Shown here: piece after piece, positions 1 to 64,000 of the stretch
Layout of the letters: every line of letters begins with the position of its first letter
How positions within the stretch are numbered: position 1 is the first letter of the stretch
Assembly: GCA_016192455.1 (NCBI GenBank)
Contig: JACPUC010000017.1
Span: 69,581-133,580 of the forward strand
DNA from: Candidatus Tectimicrobiota bacterium
GTDB taxonomy: Bacteria > JACPUC01
DNA: 64,000 nucleotides
Direction of reading: 5' to 3'
Translations under genes and position numbers: made by a program
Notes under the pieces: model-generated
What the model saw: the letters and a program-made list of their open reading frames with translations, nothing else
Databases searched by the model: none
What the model was told of the DNA's origin: nothing

Positions 1-1
1 C

Positions 2-502
2 CTCTGCGCCGCCGCCGTGCATCCTCACGACCGCGTGCGCATCATCCGCGCCCTCGAAGTGTACGAGCAGACGGGCGAGACGATGACCGCCCTCCGCCGC
101 CGGCACGCTCACCAGCCGCCACGTCTGCACCCCTGGTTCATCGGCGTGCGCTGCGCCCGCCCCGCCCTCCGCCGGCGCATTGCCGAGCGTGCCCACGACA
201 TGGTGCGCCGCGGACTCTTTGAGGAGGTCGAAGGGCTGGTGGCTCGGGGCTACGACGAACGCTGCCGCCCGCTTCAGGGGTTCAGCTACCAGCACCTCCT
301 CGCCGCGGTGCGCGGCGGCCTCGACCGGCAGGAGGCCCTCCATCGCCTCATCCGCGACACCCAGCGCTACGCCAAACGTCAGGAAACCTGGTTCCGGCGC
401 CTGTCGAACGTCCAGTGGTTTGACATCGATGCGTTCAATCCCGACCAGCTCCACGCCGCGGTGGTGGCTTTTCTGCGCCAAGCCGGGGTCTTTGAAGGGT
501 AA
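2..502 (+). CDS. miaA: tRNA dimethylallyltransferase, C-terminal part (5' end outside window)
   Basis: This is the C-terminal two thirds or so of MiaA, which prenylates A37 of tRNAs reading codons that start with U. The frame is already open at the window edge. Visible MiaA signatures are HPHDRVRIIRALEVYEQTG near the start and the conserved RYAKRQETWFRR block near residue 125 of the visible part, followed by the usual hydrophobic C-terminus. It is followed 11 bases later by the shikimate kinase gene, with an AAGGAGGAG ribosome site lying between them, so the two are probably cotranscribed. The family assignment is firm; the N-terminal P-loop cannot be seen here. Confidence 0.93.
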   Translation, partial: LCAAAVHPHDRVRIIRALEVYEQTGETMTALRRRHAHQPPRLHPWFIGVRCARPALRRRIAERAHDMVRRGLFEEVEGLVARGYDERCRPLQGFSYQHLLAAVRGGLDRQEALHRLIRDTQRYAKRQETWFRRLSNVQWFDIDAFNPDQLHAAVVAFLRQAGVFEG

Positions 503-513
503 GGAGGAGAGCC

Positions 514-1080
514 ATGGCGCAACGCCGAGCCGGGCAGCAGCGCATCGCTCCTTACGTGGTGCTCATCGGCTTCAAGGGCTGCGGCAAAACCACGGTTGGA
601 CGCCTCCTGGCGGAGCTGCTGGAACGGCCCTTCCAGGACCTCGACATCCTCCTCGAGGCGACGTACACCGAGCGCTACGGCAGCCAGCGCGGCTTTCGTG
701 AAATCTTCCGCGAGCGGGGCGAGAACTTCTTCCGCGGCCTCGAGCGCCAGTGTCTTGCCACGGCCATGTCCGGCATCCCCAAGGTTCTGGCATTGGGCGG
801 CGGCACCCCCATCAACTGCCGCGACGAGCTGGAAGCCGCCGAGCCGAGCGTTACGATCTGTCTCATCTACGTGCGCCCGCAGGTGCTCCTGCAACGCATT
901 CTCGCCAACGGCCTGCCCGCCTTCTTCGACTCGGCAAACCCGGAGGCGTCCTTCCGCCGCCTCTACCGCCAGCGCCTGCCGCGCTACCGTGGCATCGCCC
1001 AGCACGTCGTCGACAACAGCGACTGCACGCCAAACGAGACGGCGCGCCAGCTCGCCAAGATGATCACGGCGCCCCGCTGA
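514..1080 (+). CDS. aroK: Shikimate kinase
   Basis: This 188-residue protein should phosphorylate shikimate at the 3-hydroxyl in the chorismate pathway, in the cytoplasm. It shows a Walker A loop GFKGCGKTT at about residues 19-27, the DLD substrate-binding motif near residues 42-44, the shikimate-binding RERGENFFR segment near 65 and the GGGTP motif near 94. Length is usual for the family. The ATG has a strong AAGGAGGAG site just upstream. It lies directly behind miaA, not with aroB as in many genomes, so it may be expressed with the tRNA-modification gene. A related nucleotide or gluconate kinase is possible but less likely given the RxGExxF and GGG motifs together. Confidence 0.87.
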   Translation: MAQRRAGQQRIAPYVVLIGFKGCGKTTVGRLLAELLERPFQDLDILLEATYTERYGSQRGFREIFRERGENFFRGLERQCLATAMSGIPKVLALGGGTPINCRDELEAAEPSVTICLIYVRPQVLLQRILANGLPAFFDSANPEASFRRLYRQRLPRYRGIAQHVVDNSDCTPNETARQLAKMITAPR

Positions 1081-1240
1081 TCCCTGCCCCCCAGCCCACC
1101 TGCCGCACGCTGCGTGACACCTCATCCCGCCCCGCTCGGCGGCTCGGCCCGTCGCTCGTGGCAACCCTTGCCCACGACCGACCTCCCACCCGAACGAGCG
1201 GCAGGCGGCTCCACCGTACCACCCTCTTCACCTGCGCCGC

Positions 1241-2947
1241 TCACAATGGCTGGAGGCGCCCTCCTGACATAAAGGTTCCTATCCGATTGCCACGTGTGAT
1301 TGGAAGTAAGAGATGCGAAGGATTCTCCGCGTTGTGATAGACCGTGACCCGTGATGAAAACGGCCGGACGATATGTCCCGCACCAATGAGATGCAGGGCA
1401 TTCGCCGGCGGCTCATCGTCAGCGCATTTGATTTTTACGCCGATGTGGTGACCGCACGTGAAGAGCATGCCATAGGGGCGAACTTCAATATTGAATTCAT
1501 AGATTTGATGGGGTGCGAGAGGTTCTCGCTGCGTATGAATGTGGTAGGGCTGCCAAGGCTTGGAGCGCTCGGGGTCCAGCCGTCGTTGCGAGCCGCGCAA
1601 CCAACCTCGGGTGAGCAAAGTCTCCTTGCCTTCTGCATCAATGTCCCAGAGACTAAGGAACCAGAGAACTTCCGTATCATCCGTCGAAGCATACAGGTTC
1701 ACCACAATGGGACCGCAGATTTCCGTATTTTCGCGCAGCGGCGGTGTTCTGAACATCAGGCCGCCGCGACTATAGGGAGAATCCTCGAAGGTGGAACTCC
1801 CTTCATTGGGCCAAAACTCGTGCTCGCTCAGCAGACCGCCGGCATGCAGGAAGAAGGGGGTCCACTTCGTCTCGGGCAAGGGCCATTGCCTGGCAGATTT
1901 CCATTCCCCCGTTCCTTCGATGAACAGGTGGACCGGCGCCTCGTCCATGATTTCGGTATCGACACCCTTTAACCAGTAGTCAAACCAGCGCAGGGACTCA
2001 TAGTGGTACTGGTAGAGCGGTCGGTCAAGGTAGACAGGTGGGCCGATGGTCAATTTCTTGGGACCCTGCCAGGTCTCCCAGCTCCGAACATCTCCCGGCA
2101 GGTGCAGTCCATAGATCCCCCAACAGCTTCCGAAATAGGCTGGAACCTTGGATTGAGAATTCACCTCGATCGACAGGTGTCGATAGAACTCATTGTCGAG
2201 CTGATTGAGGACGAAGTTAGCAATGAATGCATTGCGGCCGGCGTCGGGATTTCTCAGCACCTCGACAAGTTCCGGGACGGCGGCGATTTCCTTATCATTC
2301 AGGGCCTCTTCAACCTTGCGGGCGTACTCTTCAGCACCCCATCGTTCTCGGAGGGTGTTTTCAATACGCGGCTTGTCGAACTTACCGACCCAATGCCGCA
2401 GAAATCGATAACTCATGATGCCGCCATGGAAATGCCGATCACGATAGACATCGGTAGAGCCAAACGGTGCGAAGATCGCCTTCAACGACGGCGGATTGAA
2501 CGTGGCGACCAGTTTCGCAACCACGGAGAAAAACGAAGCACCGAACATGCCAACGCTCCCATTGCACCACGGTTGACGCGCCAGCCATTCGATCAGTTCG
2601 CACACATCATCAAGCGACTCCCGGTTGACGTAGCCGAAGGTCCCACCCGACCTGCCCGTTCCTCGGATATTCGCCAGCACCTGCACGTAGCCACGCCGGA
2701 CGTAGAAGTTCACGTCCCCGGCCTCGATATGCCCCCGTACCCCACTCATGGCGGTGGGCATTAACGAGGCAACTTGGTCGGCGTTCGAGTACGCATGCAC
2801 GCCAAGAATCACCGGAAACCTGCCTTCCCCGCGGGGACGAAAAATGTCGGCGTCGATGCTGATACCGTCGCGCATGGGGATGGCGACGTTGCGATCAGCA
2901 ACGATGTCGTACTGTCGAGGTGACACTCGCCAGGTAAGCGAGAACAT
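1241..2947 (-). CDS. CocE/NonD-family (X-Pro dipeptidyl-peptidase-like) hydrolase with atypical triad
   Basis: A 568-residue protein of the CocE/NonD alpha/beta-hydrolase family, which includes cocaine esterase and X-Pro dipeptidyl peptidases. The N-terminal PMRDGISIDADIFRP, the RGTGRSGG oxyanion-region motif near residue 95 and the nucleophile elbow GMFGASFF (Ser near 138) are clear, and the C-terminal half matches the X-Pro-DAP jelly-roll domain. The usual GWYD (Asp) motif reads SCWGIYG and the GPWxH (His) motif reads GPPVY, so the catalytic Asp and His are not obvious. The start chosen is the ATG at 2947 because GGGGAGGTGG precedes it; an in-frame start 59 codons earlier adds only low-complexity sequence. 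The substrate is unknown. Confidence 0.8.
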   Translation of the reverse strand: MFSLTWRVSPRQYDIVADRNVAIPMRDGISIDADIFRPRGEGRFPVILGVHAYSNADQVASLMPTAMSGVRGHIEAGDVNFYVRRGYVQVLANIRGTGRSGGTFGYVNRESLDDVCELIEWLARQPWCNGSVGMFGASFFSVVAKLVATFNPPSLKAIFAPFGSTDVYRDRHFHGGIMSYRFLRHWVGKFDKPRIENTLRERWGAEEYARKVEEALNDKEIAAVPELVEVLRNPDAGRNAFIANFVLNQLDNEFYRHLSIEVNSQSKVPAYFGSCWGIYGLHLPGDVRSWETWQGPKKLTIGPPVYLDRPLYQYHYESLRWFDYWLKGVDTEIMDEAPVHLFIEGTGEWKSARQWPLPETKWTPFFLHAGGLLSEHEFWPNEGSSTFEDSPYSRGGLMFRTPPLRENTEICGPIVVNLYASTDDTEVLWFLSLWDIDAEGKETLLTRGWLRGSQRRLDPERSKPWQPYHIHTQREPLAPHQIYEFNIEVRPYGMLFTCGHHIGVKIKCADDEPPANALHLIGAGHIVRPFSSRVTVYHNAENPSHLLLPITRGNRIGTFMSGGRLQPL

Positions 2948-3417
2948 TCCACCTCCCCATTTCTGTGAAGACGAGCCTTCCGGTCGAGACCAGCACGGCA
3001 GGCTTTGGGTTCGCTCGAGCGGCAACGGCGACTCTACCCCGAACCGCGGCGCCCCAGCAACACCGGCGGGGAGCAGCGCGGCGCGCGGGGGGGAGCGGCG
3101 GTTCGCCGGCCCTCTCCTGCTCAAGCGCGCCGAGGAACGTGGTGCGACTGCGCGTCGCCCTTAGGGATCGCGGGGCGGTGAAGGATCGGACCGTGGTCCC
3201 ACCAGGTGCTTCGGGAGGCCGAACGGCGCGCCGCACCGCACCGGCCGCCAGGCAAGCGACAGAGGTCCGGCGGGCGGAGACGCCGCGGCTCTTCCCCAAC
3301 TTGAACGAATGGCGCCGCCGCCGTCTCCACACCCCGCGGCTCACGACGCAGAAGGGCGAGCAGGCCTACCTCCGGCCGCGTCACGACTGCGGCATCTCGC
3401 GACCAAGGCCGGCAGGA
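2948..3417. other. 470-base intergenic stretch, nothing recognised
   Basis: It lies upstream of the CocE-like gene and downstream of the asparaginase-type gene, both on the minus strand. All frames are open for stretches because of high GC, but none encodes a recognisable protein and none has a convincing ribosome site. It probably contains the promoter of the CocE-like gene. Confidence 0.5.
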
Positions 3418-4521
3418 CTACCCGCCACGAGCCTCGGCGACGCACCCCTCGGCCGAGCGTTCCGGCGGCAGCTCGCCAAGGTTGGTATAGCCGGCCGTAT
3501 ACATGCGCTCGGTCGTGAAGGCGCGGCCCAGACGGCCCTGCCGGTCCACACAGATGACCCCGCACTGGCCGCGTGCCTGCCTCGCCGCCTGCAGCGCGAG
3601 CGGCGCGGCGTTGGGCGCGGGGACGTGCTGCTGTTGGAGCTCGACGACGCGCAGCGCCAGCATGAGACGCATGATCGCCTCGCCGTGCCCCGTCGCCGAG
3701 GCGCCGCCGGCGGGGCTCGCATAGGTGCCTGCCCCGATGATGGCGCTGTCGCCCACGCGCCCAGGCAGCTTCAGCATGGTGCCGCCGGTGGAGGTGCCCG
3801 CCGAGATGCACCCCTGCTGATCGAGCGCCACCACACCCACGGTCCCTGCCTCGCCGCCAGCGGGCTGCCGCGGCGAGGTCTCGCTGCCGCCGCTCGGGCT
3901 GCCACCTGCGGCCGCGCCGACCTGGCTCATCGCCGCCTCCGCCCGGGCTGGAGGGCAGCTCGACTCCTGCGCGGGCCCGGGTTCCAGGAGGTAACGGCGA
4001 TGGAAAGCCCGCAGGCGCCGCCAGTGCTCCTCGTCGGGCGCGCCTTCAGCGGGTTCTCCCTCCAGGATCGTCTGGCGACGGCGTTCCCACGCCCGCCGGC
4101 GCTCCTCGGTTTCCAGGACTTGCGGCCCGAAGCCGACGGCCCGCGCGAAGAGCTCCGCGCCACGCCCACAGAGGAGCAGGTGGTCGGTCTCCTCCATGAC
4201 GCGGCGCGCCACGCTGATCGGGTGGCGCACCCCCTGCAACGCGCCGACGGCGCCGGCATCGCCGCTGCTCACCATGATCGAGGCATCGGTCTCCACCTCG
4301 CCAAACCAGTTCAACACCGACCCCACCCCGCAGTTGAAGACCGGGTTCTCCTCCATGAGCCGAACCGCGAGCTCGACGGCCTCGAGCGCCGATCTCCCGT
4401 GCCGCAGATGCTCCCACGCCAGGGCCGCGGCGGCGCGCACCCCTTGGCGCTGCGCCTCCTCCTGGGTGGGATCGCGCCGCCCGGCGCCGCCATGGACAAT
4501 GACCGCTGGTGCGTAGTTCAT
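3418..4521 (-). CDS. Isoaspartyl peptidase / plant-type L-asparaginase (Ntn hydrolase)
   Basis: This 367-residue protein belongs to the N-terminal-nucleophile asparaginase 2 family, made as a precursor that self-cleaves to expose a Thr and then hydrolyses isoaspartyl dipeptides or asparagine. Visible landmarks are VIVHGGAG near the N-terminus, NCGVGSVLN near residues 63-71, and the cleavage site with nucleophile Thr227 in GTVGVVALD, followed by STGGTMLKLPGRVGDSAIIG. The linker between the alpha and beta parts (about 145-225) is long and rich in Pro, Gly, Ser and Ala compared with the usual enzyme. There is no signal peptide. The family assignment is firm; the preferred substrate is not established. 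Confidence 0.88.
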   Translation of the reverse strand: MNYAPAVIVHGGAGRRDPTQEEAQRQGVRAAAALAWEHLRHGRSALEAVELAVRLMEENPVFNCGVGSVLNWFGEVETDASIMVSSGDAGAVGALQGVRHPISVARRVMEETDHLLLCGRGAELFARAVGFGPQVLETEERRRAWERRRQTILEGEPAEGAPDEEHWRRLRAFHRRYLLEPGPAQESSCPPARAEAAMSQVGAAAGGSPSGGSETSPRQPAGGEAGTVGVVALDQQGCISAGTSTGGTMLKLPGRVGDSAIIGAGTYASPAGGASATGHGEAIMRLMLALRVVELQQQHVPAPNAAPLALQAARQARGQCGVICVDRQGRLGRAFTTERMYTAGYTNLGELPPERSAEGCVAEARGG

Positions 4522-4551
4522 GCCGCGCGCCCTTCCTTCCTCAGCGTGAGC

Positions 4552-5163
4552 TTACGGTTGCGCTGCGACCGCTGCGGGGAGAGCATTGACGCGCACCACC
4601 CTCACGCCATCCTCCCCCCAGGAGAAGGTGCTGATCGTACCATTATCAATGATGAGACGCGGCAGGAACTTCAGGGTGATGCCGAGGTAGTGGCAGAGGA
4701 GGCACTTGATGACCTCCGCATGGGAGACCACCGCGAGGCGCTGCTCAGGGTGGGCGGCGCGCAGCCGTTCGAGCGCTGCGACGGCCCTCTCCTGCACCTG
4801 CGCAATGGTGCCGCCCCCCGGCAGCGTGATGGAGGTTGGGTCTGCCCGCCAGTCCTGGTACAGCCGCAGGAGCCGCAGCTCGTCCCAGCTCTTCCCCTCC
4901 CACTCCCCAAAGGGGAGCTCGGTAAAGCCGGGCACCGGAACAGGCGCCAGCCCATGCGGCGCGGCAAGAATCTCCGCGGTTTCCATGGCGCGGCGCAGAG
5001 GGCTGCTGTAGACCGCGGCGAGGGGGCGGCGGGCAAGGGCCTCCGCCAGTGCCCGCGCCTGCTGCACGCCGGTGTCGCTCAAGGCAATGGGCAGGCTTCC
5101 CATGACCCGCCGCTGCCGGTTCCACTCCGTTTCGCCATGTCGCAGCAGGTAGATTCGGCCCAT
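4552..5163 (-). CDS. Histidine phosphatase family protein
   Basis: A 203-residue member of the phosphoglycerate mutase-like histidine phosphatases. It has LLRHGETEWN with the phospho-accepting His at residue 9, the SSPLRRAMETAE block near 53 and the second catalytic His in VVSHAEVIK near 148. It resembles alpha-ribazole phosphatase/CobC and general phosphatases of this clan, but no cobalamin gene lies nearby, so the substrate stays open. It sits 30 bases upstream of the asparaginase-type gene on the same strand, so cotranscription is likely. Confidence 0.87.
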   Translation of the reverse strand: MGRIYLLRHGETEWNRQRRVMGSLPIALSDTGVQQARALAEALARRPLAAVYSSPLRRAMETAEILAAPHGLAPVPVPGFTELPFGEWEGKSWDELRLLRLYQDWRADPTSITLPGGGTIAQVQERAVAALERLRAAHPEQRLAVVSHAEVIKCLLCHYLGITLKFLPRLIIDNGTISTFSWGEDGVRVVRVNALPAAVAAQP

Positions 5164-5466
5164 GACCTTGCCTCGGAAGCCTCAGGGGGCGGCGCGGCGC
5201 CCATGCGCAGCGCCAGCCGGCGGCAGCGCGCCTCCCACCAGCCAATCTGCCACCTTTGCCGCAGCAGGCGCAAGAGCGCCGTGCCCCGCGCAGTTGCGCG
5301 GCGCTCGCGGCAGCGCGCCAGGCGCCGCGATGCGCAGGCATGTGGGAGGCCGCCGCCGCGCCTGCGCCACGGTCCTGCCTGGGGGATAGGTACGCCGGCG
5401 CCGCCATGCCCGTGACGCCTACGCCCCATGCCGCCGGCGCGCGGCGCGCCTCTTACCTTGCCACCC
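5164..5466. other. Intergenic stretch between divergent genes, nothing recognised
   Basis: About 300 very GC-rich bases between the minus-strand histidine phosphatase and the promoter of the Lon-domain gene. Open frames here look compositional and give no family match. Confidence 0.45.
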
Positions 5467-5495
5467 TTTACGCCCGCCGCCACGGTGATTATATT
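5467..5495 (+). promoter_or_regulatory. Candidate sigma-70 promoter for the Lon-domain gene
   Basis: TTTACG (5467-5472), a 17-base spacer and TATATT (5490-5495) lie in a locally AT-rich dip. Transcription would start near 5502, about 90 bases before the chosen start codon at 5594. Confidence 0.45.
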
Positions 5496-5593
5496 GGTTT
5501 TGCGCTGAAGAACTCGCAGAAGGGGTGGAGCTGCTCGCTTGCCGCGATCATTGCCTGGGACCCTCCAGCCGAGAAGAAGCGGGAACGGTTCGC

Positions 5594-6253
5594 ATGGATC
5601 AGCCACGAAGCCCCGATGACGACTTCGAGATCAACGATGAGTCGCAGCCCCCCACGGAGCTGGCGATGTTTCCGCTGCCGAACGTCGTCCTCTTCCCGAA
5701 CATGCTCCTGCCGCTGCACATCTTCGAGCAGCGCTACCGTCTCATGCTCAACGACTGCTTGGTGGGGAATCGGTTGCTCGGCATGGTGCTGATGAAGAAG
5801 GGCTGGGAGGAGGCGAGCGGCGATCCGGAACCCTACGACGTGGGCTGCATGGGGCGGGTTGCGAAGGTGGTGAAGCTCGTCAACGGCAACATGAACATCC
5901 TGCTCAACGGTCTGCTGCGCGTGCGGGTGAACGGTTACGTGCGGCTGAAGCCGTACCGCATCGCTTCGATCACGCCGCTCTACGACGACGCCGTCGACGA
6001 TCCCGAGGCCGATGCCCTTGCCCAGGAGTGCAAGGCGAACTTCCTGCGCCTCGTGTCGATGCGCCACAGCGAGGCGCGGGAGTTCCAGCAGCTCAAGCTC
6101 CTCGACAGCCCCCTCGACATCGCCAACTTCCTGGGCGCCCACGTGCAAGCCGACTACCACGTGAAGCAGATGATCCTGGAGTGCGACAGCGGACGCGAGC
6201 GGCTGCAGACGATCGCCCACATCCTGAAAAGTTACCTCGGCATGCTGAACTGA
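5594..6253 (+). CDS. Lon N-terminal (substrate-binding) domain protein
   Basis: A 219-residue stand-alone homologue of the Lon protease N-terminal domain, with no ATPase or protease part. The diagnostic opening FPLPNVVLFPNMLLPLHIFE is present near residue 25, followed by the beta-rich domain and a helical C-terminus (LDIANFLGAHV, then a QTIAHILKSYL end). Stand-alone proteins of this type are widespread and their role is poorly known; protein-quality-control adaptor functions have been proposed. A GTG at 5525 would add 23 residues that do not resemble the family, so the ATG at 5594 is preferred. Confidence 0.85.
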   Translation: MDQPRSPDDDFEINDESQPPTELAMFPLPNVVLFPNMLLPLHIFEQRYRLMLNDCLVGNRLLGMVLMKKGWEEASGDPEPYDVGCMGRVAKVVKLVNGNMNILLNGLLRVRVNGYVRLKPYRIASITPLYDDAVDDPEADALAQECKANFLRLVSMRHSEAREFQQLKLLDSPLDIANFLGAHVQADYHVKQMILECDSGRERLQTIAHILKSYLGMLN

Positions 6254-6381
6254 GGGAGCGCCGCGGCAGTCCCCGGCGGACTCCTCCTCGCTGATGGCGG
6301 CATCGAGAACGGCGGTTCCACTGGAATGAAGCTCCCCCTGGTCTCGCCCGCGCGTGCCGCGCCCACACGACGGCAGCACCC

Positions 6382-6981
6382 ATGAGCACCTCACACCACC
6401 ATCGGCACTTCGCGGACTCCCCGTCGAAGAGCGGGAAGGTTGCGGACCACCAGCACAGCGTTGGCCTGCGCTTCACCTATTGTCCCCTCTGCGCCGCACC
6501 CCTGGAGCCGCACCGGCACGAGGGGGAGCGCCCGCCGCGGCCCCGCTGCGCACGCTGCGGCTACGTGCACTACCTCGACCCCAAGGTGGCGGCCTGCACC
6601 ATCCCGGCGGTTGACGGGAAGGTGGTCCTGCTGCGGCGGGCGATCAACCCCGAGAAGGGGAAGTGGGTGTTTCCCGGCGGCTTCGTTGATCGTGGCGAGA
6701 AGGTGGAGCACGCTGCGGTGCGGGAGACGCGGGAGGAGCTGGGCATCGAAGTGGAGATCGAGCGCCTGTTGAACGTGTACTCCTACGAGAACTTCGACGT
6801 CATCATCATCGTCTACCTCGCCCGCATGCTGCGTGGGGAGCTGCGACCTGGAGCGGAAGCGGCGGAGGCGCGCCTCTTCAGCCCGGAGGAGATTCCCTGG
6901 GACGCCCTGGCCTTCCGCAGCACCCGGGAGGCGCTTGAAGAGTGGGTGGCCCTGCGGAGCGCCGGCGATGCGCGGGGCTGA
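6382..6981 (+). CDS. NUDIX hydrolase with N-terminal zinc ribbon
   Basis: A 199-residue protein with a zinc ribbon (CPLC near residue 34 and CARC near 56) followed by a NUDIX fold. The NUDIX box is visible as GFVDRGEKVEHAAVRETREE plus LG, matching GX5EX7REUXEEXGU. The architecture resembles ADP-ribose or NADH pyrophosphatase-like NUDIX proteins, which hydrolyse nucleoside diphosphates linked to another moiety. The exact substrate cannot be read from sequence. Its 3' end is next to a transposase remnant, so the insertion stopped just outside this gene. Confidence 0.88.
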   Translation: MSTSHHHRHFADSPSKSGKVADHQHSVGLRFTYCPLCAAPLEPHRHEGERPPRPRCARCGYVHYLDPKVAACTIPAVDGKVVLLRRAINPEKGKWVFPGGFVDRGEKVEHAAVRETREELGIEVEIERLLNVYSYENFDVIIIVYLARMLRGELRPGAEAAEARLFSPEEIPWDALAFRSTREALEEWVALRSAGDARG

Positions 6982-7028
6982 GCCGCCTGCCGCGGCGCGC
7001 AGCCGCCGATGATGTGATCAACCAAGAC

Positions 7029-7199
7029 AACGCGTCATTTCAACGTTCGGCGAAGGAAGAGGAGGTCAATCTCTCCGACGAGGAGAACGAGGCGCGCGCC
7101 GCGCGGCGGATCGGCTGCTTCCGCAACGAGGCCAACCCGCACAAGCGCCTCCACTCCTCCCTGGGCTACCTCGCCCCCGCTGAGTTCGAGGCCCGGTGG
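7029..7199 (+). pseudogene. Remnant of IS3-type transposase (OrfB C-terminus)
   Basis: Translation gives a piece of an IS3-family integrase-type transposase: a DNASFQRSAKEEEV stretch that matches the usual DNA..ESF.RTLKEEEV, then RIGCFRNEANPHKRLHSSLG and YLAPAEFEARW, the standard end of these proteins. Only about 57 residues survive, the catalytic DDE core is absent, and the reading frame runs out of homology on both sides. It marks the left edge of a lower-GC insert. Confidence 0.75.
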
Positions 7200-7311
7200 A
7201 GGATCACCCACACCCCGACGGGCCCGGACGAGGAGCCTGCCCAGAATGAGCTGATCTGGGTATCGAAGAAATCGGCGTCCGTACGGCTGTCTACATTTCG
7301 GGGGAATTTTC

Positions 7312-8745
7312 TTACCGTCGCAACTCAGCAATTCCAAGCTCTTCCCACATCCAGCTAAAGTCATAGGGCTGTTGCTTACTACCCTTCGTCCTGCGAGCCT
7401 CGTGGTTTTCGAGATTCTTCAGCCAAACGACTACCTTCTTTTTCCCTGCCGCGCTGCGGACAAGCTGACGGGGTGTCTTCTTGTCAAGGGCCGGAACTTT
7501 TTCCTCTAACAGATTTCGGTAGTGATCGTCCAGGAATTCTTTCAAAATAGGAGCCACAATTTCACGATCTATTTCCTCAGCCTCTGGAAATTCGTCATCG
7601 TCGTTGTCTTGCGCATCCCATTCTTCGAGAGCTTGCTCTACCGATTGCACAGATGTTAATGGAGTTCCAACAAATCCTGCAAGCAGTTTCAACAACAATG
7701 CCTTGCCTCGCTCCGCCCGCTCCTTGGAATCAACGCTCAGAATGACGTGCTTCTCATGCAAGTCTACAGAGCCAAGCAAGGTGCGGTTATCGTCACGGAA
7801 CGTCAAGAAAGATAATCCTCCTCGAGCCTTGCTTCGTGGAGGTTTTCCGCCATCACCTTCTGCCAGCCACGTCCAGCTCCTTTCATCAGATTCACGCTCC
7901 AACTCCGGCGCGGCATCAAGCAGGTGCTCCACCTCCGAAAGCGCAATCTCCAAAAGAGGAAACGTCACCACCGAAAGGACAATCTTCTCGCCGTCAAAAT
8001 TGGTAAGCTCAGGCAGAGGCCGCTGAAGACTGTCAAGGCAATACATCAACCACACCCTACTAAAGCCTGTCGCGAAGCCAGCGAGAACTACCGTTGATAC
8101 CTCCTGCCGTTGATCCTCCTCCAGAGCACGGCGCCGAGCAAGTTTTTTGTGCGTCTGCTGCATCTGCTTATCAGTGTCCCTAAATATCCGCAGGAGAGAT
8201 TCCGCGGCCTCAGAGGGAAGCAGGAACGTAGCTCCCGTAAGATAATTCCGGCCCATCAGAGTGACAACACGAGCTGCCAGCTTATCCCATTGAACCATGG
8301 CTTGAGAGCCGAGGCGCTCTTCCGCGCGTACTACTTCCCCGCCACGGATAAGATCACGCAAAACCACATAGCTGCCCGGCTCAACCTGAACTACTTCATA
8401 CAGACTTACGAACGAGTTGCGCAATGCCTGCAAATACTGCCTTGCCACAACGGGTTCTAATCTGCCGCGCTTCTTCAGGTAGTCATCAATAACATTGCGA
8501 TTATCGGGAGGGAAACAACGGGAGACAAGGTCTTCCAATGCAAAGTCGAGTAGTAAGATATTGGCCTGTTCACCAAGCTTTCGAGCCAGCTCGTCAGGAG
8601 TTATCTCAAAATCAGCGCACACAGGAGCTACATGCTCTTCAAATACCAGTTCTTTTTCTGCTCTCCATTCTTCACGGTTCGCCCACCTCATGATATTGAT
8701 GATGGCTTTATTTATTGCTGACTTTGAGCTTTTTTTCTTTGTCAT
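7312..8745 (-). CDS. Conserved hypothetical protein with Xre/MbcA/ParS-like C-terminus (acquired gene)
   Basis: A 477-residue soluble protein, clearly lower in GC than its neighbours and with many AAA, AAT and TTT-type codons. I do not recognise the main body; it is mixed alpha/beta, with an acidic stretch (DAQDNDDDEFPEAEEID) near residue 390. The last 70 residues (VPALDKKTPRQLVRS, then YDFSWMWEELGI) resemble the C-terminal segment found in Xre/MbcA/ParS toxin-binding-domain and SEC-C-type hypothetical proteins. The ATG at 8745 is used; ATG at 8763 and an in-frame start at 8883 are alternatives, none with a strong ribosome site. Transposase remnants on both sides indicate transfer. Function unknown. 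Confidence 0.7.
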   Translation of the reverse strand: MTKKKSSKSAINKAIINIMRWANREEWRAEKELVFEEHVAPVCADFEITPDELARKLGEQANILLLDFALEDLVSRCFPPDNRNVIDDYLKKRGRLEPVVARQYLQALRNSFVSLYEVVQVEPGSYVVLRDLIRGGEVVRAEERLGSQAMVQWDKLAARVVTLMGRNYLTGATFLLPSEAAESLLRIFRDTDKQMQQTHKKLARRRALEEDQRQEVSTVVLAGFATGFSRVWLMYCLDSLQRPLPELTNFDGEKIVLSVVTFPLLEIALSEVEHLLDAAPELERESDERSWTWLAEGDGGKPPRSKARGGLSFLTFRDDNRTLLGSVDLHEKHVILSVDSKERAERGKALLLKLLAGFVGTPLTSVQSVEQALEEWDAQDNDDDEFPEAEEIDREIVAPILKEFLDDHYRNLLEEKVPALDKKTPRQLVRSAAGKKKVVVWLKNLENHEARRTKGSKQQPYDFSWMWEELGIAELRR

Positions 8746-8987
8746 TTCTGCGCACCCAGACATTGGATTGAATTTTAATGTAGATGTTCCTTTGAGCTTC
8801 GTGGATTGCCAGGCCTTTCTCGCTGATGCCCTCTGAAGTCCACTGCAGCATTCAGCGTCATGCTGCCACCCGAGGCGAGACAAGGCAAGCCCATTCTGTC
8901 ATGCCTTAAGAGAAGGCGCGCGGCATCAAAATGGTCATCGTCAAGCGCATGAGGCAGCTTGATGCGTCGAGTACTTCGTTGCTTAAT

Positions 8988-9200
8988 TCATCTACGCTTG
9001 GTGACGCTGACGTGGCGGACGACGGCGTTGCGCCACTCGTAGGGAGCCGCCTCGGGACTGGAGACGGCGAGGAACGTTTCGATGACGGCGCGCCGCTCAG
9101 CCGCCGAGGTGAAGCCGGCGCCGCGTGGGGCGCGACGCGTCAGGATGTTGAACCAGCACTCGATCTGGTTCAGCCAGTTGGCCTGGGTCGGCACGGCGAT
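8988..9200 (-). pseudogene. Remnant of IS630-type transposase (C-terminus)
   Basis: The minus strand encodes VPTQANWLNQIECWFNILTR and RAPRGAGFTSAAERRAVIE, ending AAPYEWRN plus a short tail. This is the typical C-terminal block of IS630-family DDE transposases (VPTHASWLNQIE.WFSILTRRALRG). About 70 residues remain; the upstream catalytic region is missing. It lies 73 bases from the end of livF, where an operon terminator would be expected, and marks the right edge of the acquired segment. Confidence 0.8.
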
Positions 9201-9273
9201 CGCCCCGCCGCGCAGCCCTGCCCCTTCTGCCGCACCCTGCCAGTCACTTCCTCCCTGCCACCAGCCCCTCTCC

Positions 9274-9981
9274 TCACCCGCCAAGGTAGGCGGCCTTCAC
9301 CTTTGGGTCTTCGACCAGGCGCGCGGCCTCGTCGGCAAGGGTGATGACGCCGTTCTCCAGCACGTAGCCGCGGTGCGCCAGGCGCAGGGCCATGAAGGCG
9401 TTCTGCTCGACGAGCAGGATCGTCACCCCCTGGCGGTTGATCTCGCCGATGGTGGCGAAGAGCTGCTGCACCAGCATCGGCGCCAGGCCGAGCGAGGGCT
9501 CGTCCAGCAGCAGGAGCTTCGGACGGGCCATGAGGGAGCGGCCGATGGCGAGCATCTGTTGCTCGCCGCCGCTGAGCGACCAGGCCAACTGCCGGCGGCG
9601 CTCCCGCAGCGCCGGGAAGAGATGATAGACCTTCTCCAGCTCCGCCTGGTAAGGCTCGCCGCGACGCCGCCAGGAGGCGGTGGCCACCTCCAGGTTCTCC
9701 TCCACGGTCAGGCCGGGGAAGACGCGCCGCCCTTCCGGGGCCTGGGCGATGCCGCGCCGCACGATCTCATCCGCCGGGCAGCGCTGAATCTCTTCTCCCA
9801 GGTAGGCGATGCTTCCCCGCCGCGCTCGGAGCAGGCCGGAGACGGTTTTCAGGATGGTGGACTTGCCCGCCCCGTTGGCGCCGATGAGGGTGACGATCTC
9901 CCCCTCCCGCACCTCGAAGGAGACCCCTTTCAGGGCCTCGATGTGGCCGTAGAACACATGCAGCGCTTCACACTGCAACAT
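9274..9981 (-). CDS. livF: Branched-chain amino acid ABC transporter ATP-binding protein LivF
   Basis: A 235-residue ABC ATPase of the LivF type. Walker A is GANGAGKST near residues 33-41, the signature is LSGGEQQ near 135, and Walker B is LLLLDEPSLGLAP near 155, followed by the H-loop replaced by the LVEQN motif usual in LivF. It is the last gene of the livKHMGF operon and overlaps livG by 14 bases, which supports translational coupling. It should dimerise with LivG on the cytoplasmic face of LivH/LivM. The substrate of such systems ranges from amino acids to amides, urea or aromatic acids and is not defined here. Confidence 0.93.
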   Translation of the reverse strand: MLQCEALHVFYGHIEALKGVSFEVREGEIVTLIGANGAGKSTILKTVSGLLRARRGSIAYLGEEIQRCPADEIVRRGIAQAPEGRRVFPGLTVEENLEVATASWRRRGEPYQAELEKVYHLFPALRERRRQLAWSLSGGEQQMLAIGRSLMARPKLLLLDEPSLGLAPMLVQQLFATIGEINRQGVTILLVEQNAFMALRLAHRGYVLENGVITLADEAARLVEDPKVKAAYLGG

Positions 9982-10747
9982 CGGCGCTTCCTAGGTAGGC
10001 TTCGATGACCTCGGGCGAGTTCTGGACCTCCGCCGGGGTGCCGTCGGCGATCTTCTTGCCGAAATCGAGCACCATGACGCGGTCGGCGAGGGACATCACG
10101 AAGCGCATGTTGTGCTCGATGAGGAGGATGCTGATCTGCCGCTGGCGGATGACCCTGATGCGCTCCTGGAGCTGGTCGGCCTCTTCCGGGTTGAGACCCG
10201 CCGCCGGCTCATCGAGCATGAGGATCTTCGGTTCCGTCGCCAGGGCGCGCGCCAGCTCGAGCAGGCGCTGCTGGCCATACGGCAGGCTGTCGGCGCGCAG
10301 CAACTCCTTCCCCGCCAGCCCCACCAGGTGCAGGGCCTCCCTCGCCTTGGCGCGCGCCTGCCGTTCCTCGCGGCGGGCCGCCGGCGTTCTGAAGATGGAG
10401 GGAAAGAACCCGACGGTGCCGCGACAGTAGTGTCCCACCAGCACGTTGTTCAGCACCGTCTGAGTGGCGAAGAGGCGGATGTTCTGGAAGGTGCGTGAAA
10501 TGCCAAGCCTGGCGATGAGGTACGGTCGCAGGCCGATGAGGGTGCGCCCGCCCAGCGTGATCGCGCCGCTCGTTGGGGTGTAGATGCCGCTGATCATGTT
10601 CAGGAAGGTGGTCTTGCCGGCGCCATTCGGCCCGATGATGGCCAGGATGGTGCCAGGGGCCAGCGCCATGTCCACCTGGTCGAGGGCGACCAGCCCGCCA
10701 AAGCGCATCGTCAGTTGCTTCGCCTCCAGCATCGCCTCGCTGCTCAC
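9968..10747 (-). CDS. livG: Branched-chain amino acid ABC transporter ATP-binding protein LivG
   Basis: A 259-residue ABC ATPase. Walker A GPNGAGKTT near residues 39-47, Walker B ILMLDEPAAGLNP near 170 and the LLIEHNM H-loop region near 205 are all present, as is the LivG-type C-terminal extension ending EVIEAYLGS. The signature loop reads LPYGQQRLLE, the usual LivG variant of LSGGQ. It lies between livM and livF and overlaps livF by 14 bases. Confidence 0.93.
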   Translation of the reverse strand: MSSEAMLEAKQLTMRFGGLVALDQVDMALAPGTILAIIGPNGAGKTTFLNMISGIYTPTSGAITLGGRTLIGLRPYLIARLGISRTFQNIRLFATQTVLNNVLVGHYCRGTVGFFPSIFRTPAARREERQARAKAREALHLVGLAGKELLRADSLPYGQQRLLELARALATEPKILMLDEPAAGLNPEEADQLQERIRVIRQRQISILLIEHNMRFVMSLADRVMVLDFGKKIADGTPAEVQNSPEVIEAYLGSADVAV

Positions 10748-10871
10748 GATCGGCTTCCCGTCCTTGCGCCCCGTTGATCGCCGCGTCGTCCTGCGGGGTG
10801 GCGGCCGCCCTGGCCGCTTCGCGGCGGTGCGGCGCGCGCTTCCCTTCTGCCGTGCGCCGGCGGTCCCTGCC

Positions 10872-11918
10872 TCAGGGCGATTTGTCTCTGGCGCCTACCG
10901 ACACGGGCGGGTTGGTGGTCGACCCGCTCGCCGCTGCTTGTCGGGGAGCGGCGGGGGCCGCGAACGCCCGGCCCAGTCTCCCCCTCAGCCAGGCGCCGGC
11001 ACGCTCAAAAAGCCCCACCAGACCATACGGCATGCGCAAGATGAAGATGATGAGGAGCACGCCGTACACCACCATGTAGTACGACTTCAGGAATCGCAGC
11101 CACTCCGGAAGGAAGGTCAGGATGAAGGCGCCGAGGAGCGGCCCTCCAAGGGTGCCGAGGCCGCCCACTACGAGCATGACGAGGAGCTGGATGGAGGCTT
11201 CGAGGGAGAAGTTATCCGGGCTGATGTAGGTCGACCAGTGGGCGTAGAGGCTGCCGGCGATGCCGCCGTACACCGCACTGATGACAAACGCCAGCACCTT
11301 CATGTTGGCGACGTTGACCCCCATGGCCTCGGCGGCGATGTTGCCCTCGCGGACCGCCAGGAAGGCGCGCCCGAACTTCGAGTCGCGGATGAGGACGGTG
11401 ATGCCGGTGAGGATGATGAGCATCCCCCAGGCGAGGTAGAAGAACATCTCATCCGAAGCGAAGACGAGGGGCCCGAGCCGCGGCGGAGGGATGTCCCGGA
11501 GACCTTGCGAACCGTTCGTCACCGGTTCCCAGTTGAGGAGCACGAAGTAGACGACCTGGCCGAAGGCCAGGCTTGCCATCGCCAGGTAGTGCCCTTTCAG
11601 CTTCAGGGTGGGGTAGCCGACCACCCAGGCGACGATGGCCGCGGCGATGGCGCCGCAGAACATCCCCACCAGGAAGGGAACGCCCCAGCCCATGACGAGG
11701 AGCGATGAGGCGTAGGCGCCGACCCCCCAGAAGGCAGCATGGCCCAGGTTCACTTGTCCGGCGTAGCCCATCACGATGTTCAGCCCCAGCACCAGGATCA
11801 TGTAGATGCCGGCCAGGTTCGTCAGGTGCAGGGCATAATCGCTGGGCATGAGGAACGGCGCGGCGATGAAGAGGACAAGGCCGACGAGCGTTCCCATGAG
11901 GGTGACGCCGATTTTCAC
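10872..11918 (-). CDS. livM: Branched-chain amino acid ABC transporter permease LivM
   Basis: A 348-residue inner-membrane permease with about ten hydrophobic segments. The LivM signature GYAGQVNLGHAAFWGVGAY is near residues 52-70, and the conserved SKFGRAFLAVREGNIAAEAM cytoplasmic loop is near 180. The last 40 residues are a hydrophilic Ala/Pro-rich tail. It is followed 124 bases later by livG and preceded by livH. Confidence 0.93.
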   Translation of the reverse strand: MKIGVTLMGTLVGLVLFIAAPFLMPSDYALHLTNLAGIYMILVLGLNIVMGYAGQVNLGHAAFWGVGAYASSLLVMGWGVPFLVGMFCGAIAAAIVAWVVGYPTLKLKGHYLAMASLAFGQVVYFVLLNWEPVTNGSQGLRDIPPPRLGPLVFASDEMFFYLAWGMLIILTGITVLIRDSKFGRAFLAVREGNIAAEAMGVNVANMKVLAFVISAVYGGIAGSLYAHWSTYISPDNFSLEASIQLLVMLVVGGLGTLGGPLLGAFILTFLPEWLRFLKSYYMVVYGVLLIIFILRMPYGLVGLFERAGAWLRGRLGRAFAAPAAPRQAAASGSTTNPPVSVGARDKSP

Positions 11919-11968
11919 GGTGCTGCATCCCTCGGCAGGCGCCTGGAGCTTCTCAGCCGCCAGGAGCG

Positions 11969-12841
11969 TCAGACCTTTTCCTGGATTTTTTCACCAAAGA
12001 ACCCTTGCGGGCGGACGAAGAGGACGACGAGCATGATGAGCACCGCAAAGGCATCCTTGTACGCAGAGGAGATGTAGGCGGCGCCGAACACCTCCAGGAG
12101 CCCGAGGAAGAGCCCTCCGGTGATCGCTCCGGCCATGCTCCCGAAGCCGCCGACGATGCTGGCGACGAACGCCTTCACGCCGACGTGGAACCCCATGTTG
12201 GTGGAGACGAAGAGGACCGGCGCCAGGATGAGGCCGGCGATGGCGGCCAGGAAGGAGCTCATGACGAAGGTGATGATCATCATACGCTCGACCTTGATGC
12301 CCATCAGCCGCGCCGCTTCCTGGTCCTGGGCCGTGGCCTGCAGCTTGCGGCCCAGGAAGGTCTTCTCGAAAAAGAGGTACTGCGCCACCAAGAGGGCGAC
12401 GGTAATGCCGATGATGAAAAGGTGTTGCGGCAGGATGACGGCATCCCCCACCTCGATCGGCACGTCGCTTACCAGGGTTCCGAAGAAGAACTCTTCGGGT
12501 CCCCAGGCCCAGTCCTGGATCGCCAAGTTGCGCAGGATGATGCCGACCGCGATGGTGCTGATGATGACGGTGAGGAAGGGCTTGTCGCGCAGCGGGTAGT
12601 AAGCGACGCGCTCGAAGACGTAACCGAACACGAGCATCAGAAGCATCGACAGGAAGTAGGCGAGCCACAGGGGCCAGCCGAGCATGGTGGCGAAGGTGAC
12701 GCCGAAGAAGGCGCCGAGCATCACCATGTCGCCCTGGGCAAAGTTGATCGCGCCGACGGCCACATAGATGAGGAGGAACCCCAGCGCCACCAGCGCGTAA
12801 ATACTTCCCATGGCCAAGCCGCTGATCACGAGCTGCAGCAC
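11969..12841 (-). CDS. livH: Branched-chain amino acid ABC transporter permease LivH
   Basis: A 290-residue permease with eight or so hydrophobic segments; it pairs with LivM to form the membrane channel. The LivH landmark AINFAQGDMVMLGAF is near residue 35 and the AQDQEAARLMGIKVERM loop near 185. The GTG at 12841 is chosen because GGGGAGAG lies at proper spacing and the next residues (VLQLVISGLAMGSIYALVA) match family N-termini. An ATG at 12925 would run into the intergenic hairpin region. Confidence 0.91.
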   Translation of the reverse strand: MLQLVISGLAMGSIYALVALGFLLIYVAVGAINFAQGDMVMLGAFFGVTFATMLGWPLWLAYFLSMLLMLVFGYVFERVAYYPLRDKPFLTVIISTIAVGIILRNLAIQDWAWGPEEFFFGTLVSDVPIEVGDAVILPQHLFIIGITVALLVAQYLFFEKTFLGRKLQATAQDQEAARLMGIKVERMMIITFVMSSFLAAIAGLILAPVLFVSTNMGFHVGVKAFVASIVGGFGSMAGAITGGLFLGLLEVFGAAYISSAYKDAFAVLIMLVVLFVRPQGFFGEKIQEKV

Positions 12842-12930
12842 GCCGCTCTCTCCCCAACCGTCCCCCACGCCACGCTGGATGCTCCGGAGCGCTCCCGGCC
12901 CCTGGTCCTCCGCGAGCGTGCGCAAGGCTC

Positions 12931-12965
12931 AGGATGGGGTGCGGCAAGCCGCCGCACCCCATCCT
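12931..12965 (-). promoter_or_regulatory. Perfect 15-bp stem-loop between livK and livH
   Basis: AGGATGGGGTGCGGC (12931-12945) and its exact complement (12951-12965) enclose a 5-base loop. It lies about 85 bases after the livK stop and 90 bases before the livH start. There is no U-tract in the transcribed (minus) direction, so it looks more like a stem that protects the 3' end of livK mRNA, or a partial terminator, than a full intrinsic terminator. Such an element would allow excess binding protein over permease. Confidence 0.7.
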
Positions 12966-13049
12966 GACCAACGTTTCTCCAGCCCGGGACCTCGAGGGGG
13001 TCGCCTCCTCCCCCAGGGTTTGCAGGGCAGCCGAGGCGCTCCCTCCGCC

Positions 13050-14192
13050 TTACTGCGGGGTGGCGTCGATCAACTCGATGATCTGCTGCTCCTTGTCCTT
13101 CACGCGCACGATGGCGCCGAAATGCGACAGGTTCCCATCCTTATCAGAGGTGTGGCGGCCGGCGATGCCTTGGAAGTTCTTCGTGGCCAGCAAGGCGTCA
13201 CGAATGCCGGCGCGGCTGACGCCGCCGCGGCTAATCGCGTCAATGACCATGAGCCCGCCATCGTAGCCAATGGCGGCGTACTCGTCCGCCGGCTTGCCCC
13301 AGCGCTTCTCGAAGCGCTTCACCCAATCCTGCACCTTGGGGTCCTTGCTCTGGCCCGGCACCGCCTTCACGACGATGTAGATATCTTCGACGGCGCCCTT
13401 CGCCAGCAGCTTCATGGTGGGGGGAATGATCGGGTGGGAGATGCGCGGCATCTTCAGGCCAAGCTCATAGGCCTGCTTGAGGATGATGGCGATGCCGCCC
13501 TGGTCGCTCGCCACCAGCAACACCTCGGCATCGGAGTTCTTGATCTTGCGGAGCTGCGCGGTGACGTCCTTGTCGCCGAGGGTGTGCGACTCGTCAACGA
13601 CGACCTTGGCGCCGATCTTCTCCGCCGTCTCGCGGGCGATCTTCGCGGAGCCGGTGCCATACTCGTCATTGCCGTGCATGAGGGCCAGCTTCTTGAAGCC
13701 GAGCTTCTCCACCGCAAAGCGCGCCTGCGCCGTGGATGAGACGGCGTCGGTGGGAATCATGTCGAACATCCACTCGCTCTGCGCCGCCAGCTTGGCATTC
13801 GTGCCCGACACGATGGTGGGGATGCCCGCCTTGGTCACGTAGGACTCGATGGCGTAGGACTGGGTGGAGAGTGGCATGCCGAGAATCACGTCCGGCTCCA
13901 GGCTGATGGCCTTCTGGGCCGCATTCTGGGCGCTTGGGTTGCTGCCGCCGGCGTCAACCACGGTGAACTCGATCTTATACTTGCTGATGCCCCCCTTGGC
14001 ATTCACTTCCTCGAAGGCGAGCTGCGCGCCACGTTGGACCGAGAGCCCGAGGGTGGCGAACTTGTCGGTGATCGGCGCCAGGATCACGACCTTCGGCGAG
14101 CGGGTCACTTCCGCGGCGCGCGCCACGGCCGGAACAATGGTGATGAGCAGCGCCAGAACGAGCAACGCAACGAAGAGCGTACGCCGTTTCAT
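13050..14192 (-). CDS. livK: Branched-chain amino acid ABC transporter substrate-binding protein
   Basis: A 380-residue periplasmic binding protein of the LivJ/LivK (type I fold) family. It begins with a signal peptide (MKRRTLFVALLVLALLITIV, then a PAVARAAE cleavage region) and continues with VILAPITDKFATLGLSVQRG and NAKGGI, typical of the family. The start at 14192 has a strong AAGGAG site; the frame is open further upstream without any sensible start. First gene of the livKHMGF operon. The ligand is unknown; these proteins bind amino acids, amides and also aromatic acids in related soil bacteria. Confidence 0.92.
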   Translation of the reverse strand: MKRRTLFVALLVLALLITIVPAVARAAEVTRSPKVVILAPITDKFATLGLSVQRGAQLAFEEVNAKGGISKYKIEFTVVDAGGSNPSAQNAAQKAISLEPDVILGMPLSTQSYAIESYVTKAGIPTIVSGTNAKLAAQSEWMFDMIPTDAVSSTAQARFAVEKLGFKKLALMHGNDEYGTGSAKIARETAEKIGAKVVVDESHTLGDKDVTAQLRKIKNSDAEVLLVASDQGGIAIILKQAYELGLKMPRISHPIIPPTMKLLAKGAVEDIYIVVKAVPGQSKDPKVQDWVKRFEKRWGKPADEYAAIGYDGGLMVIDAISRGGVSRAGIRDALLATKNFQGIAGRHTSDKDGNLSHFGAIVRVKDKEQQIIELIDATPQ

Positions 14193-14489
14193 CTCCTGTC
14201 TCCTTCTTGACCAAGCGGCAGGATGCTTCACCTCAACCGGGATGCAGGACGTTTGCTCGGCTTCACCTCCTTCGCAGCAGGTGCGTCCGACGGCGCGGAC
14301 ATGAGAAGTCGACAGCGGTGTGTTCCCCTGTCGGTACGAGCATTCCACCAAGACCGCGCCTGCTTGTCAAGGCGCCGCGGCGGCCGCCCAGCTTTGGCGC
14401 GCCTCCTGCCCGCCCCGCGCATCTACCATGGCGCCCGCCGACCCTCCCTGGGCGCCAGAGCTGTGGGAAGAGCGGCGGATCGCTTCGGG

Positions 14490-16013
14490 CTAGGTCAGGT
14501 ACGGCGCCACCTTCGCCTTGATCTTCTCCATGGCCTCCTTCGGAGGCCGCGCCGGCACCTGGTGCAGCTTCGTGAAGCGCTCGGGCAGCTTGAAGGTGGC
14601 GTCGATGCCGAGTTGCTCGCTCGTCACCGTATTGCCTTGCGGCGTCGCCAGCGCCGAGGGATCGAAGTAGAGCACCTGCCCCTTGTCGTTGAAGATCGTA
14701 TCGCTCTTCGGCTGCACCCGAGTATTGAGCGCCCAGATGACCTCGTCGAGGCTGTACGGGTCGATATCCGGGCCGACCACGACGACGTACTTCGCCACCG
14801 CTCCATACCGCCCCGGCGAGCCCCACACCGCATGGATGATCTGGTGCCCGAACCAGGCATACGGCTTCTCATGGGCGTCAACATTGAGCTGCACCACGTA
14901 GAACATGCCGCGCCCGCCGAAGGAGGGGTAGGCAACAACGTCTTGCACCTGCGGGAAACCCGACCGCAGGTAGCTCAGCACCTCGCTCTCGATGGTGATG
15001 AGCTGCAGGAAGCCGTGATCGTAGGGGGGCATGAAGCTGCGGGAGGGATGCCAGATGGGATCGCGCCGGCGGGTGATGCAGTTGATCTTCGTCACCGGCA
15101 GCAGTTGGTACTCATTGTAGTAACCCAGGAAGTTCCCATGCTTGTAGTCGGCAAGCTCTTGATCCGGCAGCACCTCTCCTTCGAGCACCCACTCGGACGT
15201 CGCCGGCACGTAGAGGTCCACCGTCTCGCAGCGCACGATCTCCGTGGGGCCGCCGCGCAGCGCCCCCACCATGGCGTACTTGTCCCAGGCGTGGCTGCCG
15301 CGGGGGCAGCGCGGGCCGCCGCCGATGATGAAGAGTTGCGGCTCGATGCAGGAGGCGATGGCGATCTCCAGCGGTTTGCCGCGCTTGACGGCGTTGGCGT
15401 AGTTCTCCGCCACGTGGATGCCCGTGGGGGGCTTCCAGAAGATGTAGGAGATGAGGCAGCGGCGGCGCAGCTCCTCGCTGTACGGCGTGCCGTCGTGCTG
15501 CAGATCGAGGAACGAGTGCAACAGGGCGCTGGCGTTCAAGGTGCCGGTGTCGGGGTCGCGCGTTACGGAGACGTTGTCGGAGATCATCGCCGACCACTCT
15601 TCGCCGAACCAGACCTTCGGCACTTGGGTTTGCAGGTCGATGTCGTCGCCCCGGATGATCACCTCCTTGCAGGGCGCTTTGCCGGGATCCACGATGACCG
15701 GCTCGGGCCAGCTCTCCGGCGGCGTCTTCACCGCCGCGGCCAGCTTCTCCTTGGCCTCGCCCCAGTTCTCCACCTCCAGCGCCAGGCACATGCGCTTGCG
15801 GCTGCCGATGTTGCCGATGTAAACCGGCACGCCAGGGGTGTTGTACCCCTCCAGGTTCGTCAGCTTCACCGCCGGCACGTTGTTGATCGAGAGGTAGCGG
15901 CTCAGCGCCATCAACTCGTTGTCGTTCCGCGTGACGCGAATGGGGACGTCCAAGGTGCGAAGCTCGCCCTGCTCTTCCAGATGCCGAAGAAATGCGCGCT
16001 GGTCCTGAAACAT
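14490..16013 (-). CDS. UbiD-family protein, divergent (catalytic Arg and Glu not conserved)
   Basis: A 507-residue UbiD-fold protein. Family features are present: FQDQRAFLRHLEEQGEL at the start, SVTRDPDTG near 165, an IGGGPRCPRGSHAWDKYAMV region near 258, EWVLEGEVLP near 300 and the C-terminal DPYSLDEVIWAL. However, the Arg of the usual GxYRxQ motif is replaced (the region reads LNASALLHSF) and the EGPFGE acid pair reads YKHGNFLGYY. It may therefore not be a standard prenyl-FMN decarboxylase. The ATG at 16013 has a GGGAGG site; upstream codons are non-homologous. A 12-base tandem repeat lies just upstream. It does not touch the liv operon (297-base gap). Confidence 0.85.
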   Translation of the reverse strand: MFQDQRAFLRHLEEQGELRTLDVPIRVTRNDNELMALSRYLSINNVPAVKLTNLEGYNTPGVPVYIGNIGSRKRMCLALEVENWGEAKEKLAAAVKTPPESWPEPVIVDPGKAPCKEVIIRGDDIDLQTQVPKVWFGEEWSAMISDNVSVTRDPDTGTLNASALLHSFLDLQHDGTPYSEELRRRCLISYIFWKPPTGIHVAENYANAVKRGKPLEIAIASCIEPQLFIIGGGPRCPRGSHAWDKYAMVGALRGGPTEIVRCETVDLYVPATSEWVLEGEVLPDQELADYKHGNFLGYYNEYQLLPVTKINCITRRRDPIWHPSRSFMPPYDHGFLQLITIESEVLSYLRSGFPQVQDVVAYPSFGGRGMFYVVQLNVDAHEKPYAWFGHQIIHAVWGSPGRYGAVAKYVVVVGPDIDPYSLDEVIWALNTRVQPKSDTIFNDKGQVLYFDPSALATPQGNTVTSEQLGIDATFKLPERFTKLHQVPARPPKEAMEKIKAKVAPYLT

Positions 16014-16375
16014 GGTGTCCCTCCCGGAAAGCCCTGCCTTCCTCAATCGTATTGGGAATAGTATTGGAAATGTGCCCTGCGCTGCGTTCTGTCAACGATA
16101 AAACCACTTCGTCGCTCCCACGATGGCTGCGGCCGGCATCGCCTGAAGCTGGCTGGCGCAAGGGGCGAGATCGCCGCGCCGCCAGCCCCCTGTTTCAGCC
16201 TCTTGGGGCGACAGTCTGGGGCGCCAGTTCGAGGCAGGGCGCAGGGGGCTGGCGCCCGTGGGCGGCAGCAAGCGAGCGCCGAGGCTTTGCGATTCCGCGG
16301 ATTCGTGGTATACACGGGCTGACTCGATCTCCCGATCGGGGAGAATGATGCAGTGCTCTGGAGCTGAATGATCCC
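16014..16375. other. Divergent intergenic region of about 360 bases
   Basis: Located between the divergent UbiD-like gene (minus) and the phosphatase gene (plus). It holds the tandem repeat at 16049-16072 and a minus-strand TTGACA-like hexamer near 16095-16100 without a well-placed -10. No coding sequence recognised. Confidence 0.5.
16049..16072. repeat. 12-base tandem direct repeat upstream of the UbiD-like gene
   Basis: GTATTGGGAATA (16049-16060) is followed at once by GTATTGGAAATG (16061-16072), 10 of 12 positions identical. It is an AT-rich island 36 bases upstream of the start codon at 16013, a position fitting an operator in the leader or promoter. Confidence 0.5.
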
Positions 16376-16846
16376 GTGTATCGCGTTCTCTTCGTCTGCA
16401 CCGCGAATATGTGTCGCAGCCCCATGGCTGAGGGCATCCTGAAGCACCTCCTCGCTACGGCGTACGCCAGGACAAGCCTGGCGAAGATGGAGGTGAACTC
16501 GGCCGGCATGCAGGCAGAGCCGGAGAACGAGCCCCTGCGCGAGAGCGTCGAAGCCGCTGCGAAGTTCGGGGTGGATATCTCCCAGCATCGCTCGCAGCCG
16601 CTCACCAAGGAGCTCCTTGATGCCGCCGACTACGTCCTGGTGATGGAAGCGTCACATCTGCGCTCACTGCGCTTTATGAGCCCGACTGCAAGCATGAAGA
16701 CGGCGCTCCTGAAATCGTTCATCGAGAAGAATCCCAAGAAGCAGGACATCAGCGATCCGGTGGGGCGCCCCCTGCGCTACCATGTGGAATGCTTCGAAGA
16801 GCTCATGCGGGCCATCCGGGGTTTCTTGAAGTACATCCACCACTAA
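16376..16846 (+). CDS. Low-molecular-weight protein tyrosine phosphatase family
   Basis: A 156-residue protein with the CX5R P-loop CTANMCRS (Cys8 to Arg14) at its N-terminus and the general-acid DP motif in DISDPVG near residue 127, which define the LMW-PTPase/arsenate reductase fold. Substrates in bacteria are protein phosphotyrosine or phosphoarginine, or arsenate; the sequence does not decide. The GTG at 16376 is the only start just ahead of the conserved YRVLFVCTAN strand. There is no arsenic gene nearby, which favours a phosphatase. Confidence 0.87.
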   Translation: MYRVLFVCTANMCRSPMAEGILKHLLATAYARTSLAKMEVNSAGMQAEPENEPLRESVEAAAKFGVDISQHRSQPLTKELLDAADYVLVMEASHLRSLRFMSPTASMKTALLKSFIEKNPKKQDISDPVGRPLRYHVECFEELMRAIRGFLKYIHH

Positions 16847-17109
16847 GGGCTGCCGTGCCGTGGAACGCTGCCGCGCACGCGCGCCGGCTGGCGCAGCCGT
16901 GGCGCGAAGAGCTGCCGAGGCCGCGCGGTGCGCCCTTCGGGAGAGGGGAAGGAAGCGCTCCGGCCGGGCGGCACAGGGCTCCGCCACACGCTTCCGAGAG
17001 GCCGCGCGGCGGGAACAGCGCAGAGATCCCGATGCAAGGCGACTCGTCCGCAGCCGTGGTCTCGCCTGGGTCTCACCCATTGGGCACGAGGTGAAGGAGA
17101 GGGTGGCCC

Positions 17110-18804
17110 ATGAACTCCGATCTGGCAATCGCCCAAGCGTGCGAGCTGCGACCCATCCGCGAGATTGCCGAGCGTCTCAACCTTACGGAAGAGGAGATCG
17201 ATCCCTACGGCAAGTACTTCGCGAAAATCTCCCTCGACGTCCTCGGTCGCTCTCCCGCCAACCCGGCGAGCAAGTACATCGTCGTCACCTGCATCACGCC
17301 AACCCCTTTGGGTGAAGGGAAAACCGTCAACACCATCGGGCTGGCGCTCGGGCTGAACCAGATCGGCAAGCTCGCCATCGCCACGCTGCGGCAGCCGAGC
17401 CTGGGGCCCGTGTTCGGCATCAAGGGAGGGGCGGCGGGCGGTGGCTACGCCCAGGTGGTTCCCATGGAGCAGATCAACCTCCACCTCACCGGGGACAACC
17501 ATGCGGTCGCCGTGGCGCACAACCTCCTGGCGGCGTTTCTCGACAACTCCCTCTACCAGCAGAACCCCCTCGGCATCGACCTGCACCGCATCACCTGGAA
17601 GCGCGTCGTGGACGTCAGCGACCGCGCCCTGCGCAGCATCATCGTTGGGCTGGGCGGCCGCATCGACGGCGTGCCCCGCGAGAGCGGCTTTGACATTGCC
17701 GTGGCCTCGGAGGTGATGGCGATCCTGGCCTTGACATCCGGCCTGAAGGACCTGCGCCAGCGCCTCGGCCGCGTCGTCGTCGCGGAGACGCGGGGGCGCC
17801 AGCCGATCACCGCGGAGGACCTGCGCTGCGCCGGGGCCATGACCGTCCTCTTGAAAGAGGCCCTGAAACCCAACCTGCTGCAGACGCTCGAGCACACCCC
17901 CTGCCTCATGCATGCCGGCCCATTCGGCAATATCGCCCATGGGAACAACTCGATCCTCGCCGACGAGGTGGCCTTGCGGCTCGGCGACTACGTCGTCACG
18001 GAGTCCGGCTTCGGCGCCGATCTGGGCTTCGAGAAGTTCGTCAACATCAAGTGCCGCACCAGCGGCCGCAGGCCCGACGCGGCCCTCCTCATCTGCACCG
18101 TGCGCGCCCTGAAGATGCACAGCGGCCGCTTCCGCATCGTGCCGGGGAAACCTCTCGACCCCGCCCTGACGCGGGAAGACCTCGACAGCCTCGCCGCCGG
18201 GGCCGACAACCTCGCGAAGCAGATCGAGAATGTGCGCCTGATGGGTGTGCCGGTGGTCGTCGCCATCAACCACTTCGCCGGCGACACGCCGCGCGAGATT
18301 GACCTCGTGAAACGCCTCGCCATCGACGGGGGGGCCTTCGACGCCGTCGTCAGCGAGGTGCACGCCCAGGGGGGCCGCGGCGGCATCGCCATGGCGGAGG
18401 CCATCGCCAAGGCCGCCGACCAGCCGTCGGAGTTCCGCTTCCTCTACCCGGACGACCTGCCGATCAAGGAGAAAGTGCTGCGCATCGCCACCAAGGTGTA
18501 CGGCGCCGAGACGGTGAAGTTCCTGCCGGAGGCCGAGGAGCAGATCGCCCACTTCACGGAACTGGGTTACGGCACCCTGCCGATCTGCATGGCCAAGACG
18601 CACCTCTCCCTCTCCCATGATCCAGCGCTGAAGGGGCGGCCGAAGGGGTTCGCGCTGCCGGTTCGCGAGGTCAGGGCCTCGGTGGGCGCGGGGTTCCTTT
18701 ACCCCCTCATTGGGGAGATGCGCACCATGCCCGGCCTTCCCGCGCAGCCCGGCGGCATGCACGTGGACATCGACGCCGAGGGGCGCACGGTGGGGCTCTT
18801 CTGA
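17110..18804 (+). CDS. fhs: Formate-tetrahydrofolate ligase
   Basis: A 564-residue enzyme that makes 10-formyl-THF from formate, THF and ATP in the cytoplasm. The nucleotide loop TPLGEGKTVNTIG near residues 64-76 is clear, as are the conserved RQPSLGPVFGIKGGAAGGGY near 96 and the HAGPFGNIAHGNNSI stretch near 265. Length is normal. An AAGGAGAGGG site precedes the ATG. The next gene on the same strand is folD, so together they interconvert formate, 10-formyl-THF and methylene-THF. This could serve purine synthesis, serine formation or C1 oxidation; no Wood-Ljungdahl carbonyl-branch genes are in the window. Confidence 0.96.
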   Translation: MNSDLAIAQACELRPIREIAERLNLTEEEIDPYGKYFAKISLDVLGRSPANPASKYIVVTCITPTPLGEGKTVNTIGLALGLNQIGKLAIATLRQPSLGPVFGIKGGAAGGGYAQVVPMEQINLHLTGDNHAVAVAHNLLAAFLDNSLYQQNPLGIDLHRITWKRVVDVSDRALRSIIVGLGGRIDGVPRESGFDIAVASEVMAILALTSGLKDLRQRLGRVVVAETRGRQPITAEDLRCAGAMTVLLKEALKPNLLQTLEHTPCLMHAGPFGNIAHGNNSILADEVALRLGDYVVTESGFGADLGFEKFVNIKCRTSGRRPDAALLICTVRALKMHSGRFRIVPGKPLDPALTREDLDSLAAGADNLAKQIENVRLMGVPVVVAINHFAGDTPREIDLVKRLAIDGGAFDAVVSEVHAQGGRGGIAMAEAIAKAADQPSEFRFLYPDDLPIKEKVLRIATKVYGAETVKFLPEAEEQIAHFTELGYGTLPICMAKTHLSLSHDPALKGRPKGFALPVREVRASVGAGFLYPLIGEMRTMPGLPAQPGGMHVDIDAEGRTVGLF

Positions 18805-18946
18805 TCCCTCTTCGCCAGGCAGCAGGGCGCTCCTGATCGGCGCCGCCTCCCCCGGCCGGTGCCGTCTCCCGGGGGGACGCCGCACTCCTCCGCGCCCCCA
18901 GCCGCGTCTCTCCCCTCTCCACGGGAGCACCCAGCGAGGCCCGAGC

Positions 18947-19837
18947 ATGGCAGCCACGATCATTGACGGCACGCGCCACGCCCGCACCGTGCGCCAGGAG
19001 GTTGCGGCAGAGGCGGCGCGCCTGCGCGCCGAGCACGGGGTGGTGCCCGGCCTGGCCGTCGTGCTCGTGGGTGACGATCCCGCCTCCAAGGTCTACGTGC
19101 GCATGAAGCGCGACGCCTGCGAGGAGGCGGGGCTGCGCTCCTTCGACCACCACCTGCCGGGGGAGACGACCGAAGCGGAGATCCTAGACCGCATCGCGCA
19201 CCTCAATCGCGACCCAGCCGTCCACGGCATCCTTGTGCAGCTCCCCCTGCCGCCGCGGATCAACGAGCCGCGCACGCTCGGCGCCGTGGCAGCGGAGAAG
19301 GACGTCGACGGCTTCCATCCCCTCAACGTCGGGCTGCTGCTCCTCGGCACGCCGCGCTTCGTCCCTTGCACCCCCCTCGGCGTCCAGCACCTGCTCATGC
19401 AGAGCGGCTTCGACCCGGCCGGGCAGCACGTCGTCATCGTTGGGCGCAGCACGGTGGTCGGCAAGCCGCTCATGGCCATCCTCTGCCAGAAAGCCCCCGG
19501 CGGCAATGCCACGGTAACCCTCTGTCATTCCCAAACGCCGGACCTGGCGCGCTTCACCCGCCAGGCCGACATCCTCATCGCCGCCATGGGTTGCCCCCGC
19601 TCGATCACGGCGCCGATGGTGCGCGAGGGGGCGGTGGTCATCGACGTGGGGGTGAGCCGCGTCGCCGACAGCTCCTCCCCGAAGGGGAGCCGCCTCGTCG
19701 GGGATGTGGACTTCGACGGCGTGGCCCAGAAGGCCCGCGCCATCACCCCGGTGCCGGGGGGCGTTGGCCCGATGACGATTGCCATGCTCCTCAAGAACAC
19801 CTTGTTGGCGGCGAGGTATCGACATAATCTGCCTTAG
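18947..19837 (+). CDS. folD: Bifunctional methylene-THF dehydrogenase / methenyl-THF cyclohydrolase
   Basis: A 296-residue FolD. The catalytic YxxxK pair is Tyr50/Lys54 in KVYVRMKRD, the substrate loop VQLPLPP is near 98, DVDGFHP near 122, and the NADP-binding VIVGRSTVVGKPL near 165; the C-terminal TPVPGGVGPMTIAML is intact. The frame is open upstream of 18947, but that part has no homology and overlaps the end of fhs in another frame. It lies 142 bases behind fhs. Confidence 0.96.
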   Translation: MAATIIDGTRHARTVRQEVAAEAARLRAEHGVVPGLAVVLVGDDPASKVYVRMKRDACEEAGLRSFDHHLPGETTEAEILDRIAHLNRDPAVHGILVQLPLPPRINEPRTLGAVAAEKDVDGFHPLNVGLLLLGTPRFVPCTPLGVQHLLMQSGFDPAGQHVVIVGRSTVVGKPLMAILCQKAPGGNATVTLCHSQTPDLARFTRQADILIAAMGCPRSITAPMVREGAVVIDVGVSRVADSSSPKGSRLVGDVDFDGVAQKARAITPVPGGVGPMTIAMLLKNTLLAARYRHNLP

Positions 19838-19943
19838 ACGGGCGGACGTTGGACGAAAGCCTGCCGCGTCGCTCCGGCCTCGCCTACCCTTTCCGCTGCT
19901 GCTCGGTGGGGCCGCCCCGCTTCAAGGACCTCGGAGGGGAACC

Positions 19944-20162
19944 ATGACATCCGCCATGTTCGAGCTGCTTCGCCGGTTGACGGATCGAGAGGTCACGCTG
20001 GTCATGGACACCGGCCAGGAAGTGGCAGGACTGATCATCAGCGTTGAGGACGAGATCATCGAAATCCGCTGCCCCGAGCACCAGCATTTCCTCAATCCCG
20101 ATCACGTCGTGGAGTTCTACTACTTTCACGCCAGCGCGGGGAATGGGGCTTCCGCCAACTGA
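19944..20162 (+). CDS. Small Sm-like hypothetical protein
   Basis: A 72-residue protein with a GGAGGGG site before the ATG. It begins with a helix (MFELLRRLTD) followed by a predicted five-strand beta barrel (EVTLVMDTGQEVAGLIISV, then EIIEIRC and HVVEFYYF), a layout like Sm/LSm folds. It is too divergent from Hfq to assign RNA binding. It lies 106 bases after folD on the same strand and could be the last gene of the fhs-folD unit. Function unknown. Confidence 0.65.
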   Translation: MTSAMFELLRRLTDREVTLVMDTGQEVAGLIISVEDEIIEIRCPEHQHFLNPDHVVEFYYFHASAGNGASAN

Positions 20163-20515
20163 GGTCGGCCGCGGCCTCTCCCGCCATCCCCGCCGCTCCG
20201 GTTGTCATTCGCCCTCACCTCCGAGGGCAGGCTGCACCGCGGTGTCAAGTTCAGAGCCCGCCTCGCCGTCCGCTGCTCATGGCGCGCCTCGGCGCGTCGT
20301 TTCGCACCTCGGGGTCCGATCAAGCGCGCGAGTCCCTGGAAGGACTCGCCCTCTTCGAGCCTCGCATCGCGCGCTCCCCTCGACCATCTTCGGGCATGCC
20401 TGCGGCGGACGCTGAGCAGGGGCGTGGCGGAGAAGGGATGCTCTGACCGCCCCCCGGCGAGCGCGCGGCGGCGGCGCCGGGGTCGCGGCACGGCGGGCCC
20501 CAAGCGTTCCCCGGC
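20163..20515. other. Intergenic stretch between convergent genes
   Basis: About 350 GC-rich bases between the Sm-like gene (plus) and the EamA transporter (minus). No coding sequence, clear terminator or repeat recognised. Confidence 0.45.
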
Positions 20516-21400
20516 TCAGGGGCGCGAGGCGAGGCGGCGGCGGGTGACGAGAAGCACCCCAAGGATCACCAGCACGGCTCCGGCGATCTGCGGCGCGCCG
20601 ATCCTCTCGTTGAGGAGGAGCCAGCCGAACAGCATGGCGAAGATGGGGATCATGTTCTGGAAGATCGCCGTCCTGGAGGCGCCGATCTGCTGCAGGGCGT
20701 AGTTGGAGATGAGGAAGGGAACGCCGAGCCCCAGGATGCTCAGGTAGAGGATCAAGCCCCAGGCGAGGAGGGTGCTGGAGGCCAGCGCCTGGAGTGGCGC
20801 GGCAAAGCTTGCGGCGATGCTCAGCATCAGCGAGCCCACGGCGGTGGCGTAACAGGTCGCCCGCCAGGGGTCGAAGCGGCGCAGCACGTGGCGGCTATGC
20901 ACGAGGTACGCCGACCAGCTCACGGCGGCGGCGAAGATCAGCAGATCGCCGCGGTTGAAGCGCAGCGACTGCAAGGTCTCCAGCGAGCCGTTGGTGAGGA
21001 CCACGAGGACGCCAAGGAGCGACAGGAGGATACCGCTCGCCGCCCGCCAGGTCACCCTCTCGCCTAGAAAGAGCACGGACGCGATCGCCACGATGGCCGG
21101 CGTGGAGGTGTAGATGATGCTGGCATTCGTCGCCGTGGTGGTGCGCATGCCCAGGAACATCGCCAGGGAGACGAAGGCCATGCCGGTGAAGCCGAGGATG
21201 GTGAAGTCGCGCACGTCGGCGGCTCGAAGGGGTCTGGGGCGTGTCGGCAGAAAACGTTGGAACGCAGCCAGCGCCAGGAAGGAGATGAGGCAGCGCAAGG
21301 CGGCGAGAACCACCGGCGGCATGAGCGGAGCGGCGACGCGGAAGGCGATGAGGTTGCCGCCGTAGAGCATGGTGGCGAGAAGGAGGAGGGCGTAGACCAT
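20516..21400 (-). CDS. EamA/DMT-family transporter
   Basis: A 294-residue inner-membrane protein with ten hydrophobic segments arranged as two EamA repeats of five. The N-terminal segment begins MVYALLLLATMLYGGNLIAF, and the second repeat carries the usual PFLISNYALQQIGASRTAIF block near 235. Members export or import metabolites such as amino acids or nucleosides; specificity cannot be read. The gene stands alone on the minus strand. Confidence 0.87.
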   Translation of the reverse strand: MVYALLLLATMLYGGNLIAFRVAAPLMPPVVLAALRCLISFLALAAFQRFLPTRPRPLRAADVRDFTILGFTGMAFVSLAMFLGMRTTTATNASIIYTSTPAIVAIASVLFLGERVTWRAASGILLSLLGVLVVLTNGSLETLQSLRFNRGDLLIFAAAVSWSAYLVHSRHVLRRFDPWRATCYATAVGSLMLSIAASFAAPLQALASSTLLAWGLILYLSILGLGVPFLISNYALQQIGASRTAIFQNMIPIFAMLFGWLLLNERIGAPQIAGAVLVILGVLLVTRRRLASRP

Positions 21401-21514
21401 GGCGCCGCTCAGCCCAGGGGGAGGGGGGACGCAGCAGGCGGAGAACCGAGGCGGTCGCGGTAGGCCGAGGCACCCTGCTCCGCGCGGCCGTCGCCGCGCG
21501 GGCTGCGCCAGCGG

Positions 21515-21847
21515 TCAGGCATTCGCCAGAGCGGTCACGCGCTCCTGGAACGTTTGCAAGAGGTGGAGTGAGGAGCGCGCGCGGCTCGCCACCGTCATGC
21601 CTTCCTCGTAGATTTGCCGCGCTCCGAAGGTGTGACCTTCGGCGGCGTAGGCATCGCCCAGGGCCAGGTAGGCTTCGGCATAGTCGGGCTCAACCGTGAT
21701 CGCCGCCGTGAAGAGGTAGATGGCATCCATGTACTGCCGCGATTTGCAGTAAAGCTGCCCGAGCTCATAGTAGAGGGTCCCGTCGGCAGGGTAGGCGGAG
21801 CTGAGTCTCTTCAGCTCCTCGACTCGTTCCACGTCCATCTGGCTCAT
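21515..21847 (-). CDS. Tetratricopeptide repeat protein
   Basis: A 110-residue helical protein with two clear TPR units: YYELGQLYCKSRQYMDAIYL and DYAEAYLALGDAYAAEGHTF (residues about 25-80), flanked by shorter helices. No signal peptide or enzymatic domain. Probably a small scaffold or adaptor; no partner is evident, since the neighbouring genes are a transporter and a divergent amidohydrolase. Confidence 0.8.
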   Translation of the reverse strand: MSQMDVERVEELKRLSSAYPADGTLYYELGQLYCKSRQYMDAIYLFTAAITVEPDYAEAYLALGDAYAAEGHTFGARQIYEEGMTVASRARSSLHLLQTFQERVTALANA

Positions 21848-22218
21848 TTCCCACCACCCTGCTCCGAACAGGCAGGGCCGTGCTCTTCATGGCGCCAAGC
21901 GCGCCGCGATCCGCGCCCGGCGCTGCGCTTGCGCAGCCCAGCGGCGCATCGCGGGCCTCGCCGCAGCGCCCAAGAATACGCAGGCGACCACGGAATTGCA
22001 ATGGCCTCGACCGGTGAGAGGCACGGCTACGAAACGACCGGGCCGCCGCGCCTTGACTTGCCCATCTCCCCTGACTAGATTGACGCACGTTGCCGCGCCG
22101 GCTTTGGGCGCCAGGCCAAGCCAGCCGCGGTCCGACGTTGGGGTAGCCTGCCGCACCCCGGCGCACCCTTGCCCCCAGCGCGCGGCGCCGGGCCCTTGCC
22201 ACCCCCCGCAGAGGAACC
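21848..22218. other. Divergent intergenic region with one candidate promoter
   Basis: About 370 bases between the TPR gene (minus) and the amidohydrolase gene (plus). Apart from the plus-strand promoter candidate at 22053-22081, nothing is recognised. Confidence 0.5.
22053..22081 (+). promoter_or_regulatory. Candidate sigma-70 promoter for the amidohydrolase gene
   Basis: TTGACT (22053-22058), a 17-base spacer and TAGATT (22076-22081). Start of transcription would be near 22088, leaving a leader of about 130 bases before the ATG at 22219. Confidence 0.5.
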
Positions 22219-24087
22219 ATGATGCCCCCCCGGCCGACCGCCTCCGCCCATCCGGTCTTCACGCGTCATCTCCCCATGGAGACGGTTGCCCACCTGGTGG
22301 CGGTCTCCCAGGGACGTGCCGCGGCCGACGCGTACCTGCGCGGCGGGCGTATCGTCAACGTCTTCTCCGGCGAGGTGCTGGAGATGAACGTTGCCCTGGC
22401 GGAGGGCCTGGTTGCCTACGTCGGCACGAGCGAGGCGATGGTGGGCGACGAGACCGAGATCATCAACGCGCACGGCTTCCACCTCGTGCCGGGCTACGTC
22501 AACGCCCACTCCCACCCCTGGATGGGGCATAACCCCCTGGAGTTCGCCCGCGCCGTCCTGCCGCACGGCACCACCACGACCGTGTCGGACACCCTCATGC
22601 TGGTGATGTTCCTGCGCGACCACGATACCGCCGCGGTCGTCGAGATCATGGAGCAGATGGCGCGCCTGCCGATGAAGTACTTCTGGGTTGCACGCGCCGC
22701 GCCGCAGTCCCGCCTCGAGGACGAGGGCGCCTTCTTCTCGACGGAGCGCGTCAGCCAGTTGCTGGAGCTTGACTGCGTCGTCGGCGTGGCGGAGCTCACC
22801 CGCTGGAAGCGCATCACGGAGGGGGACCCGGCGCTTCTCGAGGCGATCAGCGAGGCGCTGCGCCGCGGCAAGGCGGTTGACGGGCACACCGCCGGCGCCT
22901 CGTACGAGCGGCTGAACGGCATCGCCGCCGCCGGCGTCAACTCCTGCCACGAGCCGATCACCGCCGAGGAGGCCCTGCACCGCCTGCGCTTGGGGCTGTG
23001 GACGATGCTGCGCCACAGTTGCCTGCGGCCGGACCTGCCGGAGCTGAGCCGCGTTCTCACCGAGCACCATGCCGACACCTCGCGCCTCATCCTCACATCC
23101 GACGGCCCCGACCCGGTCTACGTCGCTGACGAAGGGGACATCGACCACGTCATCCGCACCGCCATCACCTGCGGCATCGAGCCGGTGACGGCCTACAAAA
23201 TGGCCACGATCAATCCCGCCACCCTTTACGGCCTGGACACCCGGCTCGGCGCCATTGCCCCCGGGCGCTACGCGGACCTCCTCTTCCTCGAGGACCTGCG
23301 CAACCCGACGCCGGTGCGCGTCATGCTGAACGGCCGCATTGCGGTGCAGGACGGCGGCACGTGCGTCGAGACGCCGGGACCCTCCTGGCGGGCGGCGGCG
23401 GCGTGGCGCGACGCGGCGCGACGCTGGCGGCCGACGGCGGCCCTCTTCAACCTGGCGGATGCCGCTGTCGCGCATCCAGCCGGCTCGCACGAGGGAACCG
23501 CGGCAACCGCGACGGTGCGGCTGCCGGTCCTGCACCTCGTCAGCGCGGCGATCACCCGACTCCTCGACATGGAGGTGCGGCTGGCCGACGGCGACATCGA
23601 CCGGCGGGCGCATCCAGATCTCCTCGCTATTGGGCTCGTCGAGCGCAGCGGGAACTGGATCACCAAGAGCGCCATCAAGGGGTTCGCCGACCAGCTCGGT
23701 GGCATGGCCTGCAGCCTGGGATGCGCCACCCACCCCGTGGTGATCGGCTCGTCAGCCGCCGACATGGCGCTGGCGCTCGAGCGGCTCCTGGCCTTCTCGG
23801 GAGGGCTCGTTCTCGTCGAAGAGGGCGAGGTGCTCTTCGCGTCGCCCCTGGAGCTCTTCGGGGTGATGACCGATCGCCCGTTCGCCACCGTCGCGGAGGA
23901 GTTCCGCCGTTTTCGGGACCTCATGCAGGCGCGCGGCTACCGTTATCAAAGCCTCTTCTATACCATGCAGTTTATCGCCTGCGATTTTCTCCCCGAGGTG
24001 CGGGTCACTTCGGCAGGGGTCATCAGCGTGCGCACCGGCCAGGTCTTGAAGCCGGTGCAGCGCCTGGCGGCGCACGCCGCGTCGTGA
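22219..24087 (+). CDS. Adenine deaminase-like amidohydrolase
   Basis: A 622-residue metal-dependent amidohydrolase closest in pattern to adenine deaminase. It has RGGRIVNVFSGEVLE near 41-55, the metal motif GYVNAHSHPWM with His97 and His99, VDGHTAGASYERLNG near 222, then the EPITAEEALHRLRLG stretch typical of Ade, LILTSDGPD near 292 and the AYKMATINPATLYGL block near 320. The usual DAHVHIESS motif is altered to NAHSHPWM, so adenine may not be the substrate. The C-terminal Ade domain is present. Start: first ATG after a GAGG site. Confidence 0.82.
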   Translation: MMPPRPTASAHPVFTRHLPMETVAHLVAVSQGRAAADAYLRGGRIVNVFSGEVLEMNVALAEGLVAYVGTSEAMVGDETEIINAHGFHLVPGYVNAHSHPWMGHNPLEFARAVLPHGTTTTVSDTLMLVMFLRDHDTAAVVEIMEQMARLPMKYFWVARAAPQSRLEDEGAFFSTERVSQLLELDCVVGVAELTRWKRITEGDPALLEAISEALRRGKAVDGHTAGASYERLNGIAAAGVNSCHEPITAEEALHRLRLGLWTMLRHSCLRPDLPELSRVLTEHHADTSRLILTSDGPDPVYVADEGDIDHVIRTAITCGIEPVTAYKMATINPATLYGLDTRLGAIAPGRYADLLFLEDLRNPTPVRVMLNGRIAVQDGGTCVETPGPSWRAAAAWRDAARRWRPTAALFNLADAAVAHPAGSHEGTAATATVRLPVLHLVSAAITRLLDMEVRLADGDIDRRAHPDLLAIGLVERSGNWITKSAIKGFADQLGGMACSLGCATHPVVIGSSAADMALALERLLAFSGGLVLVEEGEVLFASPLELFGVMTDRPFATVAEEFRRFRDLMQARGYRYQSLFYTMQFIACDFLPEVRVTSAGVISVRTGQVLKPVQRLAAHAAS

Positions 24088-24244
24088 GACGGGCGACGGA
24101 CGGCGGCGGGGCGGATGCCTCGGAAGGAGGGTAACTTCAGGATGGAAGTTGCGCTTCCAGATCAAGTACCATGATCTCGACGCGGTTGTGAACGCGCCCG
24201 CCTGATGCCCGCTCCTACAGGGCGGGAAGGGAGGAGCCGCTACC

Positions 24245-26104
24245 ATGGCGCTGGAGTTCGGCACGCGCGGCAAGCTTCTGTTCGTGAACCTAAGCGACGG
24301 CTCGACCTCGGTCCGCCCCATCGAGGCCGACGATGTCTGGATGTACTACGGCGGTCGGGGCCTGGGGGCCAAGCTCCTCTTCGATCTCGCTCCCAAGGGG
24401 GGAACCTACGCCAGCCCCGACAACCCCTTCATGCTCCTCTCCGGCCCCCTCACCGGCACCATCTTCCCCACCGCCAACCGCACCTTCGCGTGCTCGCTGT
24501 CGCCGCTGACCGACGCTTACGGCGGCGCCCTCGGCGGCGGCTCCTTCATGCCGGAGCTGAAGTTCGCCGGCTATGACGGCCTCGTCGTCCTCGGCAAGGC
24601 GGAGCACCCGGTCTACCTCGACATCCGCAACGAGGCGGTGACGATCCGCGATGCCCGCCACTTGTGGGGGAAACAGACGACGGAGACGCGCGAGACCATC
24701 CGCGCGGAGCTCGGCGACGACGAGATCAAGACCTGCACCATCGGTCCCGCAGGCGAGCACGACGTGCGCTACGCCTGCCTGATTCTCGACGGGCGCGCCG
24801 CCGGCCGCGCCGGCCTCGGCACCTCGATGGGCGCCAAAAACCTGAAGGCCGTCGCCGTGCGCGGCAGCGCGGGGGTGGCCCTGGCGAAGCCTGCCGACTT
24901 CTTCCGCCTCATGCTGAACTTCAACACCACCATCGCCAACAGCCCCACGCGCACCCATTTCGGCAAGTGGGGCACGGCCCACGGCATCGACAACCAGAAC
25001 CAGTTCGGCATCCTGCCGACGCGCAACTTCATCGACTCGCAGTTCGTCGGACACAAGGAGTTCGCCACCAAGTACTTCCACACCGAGCACTTTTACCGCG
25101 ATTTCGGCTGCTTCAGTTGCCCGGTGGCGTGCACGAACATCGCCCGCGTCAAGGAGGGGAAGTACAAGGGGACGCAGGCCGAAGGACCGGAGTACGAGAC
25201 CTTCTACTCCCTTGGCGCCAACTGCGGCAACGCCGACATGGCCTCGATCGTGTACGGCGACCGCCTCTGCGACGAGCTGGGGCTGGACTCGATGTCGGCC
25301 GGCAGCAGCATCGGCTTCGCCATGGAGTGCTTCGAGCGCGGCCTGCTCAGCCGCGGCGATGTGGATGGCTTCGACCTGCGCTTCGGCAACAGCGACGCCC
25401 TCATCGAGCTGCTGCCGAAGATCGCCCGGCGCGAGGGCTTCGGGGACCTCCTCGCCGAGGGGGTGCGGCGCATGGCGCGCACGATCGGCCGCGGCAGCGA
25501 GGACTTCGCCATGGAGGTGAAGGGGATGGAGCTGGGCGGCTACGATCCGCGCGCCCTGAAGGCCGAAGGTCTCTCCATGGCCACCTCCGAGCGCGGCGGC
25601 TGCCACCACTTCGGCGGGTACACCATCTACCTGGAGACCTCCGGGTCGATCAGCAACCTGGCGGTGGAGGGGAAGGGTCAGTTGCTGCAGCAGGTGCGTC
25701 GCGGCCGCGTCCTCTGCGATTCCACCACCATGTGCTCCTTCCTTGGGGGCACCATCGCCATGCAGCCGAACAACCTCGCCGAAGCCCTGCGCTACGCCAC
25801 CGGCCTCGACTTCAGCACCGAGCAGTTGCACCTCATCGCCGACCGCGTCATCGCCCTGGAGCGCTGCATCAACGCACGCTACGGCCTCGGCCGCAAGGAC
25901 GACACCCTGCCGAAGCGCATCCTGACCGAGACGGTGCGCAGTGGGCCGTGGAAGGGGAACACACTGTCGCAGGAGCAGCTCGACAACCTCCTCGACCAGT
26001 TCTACACCATCAACGGCTTCGACCTGACCACCGGCCACCCCACGGCGGAGCGCCTGACCGCGCTGGGCCTCGACGCCGCCCGCGCCGAGCTCTACGCCGC
26101 CTGA
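24245..26104 (+). CDS. Aldehyde:ferredoxin oxidoreductase family protein (tungsten enzyme)
   Basis: A 619-residue AOR-family protein. These carry a bis-pterin tungsten centre and a [4Fe-4S] cluster and oxidise aldehydes to acids or run in reverse with ferredoxin. The N-terminal GGRGLGAKLLFDLAP and the SGPLTGTIFPTANR pterin region are present, and the cluster motif CFSCPVAC (Cys-x2-Cys-x3-Cys, about residues 289-296) is intact, with the distal Cys likely in TMCSFLGG near 498. No small ferredoxin subunit is next to it. The ThDP enzyme converging from the other side may act on the same keto- or aldehyde-type intermediates. Confidence 0.92.
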   Translation: MALEFGTRGKLLFVNLSDGSTSVRPIEADDVWMYYGGRGLGAKLLFDLAPKGGTYASPDNPFMLLSGPLTGTIFPTANRTFACSLSPLTDAYGGALGGGSFMPELKFAGYDGLVVLGKAEHPVYLDIRNEAVTIRDARHLWGKQTTETRETIRAELGDDEIKTCTIGPAGEHDVRYACLILDGRAAGRAGLGTSMGAKNLKAVAVRGSAGVALAKPADFFRLMLNFNTTIANSPTRTHFGKWGTAHGIDNQNQFGILPTRNFIDSQFVGHKEFATKYFHTEHFYRDFGCFSCPVACTNIARVKEGKYKGTQAEGPEYETFYSLGANCGNADMASIVYGDRLCDELGLDSMSAGSSIGFAMECFERGLLSRGDVDGFDLRFGNSDALIELLPKIARREGFGDLLAEGVRRMARTIGRGSEDFAMEVKGMELGGYDPRALKAEGLSMATSERGGCHHFGGYTIYLETSGSISNLAVEGKGQLLQQVRRGRVLCDSTTMCSFLGGTIAMQPNNLAEALRYATGLDFSTEQLHLIADRVIALERCINARYGLGRKDDTLPKRILTETVRSGPWKGNTLSQEQLDNLLDQFYTINGFDLTTGHPTAERLTALGLDAARAELYAA

Positions 26105-26140
26105 GCCGTACCGTCACAGTCCCAAGGGCGCGCCAAGGAT

Positions 26141-26181
26141 AAAGAACCCGGAGCTGCTGGTGCAGCTCCGGGTTCTTTTTT
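26141..26181. terminator. Bidirectional intrinsic terminator
   Basis: A perfect 17-bp stem (26141-26157 with 26162-26178) around a TGGT loop. Read on the plus strand the stem runs into TTTTTT; on the minus strand it ends in TTCTTT. It sits between the convergent AOR gene (ends 26104) and ThDP enzyme gene (ends 26268) and can stop transcription from both sides. Confidence 0.92.
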
Positions 26182-26267
26182 CCGTCTCCACATTATCCGC
26201 GAACCCGTTTCCCGCTCCACGCGGCGCCGCGGCGACACGCTGCCCGGCGCACGCGACGCATGCAACG

Positions 26268-28187
26268 CTACCCAAGATGCACATCGACCACCGCAGAGCG
26301 GCCGCGCTTCACCTCGCCCAGCGCCTGCTTCAGGACCGCCCGCAGCTCGCCCGGCTGGGTCACCGTGCGGCCCCAGGCGCCGCACGACTCGGCGATCCTG
26401 GCGAAGTCGGGCGTCGGCGAAATCTCGGTGCAGATGAACTTGCCGGTCTTCACCGAGTAACCGTTCTTGTAGTAGTTCTTGATCGGGCCCGACACCGCCC
26501 CGAAGCCGTGATTGTTGTAGATGATGGTGAGGTACGGAATCTTGTAGTTCACCGACGTCCAGAGCGCCGAGAGCGGCACCCCGTTGAGGTAGTTGCCCTC
26601 GCCGGTCAGCGAGATGACGGTCTTTTGCGGCGCCGCGAGCTTGGCGCCCATGCAGGCTCCCATGCCCCAGCCGAGGCAGGAGCCGCCGGTCTGGAAGTAG
26701 CTGCCGGGATACTTGATCTGCATCTGCCGGATCTGCGCCCCGGCGTTGGTGACCGTCTCCGCGACGACGATGGTGTCCTTCGAGTACAGCTCGTTCACAC
26801 AGGCGCTGAGGAAGGTGGCCGTGATGGCGGACTTCTTCTCATCCGCCTGGGCATCGGCCACGGCGGCGGCGCGCTGGGCGTCGTGCTCGCGCTTCACCAG
26901 GCGGCGCCGCGCCTCGAGGCGTGACTGGTCCTTCGCCTTGAGGAGCCCGCGCACGGCGGCCGTGAGCTGCGGGATGGCCTTCGCCGAGTCGGCATGCAGG
27001 TGGACATCCGCCGGGAAGCTCCAGAGGGGCACGTCGTCCTTCAGCGGATCGATGTCGATGTAGATCACCTTCGCCGTCGGCGCCGGTTGCGCGATCTGCG
27101 GAATCCACGGCACGTCGCTGTCGATGACCAGCACCACGTCGGCGTTGCGCAGCCCCCTCAGCGGCTCGTAGGCCGGCGCCGGGTAGTCGAGGGCGCCGAC
27201 GCTGGGGTTCCCCTGCAAGAAGGGCATGGGGTTGTAACCCACGAAGAGGTCGTGATCGGCTGGGAAGTTCAGGCGCGTGGTATCCGGCGTGCCGAGCACG
27301 GGGATGGCGAGAAGTTCGGCGAGCTCGACGAGCTTCTGCACGGTTGAGGGAGTGCGCCCGCTGTACGACGTGATGATGACCGGGCGCGCGGCTTTCGCCA
27401 GGAGCTTCGCCGCCTCCTTAATGCCCTCGGCGTCCGCCGCCGGCGTGCTCGCGGCCCCGTAGCGTTGGGCCGGCAGCAGCCGCACCGGACCGCCGTTGTT
27501 CATCAGCACCTCGCGCGGCAGCGTCAGGTAAACCGGCCCGGACGGCGGCATGGTCGCCATGCGGAAGGCGCGGTGCACCACGTCGCCCATCTGCGCGATG
27601 CACTTTACCTCGTACTCGTACTTCACGTAGTCGTGGACGATGCCGGCCTGGTTGTACTGCTCCTGCACCCAGTGGATGTAGAAGGACTTGCCGCCGTTCA
27701 GCTCGCCGCGGAAGGTGTACGGCGCCCGCCCGGCGCAGAGGACGACGCCGGCGCGACCGCGCTGCGCGTTATGGAGCTGCCCGCCGACGTGCTGCGTGCC
27801 GACGTCGACGTGCACCATCACCACCTGCGGCCGCCCGGAGATCATGAAGTGGCCGTGCGCCGCGCTCATGGCGGTGATCTCGTGCAGGAACATCACCGGC
27901 TCAGGGGTCCGCCGGCCCAGCGCCTGGTACTTGCTGATGGCCTCCTGCACCGGAAACGTGTCCGAGCCGGGCATGATCATGAAATAGTCGACGCCGTTGG
28001 AGTTCATCAGCTCGACGAAGGCTTCCGCGCCGTCGTTCACCTTGATGAGCTCCTCTTGCCGCACCTGGGCGCTCTGCCGCGTTTCCTCCTTGCGCGCGGC
28101 GCGGCGGCCGATCATGCCGTCGCTCTCCGCTGTCGCGGCGGTCTTGCGCGGCTTGCTCTTCATGCTCGTCCCGGCACGTCCTGCCAT
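26268..28187 (-). CDS. Thiamine diphosphate-dependent enzyme (acetolactate synthase-like)
   Basis: A 639-residue ThDP enzyme with the three-domain layout of acetolactate synthase, benzoylformate decarboxylase or oxalyl-CoA decarboxylase. The catalytic Glu lies in MFLHEITAMSAAHGH near 100, the central domain has TSYSGRTPSTVQ near 265, and the ThDP/Mg motif is GEGNYLN near 540 (family GDG-x-N, here GEG). A 45-residue Lys/Arg-rich extension precedes the PYR domain. The ATG at 28187 has an AAGGAG site with good spacing. The reaction is not assignable; decarboxylation or ligation of a 2-keto acid is the family theme. Convergent with the AOR gene. Confidence 0.85.
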   Translation of the reverse strand: MAGRAGTSMKSKPRKTAATAESDGMIGRRAARKEETRQSAQVRQEELIKVNDGAEAFVELMNSNGVDYFMIMPGSDTFPVQEAISKYQALGRRTPEPVMFLHEITAMSAAHGHFMISGRPQVVMVHVDVGTQHVGGQLHNAQRGRAGVVLCAGRAPYTFRGELNGGKSFYIHWVQEQYNQAGIVHDYVKYEYEVKCIAQMGDVVHRAFRMATMPPSGPVYLTLPREVLMNNGGPVRLLPAQRYGAASTPAADAEGIKEAAKLLAKAARPVIITSYSGRTPSTVQKLVELAELLAIPVLGTPDTTRLNFPADHDLFVGYNPMPFLQGNPSVGALDYPAPAYEPLRGLRNADVVLVIDSDVPWIPQIAQPAPTAKVIYIDIDPLKDDVPLWSFPADVHLHADSAKAIPQLTAAVRGLLKAKDQSRLEARRRLVKREHDAQRAAAVADAQADEKKSAITATFLSACVNELYSKDTIVVAETVTNAGAQIRQMQIKYPGSYFQTGGSCLGWGMGACMGAKLAAPQKTVISLTGEGNYLNGVPLSALWTSVNYKIPYLTIIYNNHGFGAVSGPIKNYYKNGYSVKTGKFICTEISPTPDFARIAESCGAWGRTVTQPGELRAVLKQALGEVKRGRSAVVDVHLG

Positions 28188-28382
28188 AACGCTCTCCTTG
28201 CTGAGCTTGCAACCGTTCCTGGAGAATTCCCGCGGGTGCTACTCTAACGCGCTTGGCGCGGAGAGGCAAGGCAGTTGCCGCCGGCGGGAGGGTGTGGTAG
28301 GAGACCCTCAGCGGGAACCGTGAGGCCGAGGGGAAGCGGGGCTTCGGTGGCGCTGCCGGGGGGCGGCGCGGGAGGAGCTGCC

Positions 28383-29726
28383 ATGTTCGAGTCACTCGGC
28401 GCGTTTGTTGATCACCTGCGCGCCCAGGGCAAGCTCGTTGACATCGACGAGGAGCTGTCACCCGACTACGAAGTGGCCGCCGCCGTGCGCCTCATCGACC
28501 AGCGCCTCGGCAAGGCGGTGCTCTGCCGCAAGGTGCGCGGCTGCGGCATGCCGGTGGTGGCGAATATCCTGGCGCGGCGCGACCTCCTGCGGCTCGCCTT
28601 CGCCTCTCCGAACGACCCCACCGAGGAGTACCTGCGGCGCATCGGCGGCTCCCTGCCGCCCGAGGTGGTGCGCGCGGCCCCCGTGCACGAGGTGGTCCAC
28701 GACGGCGACTTCGACGTCGCCAAGCTCTTGCCGCTTTTGCTGCACCATGAGAAGGACGCGGCGCGCTACATCTCCAGCGGCGTCACCGTGTCGCGCGACC
28801 CGCAGACCGGCCTGCGCGGCATGGGCATCTACCGCATCCAGGTGTGCGGCCCGCGCGAGCTGACGATCTCCATCGGCTCGCCGCCGGTCAGCGACTTCCT
28901 GGCGAAGGCGAACGCGACCGGCAAACCGCTCCCCGTCGCCATCGCCATCGGCTTGGAGCCGCTGAGCTACTTCGCCTCGGTGGTACCGGTCGCTGCGGGA
29001 GTCGACAAGTTCGACGCCGCCGGGACCTTACGCGGCGCGCCGGTGCCGCTCGTCGCGGCACGGACACAGCCCGTGGAGGTGTATGCCGAGGCCGAGATCG
29101 TCCTCGAGGGGGAGATGCTGCCGAACACGCAGCGCGAGGATGGACCAGTGGGGGAATCGACGGGCTACTACCACGCCGGCAGAAGCTGGGCGGCGCGCCT
29201 GACGGCGGTGACGCACCGGGCGCACCCCTTCTACTACGCCCTCGTGCCGTTCGCGGCGGAGAACACGCTGCTCATGGGGGTGACGCGCGAGGCTGACCTC
29301 CTCGCCGCGCTGCGCCGCAAGTTCCCCAGCGTGCGGCGCGTCTCCCTCACGCAGGGGAGCGTGGCGATGCTCGCCATCATCCAGGCTGCGCCGGCGAGCA
29401 AGGAGGAGGCGACGGCGATGGTGCGCGCCGCCCTCGAGGGATCAATGCAGGTGAAGACCGCCATCCTCGTCGATGCGGACGTGGACCCCCACGACCTCAA
29501 CGACGTGCAGTGGGCGCTCAGCACGCGCTTCCAGGCCGACCGCGACCTCCTGGTGCTGCGCGACCTGCCGGGGTCGCCGATCGATCCCACCGCCACGAAC
29601 CGGCGCACCGCCAAGCTCGGCCTCGACGCCACCCGGCCCGCGGATCAGGCTGAGGCCTTCATGCGCATCGCCCTGGATCCCGCGGCGCGGCGGCGCGTGG
29701 AGGAGATTCTGGCGCGGCTGACCTGA
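28383..29726 (+). CDS. UbiD-family decarboxylase (canonical active site)
   Basis: A 447-residue UbiD homologue expected to decarboxylate (or carboxylate) an unsaturated or aromatic acid using prenylated FMN. The conserved Arg is in GMGIYRIQV near residue 153 and the acid motif is EDGPVGESTGYY near 255, matching the R and E-x-E pattern of active UbiD enzymes. The C-terminal DVDPHDLNDVQWAL is also typical. ATG at 28383 follows GGGAGGAG; the open frame upstream is non-homologous. No ubiX (prenyltransferase) is in the window, so the cofactor must come from elsewhere. Divergent from the ThDP enzyme gene. Confidence 0.92.
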   Translation: MFESLGAFVDHLRAQGKLVDIDEELSPDYEVAAAVRLIDQRLGKAVLCRKVRGCGMPVVANILARRDLLRLAFASPNDPTEEYLRRIGGSLPPEVVRAAPVHEVVHDGDFDVAKLLPLLLHHEKDAARYISSGVTVSRDPQTGLRGMGIYRIQVCGPRELTISIGSPPVSDFLAKANATGKPLPVAIAIGLEPLSYFASVVPVAAGVDKFDAAGTLRGAPVPLVAARTQPVEVYAEAEIVLEGEMLPNTQREDGPVGESTGYYHAGRSWAARLTAVTHRAHPFYYALVPFAAENTLLMGVTREADLLAALRRKFPSVRRVSLTQGSVAMLAIIQAAPASKEEATAMVRAALEGSMQVKTAILVDADVDPHDLNDVQWALSTRFQADRDLLVLRDLPGSPIDPTATNRRTAKLGLDATRPADQAEAFMRIALDPAARRRVEEILARLT

Positions 29727-29818
29727 CGGGCGCGGCCCCCACCGCGCGTGAGGCGGATATCCGTGTGCCTCAGTGTCGATCTGTGGTTCGGCACGGTCTT
29801 GTACGCACGTCAGCCGGG

Positions 29819-29846
29819 GTAGGGGCGGTTCGCGCACCGCCCCTAC
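29819..29846. repeat. Perfect 11-bp palindrome between convergent genes
   Basis: GTAGGGGCGGT (29819-29829), loop TCGCGC, ACCGCCCCTAC (29836-29846). It lies between the UbiD gene (ends 29726) and the DUF1054 gene (ends 29860), where a terminator would be expected, but no T-tract follows. The GTAGGGGC...GCCCCTAC form resembles dispersed palindromic elements seen in many genomes; that likeness is from memory. Confidence 0.65.
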
Positions 29847-29859
29847 GAACGGCGCCGCC

Positions 29860-30474
29860 TCAGGCGCGCGTCAGGCGATAGAGCGGCATGAGGCCGGCGA
29901 GGTGCTCCACGACGGCCTGGAAATCGAGCTTCAGGGCCTCCCTCTTCGCCCACCCCAGGCCAAGGTCGATGCCGCCGGTCTTCTTCGCCAGCGCCGCCGC
30001 GCACTCCTCCCAAAACTGCGCATCGGCGCCAAGCGGCTGCGGCAGGCCCTGGAGATCCCAGCCATCGTAGCGCCGCAGCGTCACCCCGCCGAGCTGACCA
30101 TTCAGGCGCTTGGCCTGCTTGCGGAAGTTCGCCGCCATCCGCGCCCGCCCATCCGCCTCGGATTTCACCACGACGCGGGCATGCAGCCCCCCGCCGCTGA
30201 TCGCCAGCGCCAAGTAGCCGTAGCGCTTGTAGCCGCGCGGCGACGGCCCCAACGCCACCCAGGTCTCGGCGGGGGGATTGACCGTGCGCCGCTGGTGCTT
30301 GGCGACGTGCGGGTGGAACTCCTCCCCCGTCGCCTCCCGCAGCGCCGGCGCCAGCTCCGCCCCCAGCTTCTCCAGCTTCGGCCGCACCAGCCCCTTCAGC
30401 GCCTCCATCCGCGCCTCAAACCCCTCAATCTCAAACACCCGGAAATCCTCTGCGGAGAATCCCAGTCGGTTCAT
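29860..30474 (-). CDS. DUF1054 / YktB family protein
   Basis: A 204-residue protein matching the YktB (UPF0637, DUF1054) family best known from Bacillus: FSAEDFRVFEIEGFEARMEA at the start, HVAKHQRRTVNPPAETWVAL near 55-75 and GYKRYGYLAL near 82. Its function is unknown. The family is common in Firmicutes and less so in Gram-negative lineages, so transfer is possible. It stands alone on the minus strand, downstream of the decayed patch. Confidence 0.87.
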   Translation of the reverse strand: MNRLGFSAEDFRVFEIEGFEARMEALKGLVRPKLEKLGAELAPALREATGEEFHPHVAKHQRRTVNPPAETWVALGPSPRGYKRYGYLALAISGGGLHARVVVKSEADGRARMAANFRKQAKRLNGQLGGVTLRRYDGWDLQGLPQPLGADAQFWEECAAALAKKTGGIDLGLGWAKREALKLDFQAVVEHLAGLMPLYRLTRA

Positions 30475-30696
30475 CCTTTATCTCCTCGTTCCATCCTTGT
30501 GGTTGTGGCGTCACCTTGCTTCGCCAGAGAGTGCACTCGCGTTGGATGGCGCAGCGCGTCGCGAGGGCGACCCCCCTCCCCACAGCGTCCACGAGAAGAC
30601 TACCACCGAGAGCGCAAGGAAGGAAATGGGGAAGGGAAAACCCGCGTGGGGACGTTCTAGCCGGTGCTGGGAAATTGTCGTGGAGCTTATTCTTGA

Positions 30697-31276
30697 CTAT
30701 GCGCGGAACCTCGTCCTAGCTTCATAAACAAGCTTCTCGAAATATTCGAGAGCCAGTTGACAGATATGGATAGGGGATCTTTCCGTTAAACTTTCCCCAA
30801 GGTGGGTCACGGGAGCATTCCTCAGCTCAACTCGTGTCTCGAATTGCCCCCCGCCTGTTATTGGAATTAGCCGTTCTCTAGGGGTACCTTTATTCCACGC
30901 ACCAGAATGCTCCGTGCATCAAAACAAGGAATTTTGCCCCTGGTGGGCGGGATGGAAGGGCTTGCTCTGTTGAGAGGTGACCGATGCTGGTACCGAATTG
31001 GAGGCTGTGCTTCCCCTCATGGATATCCTCGTTCCTGGCCTCGTGAATAAAGTGCAGGAGTTCGTCGGACCTCATCTCGCTCTGCTTGGGACGATACCAG
31101 TCATCAAAGCCTCGATGCTTTCCCGTGCCTTCTTTCTGCAGCGCATAGGTTATCGCTCGCAAGGCATTGATAGTGGAATTAAAACGCGACCTAAAACTGA
31201 GCGAATCCCGAGCTTCTCGAAGGTCTCCCAAGGCCCTACGTGCATCTTCAAGCTTATTTAGAGTGTTTATAAACAC
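30697..31276 (-). pseudogene. HEPN-like protein gene, interrupted by a single-base frameshift
   Basis: From a GTG at 31276 (AAGGGAGGT just upstream) the frame gives MFINTLNKLEDARRALGDLR..., then GFDDWYRPKQSEMRSDELLH and RNEDIHEG, an R-N-x3-H motif as in HEPN nuclease/toxin folds. It hits a TAA at 30890-30892 after GAFWCVE. One base out of frame, coding clearly continues: NKGTPRERLIPITGGG, THLGESLTERSPIH and LALEYFEKLVYEARTRF, ending at a TAG at 30697. The intact protein would have about 192 residues. So it is a recent pseudogene, a sequencing error or a +1 frameshift near 30893-30898. Lower GC than neighbours. Confidence 0.65.
30735..30751. repeat. 17-base AT-rich palindrome
   Basis: TCTCGAA-ATA-TTCGAGA, perfect 7-base arms around ATA. 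It falls inside the frameshifted 3' part of the HEPN-like gene, so it may be incidental, but it has the shape of an operator. Confidence 0.3.
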
Positions 31277-31388
31277 ATCACCTCCCTTACCAGAGTAGTT
31301 GGGAGGCAAAATACGGCCCTCGGTCACTAACATATATGTCAATAACCCCAAGAAGCCACGGCGACCAGCCGGGGATCACGCTTACACG

Positions 31389-31523
31389 TCACTTGCCTGC
31401 TTTTTTGGGCTTCCGGATAGTTTCAACCACTGTGGTCTTGGGACGTCCCTTCGCCTCCTTTACAGGGATCAACTTTCCGCTTTTCGCGTCGCGCCCAATT
31501 TTCACGGGTTTGCCCTTTGCCAT
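31389..31523 (-). CDS. Small basic protein (44 residues), conserved hypothetical
   Basis: ATG at 31523, preceded by GGAGGATAAGGGAC, starts a 44-residue Lys-rich frame: MAKGKPVKIGRDAKSGKLIP, then VKEAKGRPKTTVVETIRK and a KPKKAGK-type end. Short proteins with the pattern VK(I/V)GRDA.(S/T)G..IPVKEA..RP.TTVVET recur in many bacterial genomes, to my recollection, and lack a known function. It lies 112 bases upstream of the HEPN-like gene on the same strand, so the two probably form an operon, in the manner of a small partner and a HEPN protein. Confidence 0.6.
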   Translation of the reverse strand: MAKGKPVKIGRDAKSGKLIPVKEAKGRPKTTVVETIRKPKKAGK

Positions 31524-31844
31524 GTCCCTTATCCTCCATCTGGCTGAAGACTAAACCGCAAGCCGGTTGCGGCTCCACGCTCAACGCTACGGGCCGACGG
31601 CATAGTAAACAGGTAAGTGCGGGACCCCTCGTTCTTCCCAGATAGCCACACGCCATCTGCTCCGAGGAGGTGCTCGGTGTCCCCCCGCCCAAGATGCCGG
31701 GCTCCGTTCGTATATGAAGCATGGGCACTCAATCGGTCCCTGTCAAGAGAAGACTACATGATTTAGTGGCACTCTAGGAACATCTACCCAACATGTAGCA
31801 TTGTTTGGCGTTTCCGTAGATCCTGAAGGAGAGGACACAGGGGA
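31524..31844. other. Low-GC intergenic stretch
   Basis: About 320 bases between the hicA stub and the 44-residue gene. A minus-strand TTGACA (31741-31746) has only a weak -10 (CATGCT) at 17 bases. A 67-codon minus-strand frame (31529-31732) ends 5 bases before the small gene but starts at TTG and has no known relatives, so it is not called. Confidence 0.4.
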
Positions 31845-31931
31845 CTACTCAATGAAAGCAATAAATAGGCCAAATCCCACCTCTCGGAGGGCAGGGATCA
31901 CTTCGCGAGGCTTGAGGGCGGAAAGCTTCAC
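31845..31931 (-). pseudogene. hicA: Truncated hicA toxin gene
   Basis: Directly after hicB, a GTG at 31931 opens the frame MKLSALKPREVIPALREVGF and then diverges (GLFIAFIE) to a stop at 31845. The first 20 residues match the N-terminus of HicA mRNA interferases (KL.ALKPREVI.ALE..GF). The part with the catalytic GSH histidine is missing, so no toxin can be made. Confidence 0.65.
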
Positions 31932-31943
31932 CAGAAGGCGGGG

Positions 31944-32192
31944 TTAGGCAACGGCAACCTCGATCACCTCCCGCAGCGGCTCGCGGATTTCTTCGATCGG
32001 GCCTGTCTCACCGTCCTTGGCTAGGCTCTCGAGGTAGCCATTGATGGCGTCGCGTGCCACTGATCGGGCTTCGTCGAGGGTCTCGCCCTGGGTGACGACA
32101 CCGGGAAGCGCGGGGATGCGCACCACGTAGCCGCCCTCTTCAGCCGGCTCGAAAACCACGATGTAGCGGTAGATGCGCGTAGGAGTGCTCAT
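31944..32192 (-). CDS. hicB: HicB-family antitoxin
   Basis: An 82-residue HicB-like protein: YIVVFEPAEEGGYVVRIPAL, then PGVVTQGETLDEARSVARDA and IEVAVA at the end. This is the partially degraded RNase H-like fold that neutralises HicA. The neighbouring hicA is truncated, so this is an orphan antitoxin or a stand-alone HicB-like regulator. Its composition is closer to the chromosome average than the patch to its left. Confidence 0.85.
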   Translation of the reverse strand: MSTPTRIYRYIVVFEPAEEGGYVVRIPALPGVVTQGETLDEARSVARDAINGYLESLAKDGETGPIEEIREPLREVIEVAVA

Positions 32193-32366
32193 CTGCTGAG
32201 CGGAAGCAGTGCTGCTCCCTCACCTCACCATATCAAGGAGGCGAGAGGTTGTCAACGGGAATCGGGCGCAGCCTGACACGGTGAAAAGGAGGAATGAACG
32301 GGTCGCAACAGAGGCTCAACAAGCTCCCCTTCACGCCAGGATGGCGGGAAAATGCATCAGGAAGCC

Positions 32367-33062
32367 TCACTCCGCAATCCGTACGATATGCTCCTCTTCT
32401 TCTTCATCCCAGCCCTCGGCGCCGCGCAGGGGGACGAACATGCAGGGGACAATGTCGCGTTCCTTGAAATGACTCCCTTCACGCACCATGAGCCGCAGCT
32501 CCTGGGTGCACTCGCTGCCCACCGGGATGACGAGGCGCCCGCCCTCGGCAAGCTGGTCGAGGAGCGGCTGCGGCACCCGCGGCGCGCCGGCGGTGACGCA
32601 GATGGCGTCGAACGGCGCCTGTTCGTCAAGCCCCCGGCTGCCGTCCCCCGCCAGCACCGTGGCGTTCGTGTACCCGAGGCGCTGGAGACGTTCGCGCGCC
32701 CTGCGCGCCAGGCGCTCGCGCAGCTCGATGGACCAGACCGATGCCGCCAGGTGCGCCAGGACCGCCGCCTGGTAGCCGCTCCCCGTGCCGATCTCGAGCA
32801 CCCGGTCGGTCGGCTGCAGGTTGAGGGTCTGCGTCATCAACGCTACCATGTAGGGCTGGGAGATCGTCTGGCCCTCGCCGATGGGCAGGGGAGTATCGGC
32901 ATAGGCGAAGAGGAGGTAGGCGCCGGGCACGAACTCATGGCGGGGCACCGCGCGCATCGCCTCCAGCACGCGCGGATCGCGCACTCCCCGCGCCTCGAGC
33001 TGCCGCCGCACCATGGACTCGCGCAGCAAGCGGAAGCAGGCATCCGTCAGCGAGCGAACCAC
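32367..33062 (-). CDS. pcm: Protein-L-isoaspartate O-methyltransferase
   Basis: A 231-residue SAM-dependent methyltransferase that starts repair of isoaspartyl residues in damaged proteins. RHEFVP near residue 40, IGEGQTISQPYMVALM near 60 and SAM motif I VLEIGTGSGYQAAVLA near 85 are diagnostic. The GTG at 33062 has GGAGGAGGG at good spacing; an ATG at 33014 would shorten it by 16 residues. An Asp/Glu-rich run (DEEEEE) lies near the C-terminus. It is divergently placed to the adenosine-kinase-family gene. An isoaspartyl peptidase-type gene elsewhere in the window acts on the same kind of damage. Confidence 0.92.
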   Translation of the reverse strand: MVRSLTDACFRLLRESMVRRQLEARGVRDPRVLEAMRAVPRHEFVPGAYLLFAYADTPLPIGEGQTISQPYMVALMTQTLNLQPTDRVLEIGTGSGYQAAVLAHLAASVWSIELRERLARRARERLQRLGYTNATVLAGDGSRGLDEQAPFDAICVTAGAPRVPQPLLDQLAEGGRLVIPVGSECTQELRLMVREGSHFKERDIVPCMFVPLRGAEGWDEEEEEHIVRIAE

Positions 33063-33273
33063 GCAACCCTCCTCCCCGCACGCCGTGTTCTGGGCAGCAT
33101 TGCGCCCGCGCCTTTCAAGCTCGTTGCGGGCCCTGCCCTCTGGTATACAACATATACCTGAGCACATGGAACGCAATGTTCCCCGCCGCAAGCGCGGCAC
33201 GGGAGGTGTCGCGGGTCCGCGCCGTCGCGGAGCCGAGGAATCGAGGCCGTTGGCGCCAATCGGGAGCCCGAGC

Positions 33274-33756
33274 ATGGAACTGAAGGTGGTGTCGATTGAG
33301 AAGCCAGGGGACGTGAATGTCATCATCGGTCAGTCGCACTTCATCAAGACGGTGGAGGACCTGCACGAGACCCTGGCTGGGGCGATGCCCGGCATACGCT
33401 TCGGGATCGCCTTCTGCGAGGCCTCGGGGCCGTGCCTCGTGCGCCGCAGCGGCAATGACGACGAGCTGGTGGAGCTGGCGCGCCAGGCGGCGCAGCGGAT
33501 TGCCGCCGGCCACACCTTCATGATCATGCTGCGGCACGCTTTCCCGGTGAACGTCCTGAACGCGGTGAAGATGGTGCCCGAGGTGTGCGGCATCTTCTGC
33601 GCCACGGCCAACCCCTTGCAGGTGATCGTGGCCGAGCATGAGGGGCGCCGGGGCATCCTCGGCGTTCTGGACGGCGAACAGCCCAAGGGCGTCGAGGGCG
33701 AGGCCGACGTGGCGGCACGCAAGCAGCTCCTGCGCACCTTCGGCTACAAGCTGTAA
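33274..33756 (+). CDS. Adenosine-specific kinase family protein (DUF355)
   Basis: A 160-residue protein of the PF04008 family, first described from archaea as adenosine-specific kinases. The family pattern is strong: GQSHFIKTVEDLHETLAGAM near 19, IRFGIAFCEASGPCLVR near 40, MLRHAFPVNVLNAVK near 87 and CGIFCATANPLQV near 106. Biochemical function in bacteria is little tested. It lies 20 bases upstream of the acyl-CoA synthetase gene on the same strand. Confidence 0.88.
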   Translation: MELKVVSIEKPGDVNVIIGQSHFIKTVEDLHETLAGAMPGIRFGIAFCEASGPCLVRRSGNDDELVELARQAAQRIAAGHTFMIMLRHAFPVNVLNAVKMVPEVCGIFCATANPLQVIVAEHEGRRGILGVLDGEQPKGVEGEADVAARKQLLRTFGYKL

Positions 33757-33776
33757 CGAAAGCGGGAGTAAGCGAC

Positions 33777-35309
33777 GTGGCGGAGAAGGATCAGACGCTT
33801 CAGGCGGCGCTGCAGGCGGCCTGTCTGCGCCACGGGCAGCGCGAAGCCTTCCGGTTTCCGGAGCGCTCGCTGAGCTTTGCGGAGCTGGACGACGCCGCCG
33901 GGCGCTGCGCCGCCGGGCTCGCCGCGCTGGGCGCGCGGCCGCGGGAGCGCGTCGCCATCATGGCGCCGACCTGCCCGGAGCTGCTCGTGGCCCACCTGGG
34001 GGTGCAATGGCTGGGAGGCGTGCGGGTGCCGCTCAATCCTGGGTTGACGGGGGACGAGCTTGCGTTCCTGCTGCGGGACGCCGCACCGGCGGCGGCGATC
34101 GTGGGTGAGCCGCAGAGCGCTGCGCATGGAGCGCTCCTGCAAAGCCTCGGCATCCGTTGCGTCGTCATCGGCGCGGCGGCGCCGCCGGACCCATCGTTCG
34201 CCGAGCTGCTCTCCCGCGCCGCGCCGGCGCCCCCCGTGCACCAGGGCCGCGCCGACGAGCCCGCCCTGCTCTTCTACACCTCTGGCACCACGGGTCGACC
34301 GAAGGGGGCGCTCCTCTCCCACCGCAACGTCCTGAGCGGCGTGGAGCGCCTCATCAACGCTTGGCGCTGGAGTGGAGATGACCGCTTCCTCCTCGCCCTG
34401 CCCCTCTTCCACGTCCACGGTCTGGGCGTCGGCGTCCATGGAGCGCTGCTCACCGGCTGCCTGACGATCGTGCGGCCGCGCTTCCGCGCCGCGGAGGACC
34501 TCGCCTGCCTGGCTCGGGAGCGCTGCACGCTGTTCATGGGCGTGCCGGCGATGTACTACGATCTGGTCCACCTCCCCGACGACCAGGCGCGCGACCTGGG
34601 CCGCATGCGGCTCTTCATCTCCGGCTCGGCGGCCCTGCCGATCACCACCTTCGCCGCCTTCGAGAAGCGCTACGGCCACCGCATCCTGGAGCGCTACGGC
34701 GCCACGGAGACGATGCTGACGATCTCCAACCCGTACGACGGCGAGCGCCGCCCCGGCTCCATTGGGCTGCCGCTGCCGGGGGTTGAGGTGCGCGTCGTCG
34801 ATGAGGCGTGGCGCGACGTGCCGAATGGGACGCCCGGAGAACTGCTCATCCGCAGTGAGAGCGTCTTCCTCGGCTACCATAACCTGCCGGAGGCGACGGC
34901 GGAGGCGGTGCGCGACGGCTGGTTTGCCTCGGGCGACATCGGGCTGCGCGAGCCGGACGGCTACCTGCGCATTCTCGACCGCAAAAAGAACCTGGTGATC
35001 TCCGGCGGCTTCAACATCTACCCCGCGGAGGTCGAGAACGTGCTGCGCCGGCATGCCGGGGTGCGCGATGCTGCGGTCGTGGGTCTGCCGGACGAGCGGC
35101 TCGGCGAGGTGGTCGCGGCCCTCGTGGTGCCCTCCGAGAGCGCCGCCACGGCGGAGGAGCTGCTCACCTTCTGCGGCGCTCACCTGGCCCGCTACAAGCA
35201 GCCGCGCCGCCTGCACTTCGCCCCGGACCTGCCGCGCAACGCCATGGGGAAGGTGGATGCGCGGGCGGTGCGGAGGTTGCTGGCGGAGGAAGTTTCGCGG
35301 CAAGCCTGA
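33777..35309 (+). CDS. Acyl-CoA synthetase, malonyl-CoA synthetase (MatB)-like
   Basis: A 510-residue AMP-forming CoA ligase. The P-loop FYTSGTTGRPKGALLSHRNV is near residue 163, LPLFHVHGLGVGVHGALLTG near 205, ERYGATETMLTISNPYDGER near 305, and the C-terminal hinge DRKKNLVISGGFNIYP near 400. The SNPYDGER segment and overall layout resemble malonyl/methylmalonyl-CoA synthetase more than long-chain acyl-CoA ligases, but specificity is a guess. The start is GTG after GGGAG. Cytoplasmic; likely in an operon with the upstream adenosine-kinase-family gene. Confidence 0.88.
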   Translation: MAEKDQTLQAALQAACLRHGQREAFRFPERSLSFAELDDAAGRCAAGLAALGARPRERVAIMAPTCPELLVAHLGVQWLGGVRVPLNPGLTGDELAFLLRDAAPAAAIVGEPQSAAHGALLQSLGIRCVVIGAAAPPDPSFAELLSRAAPAPPVHQGRADEPALLFYTSGTTGRPKGALLSHRNVLSGVERLINAWRWSGDDRFLLALPLFHVHGLGVGVHGALLTGCLTIVRPRFRAAEDLACLARERCTLFMGVPAMYYDLVHLPDDQARDLGRMRLFISGSAALPITTFAAFEKRYGHRILERYGATETMLTISNPYDGERRPGSIGLPLPGVEVRVVDEAWRDVPNGTPGELLIRSESVFLGYHNLPEATAEAVRDGWFASGDIGLREPDGYLRILDRKKNLVISGGFNIYPAEVENVLRRHAGVRDAAVVGLPDERLGEVVAALVVPSESAATAEELLTFCGAHLARYKQPRRLHFAPDLPRNAMGKVDARAVRRLLAEEVSRQA

Positions 35310-35361
35310 GGGGAAGGAACTCACGCGCGGCTGCTTGGGGGGATGGCGGTGGCCGTGGGGA

Positions 35362-36078
35362 TCAGCCCGCCGCCAGCTCGAGGAAGCGGGAGAAGAAGCG
35401 GCGGCCATGCTGGCGCAGAGGCTCGGCGAAGCGCTCCGTCTCCTGGCGGATTGCCGCGGCCCGCGCCGCGCCGCCGATTTCCGCCACATCGCCCGCATTC
35501 ACCGCCGCTTGCAGCCAGCTCTCGATCATGGCCGGCGTCACTTCAAAGTGGAACTGCAGACCATAGACGCGGCGGCCGAGCGCATACGCTTGGTTCGCGC
35601 AGAGGGCGGAGCGGGCCAGGTGGCGCGCCCCGGGGGGCAGATCGAAGGTGTCGCCGTGCCAGTGAAAGACCTGGAGGGGACTCGGCAAGCCGGCAAAGAG
35701 TGGGTCTGACACGGCCTCCGGCGTCAGCTCGATCGGGAACCAGCCGATCTCCTTCGCCGGACCCCGGCGCACGCGGGCTCCCGACGCCTTGGCGATGAGC
35801 TGCGCCCCGAGGCACATGCCGAGGGTCGGCACGCCGGCCTCCAGGGCGGCTTTCAGGAAAGCATCCTCCAGCGCCAGGAAGGGGTGCCTCTTCTCCTCGT
35901 AGACATTCATCGGGCCGCCCAGCACGACCACTCCCGCCGCAGCCGCCGGATCGGGAAGCGCGGCGTTCGCGTACGCATCGCAGTAGATGAACGATTCACC
36001 CCGCGCCTCGAAGGCCTCGGCGAAGATGCCGAGGTCCTCCACCTCGATGTTGCGCACGACGAGCCAGGAGCGCCGCAT
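35362..36078 (-). CDS. Class I glutamine amidotransferase
   Basis: A 238-residue stand-alone class I (triad) amidotransferase. The nucleophile is Cys89 in TLGMCLGAQLIAKASG, VVLGGPMNVYEE near 51 is the oxyanion region, and the His is in LQFHFEVT near 180. It resembles the GMP synthase-like GATase proteins of unknown substrate. The ATG at 36078 has GGAGAGGG upstream. Not linked to a synthetase domain, so its ammonia acceptor or hydrolysed substrate is unknown. Confidence 0.87.
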   Translation of the reverse strand: MRRSWLVVRNIEVEDLGIFAEAFEARGESFIYCDAYANAALPDPAAAAGVVVLGGPMNVYEEKRHPFLALEDAFLKAALEAGVPTLGMCLGAQLIAKASGARVRRGPAKEIGWFPIELTPEAVSDPLFAGLPSPLQVFHWHGDTFDLPPGARHLARSALCANQAYALGRRVYGLQFHFEVTPAMIESWLQAAVNAGDVAEIGGAARAAAIRQETERFAEPLRQHGRRFFSRFLELAAG

Positions 36079-36218
36079 CAATCCCTCTCCGCGCCGATAA
36101 AGCAGAACCGTTGCGCCTGGCGCCGGGCGCACCTACCTTGAATGATGACGGGAGGCGGCCCCATCTCCAGGCGCGCGCCACCCGACGGCTTCACCCCGCG
36201 TTGCCGGAGGAGGCGCCC

Positions 36219-36578
36219 ATGCGACGCACCGTTTGGTTTCTCCTCGTGGTCATCCTGCTCTTCGCCGCGGCGCCGGGGTGGGCGGAAACACCCGCCCGCG
36301 CCGCCCTGTTCGAGCTGCGGGATGGGCACGTCTACCTCGGCGCCGTGGTCAAGGCGGACCGCGCCACCATCACAGTCGAGACGGCGCAAGGCGAGCGCAC
36401 CTTCCAGCTTGACGACGTGGCGCAGATCACCTTCGGCAAAACGGCGGCCGGCACAGCCCCGCAGGAACGCCCTCTCGACGAGGAGTTCGCCGACCTCATC
36501 CGCACCATCCTGCAAAAGGCCAAGCAGGCGATGAGAGAGCTGGACGTCTCGCGGCAGAAACCCGAGCCGTCCCGCTAG
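36219..36578 (+). CDS. Exported hypothetical protein
   Basis: A 119-residue protein with a clear signal peptide (MRRTVWFLLVVILLFAAAPG, cleavage near WAE-TP) followed by a beta-rich domain, FELRDGHVYLGAVVKADRAT, and a helical, charged tail. The start has GGAGGAGG just upstream. The small beta domain recalls short Sm- or PRC-like barrels found in envelope proteins, but no family is recognised. Confidence 0.7.
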   Translation: MRRTVWFLLVVILLFAAAPGWAETPARAALFELRDGHVYLGAVVKADRATITVETAQGERTFQLDDVAQITFGKTAAGTAPQERPLDEEFADLIRTILQKAKQAMRELDVSRQKPEPSR

Positions 36579-36721
36579 GTGGTGACCCAAGCAGGCCGCG
36601 AAGAATTCGCCGCGTTGGCGGCGCCATGGGTGGGGGTATGGCATGGGGGATCACGCGCTCCCGCATCCCGCCTCTCGCCGCGAGCCGCCCGGAGGCGGGC
36701 GCGCATGGCCGCGCGGCGCCC

Positions 36722-37741
36722 TTAGCTCGACGGCAGCAAGCTCAGGTCCACCACCTTTTCCATCGGCACCGCGGACTTGATCAGCCCCACCTTCACCAGA
36801 TAGTCCTGGAAGCGGGCGATCGACGGCACGTCCGGCTTGCCGTTGGGGTCGAGGTAGAAGGCGTGGTCGGCTGACTTGGCGATGATGTCGGGCGGCGTCT
36901 TGATGAACTTGCCGAAGATGCCGATGATCTCCTTGTTGGCCAGGCCGCGCTCGTTGTAGTAGCGGATTCCCTTCACGTAGGCCCGCAGCCAGCGCTTGCC
37001 CACCTCGCGGCGCTCCGTAAGAGCCTTGTTGCTGAAGATGAAAAGGCCGGTCTGGCCCACCTCGAGGCCCGGCAGCTCGTGCACCTCGACCAGGCGGTAG
37101 GCAAGGCCACGCGTTACTGCGATGGTGGGCCAAGGCTCCGAGCCCGTCGAGGCATCGATGGTCTTGTTCTGCAAGGCGGGGATGATGTTGGGCGGCTGCA
37201 TGGCCACGTGCTCGACGTCATCGAAGCTCAGCCCACTCAGCTCGAGGGCGCGCCCGAGGTAGTAGGAAGCAACGTTCCCCTTGCCGAACTGCGCCACCTT
37301 CATCCCCTTGAGGTCCTTCATCGACTTCACCTTGCCGCTGTCGAAGAGGTCCTTGCGGACGAGAATCGAGGAGTAGCCATACCCCTTCCGGCCCTGTCCC
37401 TTGTCGGCCACGGCCTTGAATTTCTCGCCCTGGGCAATGGAGTTAAAGAGACCGGCGCTCGGCCCGCCCCCGGCGACATCGATATCCCCGGTCGCCAGCG
37501 GGGCCATCATTTTCGTTCCGGAGGCGAAGCGCACCAGCTCGTTCTTGATCCCCTCCTCCTCGAAGTACTTCTTTTCCATCGCCACGTACAACGCCGCGAA
37601 GGAGAGTACCGGGAGGTAGCCCGTCTTGACGAGCTCTTGCGCGGCAGAGACGGTACTCCCGCCAAGGAGCATGGCAACCGTCAGCACGACCACGGCGCCG
37701 CTTCGCAACAGCGTTCCGCACCACCCCCACCTCTTTTCCAT
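36722..37741 (-). CDS. ABC-type substrate-binding protein (NMT1/SsuA-like)
   Basis: A 339-residue periplasmic binding protein of the NMT1/ThiY/SsuA type II fold. It has a signal peptide ending TVSAAQE, then VKTGYLPVLSFAALYVAMEK, LATGDIDVAGGGPSAGLFN near 80 and LKGMKVAQFGKG near 143. Relatives bind sulfonates, nitrate, pyrimidines or aromatic acids. No permease or ATPase gene is adjacent; it is the last gene behind the AprAB-like pair. The ATG follows GGGAGGATC. Confidence 0.87.
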   Translation of the reverse strand: MEKRWGWCGTLLRSGAVVVLTVAMLLGGSTVSAAQELVKTGYLPVLSFAALYVAMEKKYFEEEGIKNELVRFASGTKMMAPLATGDIDVAGGGPSAGLFNSIAQGEKFKAVADKGQGRKGYGYSSILVRKDLFDSGKVKSMKDLKGMKVAQFGKGNVASYYLGRALELSGLSFDDVEHVAMQPPNIIPALQNKTIDASTGSEPWPTIAVTRGLAYRLVEVHELPGLEVGQTGLFIFSNKALTERREVGKRWLRAYVKGIRYYNERGLANKEIIGIFGKFIKTPPDIIAKSADHAFYLDPNGKPDVPSIARFQDYLVKVGLIKSAVPMEKVVDLSLLPSS

Positions 37742-37908
37742 GATCCTCCCTCCCCTCAAAGGCCCTCCTCGGAGCCGGGGGGCCCGAACCTGTCGCCCCC
37801 GGTGGGACTCCCGTCCTGCGCACTGGAGATCGTGGCGCGGACACCGGCGTGGGCGCTCCAGCTCAGCGCCGCCGGTCCACGCAGCGTGTCCGCCGAACAC
37901 GCCCCTCG

Positions 37909-38103
37909 TCAGCTCTGAAACCAAAGCTTGACGCTCAACGCATGCGTGGGGCAGTCCTCCACGCAGGCGGCGCAGTGCCAGCACTCCTGGATGCGAAACA
38001 GCGGGTAGTTCTCCGCATCCATGTAGATGATGTCCCCCGGGCAAATCTCCTCGCACAGGGTGCACTTCTTCAGGCATTTCTCTCTCTCCAGCAGAATAGC
38101 CAC
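37909..38103 (-). CDS. Ferredoxin-like protein with two [4Fe-4S] sites (AprB-like)
   Basis: A 64-residue iron-sulfur protein. Cys10, 14, 17 and 21 (CLKKCTLCEEICP) and Cys41, 44, 47 and 51 (CWHCAACVEDCP) make two cluster motifs. Size and spacing resemble the ferredoxin core of adenylylsulfate reductase beta subunit without its C-terminal tail. It follows the FAD-binding flavoprotein gene by 124 bases on the same strand and is the obvious electron partner of that enzyme. Confidence 0.9.
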   Translation of the reverse strand: MAILLEREKCLKKCTLCEEICPGDIIYMDAENYPLFRIQECWHCAACVEDCPTHALSVKLWFQS

Positions 38104-38227
38104 AGGGTGCGCTCCTCATCTCCTGCACTGGTGCGTGGTCAACTCGACGTATCGACGCTCGTTGCGGCGTCACGTGGCCGACGCCGCCGGGCTTCCGCGC
38201 GCCTCCGCGGCGGCCGGCGTCTCGCCG

Positions 38228-39874
38228 TCACGGCAAGGGTCGCTGGTTCACCCGCAGAGAATCGCCGACCTTCTGGACGACAAGGTGTTTCAACCAGTTC
38301 CCGTCGTCGCGTTCGGTGTAATCGGTGCGGCGGTGGTTGAGGAACATGCGCGATTCCTTGCGCTCTCTCGCCGCCAAGGTGATCGCCTCGGCCACTTCGG
38401 CCATGTTGATCGCTTCGTGCGCTTTCACCTTCTGCTGCACGGTGCGGGCGCCGACCTGGTCGTAGGCGTAGCGCTGGATGCCGCGGATGCGCTCCAGGGC
38501 ATGGGTCAGGCCCACCTCGTTGCGATCGTAGCAGACGTAGCTCGACATGACGCGCTGCAGGTTGCGCTCGATCTGCACCGGCTCGACGCCCTCGGGGCGG
38601 CGCATCGGCAGCTCGAGGCGCTCCACCGCCGCCTGGATCGTCTTCTCCGAGGCGCGCGCCGGCCTCCGTAGTGATTTCGCGTAGTCGGCGGCCCGCTGCG
38701 CTCCCTCCCAGCCGAGGACCATCGCGCCGGTGGCGGAGTAGAAGCCGCTGTAGGCCGTGGCGTCCCCCACCCCGAAGAGGCCGGGCAAGGTGAGGCTGAA
38801 ATCGTGCCCCACGTCGATGCCGCCGGTCATCATGCCGCGAGTGTACGGCTCGGAGACCTCGATCTCCATCATGCTCTGCTCGAGATCGATGTCGCGCTCC
38901 TCGAAGTAGCGGAAGTAGGTCGGCTTCTCGTTGCGGAACCCGCGCAGGACGATCTCCACGTGCTCGCGGTCGAGGTCGCGGAAATCCAGGAAGACGGGGC
39001 CGCGCCCCTCCTTGATCTCGGTGTAGACGGCGTAGACGAGGAGCTGCCGCGGCGCTTTCTCCATGCGCTCGCCGGCATACTTGCCCATGAAGCGCTCGCC
39101 GTTCGCATTGATGAGCTTGGCGCCGACGCCGATGAAGGAGTTGATGCCCGGCGCGGTGAAGTCCTTCGGCACCAGGGTCCCCTGCACGAACTCCATGTGC
39201 TTCAGGCGCGCCCCCGCGCGCAGCGCCGCGGCGTAGCCGTCGCCGGTGTGGTAGGGGTTGCGCCAGCGGTTGAAGTTCTCGCCGCTGGGGGCCTGGTACA
39301 TGCGCGTGCAGCCGCCCGAGGCGATCACCGTCGCCTTGGCCTGAGCGATCAGCGGTTCGCCGCTGCGCGTGTCGAACCCGGCCGCCCCGACGACCTCGCC
39401 GTTCTCCACCAGGAGATCGGTCATCATGACGCGGTTGAAGATGCGGGCGCCGCTCTTCTTCACCTGCCGGGCATGCCCTTTCTTGAGGTCGAGGCCGTTC
39501 CAGATGTAGAGGTTGCAGCTCCAGAACATCGACTGGTCCCACACCAGGTTGCCCTGATCGTCGCGCACCTGGATGCCCCACTCCTCGAGGCGCTCCATCA
39601 TTGGGTAGGAGCCGTCGAGAATGAGCTCCACGAAGGTCTCGTCCTGCAGGCCATGACAGGCCCGCTTCATGCCGTCGATCTCCGCCTGCTTGTCGTGCAC
39701 GCCGGGGATGAGGCAGGCGATGTCCTTCAGCCCCATGCAGGCCTCGCCGCTGTGGTGCACGAACTGCTTCTCGAGGACCGCCACGTCGAGGCCGTTCTGG
39801 CGGGCGCGCACCGCCGCCTGGCAGCCTGCCAGCCCGCCGCCGATGATCAGGACGTCCGTGTCGATGCGTTGCAT
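38228..39874 (-). CDS. FAD-dependent oxidoreductase, AprA / fumarate reductase flavoprotein type
   Basis: A 548-residue flavoprotein of the succinate dehydrogenase/fumarate reductase/AprA group. VLIIGGGLAGCQAAVRARQN (residues 8-27) is the dinucleotide fold, HHSGEACMGLKD near 40 contacts FAD, ASGGCTRMYQ near 186 and MMTGGIDVGHDFSLTLPGLF near 350 are typical of the group. With its small 2[4Fe-4S] partner it looks AprAB-like, but the real substrate is open: no sat, qmo or dsr gene is present. In the module its partners are an MFS transporter, a GntR regulator and two binding proteins, which suggests a catabolic reductase or dehydrogenase. Confidence 0.87.
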   Translation of the reverse strand: MQRIDTDVLIIGGGLAGCQAAVRARQNGLDVAVLEKQFVHHSGEACMGLKDIACLIPGVHDKQAEIDGMKRACHGLQDETFVELILDGSYPMMERLEEWGIQVRDDQGNLVWDQSMFWSCNLYIWNGLDLKKGHARQVKKSGARIFNRVMMTDLLVENGEVVGAAGFDTRSGEPLIAQAKATVIASGGCTRMYQAPSGENFNRWRNPYHTGDGYAAALRAGARLKHMEFVQGTLVPKDFTAPGINSFIGVGAKLINANGERFMGKYAGERMEKAPRQLLVYAVYTEIKEGRGPVFLDFRDLDREHVEIVLRGFRNEKPTYFRYFEERDIDLEQSMMEIEVSEPYTRGMMTGGIDVGHDFSLTLPGLFGVGDATAYSGFYSATGAMVLGWEGAQRAADYAKSLRRPARASEKTIQAAVERLELPMRRPEGVEPVQIERNLQRVMSSYVCYDRNEVGLTHALERIRGIQRYAYDQVGARTVQQKVKAHEAINMAEVAEAITLAARERKESRMFLNHRRTDYTERDDGNWLKHLVVQKVGDSLRVNQRPLP

Positions 39875-39897
39875 TGCGAGTCTCCTGCCTCGGCGCG

Positions 39898-41064
39898 CTA
39901 GGCTGGAACCAAGCTGACGCGCCGCACGATGAACAGCCCCGCTCCCATGCCGAGCGCGACGTAGAGCGCCAGCGCGTTGAAGAGGGCCGGCAGCCCGAAG
40001 AGATCAGCCACGCTGCCCAGCAGCGTATTGACGACGATGCCGCTGAGGACGGCGCTGGTGTTGAAGAGCCCCAGGGCGACGGCCTGCCGGTGCTGCGGGT
40101 GGGCCTCCATCAGGTAGGCGGCGATCACACCCACGTTGGCGGTGAGAAAGAAGCCGAAACAGATGCCGAAGACCAGCAGCGGCCACCCCGGCGGCACCAC
40201 CGGCAGCAGCAGCAGGAGGACGATGTTGCACGCGAAGATGAGGTAGGCGATGTGCAGGCGCTTCCAGCGGTCCGAGAGCCAGCCCAGGCCGGGATTGGCC
40301 ACGAAGGCCACGAGGTTGATGAGGGTGAAGAGGAAGGTCGTCTCTCCCAGCTCCAAGCCCTTCACCTCCCGCAGGTACACCGGCAGGAAGCTCGAGGCGA
40401 CGAAGAAATTCGTGAACAGGAGGGCGTTGAGGAGACTCGCCGCCTGGAAGGATGGCCGGCGCAGGATTTCGAGCAGGCGCAGCGGCGGGCGGCGATCCCC
40501 AGGCGGACGGTCCTCCACCCCGCGGGTGGTGAACCAGAAGCCGATCCCCAGCGCCAGGGCGAGCAGGCCGTAGCTGGTGAACGCCACGCGCCACCCCGCC
40601 AACGCCGCCACCGCCCCCACGAGGGCCGCGCCGTAAGCCCGGCCGGTGGCTGATCCCACAGTGTGGAGGCCGTAAGCGCGCCCGCGCTCGTTCGGCAGGA
40701 AGACCTCGCCGATGAGCGAGAAGCCGGAGGTGAAGTAGAGGCTGAAGGCGAAACCGGCGACGAAGCGGTAGAGGAGGAAGAGCGGCAGGGAGCCGGCCGC
40801 CCACGCCGAGGCGATGGCGGTGCCACCGAGGAGCAACCCCGAGGCGACGATGGCCACCCGCCGGCCGATGGCCGTCGCCACGTATCCCCCCGCGATGAGC
40901 GTCACGGCGTAGCCGGCATCGTAGGTGGCGAGGAGCGCCGCGGCTCCGCCATAGCTCAGGCCAAACTCGCCGCGGATTTCCGCCAGCACGATCGCCAGGG
41001 CGCTGCGGTTGGCGTGGCAGAGCGAGAACGCCGCACTGCATGCAAGCAGGACGCGCCATTTCAG
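39898..41064 (-). CDS. MFS transporter, probable CTG start coupled to the GntR gene
   Basis: A 388-residue, twelve-segment major facilitator. Coding similarity starts at LKWRVLLACSAAFSLCHANR, a normal first membrane segment. The only codon that can open it is CTG at 41064; AAGGAGG sits 7 bases upstream. This CTG overlaps the TGA stop of the regulator gene as CTGA, mirroring the common ATGA coupling. A later GTG near 40989 would lose the first membrane segment. Alternatively a one-base error separates it from a GTG at 41071 in another frame. Substrate unknown; it lies between the regulator and the flavoprotein. Confidence 0.8.
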   Translation of the reverse strand: MKWRVLLACSAAFSLCHANRSALAIVLAEIRGEFGLSYGGAAALLATYDAGYAVTLIAGGYVATAIGRRVAIVASGLLLGGTAIASAWAAGSLPLFLLYRFVAGFAFSLYFTSGFSLIGEVFLPNERGRAYGLHTVGSATGRAYGAALVGAVAALAGWRVAFTSYGLLALALGIGFWFTTRGVEDRPPGDRRPPLRLLEILRRPSFQAASLLNALLFTNFFVASSFLPVYLREVKGLELGETTFLFTLINLVAFVANPGLGWLSDRWKRLHIAYLIFACNIVLLLLLPVVPPGWPLLVFGICFGFFLTANVGVIAAYLMEAHPQHRQAVALGLFNTSAVLSGIVVNTLLGSVADLFGLPALFNALALYVALGMGAGLFIVRRVSLVPA

Positions 41065-41996
41065 CGGTCACCCTCCTTCCCAGCGAGCCGCTGCCCCGAT
41101 CGCCGCCCGCGCCCGGCTGGAGCCGCTGCGCCGCGCTGCGCCTGCGCTCCGCTCCCCGCCGGAGGCAGTTTCCTCTCGGTCGCCCGTCTCCCGCTGCCGC
41201 TCAGCTTTCTCGCGCCCCGCTGGGGCCCGGCACCGGCGCGGCGCGGCGGCGCCCCAGGAGCGACCCCCTCATCCTTGTCTGCCGGCTCCGTCGCGCTGCG
41301 CCGCCCCCACTCCCGCACGTCGAGGATGTGTTCGGCCATGATGGCGCGGGCGCGGTCTCCGTCGTGTTGCGCCAGGGCGTCATAGATGCGCTCGTGGTAG
41401 CGGATCGCCGCCGTCATGCTCTCCTCGTCGACGGGGACGTCGGCGAACGACGCGATGAGGCTGTGCTTGAAGGAGTGCATGATGATGCTGATGGCCGGGT
41501 TGTGGGCGGCATCCGCCACCAAGAGGTGGAAATCGAGGTGGGAGAACTTGGCGGCTCGCCGCGCCGCGAGATCGCGCCGGGCGAGATCGAGCGCCCCGGC
41601 CATCCGTTCGAGGTCCTCCGCCGTGGCGCGCTCGGCGGCAAGTCGCGCCACGTACGGCTCGAGCGCCACCCGCACCTCGGTATGGTCGTCAAGGCTGACG
41701 ATCCCTAGGCGGATGGCCCGCGCCAGGGAGTCGCCGACGACGCGGTGGTCGGGGTGGTTGATGAAGCAGCCGCCCGCCGCCCCCTGCCGGATACTGATGA
41801 GGCCCAGGGCCTCGAGCGTGCGCAGGGCCTCGCGCACCGAGGAGCGGCTGCTGGCGAACTGGCGGGCCAGCTCGTACTCCGCGGGGAGGCGGTCGCCCGG
41901 AGCGAGGAGGCCACGGTAGATCGCCCCCTCGATCTGCCCGACGATCTCCTGCGGCCGCCGGAAGGGCGCGTGCAGAGGCTGGAAGAGGTTGGCCAT
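41061..41996 (-). CDS. GntR-family (FCD/FadR-type) transcriptional regulator
   Basis: A 311-residue regulator with an N-terminal winged HTH (IEGAIYRGLLAPGDRLPAEY, then the SSRSSVREALRTLEALGLIS helix pair) and an all-helical FCD ligand-binding domain with metal-type His residues (HLDFHLLVADAAHNPA near 150). The last 80 residues are a low-complexity Arg/Ala/Pro tail that is unusual for the family. It likely senses an organic acid and controls the module around it. The ATG at 41996 is used, as upstream codons lack homology. Confidence 0.87.
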   Translation of the reverse strand: MANLFQPLHAPFRRPQEIVGQIEGAIYRGLLAPGDRLPAEYELARQFASSRSSVREALRTLEALGLISIRQGAAGGCFINHPDHRVVGDSLARAIRLGIVSLDDHTEVRVALEPYVARLAAERATAEDLERMAGALDLARRDLAARRAAKFSHLDFHLLVADAAHNPAISIIMHSFKHSLIASFADVPVDEESMTAAIRYHERIYDALAQHDGDRARAIMAEHILDVREWGRRSATEPADKDEGVAPGAPPRRAGAGPQRGARKLSGSGRRATERKLPPAGSGAQAQRGAAAPAGRGRRSGQRLAGKEGDR

Positions 41997-42288
41997 GGGA
42001 CGTCGTCCTGGCAGCCGCCGCGGCCTTGCCGGCAGCCACGGGCTGGCGGCGCGCCCTGCGAGGCCACGGCGCTCGCAGCGCCGGCGAGATCGGAGTAAGT
42101 GTCTTACGTCGGACATTTACCCGCAATACATCCCCCTGTCAAGAGGGTCCCCGGACGCGCCGCAGCGGTCGGCAGCGCCCTACGCCGCAACGCCCGCCCA
42201 CCACCGGGCGCGGCGGCGCACCGTCTCGTGACGTATGCCCTCGCGCCGCCGCGGGGCAGAACGGAGCGCATGGAACGTCCGGGCACTC

Positions 42289-43323
42289 TTAGCGCGGCTT
42301 CGCGAACGAGGTATCCACGTAGTCGGCGGCGTTCAGCCGCGTCTTGGTGTAGCCCCATTCCTTGAGGAGATCGAAGTTGCGCTGCAGCACCTCCAGGCTC
42401 GGCAAGGCGTCGGGGTCGCGGTAGAGGTCCTGTTTCGAGAACGCCCAGCCCTTGTAGCGGCCCACGGGGGCCTTCGTGAAGCGCGCCGTGATCTCCAGCG
42501 CCTCGTCGCGGTTCTTGGGATCGATGAACCACTTCCAGGCCTTCACCCAGTCGCTGAAGAACTGCCGCGCCAGCTCAGGGTTCTGCCGCAGCCACTCGGT
42601 GCGGGCCACCTTCATGATCATCTCGTTCGTCCCCACGGCGTCGGCGGCGGTGAAGAGGGGCCGAATGCCGCCCGCCTGCCGCGCCTTGGCCCAGAACGGG
42701 ATCAGGAAGACCGCCGCATCGACCTTGCGCTCGCGCAGCATGGCCTCGTTGTTGGGGAACTCCACCTCGATGATGCGGTAGTCGCGCTTGTCCTCCATGC
42801 CGTGCTTGCGCATGATGACGCGGATCGGAATATCGAGGCCGCCGCCGATGACATTCGTGGAGATGACCTTGCCCCGCAGGTCGGCAACCGAACGGACGGG
42901 GGAGTCCTCCAGCACCCCCCAGGTGATGGAGAAGTAGCCCGGCTGCCCGTCGCGGTTGAGCGCCGCCACAGCCTTCACTTCCAACCCCGCCCGTTCGATC
43001 CCGAAGGCGAGGCTGGTGTAAGAGAGGGTGCCGAGATCGATCCCCTTCCCCGCCAGCGCCTGGATCTGCGGCGAGGTACCCCGGAAGTGGCTGAATTCGA
43101 TGGTGTACGTCTTGCCGTAGTAAGTGAGGAGCGCCGGTTTTTCGAACAGCAGGGGGGTGATGTCCGACGGCGGCGTGCCGTAGCCCACCCTGACCTTCAG
43201 CGGCTCGGCGGCGGGAGCGGGGCTGCTCACGAGCGCCAAGCAGAGCAGACTGAGCAGGCTCACCCCAGCGGCACGCAGGCGTCTTCGTCCACCAGTCAGC
43301 TTCTCGGGCCCACTCCTTTCCAT
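42289..43323 (-). CDS. ABC-type substrate-binding protein (NMT1-like)
   Basis: A 344-residue exported binding protein: signal peptide with the SLLSLLCLALVSSPAPAAE hydrophobic core, then KVRVGYGTPPSDITPLLF, LAGKGIDLGTLSYTSLAFG near 93 and SVADLRGKVISTNVIG near 145. The start has GGAGGAGG at good spacing. Relatives in soil bacteria bind sulfonates or aromatic acids. It precedes the regulator gene by about 290 bases; no ABC permease or ATPase is nearby. Confidence 0.86.
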   Translation of the reverse strand: MERSGPEKLTGGRRRLRAAGVSLLSLLCLALVSSPAPAAEPLKVRVGYGTPPSDITPLLFEKPALLTYYGKTYTIEFSHFRGTSPQIQALAGKGIDLGTLSYTSLAFGIERAGLEVKAVAALNRDGQPGYFSITWGVLEDSPVRSVADLRGKVISTNVIGGGLDIPIRVIMRKHGMEDKRDYRIIEVEFPNNEAMLRERKVDAAVFLIPFWAKARQAGGIRPLFTAADAVGTNEMIMKVARTEWLRQNPELARQFFSDWVKAWKWFIDPKNRDEALEITARFTKAPVGRYKGWAFSKQDLYRDPDALPSLEVLQRNFDLLKEWGYTKTRLNAADYVDTSFAKPR

Positions 43324-43803
43324 CGCAACCTCCTCCAGGTGAAAGAACCGACCGGCACGCGGCGGCGAGCGATGCCACCGCCAGCGTGGCGGCTGCCATA
43401 GCCTCGACTCATTTCCCAGTCCTACCTTGCCAGTGGTTGTGAACGACGGGGAAAGAACGGCTGCGCTTATTGTCAAATGTTTTCTGGTTTCTGGCAAGCC
43501 AGGAGTGCACCGGGGTACTGTACCGTGTTGTGTGTAGAAAGGTAGGCAGGCAAAAAGAGAGGGTGTACTCTCCCTGGCAGGCAGGCGAAACAGGCGCGGC
43601 CCTGCCCGGCTCAGGAGGAGCACCGCCGGTCAACGCGGTTGTTCTTTGGGGAAACGGTTCTGGGCCGCGCCATAGCAGGCCTCGCACGGCACGTTCCAGG
43701 ACAGGCAGGACGATACGGCCCGCAGGGGAGACTGGGCGGCTCCGCTGGGGCCACGCCGCTTCGCCGAGCCGCCTCTTCCCTTGACCTGGGTCCCATCGAT
43801 ATT
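43324..43803. other. 480-base intergenic stretch
   Basis: Lies between the binding-protein gene and the universal stress protein gene, both minus strand. An AT-richer part around 43465-43500 is the likely promoter region of the binding-protein gene (minus-strand TTGCCA, 17 bases, GACAAT). A GC-rich inverted repeat (43735-43742 with 43766-43773) lies downstream of the stress protein gene and could end its transcript. No gene seen. Confidence 0.4.
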
Positions 43804-44241
43804 TTACGAGCTCTTCATGCGCACCGTCAGGACCGGGCAGGGCGCCAAGCGCACGACCTTCTCCGCCACGCTCCCCAGCAGGGCATGGGAGATGCCGGTG
43901 CGGCCATGGGTGCCGAGGACGATGAGATCGACCCCGCGCGACTTCGCCTCTTCGAGAATCTCCGCATGCGGCACCCCGAAGCGATCCGAGACCGACGCCT
44001 CGATCCTCACGCCCTTCGTATCAACCCCGGCGATCATCTGCCGGAGATCGTGCTCGAGAGTCTCCAGGAGCCGCGTGATCATGGTTCCGCTGTAGGCGAC
44101 GTACGAGATCGATCGGCTGTCGACGATGTGCAGCACCTCGATGCTCGCGTTGAACTCCCGCGCGAGGTCAATGGCGAACGCGAGGGCCTCTTTCGATCCC
44201 TCCGAATAGTCGACCGGCACCAGAATCTTCTCGAGTTTCAT
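43804..44241 (-). CDS. Universal stress protein (UspA family)
   Basis: A 145-residue single-domain Usp protein. It starts KILVPVDYSEGSKEALAFAI and carries the ATP-binding motif GTHGRTGISHALLGSVAEKV near residue 110, so it belongs to the nucleotide-binding subgroup. Usp proteins help survival in growth arrest and oxidative or envelope stress. Stand-alone gene. Confidence 0.92.
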   Translation of the reverse strand: MKLEKILVPVDYSEGSKEALAFAIDLAREFNASIEVLHIVDSRSISYVAYSGTMITRLLETLEHDLRQMIAGVDTKGVRIEASVSDRFGVPHAEILEEAKSRGVDLIVLGTHGRTGISHALLGSVAEKVVRLAPCPVLTVRMKSS

Positions 44242-44522
44242 GGACTAGCTCCCTGCCCCTGAGGACCGAGGGGATCGCGCGGACCCCCTCTCAACGCCGT
44301 ACCAGATGCACCCCATCGAGGGCCCCGACAACGTCGATGCTCCCTGCAACGGCATCGGGGCGGCCACGTTCACCTCCTGCCTCGCGCCCGGCGCCCCATG
44401 CCCTCGGCAGACATCGGCCACCCCTCCCTGCCCCAGCGCCATGGCCGAACGACTCGCTCCCCGGCGGACGGGGCAAGTGCCGGAGCAGCGCGCCGGAGCG
44501 GCACGCTCACCGCCGTGACGGG

Positions 44523-44687
44523 CTAGTTGCCGGACCCCGAGGTCACCCTCGCCGCCTTGCCGAAAAGTGGACGCTGCGAGGCGGGCGGCGTGGTCTTCTC
44601 TTCGAGGCGGACGAACTGTGCCGCCGCGTAGAGGAAGAAGATGGCGGCTAACATGTTGCTGATTATGAGGAGCCAGCGAGGCATCAT
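44523..44687 (-). CDS. Small single-pass membrane protein
   Basis: A 54-residue frame with one hydrophobic segment (WLLIISNMLAAIFFLYAAA) after a short basic start and a charged, cytoplasm- or periplasm-facing tail. Two adjacent ATG codons (44687, 44684) are possible starts with a weak ribosome site. It lies 168 bases downstream of the rhodanese gene on the same strand. No family recognised; the membrane segment amid otherwise GC-biased frames supports a real gene. Confidence 0.5.
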   Translation of the reverse strand: MMPRWLLIISNMLAAIFFLYAAAQFVRLEEKTTPPASQRPLFGKAARVTSGSGN

Positions 44688-44855
44688 CCGTACCCGAAGT
44701 TGTGGTTCCCCGCCCACGGCGCGGCCCGTCGCGACCCTCGCCCGCGCGAGCCATCGCCGCGCACCGGGCGCAACCTCCCGCCCACGGCGGCACTCCACCG
44801 CCACGTCTCCGACCCCTGCCCGCTCCACACGGGCGGCGGAGCCTCAGCACACACC

Positions 44856-45776
44856 TCAGCGCTCAATCGGCAGATCGTCGCGATTGCCCCACTCCGCCCA
44901 CGAGCCGTCATAGCCACGCACCGTCGGATACCCCAGATTGCGCAGAGTTACATACGTGTGGGCGGCGCGGTGCATGGTCTGGCAGTAGACCACCACCTCC
45001 TTGTCCTTGGTGATGCCCTTGGCCTCGTACATCGCCGCGAGATCGCGCGCCCCCTTCCAGCGCGGCCCCTGCGCGCCCCCCTCAAGGTTCTCCAACCACT
45101 CAATATGCTTCGCGCCGGGGATATGGCCACCCCGTTTTGCACGCACCTGCGCGCCCGTGTACTCAGCGGCGCTGCGGGCATCGACGATCGCCACCTTCGG
45201 GTTGGTCAGCTTGCCGCGCAGCTCCTCCGCCGTGATGATGAGCTGGGGTTGCAACGCAACCTGGAAGGTTGCCGGCGTCACCGTGGGGAGAGTGGTCGTC
45301 ACGGCTCCGCCGTCGCTCCGCCAAGCCTTCAGGCCGCCGTCGAGCAGCTTGACGTTCTGGTGCCCGGCGTACTCGAGCGTCCAGAAGAGGCGCGCCGCGT
45401 TCAGCCCGCTGTCGGCATCATAGACGACGACGGGCGTCTGGCGGCTGACGCCCCGCTCGCCGACCGCCTTTGCGATCACCTCCGCAGACGCCGCCATGCC
45501 GGGCACGCCCTTGACGGTGGCGCGGACGGCATCCTGCGGCAAGCTCAGCGCCCCCGGCAGGTGGCCCGCCGCGTACTCCTCAGCGCTGCGCGCGTCGAGG
45601 ATGCGCAGCGTCGGGTCGCTGAGCCGGGCGCGCAGCCACGTCACATCAACGATTACCTGCGCCTGACTGCTGGCTACCGGCGCGGCTGCCAGCCAGATGG
45701 CGAGAATCGCCAGGCCGGCCAGGATGATGAGCGCACCCTGCGTTCTCTTACCGTTGCACCAATGCCGACTGCTCAT
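44856..45776 (-). CDS. Thiosulfate sulfurtransferase, tandem rhodanese, exported or anchored
   Basis: A 306-residue two-domain rhodanese. An N-terminal hydrophobic segment (ALIILAGLAILAIWLAAA) indicates export or anchoring. The first domain (ILDARSAEEYAAGHLPGALS) has Asp in place of the catalytic Cys (VVYDADSG), as is normal for tandem rhodaneses; the second carries the active Cys in VVYCQTMHRA near 263. It moves sulfane sulfur to cyanide, thiols or sulfite. AAGGAG lies before the ATG. Confidence 0.92.
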   Translation of the reverse strand: MSSRHWCNGKRTQGALIILAGLAILAIWLAAAPVASSQAQVIVDVTWLRARLSDPTLRILDARSAEEYAAGHLPGALSLPQDAVRATVKGVPGMAASAEVIAKAVGERGVSRQTPVVVYDADSGLNAARLFWTLEYAGHQNVKLLDGGLKAWRSDGGAVTTTLPTVTPATFQVALQPQLIITAEELRGKLTNPKVAIVDARSAAEYTGAQVRAKRGGHIPGAKHIEWLENLEGGAQGPRWKGARDLAAMYEAKGITKDKEVVVYCQTMHRAAHTYVTLRNLGYPTVRGYDGSWAEWGNRDDLPIER

Positions 45777-46704
45777 TGCGCACGCTCCTTACTCATAGGG
45801 GGCCCCAAAGCCCCCGTCCGCTCTGATGCCGCGCCTGACCGCGCGGACCTCCACCGGTGCCCCACTGCTCAGGGGGCGGCCTTGATCCGTACCCCGCGAA
45901 AGCTTCCGCGGCTCGTCGCGCAGCAGCAGCGGCACGCCGCGCACGCTCCTCTCTGTGGCGCCACGACTGGGAAGATGCAAGCTTTCCGTCGTTGCGTTGG
46001 GTCCTCCCCTTTTCCTTGTCTTGGGATGAAAGACCCACCGTGAAGAAACCTTGACCTTTCGCCCGCGGCAGGCGTAGAGACTCCTCCGGAAACCTCATGG
46101 AGATTGGACCCCTCTGGCGACCTTCTTCTTTTCCCTTGCGCCTCGATCCCGTCCGGGACATACTAGGTTGTTGCGACGCCAACCCCCAGCAACGATTGAC
46201 GTTTCCCGAAGGAAGCAGCGGGGCTGTCGCAGCGGTTCACCTTCCCTCCTGACCCCGCCTATGGAAGACCTAGCTCGCGCGCCCCTGTCGGACCAAGACC
46301 GGGGCATGCTCGCGGTAAGCCCGTGCTCTGCCCGCCCAGGTTTCGGAGAGGCGGGCCTGCTGGTGAGTGAGAGCCGGAGTTCTGGCGTTTACGTTGATCC
46401 ATCGGATGGGTGAGAGGCCGGGCTGGCTTCACTCGACCCCGGCCAGTGAAGGCAGCTCTGAAACCTGAGAAAGCGCGCGGCGTGGTTCGGAACCCTCCGC
46501 GCAGCGCGCCGCGGGGGGAGGATCGGTCCGGCCCAGACCAGGCGCGGTGCCGCCCCGGAATGCCGCACGTCAGAGGGCGCCGCGCCGGACGGTCAGGCCA
46601 ACAACATCCTCCTTTGAACGACGCTCTATCTTCTTAGACGACCGCCTGTTCCATGCCGGCGTCGGCGGTAGGCTCGAGATCTCTCCCCGTGCTTCGAGGT
46701 GTGC
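45777..46704. other. Long (about 930 bases) divergent intergenic region, unexplained
   Basis: It separates the minus-strand rhodanese gene and the plus-strand CoA-binding protein gene. No open frame here is convincing. It holds small hairpins: GGGGGC/GCCCCC (45798-45815) in the rhodanese leader and GCCCGCC/GGCGGGC (46330-46356). Part of it is pyrimidine-rich and not protein-like. A structured RNA is possible but none of the well-known ones was matched. Confidence 0.5.
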
Positions 46705-48093
46705 ATGCGACGTCTCTTCTACCCCAAGAGCCTGGCAATTGCGGGACTCTCACCGTCGCCGAGCAATCTGGCCCAGAACATCCTCACCAATCTGCAGCGC
46801 TTCGGCTATCGAGGCAAGGTCTACGGCGTCGGCCGTCAGCGCGGATCGGTTCTCGGGGTGACCATCTACCCGTCGATCGCCGACCTCCCCGAGGTGGTGG
46901 ACGTGGTGGTGGTGCTGACCCCGTCGCACCTGCTGCCGGGGCTGATCAGGGAGTGCGCCGCCAAGGGTATCCATCGCGGCGTCGTCCACTCGGCAGGGCT
47001 CACCGAGTATGGCGAGGGGCGCCGGGAGTTGGAGGAGGAGATTCTCGCCGCGGCGCGCCAGCACGACTTCTTCTTCGTCGGTCCCAACTGCCAGGGCGTC
47101 ATCAACCTCCTCAACGGCTTCGCGGCCCCCTTCTCGCCCCTCGATGCCACCTACTTCCGCCAGGGGGACGTGGGCATCTTCTCGCAGAGCGGCACGGTGG
47201 GATTCTTCCTGGCTTACGCTCTCGCGGAAGCGCGCCTCGGCGCCAGCACGATGATCAGCGGCGGCAACAAGCTCACCTTGGATGAAGTGGACTACCTGCG
47301 CTACTTCATCGAGGACCCGGCCACCGCCACGATCTACTTCCACCTCGAGGGCTTCAAGCGGGCGCGCGAGTTCTTCGCGCTTGCCGCGCGCAGCCCAAAA
47401 CCGATCCTCCTCTACAAATCGAACATCCACCCCTCGAGCAGCCGTGCCGCGGCCTCGCACACAGCGGCGATCTCCAGCGATGACCGCATGGTCAGCGCAG
47501 CGGCCCGGCAAGCCGGCGTCATTCGCGTCACGCGGCCCTACGCGGAAGCGGTGAACGCGGTGCGGGCCTTGCGCCTGCCGCCGCTGCGCGGTCGGCGCCT
47601 CGGCCTCGTCTCCGGTTCCGGCGGCAACTGCATCATCCTGGCCGACCTGGCGCGGGACTACGGATTTGAGTTCCCCGCGCTCCCGGAGGAGATCCTGAAG
47701 ACGGTCGCCGGATTCGGACGGGCCGGCGTCTTCAACCTTGGGAACCCCCTGGATGTCGGCGACGTTTTTCAGGGGCGCGAGCAATGGGAGGCGATTCGAC
47801 TGGTTGCCGAGACCGCCTCGGTGGATGGGGTGGTGGCGGCGCTCTTCCACCTCCCGCTCATGGAGGAGAGCGCGACGTCGAAGTACCTCCAGCACCTCCG
47901 CAACGCCCAGGAGCTGTCGCAACGCTTGAATCGGCCCATCGCCATGGTGCACGCCGGGCATCCACGACACTACCCGGAGCTCCTGGATGCGGCGCCAGTG
48001 GAGCTCTTCCCGCATCTCGCCGACGCCATGGAGGGACTGGCGCACCAGCGCGCCTACTGGGCTTGGCGGGCGGTTCGGGATCGCGGCAGGTAG
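46705..48093 (+). CDS. CoA-binding protein, acyl-CoA synthetase (ADP-forming) alpha-type, no ATP-grasp domain
   Basis: A 462-residue protein with the CoA-binding Rossmann domain (LFYPKSLAIAGLSPSPSNLA at the start), the ligase-CoA domain (FVGPNCQGVINLLNGFAAPF near 130; FSQSGTVGFFLA near 160) and the phospho-His region with SHTAAISSDD near 255. These match the alpha part of NDP-forming acetyl/acyl-CoA synthetases and Pat-type acyltransferases. The ATP-grasp (beta) subunit is not adjacent, so the protein must work with a distant partner or in a different role. GTG at 46699 is an alternative start. Confidence 0.83.
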   Translation: MRRLFYPKSLAIAGLSPSPSNLAQNILTNLQRFGYRGKVYGVGRQRGSVLGVTIYPSIADLPEVVDVVVVLTPSHLLPGLIRECAAKGIHRGVVHSAGLTEYGEGRRELEEEILAAARQHDFFFVGPNCQGVINLLNGFAAPFSPLDATYFRQGDVGIFSQSGTVGFFLAYALAEARLGASTMISGGNKLTLDEVDYLRYFIEDPATATIYFHLEGFKRAREFFALAARSPKPILLYKSNIHPSSSRAAASHTAAISSDDRMVSAAARQAGVIRVTRPYAEAVNAVRALRLPPLRGRRLGLVSGSGGNCIILADLARDYGFEFPALPEEILKTVAGFGRAGVFNLGNPLDVGDVFQGREQWEAIRLVAETASVDGVVAALFHLPLMEESATSKYLQHLRNAQELSQRLNRPIAMVHAGHPRHYPELLDAAPVELFPHLADAMEGLAHQRAYWAWRAVRDRGR

Positions 48094-48291
48094 GGGTGCG
48101 CGAAAGGGCGTGGTAGGTCGCCGGCCGATGAGCTGATCCACCCGCGCCCGACGCGACGCTCGCAAGTCGGCAGGCGCGGAGCCGAGCCGCGCGAAGAAGT
48201 GGCGCCCCCCGCCCGCCCACCGGCGCTAGCGCCGGAGCACCGCGGGCGCCCCGGCAACGGCCCGCGGCCCACGTAGCGTGCGCAACCTGCA

Positions 48292-49116
48292 ATGCCCGAG
48301 CTCCCAGAGGTTGAAACGATTCGCCGCAGCCTGCTGCCCCATCTGGTGGGACAGCAGTTCCGCGGGGTCACCGTGCGCCAGGCGTCACTGCGCGAGCCGG
48401 TCGATGCCGCCGCCCTTCAGAGGCTGGTGACGGGGCAGCGCATCATCGGCCTGAGCAGGCGCGCCAAGTACCTCTTGGTGCACCTGGCGTCGGGCCACCT
48501 CCTCGCCTTCCACCTGGGCATGACGGGTCGCCTTCTCATTGCGTCCAGCAACCGAGCCATCGAGCCCCACGACCACCTTATCTTCCATCTCGAGCACGGG
48601 CGCGAACTGCGCTTCCACGATGTGCGGCGCTTCGGACGTTGCTTCGTCATCGCCGCCGCGGAGTTGGCGAGCCACCCGCGCTTCCGGCGCCTCGGCATCG
48701 ACCCCCTCGAGCCGGAATGCTCCGCCGACTACCTCCGCGCTCGTGCACGCAGCGTGCGCAAACCGGTGAAGAACCTCCTCATGGATGGAACGGTGCTCAG
48801 TGGCGTCGGGAACATCTACGCCAACGAAGCGCTCCACCTCGCCGCCATCAACCCGAGGACGCCCGCCGGCAGGCTGGGGCGCGCGCGCTGGGAACGTCTC
48901 CGCACTGCGCTCCGCCGGGTGCTCGAGGAGGCGCTGTGCCAGGGAGGGACGACGTTCTCCGACTTCGTCGACGGCGAGGGCCGGCGGGGCTACTTCGCCC
49001 TTGCGTTGCGGGTGTACGGCCGTCAGGGCCAGCCCTGCCCACGCTGCGGCAGGCCAATTCGGCGCTTCGTCCAGGCAGGCCGCAGCACCTTTTACTGCCC
49101 CTCCTGCCAGCACTGA
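48292..49116 (+). CDS. mutM: Formamidopyrimidine-DNA glycosylase
   Basis: A 274-residue Fpg that excises 8-oxoguanine and nicks the strand. The catalytic N-terminus PELPEVETIRRSL, the conserved Lys in SRRAKYLLVHL near 58, LMDGTVLSGVGNIYANE near 160 and the C-terminal zinc finger (CPRC ... CPSC) are all present. Length is typical. Single gene behind the CoA-binding protein gene, with 198 bases between. Confidence 0.96.
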   Translation: MPELPEVETIRRSLLPHLVGQQFRGVTVRQASLREPVDAAALQRLVTGQRIIGLSRRAKYLLVHLASGHLLAFHLGMTGRLLIASSNRAIEPHDHLIFHLEHGRELRFHDVRRFGRCFVIAAAELASHPRFRRLGIDPLEPECSADYLRARARSVRKPVKNLLMDGTVLSGVGNIYANEALHLAAINPRTPAGRLGRARWERLRTALRRVLEEALCQGGTTFSDFVDGEGRRGYFALALRVYGRQGQPCPRCGRPIRRFVQAGRSTFYCPSCQH

Positions 49117-49463
49117 GACGCAGGGCGACGTCGGCCGGCGCGAGGTGCGTCCGAAATTCCTTAGGCTGGCATGGGGCCCCGCCTCCCCGCCGCGCACGGG
49201 AGTGCGGCCGGCGATCGGCGCCTCCATCGCGTGTGGTAGGCGCCGCCCCCACCCCTGACTCCCAGCGAGAGGAAACGGCTGCGCCAGCGGAAGGGAATCG
49301 ATGCCTCCCTCGAACGACCTCCGCGCCTTTGCCGCTCACCTTGCGTCAAATCCTTCCGGCTTTTGCAGCGGTTTCGTCTCCGACCTCATTCGCTGAACGC
49401 CTCCGCGGCTGAGCGTCGCTCAAGCGGCACGCTGAGCTGCGCCGCCGCGCGGCCTGCCGTTCC
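49117..49463. other. Intergenic stretch after mutM
   Basis: About 350 bases from the end of mutM to the promoter of the second liv operon. No gene or clear terminator recognised. Confidence 0.4.
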
Positions 49464-49492
49464 TTGACAGCCTCGCACACCCTTGCTATAGG
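49464..49492 (+). promoter_or_regulatory. Near-consensus sigma-70 promoter of the second liv operon
   Basis: TTGACA (49464-49469), exactly 17 bases, TATAGG (49487-49492). The start of transcription would be near 49499, 45 bases before the GTG of the livK pseudogene. It is the best-matching promoter in the window. Confidence 0.65.
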
Positions 49493-49543
49493 AAGGTGCG
49501 GATCATCCATCGCTGCGGGCAGGTGGGTGGTCAAGGAAGAAGC

Positions 49544-50164
49544 GTGTCTCCCCGCATGCAACGTCTGTCTCGCTTGCGATTGTTCGCTCTCCGGCGGGGC
49601 TCCGTGTTCCTCGCGCAGGGGGCGCGAGGTGCCGGCGCCGATCTGGCGTAGGAAACACCCGCTACCACCGAAGCATCACCCAGACACCGATGTGGAAGAG
49701 AACGGCGTCGGTGGCGTCCCTTCATGTCGAGGTTCGACGAGTAGCAGACGCCGAGGCGCCGGGCAATTTCCATCATGCCAGGCGGCCGGGTGCCGAGCGT
49801 GAGAGCAGAGGTTTCCCGCGCACCGTCCTGGGGTGACAGCCAGTCAAGGGGTCGGTACTGCCATCTCGTCCGCCGTCCCGCCCTCTCAGGGGGGAACGGC
49901 TACCAGGAATCGGCGATCCGCATGGCGGCCTCCCAGCGCCTGAAGACCGTGATCGAAGCCACCGGCAGCCTCGATCGCGAGAAGGTCCGCAAGACCGTGT
50001 GGGAGACCACGGTCCCCACCGTCAGGGGCGTGATCTCCATTGATGAGCGCGGCATGGGCAGCATGTCCCCAAGCCTCGTCCAGATCCATAACAGGCGCAT
50101 GGTCTCCATCTACCCGCTGGAACTGGCGAAGAAGAACCACGTCTACCCAACCCCTTGGAAGTAG
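49544..50164 (+). pseudogene. livK: Degenerate livK-type binding-protein gene heading the second liv operon
   Basis: A GTG at 49544 with AAGGAAG before it opens a signal-like N-terminus (MQRLSRLRLFALRRGSVFLA) that stops at 49651. From about 49892 another frame encodes a clear LivK C-terminus: RLKTVIEATGSLDREKVRKT, then VRGVISIDERGMGS, VQIHNRRMVSIYP and LELAKKNHVYPTPWK, ending at 50164. The middle (about 250 residues of a normal 400) is missing. Position, promoter and neighbours (livH follows by 98 bases) show this was the operon's binding protein. A minus-strand frame in the gap (SALTLGTRPPGMMEIARRLG, about 49680-49820) may be foreign sequence. Confidence 0.65.
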
Positions 50165-50262
50165 CGGCACGCAGGAGGGCGCCCAGGGAGCCGGCCGCGC
50201 GCCCTCAGCACTGCCGGTGAGGGCAACGCCACGGGGTGGCGGCCAGGCTGGGTAAAGAGTTC

Positions 50263-51135
50263 ATGGCAACCGTCTCCCTGCAGTTGATCATCGGTGGCAT
50301 CCTGCAAGGGGGTATCTACGCCCTGGCGGCCTTCGGGCTGTCGCTCATCTTTGGGGTGTCGAACATTCTCAACCTCGCCCATGGCGAATTCCTCATGCTC
50401 GGCGCCATGGTGAGCTTCCTCGTGTACACGGGAACAGAGCTGTCGCCCTTCGTCACCGCCCTGGGGCTGATCCCCCTGTTCTTCGCCGTCGGGTCGCTCT
50501 TCGAGCGCGGTCTCATCCGCCCGCTCTCGGGGCGACCCGATCACATGCGGCTGGTTGCCTCCATCCTGGTGACGCTGGGCGCCTCCATTGCCATCGAGGA
50601 TTTCGCCTCCTTCGCCTTCGGGCCGAACGAGAAGGCACTGGCGTACACCCTGCCCTCCTTTCAAGTTGGGCCGATCATTGTCTCCACCATTCGTCTCGCT
50701 GGCTTGGCCTTCATTCTGGTGTTGACGCTGGCCCTGCACACCTTCCTGAAACGCACCTACCAGGGCCGCGCCATCGTGGCGACCACCCAGAGTCGCCGCG
50801 GCGCCATGCTCGTCGGGGTGAACATTCAGCGCGTCGCCAACCTCTCGTTCGGCATCGGCGCCATCCTGGCGGCGCTTGCCGGGGTGTTCTTCGTCATCAT
50901 GTTTCCGGTGACGCCGTATGTCGGCTTGCCGTTGACATTGAAGTATCTCTGCATCATCGTGCTCGGCGGGCTTGGCAGCCTCTTTGGCACGCTTCTTGGC
51001 GGGCTGGTTCTGGGGCTGGTGGAGATCCTCGTCGCCTACTACAGCCCGCACTGGTCAGAAACCTCGGCGTTCATCATCCTGGTGCTCATCCTCCTCATCC
51101 GCCCCCAGGGGCTGTTTGGACGCTTCTCAGGCTAG
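50263..51135 (+). CDS. livH: Branched-chain amino acid ABC transporter permease LivH (second operon)
   Basis: A 290-residue permease. ILNLAHGEFLMLGAMVSFLV near residue 45 is the LivH signature, and the VATTQSRRGAMLVGVNIQRV loop is near 177. It differs clearly in sequence from the LivH at 11969-12841, so it serves a separate system. The ATG at 50263 is chosen; a start 9 codons earlier is possible. Confidence 0.92.
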   Translation: MATVSLQLIIGGILQGGIYALAAFGLSLIFGVSNILNLAHGEFLMLGAMVSFLVYTGTELSPFVTALGLIPLFFAVGSLFERGLIRPLSGRPDHMRLVASILVTLGASIAIEDFASFAFGPNEKALAYTLPSFQVGPIIVSTIRLAGLAFILVLTLALHTFLKRTYQGRAIVATTQSRRGAMLVGVNIQRVANLSFGIGAILAALAGVFFVIMFPVTPYVGLPLTLKYLCIIVLGGLGSLFGTLLGGLVLGLVEILVAYYSPHWSETSAFIILVLILLIRPQGLFGRFSG

Positions 51136-51219
51136 CGGCCGGCGGACCGTCGCAGCGTCGCCCGCCGCATCCCCAGAGGTATGACGCCCGCGGCTGGGGA
51201 ACCAAGAGAGGGAGTGCCG

Positions 51220-52143
51220 ATGCGCACCACGCTGCTGCTGCTCTTGGTGGCGTTCTTAGCCTCGATCCCCTTCCTGGGGTCGAGCTACTTGCCGACCTTC
51301 TTCATCATCCTGTTCATGAACCTCATCCTGGCATCGAGCTACGACATCGTCGGCGGCTACCTCGGCTACGTCAACCTCGGGCACGCCGTCTTCTTCGGCC
51401 TCGGCGCCTACACCTTCGGCATCACCTGGAACGCGCAGGCGCCGCTCGGCGTGGCCTTCGTCTGCGCGGTGGCGGCGGCGGTGATCTTCGCGGCGCTGAT
51501 GGCCTACCCCTTCTTCCGCCTGCACGGCGCTTACTTCTCCCTGGGCACCTTCGGGCTCATCCGCCTCTTCGAGCTCCTGGCCTTCAACTTCGGCAGCCTG
51601 ACGGGAGGCTCGGGCGGCCTCAGCGTCCCTTCCAGCTACCGGCTCCTGCCGACCTTCTACACCACACTCATTCTGGCCCTCCTGACGCTCGCCATCGTTT
51701 ACAAGATCGCCAAGTCGCGCCTGGGGCTGGCTTTCGTGAGCATCCGCGAGGACGAGAAGGTGGCGCGCGACTTCGGCGTCCCGGTGCTGCGCTACCAAAC
51801 CCTCGCCCTCATGCTCAGCGCCAGCATTGCCGGTCTCATGGGGGCGGTCTACACCTGGTACATCATCTACATCAACCCGGAGGCGGTTTTCGGCACGGAG
51901 ATGGCCCTGCTGCCGGTGGCCATGGCCATGCTCGGCGGCACCGGCGCCATCGCCGGCCCGGTGATCGGCGCCGTTTTCATCTCCATCGTCGAGGAGTTCC
52001 TGTGGACGAAACTCCCGTACCTGCACTTGGCGGCATATGGGCTGGTCATTGCGGGGGTGGGGTTGTTCATGCCGGGCGGCATTGTGCGGGTGCCGTTCAT
52101 CGAGGCTCGCTTGCGCTGGCTTGGACTGGTCGAAGATCTTTGA
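51220..52143 (+). CDS. livM: Branched-chain amino acid ABC transporter permease LivM (second operon)
   Basis: A 307-residue permease: IVGGYLGYVNLGHAVFFGLG near residue 43 is the LivM signature, and SRLGLAFVSIREDEKVARDF near 165 is the coupling loop. ATG at 51220 has GGGAG at good spacing and the next residues form a hydrophobic segment. It is 84 bases after livH. Confidence 0.93.
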   Translation: MRTTLLLLLVAFLASIPFLGSSYLPTFFIILFMNLILASSYDIVGGYLGYVNLGHAVFFGLGAYTFGITWNAQAPLGVAFVCAVAAAVIFAALMAYPFFRLHGAYFSLGTFGLIRLFELLAFNFGSLTGGSGGLSVPSSYRLLPTFYTTLILALLTLAIVYKIAKSRLGLAFVSIREDEKVARDFGVPVLRYQTLALMLSASIAGLMGAVYTWYIIYINPEAVFGTEMALLPVAMAMLGGTGAIAGPVIGAVFISIVEEFLWTKLPYLHLAAYGLVIAGVGLFMPGGIVRVPFIEARLRWLGLVEDL

Positions 52144-52262
52144 AAGAGAGCAGCGGCTCTCTCCCGCGAGGTGCGTCGTCGCGGTGGGCGGGTCGTCAGG
52201 CCGCGGCGGGGTGACGCGGGCGCCTCGACTCTTCGTGACAGGCAGCTCTTGAGCAGGCAATC

Positions 52263-53018
52263 ATGCCAATCATCTTGGAAGCGTCCTCCATCTCGAAGAG
52301 TTTCCGTGGCCTGATGGCCATTTCCGACGTGAGCGTGCGGCTCGAGGAGGGCCAGATCACGGGCCTCATTGGACCGAACGGGGCCGGCAAGACGACGCTC
52401 TTCAACATCATCACCGGCGGTATTGCACCCGACCGCGGCACGGTCACCTTCCTCGGCAAGGAGCTCGGCAAGCTCACCCCCGATCGCATCTGCCGCCTCG
52501 GCATCTCCCGCACCTACCAGCTCGTCCGCCCATTCCTCAGCCTGCCGGTCTACCGGAACGTGCTCATCGGAGTCTACTTCGGGCGAGATGGGTACATCAG
52601 CTCCGCGAAGGCGGAGCGCGAGGTGGATGAGCTGCTCGAGTTCGTCGGCTTGCGCGACAAGCGCGCGGCGCGCGCCAGCGAGCTCAACACCGTGGAGCGC
52701 AAGCACCTGGAGATCGCCCGCGCCCTGGCCACCCTGCCGCGCCTCCTGCTCCTCGATGAGGTGGTGGCCGGACTCAATCCCAGCGAGACGAGCGCGGTCA
52801 TGGAGTCCATCCGCGAAATCCGGCGCCGGGGTGTGACGATCTTCCTCATCGAACACGTCATGAAAGTCGTCATGGGGCTCTCCGATCACCTCCTGGTCCT
52901 GCATCACGGCGAGCTCATCGCCGAGGGCAAACCGGAGAAGGTCGCCACTTCGCCAGCCGTGGTGGAGGCCTACCTGGGTCACCGGAGACCCGCCGGAGCC
53001 TACCATGCTGAGGGTTGA
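52263..53018 (+). CDS. livG: ABC transporter ATP-binding protein LivG (second operon)
   Basis: A 251-residue ATPase: Walker A GPNGAGKTTL near residue 37, LNTVERKHLEIARAL in the signature position (LSG replaced by LNTVE, as often in LivG), Walker B LLLLDEVVAGLNP and the IFLIEHVMKVVMG H-loop region. Walker B has Glu-Val where Glu-Pro is usual. It overlaps livF by 14 bases. Confidence 0.92.
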   Translation: MPIILEASSISKSFRGLMAISDVSVRLEEGQITGLIGPNGAGKTTLFNIITGGIAPDRGTVTFLGKELGKLTPDRICRLGISRTYQLVRPFLSLPVYRNVLIGVYFGRDGYISSAKAEREVDELLEFVGLRDKRAARASELNTVERKHLEIARALATLPRLLLLDEVVAGLNPSETSAVMESIREIRRRGVTIFLIEHVMKVVMGLSDHLLVLHHGELIAEGKPEKVATSPAVVEAYLGHRRPAGAYHAEG

Positions 53019-53709
53019 GCAGCTCGCCGTCTCCTACGGCATCATTCCGGCGGTGCACGACGTCTCCCTGACGGTCAATGAGAAGGAGATCGTCTCGCTC
53101 ATCGGCGCCAATGGAGCCGGTAAGACCACCACCCTGAACGCCATCTCCGGAGTTCTGCCGATTCGCAGCGGGCGGGTGTTCTTCGATGGGCAGGAGCTGA
53201 CGGGGGCGGGCTCGCACCGGATCGTGGAACGCGGCCTCATCCAGATTCCGGAGGAGCGTCATCTCTTCCCGGACATGAGTGTTGCCGAGAACCTGGAAAT
53301 GGGGGCCTTCTCAGCCGAGGCGCGCCACCTGGCGCGGCGGACGCTTGCCTGGGTGCACGAGCTCTTCCCCCGCCTCCATGAGCGCCGCTCGCAGCTTGCC
53401 GGCACGCTAAGCGGCGGGGAGCAGCAGATGCTGGCGATCGGTCGCGGCCTCATGGCGCGGCCGAAGCTCCTCATGCTAGACGAGCCCTCCCTCGGCCTGG
53501 CACCACTCATCGTCGACGACCTCTTCCGCATCATGGTGGAGATCAACCGCTCCGACGTAGCGATCCTCCTGGTCGAGCAGAATGCCGCCCAGGCCCTGGA
53601 GACCTCGCACCGCGCCTACGTCATGGAGAATGGCCGCATCACCCTGGCCGGCGAGGCCCAGGCCCTGCTCGAGGATGAGCAGGTGCGCGCCGCGTACCTG
53701 GGCATCTGA
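53005..53709 (+). CDS. livF: ABC transporter ATP-binding protein LivF (second operon)
   Basis: A 234-residue ATPase: GANGAGKTT near residue 34, IPEERHLFPDMSVAENLEMG near 76, LSGGEQQMLAIGRGLM near 134 and LLMLDEPSLGLAP near 156. Last gene of the operon; its start overlaps livG, as in the first Liv operon. Confidence 0.93.
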   Translation: MLRVEQLAVSYGIIPAVHDVSLTVNEKEIVSLIGANGAGKTTTLNAISGVLPIRSGRVFFDGQELTGAGSHRIVERGLIQIPEERHLFPDMSVAENLEMGAFSAEARHLARRTLAWVHELFPRLHERRSQLAGTLSGGEQQMLAIGRGLMARPKLLMLDEPSLGLAPLIVDDLFRIMVEINRSDVAILLVEQNAAQALETSHRAYVMENGRITLAGEAQALLEDEQVRAAYLGI

Positions 53710-53745
53710 GAGCATCTTCCCGCAAGCGCGCCCGAAAACAGATGG

Positions 53746-53764
53746 GGGGGATCATTGATCCCCC
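53746..53764. repeat. Palindrome copy 1, between convergent genes
   Basis: GGGGGATCA-T-TGATCCCCC, a perfect palindrome, lies between livF (ends 53709) and the M20 peptidase gene (ends 53806). Copy 2 is at 59031-59047. There is no T-tract, but a hairpin here could still end transcripts from both sides. Confidence 0.7.
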
Positions 53765-53805
53765 GCACCACCTCGTTCCTCCTTTTGCCCGCACCTGCCT
53801 CCCCC

Positions 53806-55116
53806 CTACCCGACCCCGCACCAGCTCATGATGAAGGCCGCCGTGGCCTTGATGGTGCTGAGGTATTCTTCCATATCGAGCCACTCATCGGCGCCGTGGA
53901 AGTTGGCGCCGGTGGCGCCGAAGGAGATGGCGGGCGTCTTTGTGTAGTTGTTGAAGAAGCGGATGTCGCTCCCCGTGGGGATGCCGCTGACGATCGGCGC
54001 GCTGCCGGTGTAGCTCTCGATGGCCCGCTTGCTCAAGGTGACGATGTCGTCAGTCTCCGGGACCTGGCTGGGCGTGAAGCGGATGTCGCCCCAGACGATG
54101 CGCGGCGGGTTGCGGCGCAGCCAGGGGTCGCCCTGGGCGACGCGCTCCACCGCGGCGCTGATCTCCTGCTTCACGTCCTCCTCGCGCTCGCCGGGGGGGT
54201 ACTGCGCCGTGGCCGTCACCACGCAGGCCTCGGGCGTGGCGAGGTAGTAGCCGCTGCCCTTGATGCGGGCGACGCTCGGGCAGATGCAGGTGGCGTTGCC
54301 GTAGAGGCGGTCGTAGATGTCGCAAGAGACGCGCTTGCGGCGCTCGACCCCAAGCTGGCGCAGGGCGAGGACGATCTCGGCGGCCCACTCGATGGCGTTG
54401 CCCTCCTCGCGATCCATGACGTAGAAGAGGGGCGAGGTGGGGAAGCCGGGGACGTGCACGTCGAAGGTGAGGATGCCGAGGTTGGCGATGTTGAGCTGGC
54501 GCATGCCGGTGTCGATGGGGTGGCCGTAGAAGGCGCCGTCCCCCTGCACGCCGTCGAGGATGCAGGCCATGATGCCGGGCACGCCGCCGACCTCCTCCTC
54601 GATGGTGCTGGCGAAGGTGAGGTCGCCGCGCAGCGGGATGCGGGCGCCGCGCAGGGCCGTGAGGGCCATGAGGTTCTGCACCACGCCGGCCTTGTCGTCA
54701 GCCGCGCCGCGGCCGTACAGGCGCCCGTTCTCGATGCCGCCGGCGAAGGGGTCGTGCGTCCACTTCTCGGGCGCGAAGATGGGCACCGTGTCGATGTGCG
54801 CGAAGAGGACGAGGGAGCGCCCGCCGCCGCTGCCGGGGGCGTTGCCGACGATGTTCGGGCGCTCCTCGAGGGCCTGCATGTAAGGCATCTCGTAGCAGTT
54901 GTACTCGGGGTGGGCGCGCAGCGCCTCGCGGTTGCCGACGATGCGGCGCGTCGCCAGCCCCAGCTTCTGCAGCTCCGCCTCGATGAGGCGCTGCGCCTCC
55001 CCCTCGATGGTGGTGAAGCTCTTGATGGCGATGAGCCGGCGCAACAGCCCGAAGATGTCGTCGCGGTGGTCGTCGATGTAGGACTCGGTGCGCTTCCTGG
55101 CTTCGTTGATGTCCAT
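53806..55116 (-). CDS. M20-family metallopeptidase (ArgE/DapE/CPG2-like)
   Basis: A 436-residue zinc hydrolase of the M20 group, acting on amide bonds of small substrates. Metal ligands and catalytic residues are seen in LFAHIDTVP (His, Asp) near 105, YGRGAADDKAGVVQNLMAL (bridging Asp) near 133 and TIEEEVGGVPG (Glu-Glu) near 170, and the last His in ANFHGADEWLDM near 410. No signal peptide. It follows the zinc-ribbon gene by 24 bases, after the UbiD gene, so it may process an amide-linked substrate whose acid part is then decarboxylated. Confidence 0.9.
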   Translation of the reverse strand: MDINEARKRTESYIDDHRDDIFGLLRRLIAIKSFTTIEGEAQRLIEAELQKLGLATRRIVGNREALRAHPEYNCYEMPYMQALEERPNIVGNAPGSGGGRSLVLFAHIDTVPIFAPEKWTHDPFAGGIENGRLYGRGAADDKAGVVQNLMALTALRGARIPLRGDLTFASTIEEEVGGVPGIMACILDGVQGDGAFYGHPIDTGMRQLNIANLGILTFDVHVPGFPTSPLFYVMDREEGNAIEWAAEIVLALRQLGVERRKRVSCDIYDRLYGNATCICPSVARIKGSGYYLATPEACVVTATAQYPPGEREEDVKQEISAAVERVAQGDPWLRRNPPRIVWGDIRFTPSQVPETDDIVTLSKRAIESYTGSAPIVSGIPTGSDIRFFNNYTKTPAISFGATGANFHGADEWLDMEEYLSTIKATAAFIMSWCGVG

Positions 55117-55140
55117 ACGGCCCTCCCCTGAACCACACCC

Positions 55141-55281
55141 CTAGGCGCTGCGCTGGCGGTACACCGAGAACTCATGCGCGCAGTAGGGACAGTGGCAGTA
55201 GGCATCGGGGACCTCGAAGAACTCGGGGTCCACGTAGAAGGTCTCTTCGCAGCGTGGGCAGTTGACGTAGACGAGGTTCAT
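55141..55281 (-). CDS. Small zinc-ribbon protein (46 residues) in the UbiD operon
   Basis: ATG at 55281 (GAGGAGCG just upstream, inside the UbiD gene's end) starts MNLVYVNCPRCEETFYVDPE and goes on through FFEVPDAYCHCPYCAHEFSV to a stop at 55141. CPRC and CPYC form a four-Cys zinc ribbon. It starts 12 bases after the UbiD stop, so the two are coupled. Multi-subunit hydroxyarylic acid decarboxylases (VdcBCD, BsdBCD) have a small Cys-motif D subunit beside the UbiD-like C subunit; this protein could play a like role, though shorter. Confidence 0.75.
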   Translation of the reverse strand: MNLVYVNCPRCEETFYVDPEFFEVPDAYCHCPYCAHEFSVYRQRSA

Positions 55282-55292
55282 GGCGGCGCTCC

Positions 55293-56714
55293 TCAGCCGT
55301 AACGCTCGTACGGGATGTTCGTCAGCCGGTCGCGCGGGATGAAGTTCTCCAGGTCGATCTTCTCCATGACATCCTGGGGCACCGAGAGCTTGCGCGCGAA
55401 GCGCCGCGGGTCCACCGGTTTGGTGCAGTCGAAGCCGGTCTTCGTGCCCAGTTCGCTGGGGCGGCTGGGATCAAGGGTGGGGGCCGGCAACCCCGGCAAG
55501 ACGACGATGTCGCGGTCGCCCTGGAAGCGGGTGGCGAAGGCCTGCATCACCTGCTGCTCGTCGAAGATATCGACATCGGTGTCGAAGACCCAGGCGTGCT
55601 TCACCAGGTGGTGCGAGGTGAGGGCTTCGACGAGGGCGATCTTGCTGCTCCCCTCGACGAGCTTGTCGATCTGCAGGTAGAGGTGGAACTGGCCGCAGCC
55701 GGACATGGGAGCGTAGACGTTGGTGATCGTCGGCACGGCGCGGCGCACCTTCTCGTAGGCGGCCCCCTCGCGCGTCAGCGAGCCGAGGCAGTGCGAGTGC
55801 CCCACCATGAGGTCGTACCAGTGGGCGCCGGCGCGGTGCGTCACCGCTGTCACCTCGAGGTACGGGTTCCAGCGCTGCGGGCCGCTGTAGCGGGTGTACT
55901 CGCCGAAGGGGCCTTCGGGACGGCGCTTGCCGGCCATCAGGTGGCCCTCGATGACGAACTCGGCGTCCGCCGGCACCAGGAAGTCGTCGCCCAGGGTCTC
56001 CGACGGCACCAGTCGCAGGGGTTGGCCCAGCATGCCGCCGGCGGCCGCGAAGTGGCTATCGGTGAGGGGGATGCGCGTCTCGCAACCGAGGATGACGAGA
56101 GGGTGGGCACCCACCCAGTAGGCCACCCGCAGGTCCTCCCGGCGGCGCTCGTGCAGGGCGAAGATGTGGCCGTTGTGGGTGCTCGCTTCGAGCAGGACGC
56201 GAATCTCCCGCGGGCCGTGGATCCAGCCGCGGTGCAGGGCCGAGTTGTCGGTGCCGTACTCCGGGTGGTAGCAGGTGAGAAAGCCGCCGCTGATGTAGGG
56301 CCCCGGGTCCATGTCGTGGTGGACGAGGGCCGGCAGTTTCGTCAGGTCTATCTCGTCGCCGCGCGCCACGACCTCCTTCACCGGCGCCTGGGCGCGCTTC
56401 ACGACCACCGGCTGCCGGCGCTGGTGGCTGCGCTCGTAGGTGATGATCCCCAGCCGCTCGGCAGGGGCCTGCATCAGCTCCGCCAGGCGCCGCCGGCTCG
56501 ACATGAGGTAGGTGACGAGCGGAAACGCCGACGGCTCCCCGGCCTCGGTGCGCACGTTCTCGAAGACGAGGATGGGAAAGCGTTTCTCGCGCTCGAGCTT
56601 GGTGGCGAGCGCGGTCACCTGGTAGCGCGCCTGGACGGGCTGCGCGATGCGCACCACGTCCTCCGGGTGGCGCTCCTCCCAGAATGCCAGGAACGATTGC
56701 AGATCAGCCGACAT
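55293..56714 (-). CDS. UbiD-family decarboxylase (operon with zinc ribbon and M20 peptidase)
   Basis: A 473-residue UbiD homologue. SADLQSFLAFWEERHPEDVV at the start, ISGGFLTCYHPEYGT near 140 with an Arg in DNSALHRGWIHG, FVIEGHLMAGKRRPEGPFGE near 245 (the acidic EGPFGE motif) and DTDVDIFDEQQVMQAFATRF near 395 are typical. The ATG at 56714 has GGGGAG upstream. Its active-site residues look complete. Substrate unknown; prenyl-FMN must be supplied by an unlinked UbiX. Confidence 0.9.
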   Translation of the reverse strand: MSADLQSFLAFWEERHPEDVVRIAQPVQARYQVTALATKLEREKRFPILVFENVRTEAGEPSAFPLVTYLMSSRRRLAELMQAPAERLGIITYERSHQRRQPVVVKRAQAPVKEVVARGDEIDLTKLPALVHHDMDPGPYISGGFLTCYHPEYGTDNSALHRGWIHGPREIRVLLEASTHNGHIFALHERRREDLRVAYWVGAHPLVILGCETRIPLTDSHFAAAGGMLGQPLRLVPSETLGDDFLVPADAEFVIEGHLMAGKRRPEGPFGEYTRYSGPQRWNPYLEVTAVTHRAGAHWYDLMVGHSHCLGSLTREGAAYEKVRRAVPTITNVYAPMSGCGQFHLYLQIDKLVEGSSKIALVEALTSHHLVKHAWVFDTDVDIFDEQQVMQAFATRFQGDRDIVVLPGLPAPTLDPSRPSELGTKTGFDCTKPVDPRRFARKLSVPQDVMEKIDLENFIPRDRLTNIPYERYG

Positions 56715-56858
56715 CTCATCTCCCCTAAGCGCCGCCACGCACCACCGCGAGCGGCTGCCGCCGTGCATCTTCGCACGAAACCCCCGCGAGGGAACACCGC
56801 CCCCTTACTCGTCCGGCTGCCAATCCCGAATCGCGTCGATGAGCTCTGAGACGCCCCC

Positions 56859-58742
56859 CTAGCTGGTCAGCCCTTTCACGAGCTCCTTCGTCTCGCCCTC
56901 GACATCTTTCAGGAACTTCTCCTCAATGCCGTAGACACCCTCCTTGCCGCTGCTGCGGACGTAGTAGAGCTTCTTCTCCCCCTTCTTCTCCGGCATGGGG
57001 TTGCCGATGGTGATGGTGCCCACCTCCTTGCCGCCGGCGCCCCACAAGGTCGCCTTTGCCTTCGGCCGGTCGAAGCCGTAGTCGCCGGCGCCGGCGCCGC
57101 TCTTTTCAACAATCGCCGCAAACTCGGCGTCACCCAGTTGGTAGAGCAGCCCCGCCCCCTTCCAGCTCGGCAGGCGCGCCTCCTTCGGGCGCCGGAGCTC
57201 CCACTCGCTGCCGGCCCGCTTCAGCTCGTAAGTCTCGCCGTCGAAGAGGAGAGAGACCCGTTCGATGTCGGCGTTCTTGAAGACCCACAGCTTCTTGAAC
57301 CGCATCATCATCGCATCGCGGTTGAAGACGGGCTCCATATCCTTCGCCTTCAAGCCGATGACGTTCTTCCATCCCGTCATGGTGGCGTAGACGAGATTCC
57401 CGTCGGCTGACTTCGCGCCGATACGCAGCTCCTGGGGCTCCTTTCGCCCCTCGATCTTGACCCGGTACCAGCGGCTCGGTTTGTCGAGGCCATAGGCGGC
57501 GAGGTCCTGTGGCTGCTCGTCGACGAAGGCCGCCGCCTCGATGTCGGCGAGGTCCCAGAGGAAGCTGCTGATGCGCACCTCGTCCGCCTTCACCGCGTCG
57601 GGGGCCAGCATCTCCCAGTCGTCCTTCCCCTTCTTGCGCACCTGCACACGCTCGCCGGCCGCCTCGAACTCCAGCTCCGTCACCTTGTCGCGCTCGAACT
57701 CGAAGGTCTTGCGGTGCCGCAGGCTCGCCACCTCCTTCGGCAGCTTCTCGATGAACTTCTCGTCCATGAGGAGAACCTGCTTGCTGCCGGAGCGCCGCGC
57801 GTACACCCCCTTCTTCTTCTCATCGAAGCGCCCCAGGAGGAAGGACGCCTGATCATCGCCGGCGCGCAGGTCCACCCTCACCTTCGGCGCCTCGAGGCCA
57901 TAGGGCGCCAGCTCGTCGGTGGACTCGCTGCTGAACTCCTTCACCTTGGCTTCCTTAAGGAGCTTGATGAGGTCCTCCACATCCCGCTGCGAAGCATCCG
58001 CCGCGAGCGGCACGCTGAGGTGCCATGCGGAGCCCTTGCCCGGCAACGTCGCGGTCGCGCCGCTCGGCGCCTCTGTCTTCGGCTGCGGCTCCTTGCCGGC
58101 GTCGGGTTTCGCCGCAGCGCCGGAAGGCGCGCCGCCGTGCCGCAGGACAATGCGCGTCTCCCCCACGTTGAGCTCGATCTCCTGCAGACGCTCCGGGGCG
58201 AAGTGGAGGAGCGCCTTGTCGCGCAGATCATAGACCCCCCTGTTGAGGCTGGCGTAGAGGGAGGTTGGAGCCAGCTCGACGGCCTTCGCGCCGTCAGCGA
58301 GCATGTAGACCCCAGCCCCCGCGGGGTTCTCCGCGCCGATCGCCAGGGTGCGAGGTTTCTCTTCTCCGTCGATGGTGAGGGAGAGCGTGAGGCGCGGCTT
58401 CTCGAGGCCGTAAGGTTGCAGGTCGGTTACGTCCTCCTTGACGTAGCGGCTGCGCTTCTGCGTGGCGACCGTCTTCAGGAAGGCTTCGATCGCCTCCTTG
58501 TCCCCCGGCGTTGCGAGGGGGGCAGTGAGTTTCCAGCCGCCGGCGCTGGACTCGATGGTGAGAGCCTGATCTTTCCCCTGGAGGGTAAGCTGTTTCACCT
58601 TCGCCGTATCGAAGTTCAGGACGCGCTCGCTCCGGTCCTTCGCCTCCTGGCGAGCTTTCCCACCGCGCACCTCGTAGAAATAGTAGAAGAGGAGCAGGCA
58701 CGCCAACACCGCCGCAAAGATGATCGTCTTCTTGGAATTCAC
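56859..58742 (-). CDS. DUF4340 domain-containing membrane-anchored protein
   Basis: A 627-residue protein with one N-terminal anchor (TIIFAAVLACLLLFYYFYEV) and three or so repeats of the DUF4340 unit, seen in the recurring L.PYGLEKP.LTLSLTI / LAPYGLEAPKVRVDL / LAAYGLDKPSRWYRV motifs. Such proteins normally sit beside GldG-type ABC exporter genes; none is here, so this is an orphan. A GTG at 58742 with a GGAGG site is the best start; an upstream frame to 59072 lacks homology. Probably faces the periplasm. Confidence 0.87.
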   Translation of the reverse strand: MNSKKTIIFAAVLACLLLFYYFYEVRGGKARQEAKDRSERVLNFDTAKVKQLTLQGKDQALTIESSAGGWKLTAPLATPGDKEAIEAFLKTVATQKRSRYVKEDVTDLQPYGLEKPRLTLSLTIDGEEKPRTLAIGAENPAGAGVYMLADGAKAVELAPTSLYASLNRGVYDLRDKALLHFAPERLQEIELNVGETRIVLRHGGAPSGAAAKPDAGKEPQPKTEAPSGATATLPGKGSAWHLSVPLAADASQRDVEDLIKLLKEAKVKEFSSESTDELAPYGLEAPKVRVDLRAGDDQASFLLGRFDEKKKGVYARRSGSKQVLLMDEKFIEKLPKEVASLRHRKTFEFERDKVTELEFEAAGERVQVRKKGKDDWEMLAPDAVKADEVRISSFLWDLADIEAAAFVDEQPQDLAAYGLDKPSRWYRVKIEGRKEPQELRIGAKSADGNLVYATMTGWKNVIGLKAKDMEPVFNRDAMMMRFKKLWVFKNADIERVSLLFDGETYELKRAGSEWELRRPKEARLPSWKGAGLLYQLGDAEFAAIVEKSGAGAGDYGFDRPKAKATLWGAGGKEVGTITIGNPMPEKKGEKKLYYVRSSGKEGVYGIEEKFLKDVEGETKELVKGLTS

Positions 58743-59185
58743 CGCCTCGTCCCTCCTGGAAGACGTCCCCAACACTCCGGTGGGGTGGTGGAGATGTTCG
58801 CCAGAAGCGTTCTGTCGACATCGCCTGGATGGGGAGCTTGCCACCCCCCTTGGTCGCCTCGAATCGGGGGCCGCTTCAAGACCGCCATGCACCGAGCGCG
58901 GCGCAAGAAGTCCCCGCTGCTCGGTTCCGTGGAAACCAGGCGCGAGGGGTCCCGGTCCCGAACGTCTCCGCAAATCTGTGTTTGGCGACGCGCCGCCGCG
59001 GCAGTCCGCGCAGGCAGACGCGCCCCTTCCGGGGATCAGTGATCCCCCCACGCGCGGGTACCGCTCCCGCACTGCCGTGGCGCGGCTCCGTGTGATGGTT
59101 CTGGTGGTCTTGGAGCACCCTCCGCCGCTGGCAGCCTGCCGCTTGGAAACGCCATCCCTCCGCAGCGAATTTCCGCCACGCAGCC
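58743..59185. other. Intergenic region upstream of the DUF4340 gene
   Basis: About 440 bases with no recognisable gene. It contains palindrome copy 2 (59031-59047) and otherwise gives only compositional open frames. Confidence 0.45.
59031..59047. repeat. Palindrome copy 2
   Basis: GGGGATCA-G-TGATCCCC, perfect 8-base arms. On the minus strand it shares TGGGGGGATCAYTGATCCCC with copy 1 at 53744-53764 (Y is C here, T there). Lies between the pseudo-receiver regulator gene and the DUF4340 gene, where the former's transcript should end. Confidence 0.7.
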
Positions 59186-59872
59186 CTACGAGCTTGCCAC
59201 CTGCGCGCCGGCGAGCTGCTGGTAGCGGTCGAGCTTGCGATACAAGGTGCCCAGCCCAATGCCCAGCATCCCCGCCGCCGCAGGCTTATCGCCGTGCAGG
59301 CTCGCCAGGATGCGCTCGATCATCAGGCGCTCCACCTCCTCCAGGGTCATGCCGACCATCACGCCGAGATCAGCCGAATTGGCCCGGCTGCCGGTGATCG
59401 CCTCGACGCCATAGTTGCGGTAGAGCCGCCGCTGCAGGGTGGAGTTCTCGCACACCAGGTGCTGGTGCTCCAGGCCGCGCCGCAGCACCGCCAGGAGCTT
59501 GGGGTAGTGGAAAGGCCGCAGTTGGAAGTCATCGGCCCCTTGGCGCATTGCCTCCGAGGCGAGCTCCAGGTCCTGCTGGCCGGCCAGCAGCATGATGGCG
59601 CAGACCTCCGGGTTGCGCCGTTTCGCCACCTCCAGGAGACGCATCCCGTCCAGGTTGGCTCCCCGCAGTTCCGTGATCATCGCCGCCAACGCTTCCTCGT
59701 CGAGGGCGTTGATCGCCACCTCGGTGCAACTCGCTTCCAGCACCTCGTAGCCAGCCTCGCGCAGCACACCGCGCAGCTCCCTGACAGCCGCATCCTCGCC
59801 CCGCGCCGCCAGGAGGAGCTTGGCGGGGGGCTGTCCCACCGACCCTGGTGATGAGCCGTTCTTCGGCGCCAT
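59186..59872 (-). CDS. Pseudo-receiver regulator: REC-like domain plus Fis-type HTH, no AAA+
   Basis: A 228-residue protein with a receiver-like fold (LLLAARGEDAAVRELRGVLR to about residue 140) and a C-terminal Fis HTH (MTLEEVERLMIERILASLHG, then GLGTLYRKLDRYQQL). It is like an NtrC regulator from which the sigma-54 AAA+ domain is gone. The receiver looks dead: the acidic pair is replaced by AARGED, the phospho-Asp position reads TEL (usual TDL), the Thr is Leu (MLLAG) and the Lys is Arg (LRPF). So it likely works without phosphorylation. ATG at 59872 used; an upstream ATG at 59968 adds 32 unstructured residues. Confidence 0.82.
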   Translation of the reverse strand: MAPKNGSSPGSVGQPPAKLLLAARGEDAAVRELRGVLREAGYEVLEASCTEVAINALDEEALAAMITELRGANLDGMRLLEVAKRRNPEVCAIMLLAGQQDLELASEAMRQGADDFQLRPFHYPKLLAVLRRGLEHQHLVCENSTLQRRLYRNYGVEAITGSRANSADLGVMVGMTLEEVERLMIERILASLHGDKPAAAGMLGIGLGTLYRKLDRYQQLAGAQVASS

Positions 59873-59913
59873 GCCGTTCGCCTCGGCCTCCCCCTTGGCC
59901 TGCCGGGGAGGGG

Positions 59914-60240
59914 TTACTTCTTCTTCTGGCTCTCCTCGGTGGGGTCGTAGTCGTAGAGGTGCACGCACTCCTTCCCCTGGCTGAAGTTCTCCAGGCAGAA
60001 CTGCTTACACTTCTCGTCGGTGGCCTCGACCATCCAGACCGTTTTCTTCCAGTAATCGTCCTCTTCGCACCCTTTCTTCGTGGTCACATCCGGGTCTTTC
60101 GACACCACGTAGAGGGGAGTGGCGCCGATGCGATGCATGACGCAGCAGGCATCCTCGGCGGATGCGGCAGGAACGAAGAAGGCCAGGGGACCCGCAACGA
60201 GCAGGAGGAAGAGAACCATGCCCATGACGACGCGATGCAT
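59914..60240 (-). CDS. Exported Cys-rich hypothetical protein
   Basis: A 108-residue protein with a signal peptide (MVLFLLLVAGPLAFFVPAAS, cleaved near ASA-ED). The mature part has six Cys (EDACCVMH, KKGCEED, EKCKQFC, KECVHL), implying disulfides or a metal/cofactor site, and an acidic-Lys C-terminus. GAGGAG precedes the ATG. No known family recognised. Its stop codon lies about 40 bases upstream of the pseudo-receiver gene on the same strand. Confidence 0.72.
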   Translation of the reverse strand: MHRVVMGMVLFLLLVAGPLAFFVPAASAEDACCVMHRIGATPLYVVSKDPDVTTKKGCEEDDYWKKTVWMVEATDEKCKQFCLENFSQGKECVHLYDYDPTEESQKKK

Positions 60241-60472
60241 ACCGCTTCTCCTCACTAGGCAGCGTGGGACATGAACCTGACTTCGCAGGCCGGACCGAGG
60301 CAGCATAGTCGGGCCACGGCTTTTGGGGAGCTATCGTAGCACACCTTCGCAGTGCCACAAACCGCAAGGGTTGCCCCCCGATACCCAGGCGCCAGACCGC
60401 CCTGACCGGATGGGCCTCACCACGGCGGCGGGCGGAGAGGGGGCGCCGCGTCTCTTCGGCCACGAGGCGTTG

Positions 60473-61509
60473 CTAGCTCAGATCGTCTTCAATTCCTGGC
60501 ATTTCGTCCCGCAGGTAGGCTTTCAGCTTGTCAAGCAGGCGCGCCGCGATCTGTCGCGCGCGCTCGCGCGTCACCCCCAGCTCGTCACCGAGCTCCTGCA
60601 GGGTGGCCGGCGTTTCCGCCAGGTAGCGGCGGTCGAGGATGAGCCGCTCATTCTCTTTCAGGGTGTCGCGGAACCGCAGGATGTTCTCGTGCACGTGGTC
60701 GCTGAACTCTTGCTGGGCGAGCTGCTCCTCCGGGCCAAGGTGAGAGGTGGGCAGACGTTCGACCAACGCCAGGTCGGCGCCGGGATGCGAAGGCTCGTCG
60801 AGGGAGACCTCCCAGGAGCCGAGCCGCTGTTCCATCTCCACCACGTCCTCCTCGCGCACCTTGAGACGCTCGGCGAGGAGCTTGGGACCGGCGGCGTAGC
60901 CCTGTTGTTCGAGCAGCTTCTTCTCGCGATTGAGGCGGAAGAAGAGCTTCTTTTGCGCCCGCGTCGTCCCCAGCCGCACCAGGCTCCAGTTATCGAGGAG
61001 GTATTTCAGGATGTAGGCGCGGATCCACCAGGCGGCGTACGTGGAGAGCTTCACGCCGCGGTAGGGGTCGAAGCGGGTCACGGCCTCCTGCAGACCGAGG
61101 TTGCCCTCTTGAATGAGGTCGAGCACCTGCACCTGGGATTGCCGGTACTGCATGGCGATCTTCACCACCAGCCGCAGGTTGGCGGTGATCAACCGGTAGG
61201 CGGCCTCGAGGTCGTCGTGCTCGCGGAACCGCACCGCCAGTTCATGCTCCTCCTCGCTCGATAACAGAGCGAAGCGCTTGATCTCGTGGAAATACCGTTC
61301 GAGCGTCGTTTGTGCGGGCGACAGGAGGGAGGTCGTGCCGGTAGCGGCGGCGGCGGGGGGCGGGACCTGCGGCTGCCGCAAGTCTTCGTCCGACTCATCG
61401 GCCGCCTCATCGGCCGGTTCGTCATCCCAGGCCTCGGGCCTCTCCGGTTGAGGCGCCTCCTCGACCGCCTGGCGCTCGTCGGTCGTCTCGCGGCGCGGAG
61501 AACGACGCA

Positions 61510-61510
<1 letters not shown>
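60473..61510 (-). CDS. rpoH: RNA polymerase sigma factor, sigma-32 (RpoH) type
   Basis: A 345-residue sigma-70-family factor. Region 2 shows ANLRLVVKIAMQYR, VLDLIQEGNLGLQEAVTRFD and YAAWWIRAYILKYLLDNW; the RpoH box is present as QKKLFFRLNREKKL; region 4 has LQELGDELGVTRERARQIAA. A 60-residue acidic/Pro-rich N-terminal extension is unusual. The ATG at 61510 overlaps the TGA of the upstream degP-like gene (TGATG), so they are translationally coupled. Expected role: heat-shock or envelope-stress transcription together with the protease. Confidence 0.9.
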
Positions 61511-62889
<1,379 letters not shown>

Positions 62890-63475
62890 GAGGCCTCATC
62901 CGGGGGAACCGAGCACGAAGTTGGAGTGCGTCCCTCCTCCCGCGGGCGGCCAGCTCCGGGCCTTCAGCCGCGTCACTGGCCGGCAGGCGCAGGAGCCACG
63001 TTGATGAGAGCGGAACTGTTCGAGGCGGCGCGGCACTCAGCCGCCGGTGCTGCGGGGAGCCTGCCCGTCACCCAGGTCGCCGGAGCCCGTAGCCGCGGCA
63101 CAGCTCGGCAGACGTCGCGATCAAACTCCCAGACTTCCCCGCTTCATCAAATGTATATGACATCCTCCCGCTCAATCAATTCCACCTTCTGCGTGCCGCC
63201 CCCTTGGCTCTACCGGCGGGGCTGGCCCGGGGAGTCGAGGCGGCAGGCTGGCGTATGCCGGCGAAGGAGCAGCCCCGCGCCTCTCCCGCCTCACCTGCCG
63301 TGGCCGTTACCGCCGGGCATGGGGCTGACGCGACAGACGGCTGCAATCAAGCACGAAGGGAGCGCCTCGACAGCGCTCCCTGTTTCCACGCCCGCCCACC
63401 GCCGGCACAGCCCCGGCGCCGAAGGCGCACCTCGTCCTCTCGCCCGGAAACTCCTCGACCTGCCGGACGCGACCC
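62890..63475. other. Intergenic region of about 590 bases
   Basis: Between the degP-like gene and the PilX-like gene (both minus). It contains the hairpin at 63358-63380; a locally AT-rich patch near 63150-63190 may be the promoter of the protease operon. No gene recognised. Confidence 0.45.
63358..63380 (-). terminator. Hairpin downstream of the PilX-like gene
   Basis: GGGAGCGC and its complement enclose CTCGACA. It lies about 95 bases past the stop of the minus-strand PilX-like gene; only a short TTC follows on that strand, so it is a weak terminator candidate. Confidence 0.4.
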
Positions 63476-64000
63476 CTAAAGAACCTCACGCCAGCGCTCG
63501 GTGGCGAAGGTGGCGCTGAGGGCGTTATTGATGGCGCTGCTGCTGTAAAAGAAGTCGCCATTCCCCGTCACCTTTATCCGCGCCTCGTCGGAGTGCTCCG
63601 AGGTGGTGTTCGCCACCAGCAAGGAGCCGTAAAGGTTGAAGTTCCCCGCCCCCTGCTCAACCCGCCCGGGGCAGGTGGGGCAGACGCCGACGATGACGAT
63701 GCCGTAGAAGTTCACGTTGCCGGTGATCACCAGGTCCTTGTCCACGATCAGCACCCCGTAGCCCGTCACCCCGCCGCTTAATCTCAGGCTGTCGTTGACG
63801 TAGGTGATCTGCGGATTCTCTAGGGTGCCGAGGGTGGTGCTGGAGAGGTCGGTTGAGCCGCTGTAGCGCACATTGGCCATCTGGATGAGGCGCTCCCGGG
63901 TCTGGCGCACCTCGTCAAGCTGCAGCGGCGTGTCGCCGAAGGCGATGTCGGGGGAGGCGCCGCCGGAGCCGGTGATGTTGTTCTTCGCGGCTTGGGCGTC
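63476..64000 (-). CDS. PilX-like pilus assembly protein, C-terminal part (5' end outside window)
   Basis: 174 residues of a larger protein, frame open to the window edge. The sequence GSGGASPDIAFGDTPLQLDE, then the NPQITYVNDSLRLSGGVTGY and GVLIVDKDLVITGNVNFYGI blocks, is the repetitive beta-rich C-terminal part seen in PilX N-terminal-domain pilus assembly proteins and related secreted beta-helix-like proteins. The N-terminal prepilin-like region would be outside. Other pilus genes are expected beyond 64 kb. Confidence 0.7.
   Translation of the reverse strand, partial: DAQAAKNNITGSGGASPDIAFGDTPLQLDEVRQTRERLIQMANVRYSGSTDLSSTTLGTLENPQITYVNDSLRLSGGVTGYGVLIVDKDLVITGNVNFYGIVIVGVCPTCPGRVEQGAGNFNLYGSLLVANTTSEHSDEARIKVTGNGDFFYSSSAINNALSATFATERWREVL

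Follow-up and report, generated by a model that had tools for sequence, protein, structure and literature searches.

The six genes under study lie at positions 36722-43323 of a 64,000-nucleotide stretch of DNA from Candidatus Tectimicrobiota bacterium (contig JACPUC010000017.1), which is called here the window and to which all positions refer. All of them are located on the minus strand and follow each other in this order:

42289-43323, minus strand: SBP1, exported solute-binding protein (SBP) of the NMT1/SsuA type, 344 aa, signal peptide assigned by reading (PF13379, 1.4e-14; PF09084, 2e-14)
41061-41996, minus strand: GntR-family regulator with an FCD domain, C-terminal part doubtful (PF07729, 2.4e-22; PF00392, 3.3e-16)
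39898-41064, minus strand: MFS transporter, 388 aa, probable CTG start overlapping the stop of the FCD gene (PF07690, 7.7e-46)
38228-39874, minus strand: AprA-like flavoprotein, putative alpha subunit, 548 aa (FAD_binding_2, PF00890, 1.2e-39; Succ_DH_flav_C, PF02910, 1.6e-17)
37909-38103, minus strand: 2[4Fe-4S] ferredoxin, putative AprB-type beta subunit, 64 aa, GTG start (PF13187, 6.1e-8)
36722-37741, minus strand: SBP2, second exported solute-binding protein of the NMT1/SsuA type, 339 aa (PF13379, 7.7e-21)

Since each of the six has a Pfam match and the GC content at the third codon position is 0.84-0.93 across all of them, they are genuine coding genes. The strand and gene order claimed by the earlier sequence-only reading were confirmed, and the block indeed contains no sat, qmo or dsr gene and neither an ABC permease nor an ABC ATPase; the closest ABC genes within the window, identified by reading, are of the LIV type (50236-53709 and 9274-12925). 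The spacing from gene to gene in the above order is 292 bases, a 4-base overlap, 23, 124 and 167 bases, and a gene on the opposite strand (36201-36578) is situated downstream of the block. The MFS gene most likely starts at the CTG overlapping the FCD stop, since a start at the first GTG would cost TM1. The tail of the FCD reading frame, approx. 78 codons (41064-41299), does not show the codon-position GC pattern, thus the true C-terminus of this protein is doubtful. The top NCBIfam matches of the MFS protein were organic-anion transporters (TIGR00893, TIGR00881), all far under the cut-off. When a GntR-type operator pattern was searched within the window, its occurrences were no more than expected by chance.

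The flavoprotein scored far under the cut-offs of all NCBIfam equivalog models checked: the AprA model (TIGR02061, 111.6 bits, cut-off 641.75), the F-type PAPS reductase model (PRK06854, 262.9 bits, cut-off 557), the model of the so-called HEAT-type flavoproteins (NF006131/PRK08275, 310.2 bits, cut-off 587) and the NadB model (TIGR00551, 141.3 bits, cut-off 452.75). Its closest solved protein was the alpha chain of the PAPS reductase (PAPSR) of Methanothermococcus (8a8o_A, 6e-62). In a 53-row tree it formed one clade with a 70%-identical second copy encoded on contig C24 of the same genome; this clade was weakly sister (87/76) to proteins of the phylum designated G137, and it lay on the AprA/PAPSR/HEAT side, separate from SDH/FRD/NadB (97/92). 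In AU tests a position inside the AprA clade (p=1e-4) or within the HEAT-type clade (p=2e-4) was rejected and grouping with SDH/FRD/NadB was weakly rejected (p=0.035), while the sister position to the AprA+PAPSR clade was not rejected (p-AU 0.264). The top Foldseek match of a moderate AlphaFold model, made from the window protein and NadB-like rows only (mean pLDDT 70, C-terminus unreliable), was again the PAPSR alpha chain (8a8o); the model confirms the superfamily, and FRD and PAPSR are not separable on it (Z 42.5 vs 42.3). Judged from its sequence, the flavoprotein falls, within the complex II flavoprotein superfamily, on the side of AprA and PAPS reductase, and it is not AprA itself. The designation AprAB-like in the sequence-only reading therefore holds for architecture and ancestry, which is borne out by the 8a8o_A match, the ferredoxin alignment given below and the side of the tree, and fails as AprA proper. 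The phylogeny against AprA, FrdA and NadB had been set beforehand as a check; it placed the protein outside AprA, and Sat and CysH/CysD were not found in the genome, so that the result named in advance as contradicting the reading, a true AprA with an unlinked sulfur oxidation set, was not obtained.

The active site was inspected residue by residue, with AprA residues numbered after A. fulgidus. N74, R265, R317 and H398, which are APS-site residues of AprA, are conserved in AprA and PAPSR. In the window and C24 proteins these four, out of five APS-site residues checked, are replaced; W234 and the KD motif are retained. At 20-30% sequence identity, R276 of the window flavoprotein aligns with the column of FrdA R287/SdhA R286/NadB R290, the catalytic arginine of these enzymes. 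The same column contains R in 7 of the 7 relatives from the G137 phylum, T or A in AprA, T in PAPSR and a gap in the HEAT-type proteins. The FrdA substrate residues H232, H355 and R390 correspond to T, P and a gap in the window flavoprotein. Since the histidines and the second arginine, which hold the dicarboxylates in FrdA and SdhA, are gone, R276 may have another role. Covalent binding of FAD was also considered and was dropped, because the position of the FAD-carrying histidine of SDH/FRD is occupied by glycine. The loss of the sulfonucleotide residues argues against chemistry of the APS/PAPS type.

The ferredoxin has the motifs CX3CX2CX3CP and CWHCX2CX3CP for two [4Fe-4S] clusters, and it could be aligned with the PAPSR beta chain (8a8o_C, 4.1e-10) with Trp42 on Trp42. 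The CWxC element is common to the AprB/PAPSR-like, HEAT-type and G137-type ferredoxins and is absent from the ferredoxins of three other modules of this genome (C2, C6, C9); likewise, the longer first cluster motif of the block ferredoxin is shared with most HEAT-type and G137 ferredoxins and is not found in those of the C2, C6 and C9 modules. A two-cluster beta subunit with an electron-transfer Trp, a feature of AprA membership, is therefore present in the block. Since Trp42 is aligned and CWxC is shared with the HEAT-type and G137 partners, the protein looks like a true AprB-type partner subunit rather than a general ferredoxin. An electron-transfer role of Trp42 in the Methanothermococcus beta chain was proposed by the authors of that structure (PMC10322725).

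The pair was compared with the known and related systems. F-type PAPS reductase (MtPAPSR, 8a8o, PRK06854) has the same fold, the same combination of an alpha flavoprotein with a 2[4Fe-4S] beta subunit and the electron-transfer Trp42; however, the block flavoprotein lost the sulfonucleotide-site residues and gained the SDH-type arginine, and no ATP sulfurylase was found in its genome. AprAB (TIGR02061/TIGR02060) likewise agrees in fold and subunit plan, but differs in its clade and in the four replaced residues, and the block beta subunit is short and does not have the AprB tail. With FrdA, SdhA and NadB the fold and the position of the catalytic arginine are shared, and the two histidines for the substrate and the second arginine are missing from the block flavoprotein; moreover, the partner in the block is a 2[4Fe-4S] ferredoxin, and no subunit of the FrdB/SdhB type or membrane anchor adjoins it. 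The HEAT-type system (PRK08275, PRK13800) resembles the block in combining a flavoprotein and an AprB-like ferredoxin with an NMT1-like SBP and often a GntR regulator. Its loci, found in cyanobacteria, Burkholderiales, rhizobia and actinomycetes, contain a flavoprotein, a CWxC ferredoxin, an SBP, a permease, an ATPase, a HEAT-repeat protein and a GntR gene, not every part being present in each locus, whereas the block has neither the ABC permease/ATPase nor the HEAT protein; in addition, the HEAT-type flavoprotein keeps N74 and H398 and does not have the arginine. The flavoprotein-ferredoxin pair of the G137 phylum, present in 7 of 18 genomes, shares the SDH-type arginine, the CWxC ferredoxin and the same AprA residue losses with the block, but the identity is 31-34% and no NMT1-type SBP was seen adjoining it; in two of these genomes a creatininase and a VOC gene precede the flavoprotein. 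As a contrast case, a locus of another genome (G288, L065), in which CysC (APS kinase), flavoprotein, ferredoxin and CysM genes stand together, is likely a bacterial F-type PAPS reductase operon and served as positive control (PRK06854, 749 bits). A limited literature search turned up no characterised system related to either the HEAT type or the window type.

Among 386 genomes searched across the domain, only 8 had a match at 1e-60, own genome included, and in the own-phylum search the match was in the own genome only, which is the sole member of the phylum in the set searched. The six-gene block was not seen in any neighbourhood examined around the domain-wide matches. When two short patterns (CNLYIWN, KHMEFVQ) were scanned over GTDB species contigs, only NadB-like proteins were hit; since the scan used these two patterns only, it is a weak test for the absence of orthologues. 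Conservation of the block, the lack of which had been named as contradicting the sequence-only reading, was found for its parts, either flavoprotein plus ferredoxin or, within the same genome, flavoprotein plus SBP1 and SBP2, and not for the six genes as a whole, so that this objection applies in part. The latter core is common to the window block and the C24 locus. There the flavoprotein gene diverges from genes of a ComDE-like TPP decarboxylase pair, a UbiD, an SBP2-type protein and a hydantoinase, and downstream of it an SBP1-type protein, an ABC ATPase, two permeases, a cyclase and an amidohydrolase are encoded; no ferredoxin was found next to it. The comparison of the two flavoprotein genes gave dN 0.23 and dS 0.55 (NG86, rough given the high GC), and the ratio of 0.41 indicates that both copies are constrained.

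In our judgement there is an even chance that the block is a catabolic cluster whose oxidoreductase is wired to a ferredoxin and acts on an organic acid taken up by the cell. SBP1 and SBP2 would capture this acid, or compounds related to it, on the outer side of the inner membrane, and the MFS protein would import it; alternatively, SBP1 may serve an ABC importer of a second locus in trans, and the importer encoded on C24 could do so. The FCD protein would sense the acid and control the block genes. The flavoprotein and the ferredoxin are predicted to assemble into a complex of AprAB shape, where Trp42 and FAD would provide the path for electrons between the ferredoxin clusters and the substrate. 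The reaction would most likely be hydride transfer (dehydrogenation or C=C reduction) via R276 and not APS/PAPS reduction, the main reason for this preference being the loss of the AprA residues together with the presence of the SDH-type arginine. The enzyme resembles the sulfate-reducing machinery minus the sulfate-handling parts, and an organic acid taken up from outside is its most likely substrate, for either oxidation or reduction. The sequence-only reading had already suggested a redox system for the catabolism of an organic acid, and the context is consistent with it: the FCD regulator, the organic-anion-type MFS protein and the SBPs in the block, and the UbiD, TPP decarboxylase and hydantoinase genes at C24.

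That the SBPs, the regulator-MFS pair and the flavoprotein-ferredoxin pair are unrelated genes brought together by chance is unlikely. In favour of chance, the complete block turned up at no other locus, some neighbouring genes are 124-292 bp apart, and the genome abounds in NMT1-type SBPs, of which it encodes 77, one per 58 kb; since such a gene occurs so frequently, some of the adjacency to flavoproteins must be accidental. However, all six genes follow in order on the same strand, an NMT1 protein lies within 2 kb of 6 of the 9 complex-II-type flavoproteins (chance p=7e-5; the ordinary SdhA is not among the six), and C24 repeats the flavoprotein with both SBP types. In the compared loci the closest copies of SBP1 were at C31 (41%), C9 (40%) and C24 (31%), and relatives of SBP2 adjoin flavoproteins at C24 (40%) and C2 (37%). 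The two SBPs had been described as orphans, which is correct locally, as no permease accompanies them. It is not a special trait of the block: the genome contains 54 PF00528 permeases, only 22 of the 77 NMT1 proteins have one within 3 kb and 55 have none, thus the permease-less state is general here.

Quite unlikely, too, is an organosulfur enzyme, i.e. a pair acting by cleavage or oxidation on a sulfonate or sulfate ester that SsuA-like SBPs have captured for import. Both SBPs exceed the gathering cut-offs for NMT1-like SBPs (PF13379, PF09084) and are closest to the SsuA/taurine family, with SBP2 matching the solved SsuA 2x26 at 3.3e-10 and SBP1 giving no PDB sequence match at 0.001; against the SsuA model TIGR01728 (cut-off 163.5), however, SBP1 scored 104.8 and SBP2 131.4 bits. 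Some HEAT-type loci adjoin sulfur-export genes, and TauE/SafE, YeiH and 3-mercaptopropionate dioxygenase genes were found beside this distant system. The ComDE-like pair at C24 is similar to sulfopyruvate decarboxylase, an arylsulfotransferase is encoded at C2, and sulfate assimilation genes were not found. On the other side, the ComDE-like pair scores below the cut-off, the AprA residues contacting sulfur are gone, no desulfonation gene is present in the block, and NMT1 proteins, so numerous here, bind many unrelated ligands elsewhere. The organosulfur acid of the sequence-only reading thus received no direct support, and the lost sulfonucleotide residues speak against an APS/PAPS-type reaction.

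A divergent sulfonucleotide (APS/PAPS) reductase or a sulfite oxidase, working in sulfur assimilation or energy metabolism, is very improbable: the best PDB match, the sister position to AprA+PAPSR (p=0.26), the retained W234 and KD motif and the related true operon of G288 with its APS kinase and CysM would agree with it, but the four residues are replaced, AprA membership is rejected, the scores are far under the AprA and PRK06854 cut-offs, and neither Sat nor CysD or CysH was found. In the 4.46 Mb metagenome-assembled genome, which is 88% complete, there was no match to ATP sulfurylase (PF01747) or to PF01507 (CysH, CysD), the latter being present in 14 of 14 control genomes; given this degree of completeness, an APS pathway might have escaped assembly.

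To return to the oxidoreductase for an organic acid, it may tentatively be proposed, with the balance somewhat against it, that the pair represents a new enzyme family, which combines AprAB wiring with a fumarate-reductase-type arginine in a ferredoxin-driven organic-acid reductase or dehydrogenase and is recurrently coupled to permease-less SBPs. If this is true, the electron-wiring plan of AprAB has been reused for carbon chemistry. Database entries routinely give such flavoproteins the name of APS reductase or fumarate reductase; here the residues and the genome are at odds with both functions. The flavoprotein-ferredoxin pair is small enough for expression and assay. The genome of the host lineage is heavily built on binding proteins and UbiD decarboxylases; 59 of the latter were counted, compared with at most 17 in 77 other genomes across the domain, most of which had none or one.

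Upstream of the six-gene block, on the same strand and with a USP gene in between, lies a two-domain rhodanese (window 44856-45776) which carries an apparent signal peptide and is akin to 3-mercaptopyruvate sulfurtransferase. Inside the block, the reading frame of the FCD regulator loses its codon-position GC pattern over approx. 78 codons at the C-terminal end (window 41064-41299); a frame error or a lost stop is possible. Neither ATP sulfurylase (PF01747) nor PF01507 proteins (CysH/CysD) were found in the window's own genome, an 88%-complete MAG.

Three more flavoprotein and ferredoxin modules, close to NMT1 binding proteins or ABC genes, were observed in this genome:

contig C2, 24000-43000 (L070), where an arylsulfotransferase is also present
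contig C6 (L071)
contig C9 (L072)

Their flavoproteins belong to another lineage than that of the window block, and their ferredoxins lack the CWxC tryptophan. The related HEAT-type system is widespread (L041, L043, L044, L045, L046, L064 and L066); it consists of flavoprotein, ferredoxin, binding protein, permease, ATPase and HEAT protein, often with a GntR regulator, and TauE/YeiH genes lie close to some of the loci. Its flavoproteins keep AprA N74 and H398 but not R265 and R317. No characterised member was found in a limited literature search. At L065 (1718-5369), CysC is followed by genes for an F-type PAPS reductase alpha subunit and a ferredoxin, and then by CysM; this likely represents a bacterial assimilatory PAPS reductase of methanogen type.

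The 4.46 Mb genome encodes 59 UbiD-family decarboxylases (at most 17, mostly 0-1, in 77 other genomes), three of them inside the window:

14490-16013, UbiD-family decarboxylase
28383-29726, UbiD-family decarboxylase
55293-56714, UbiD-family decarboxylase

It also holds a large permease-less binding-protein set, since 55 of its 77 NMT1-type binding proteins have no permease within 3 kb.
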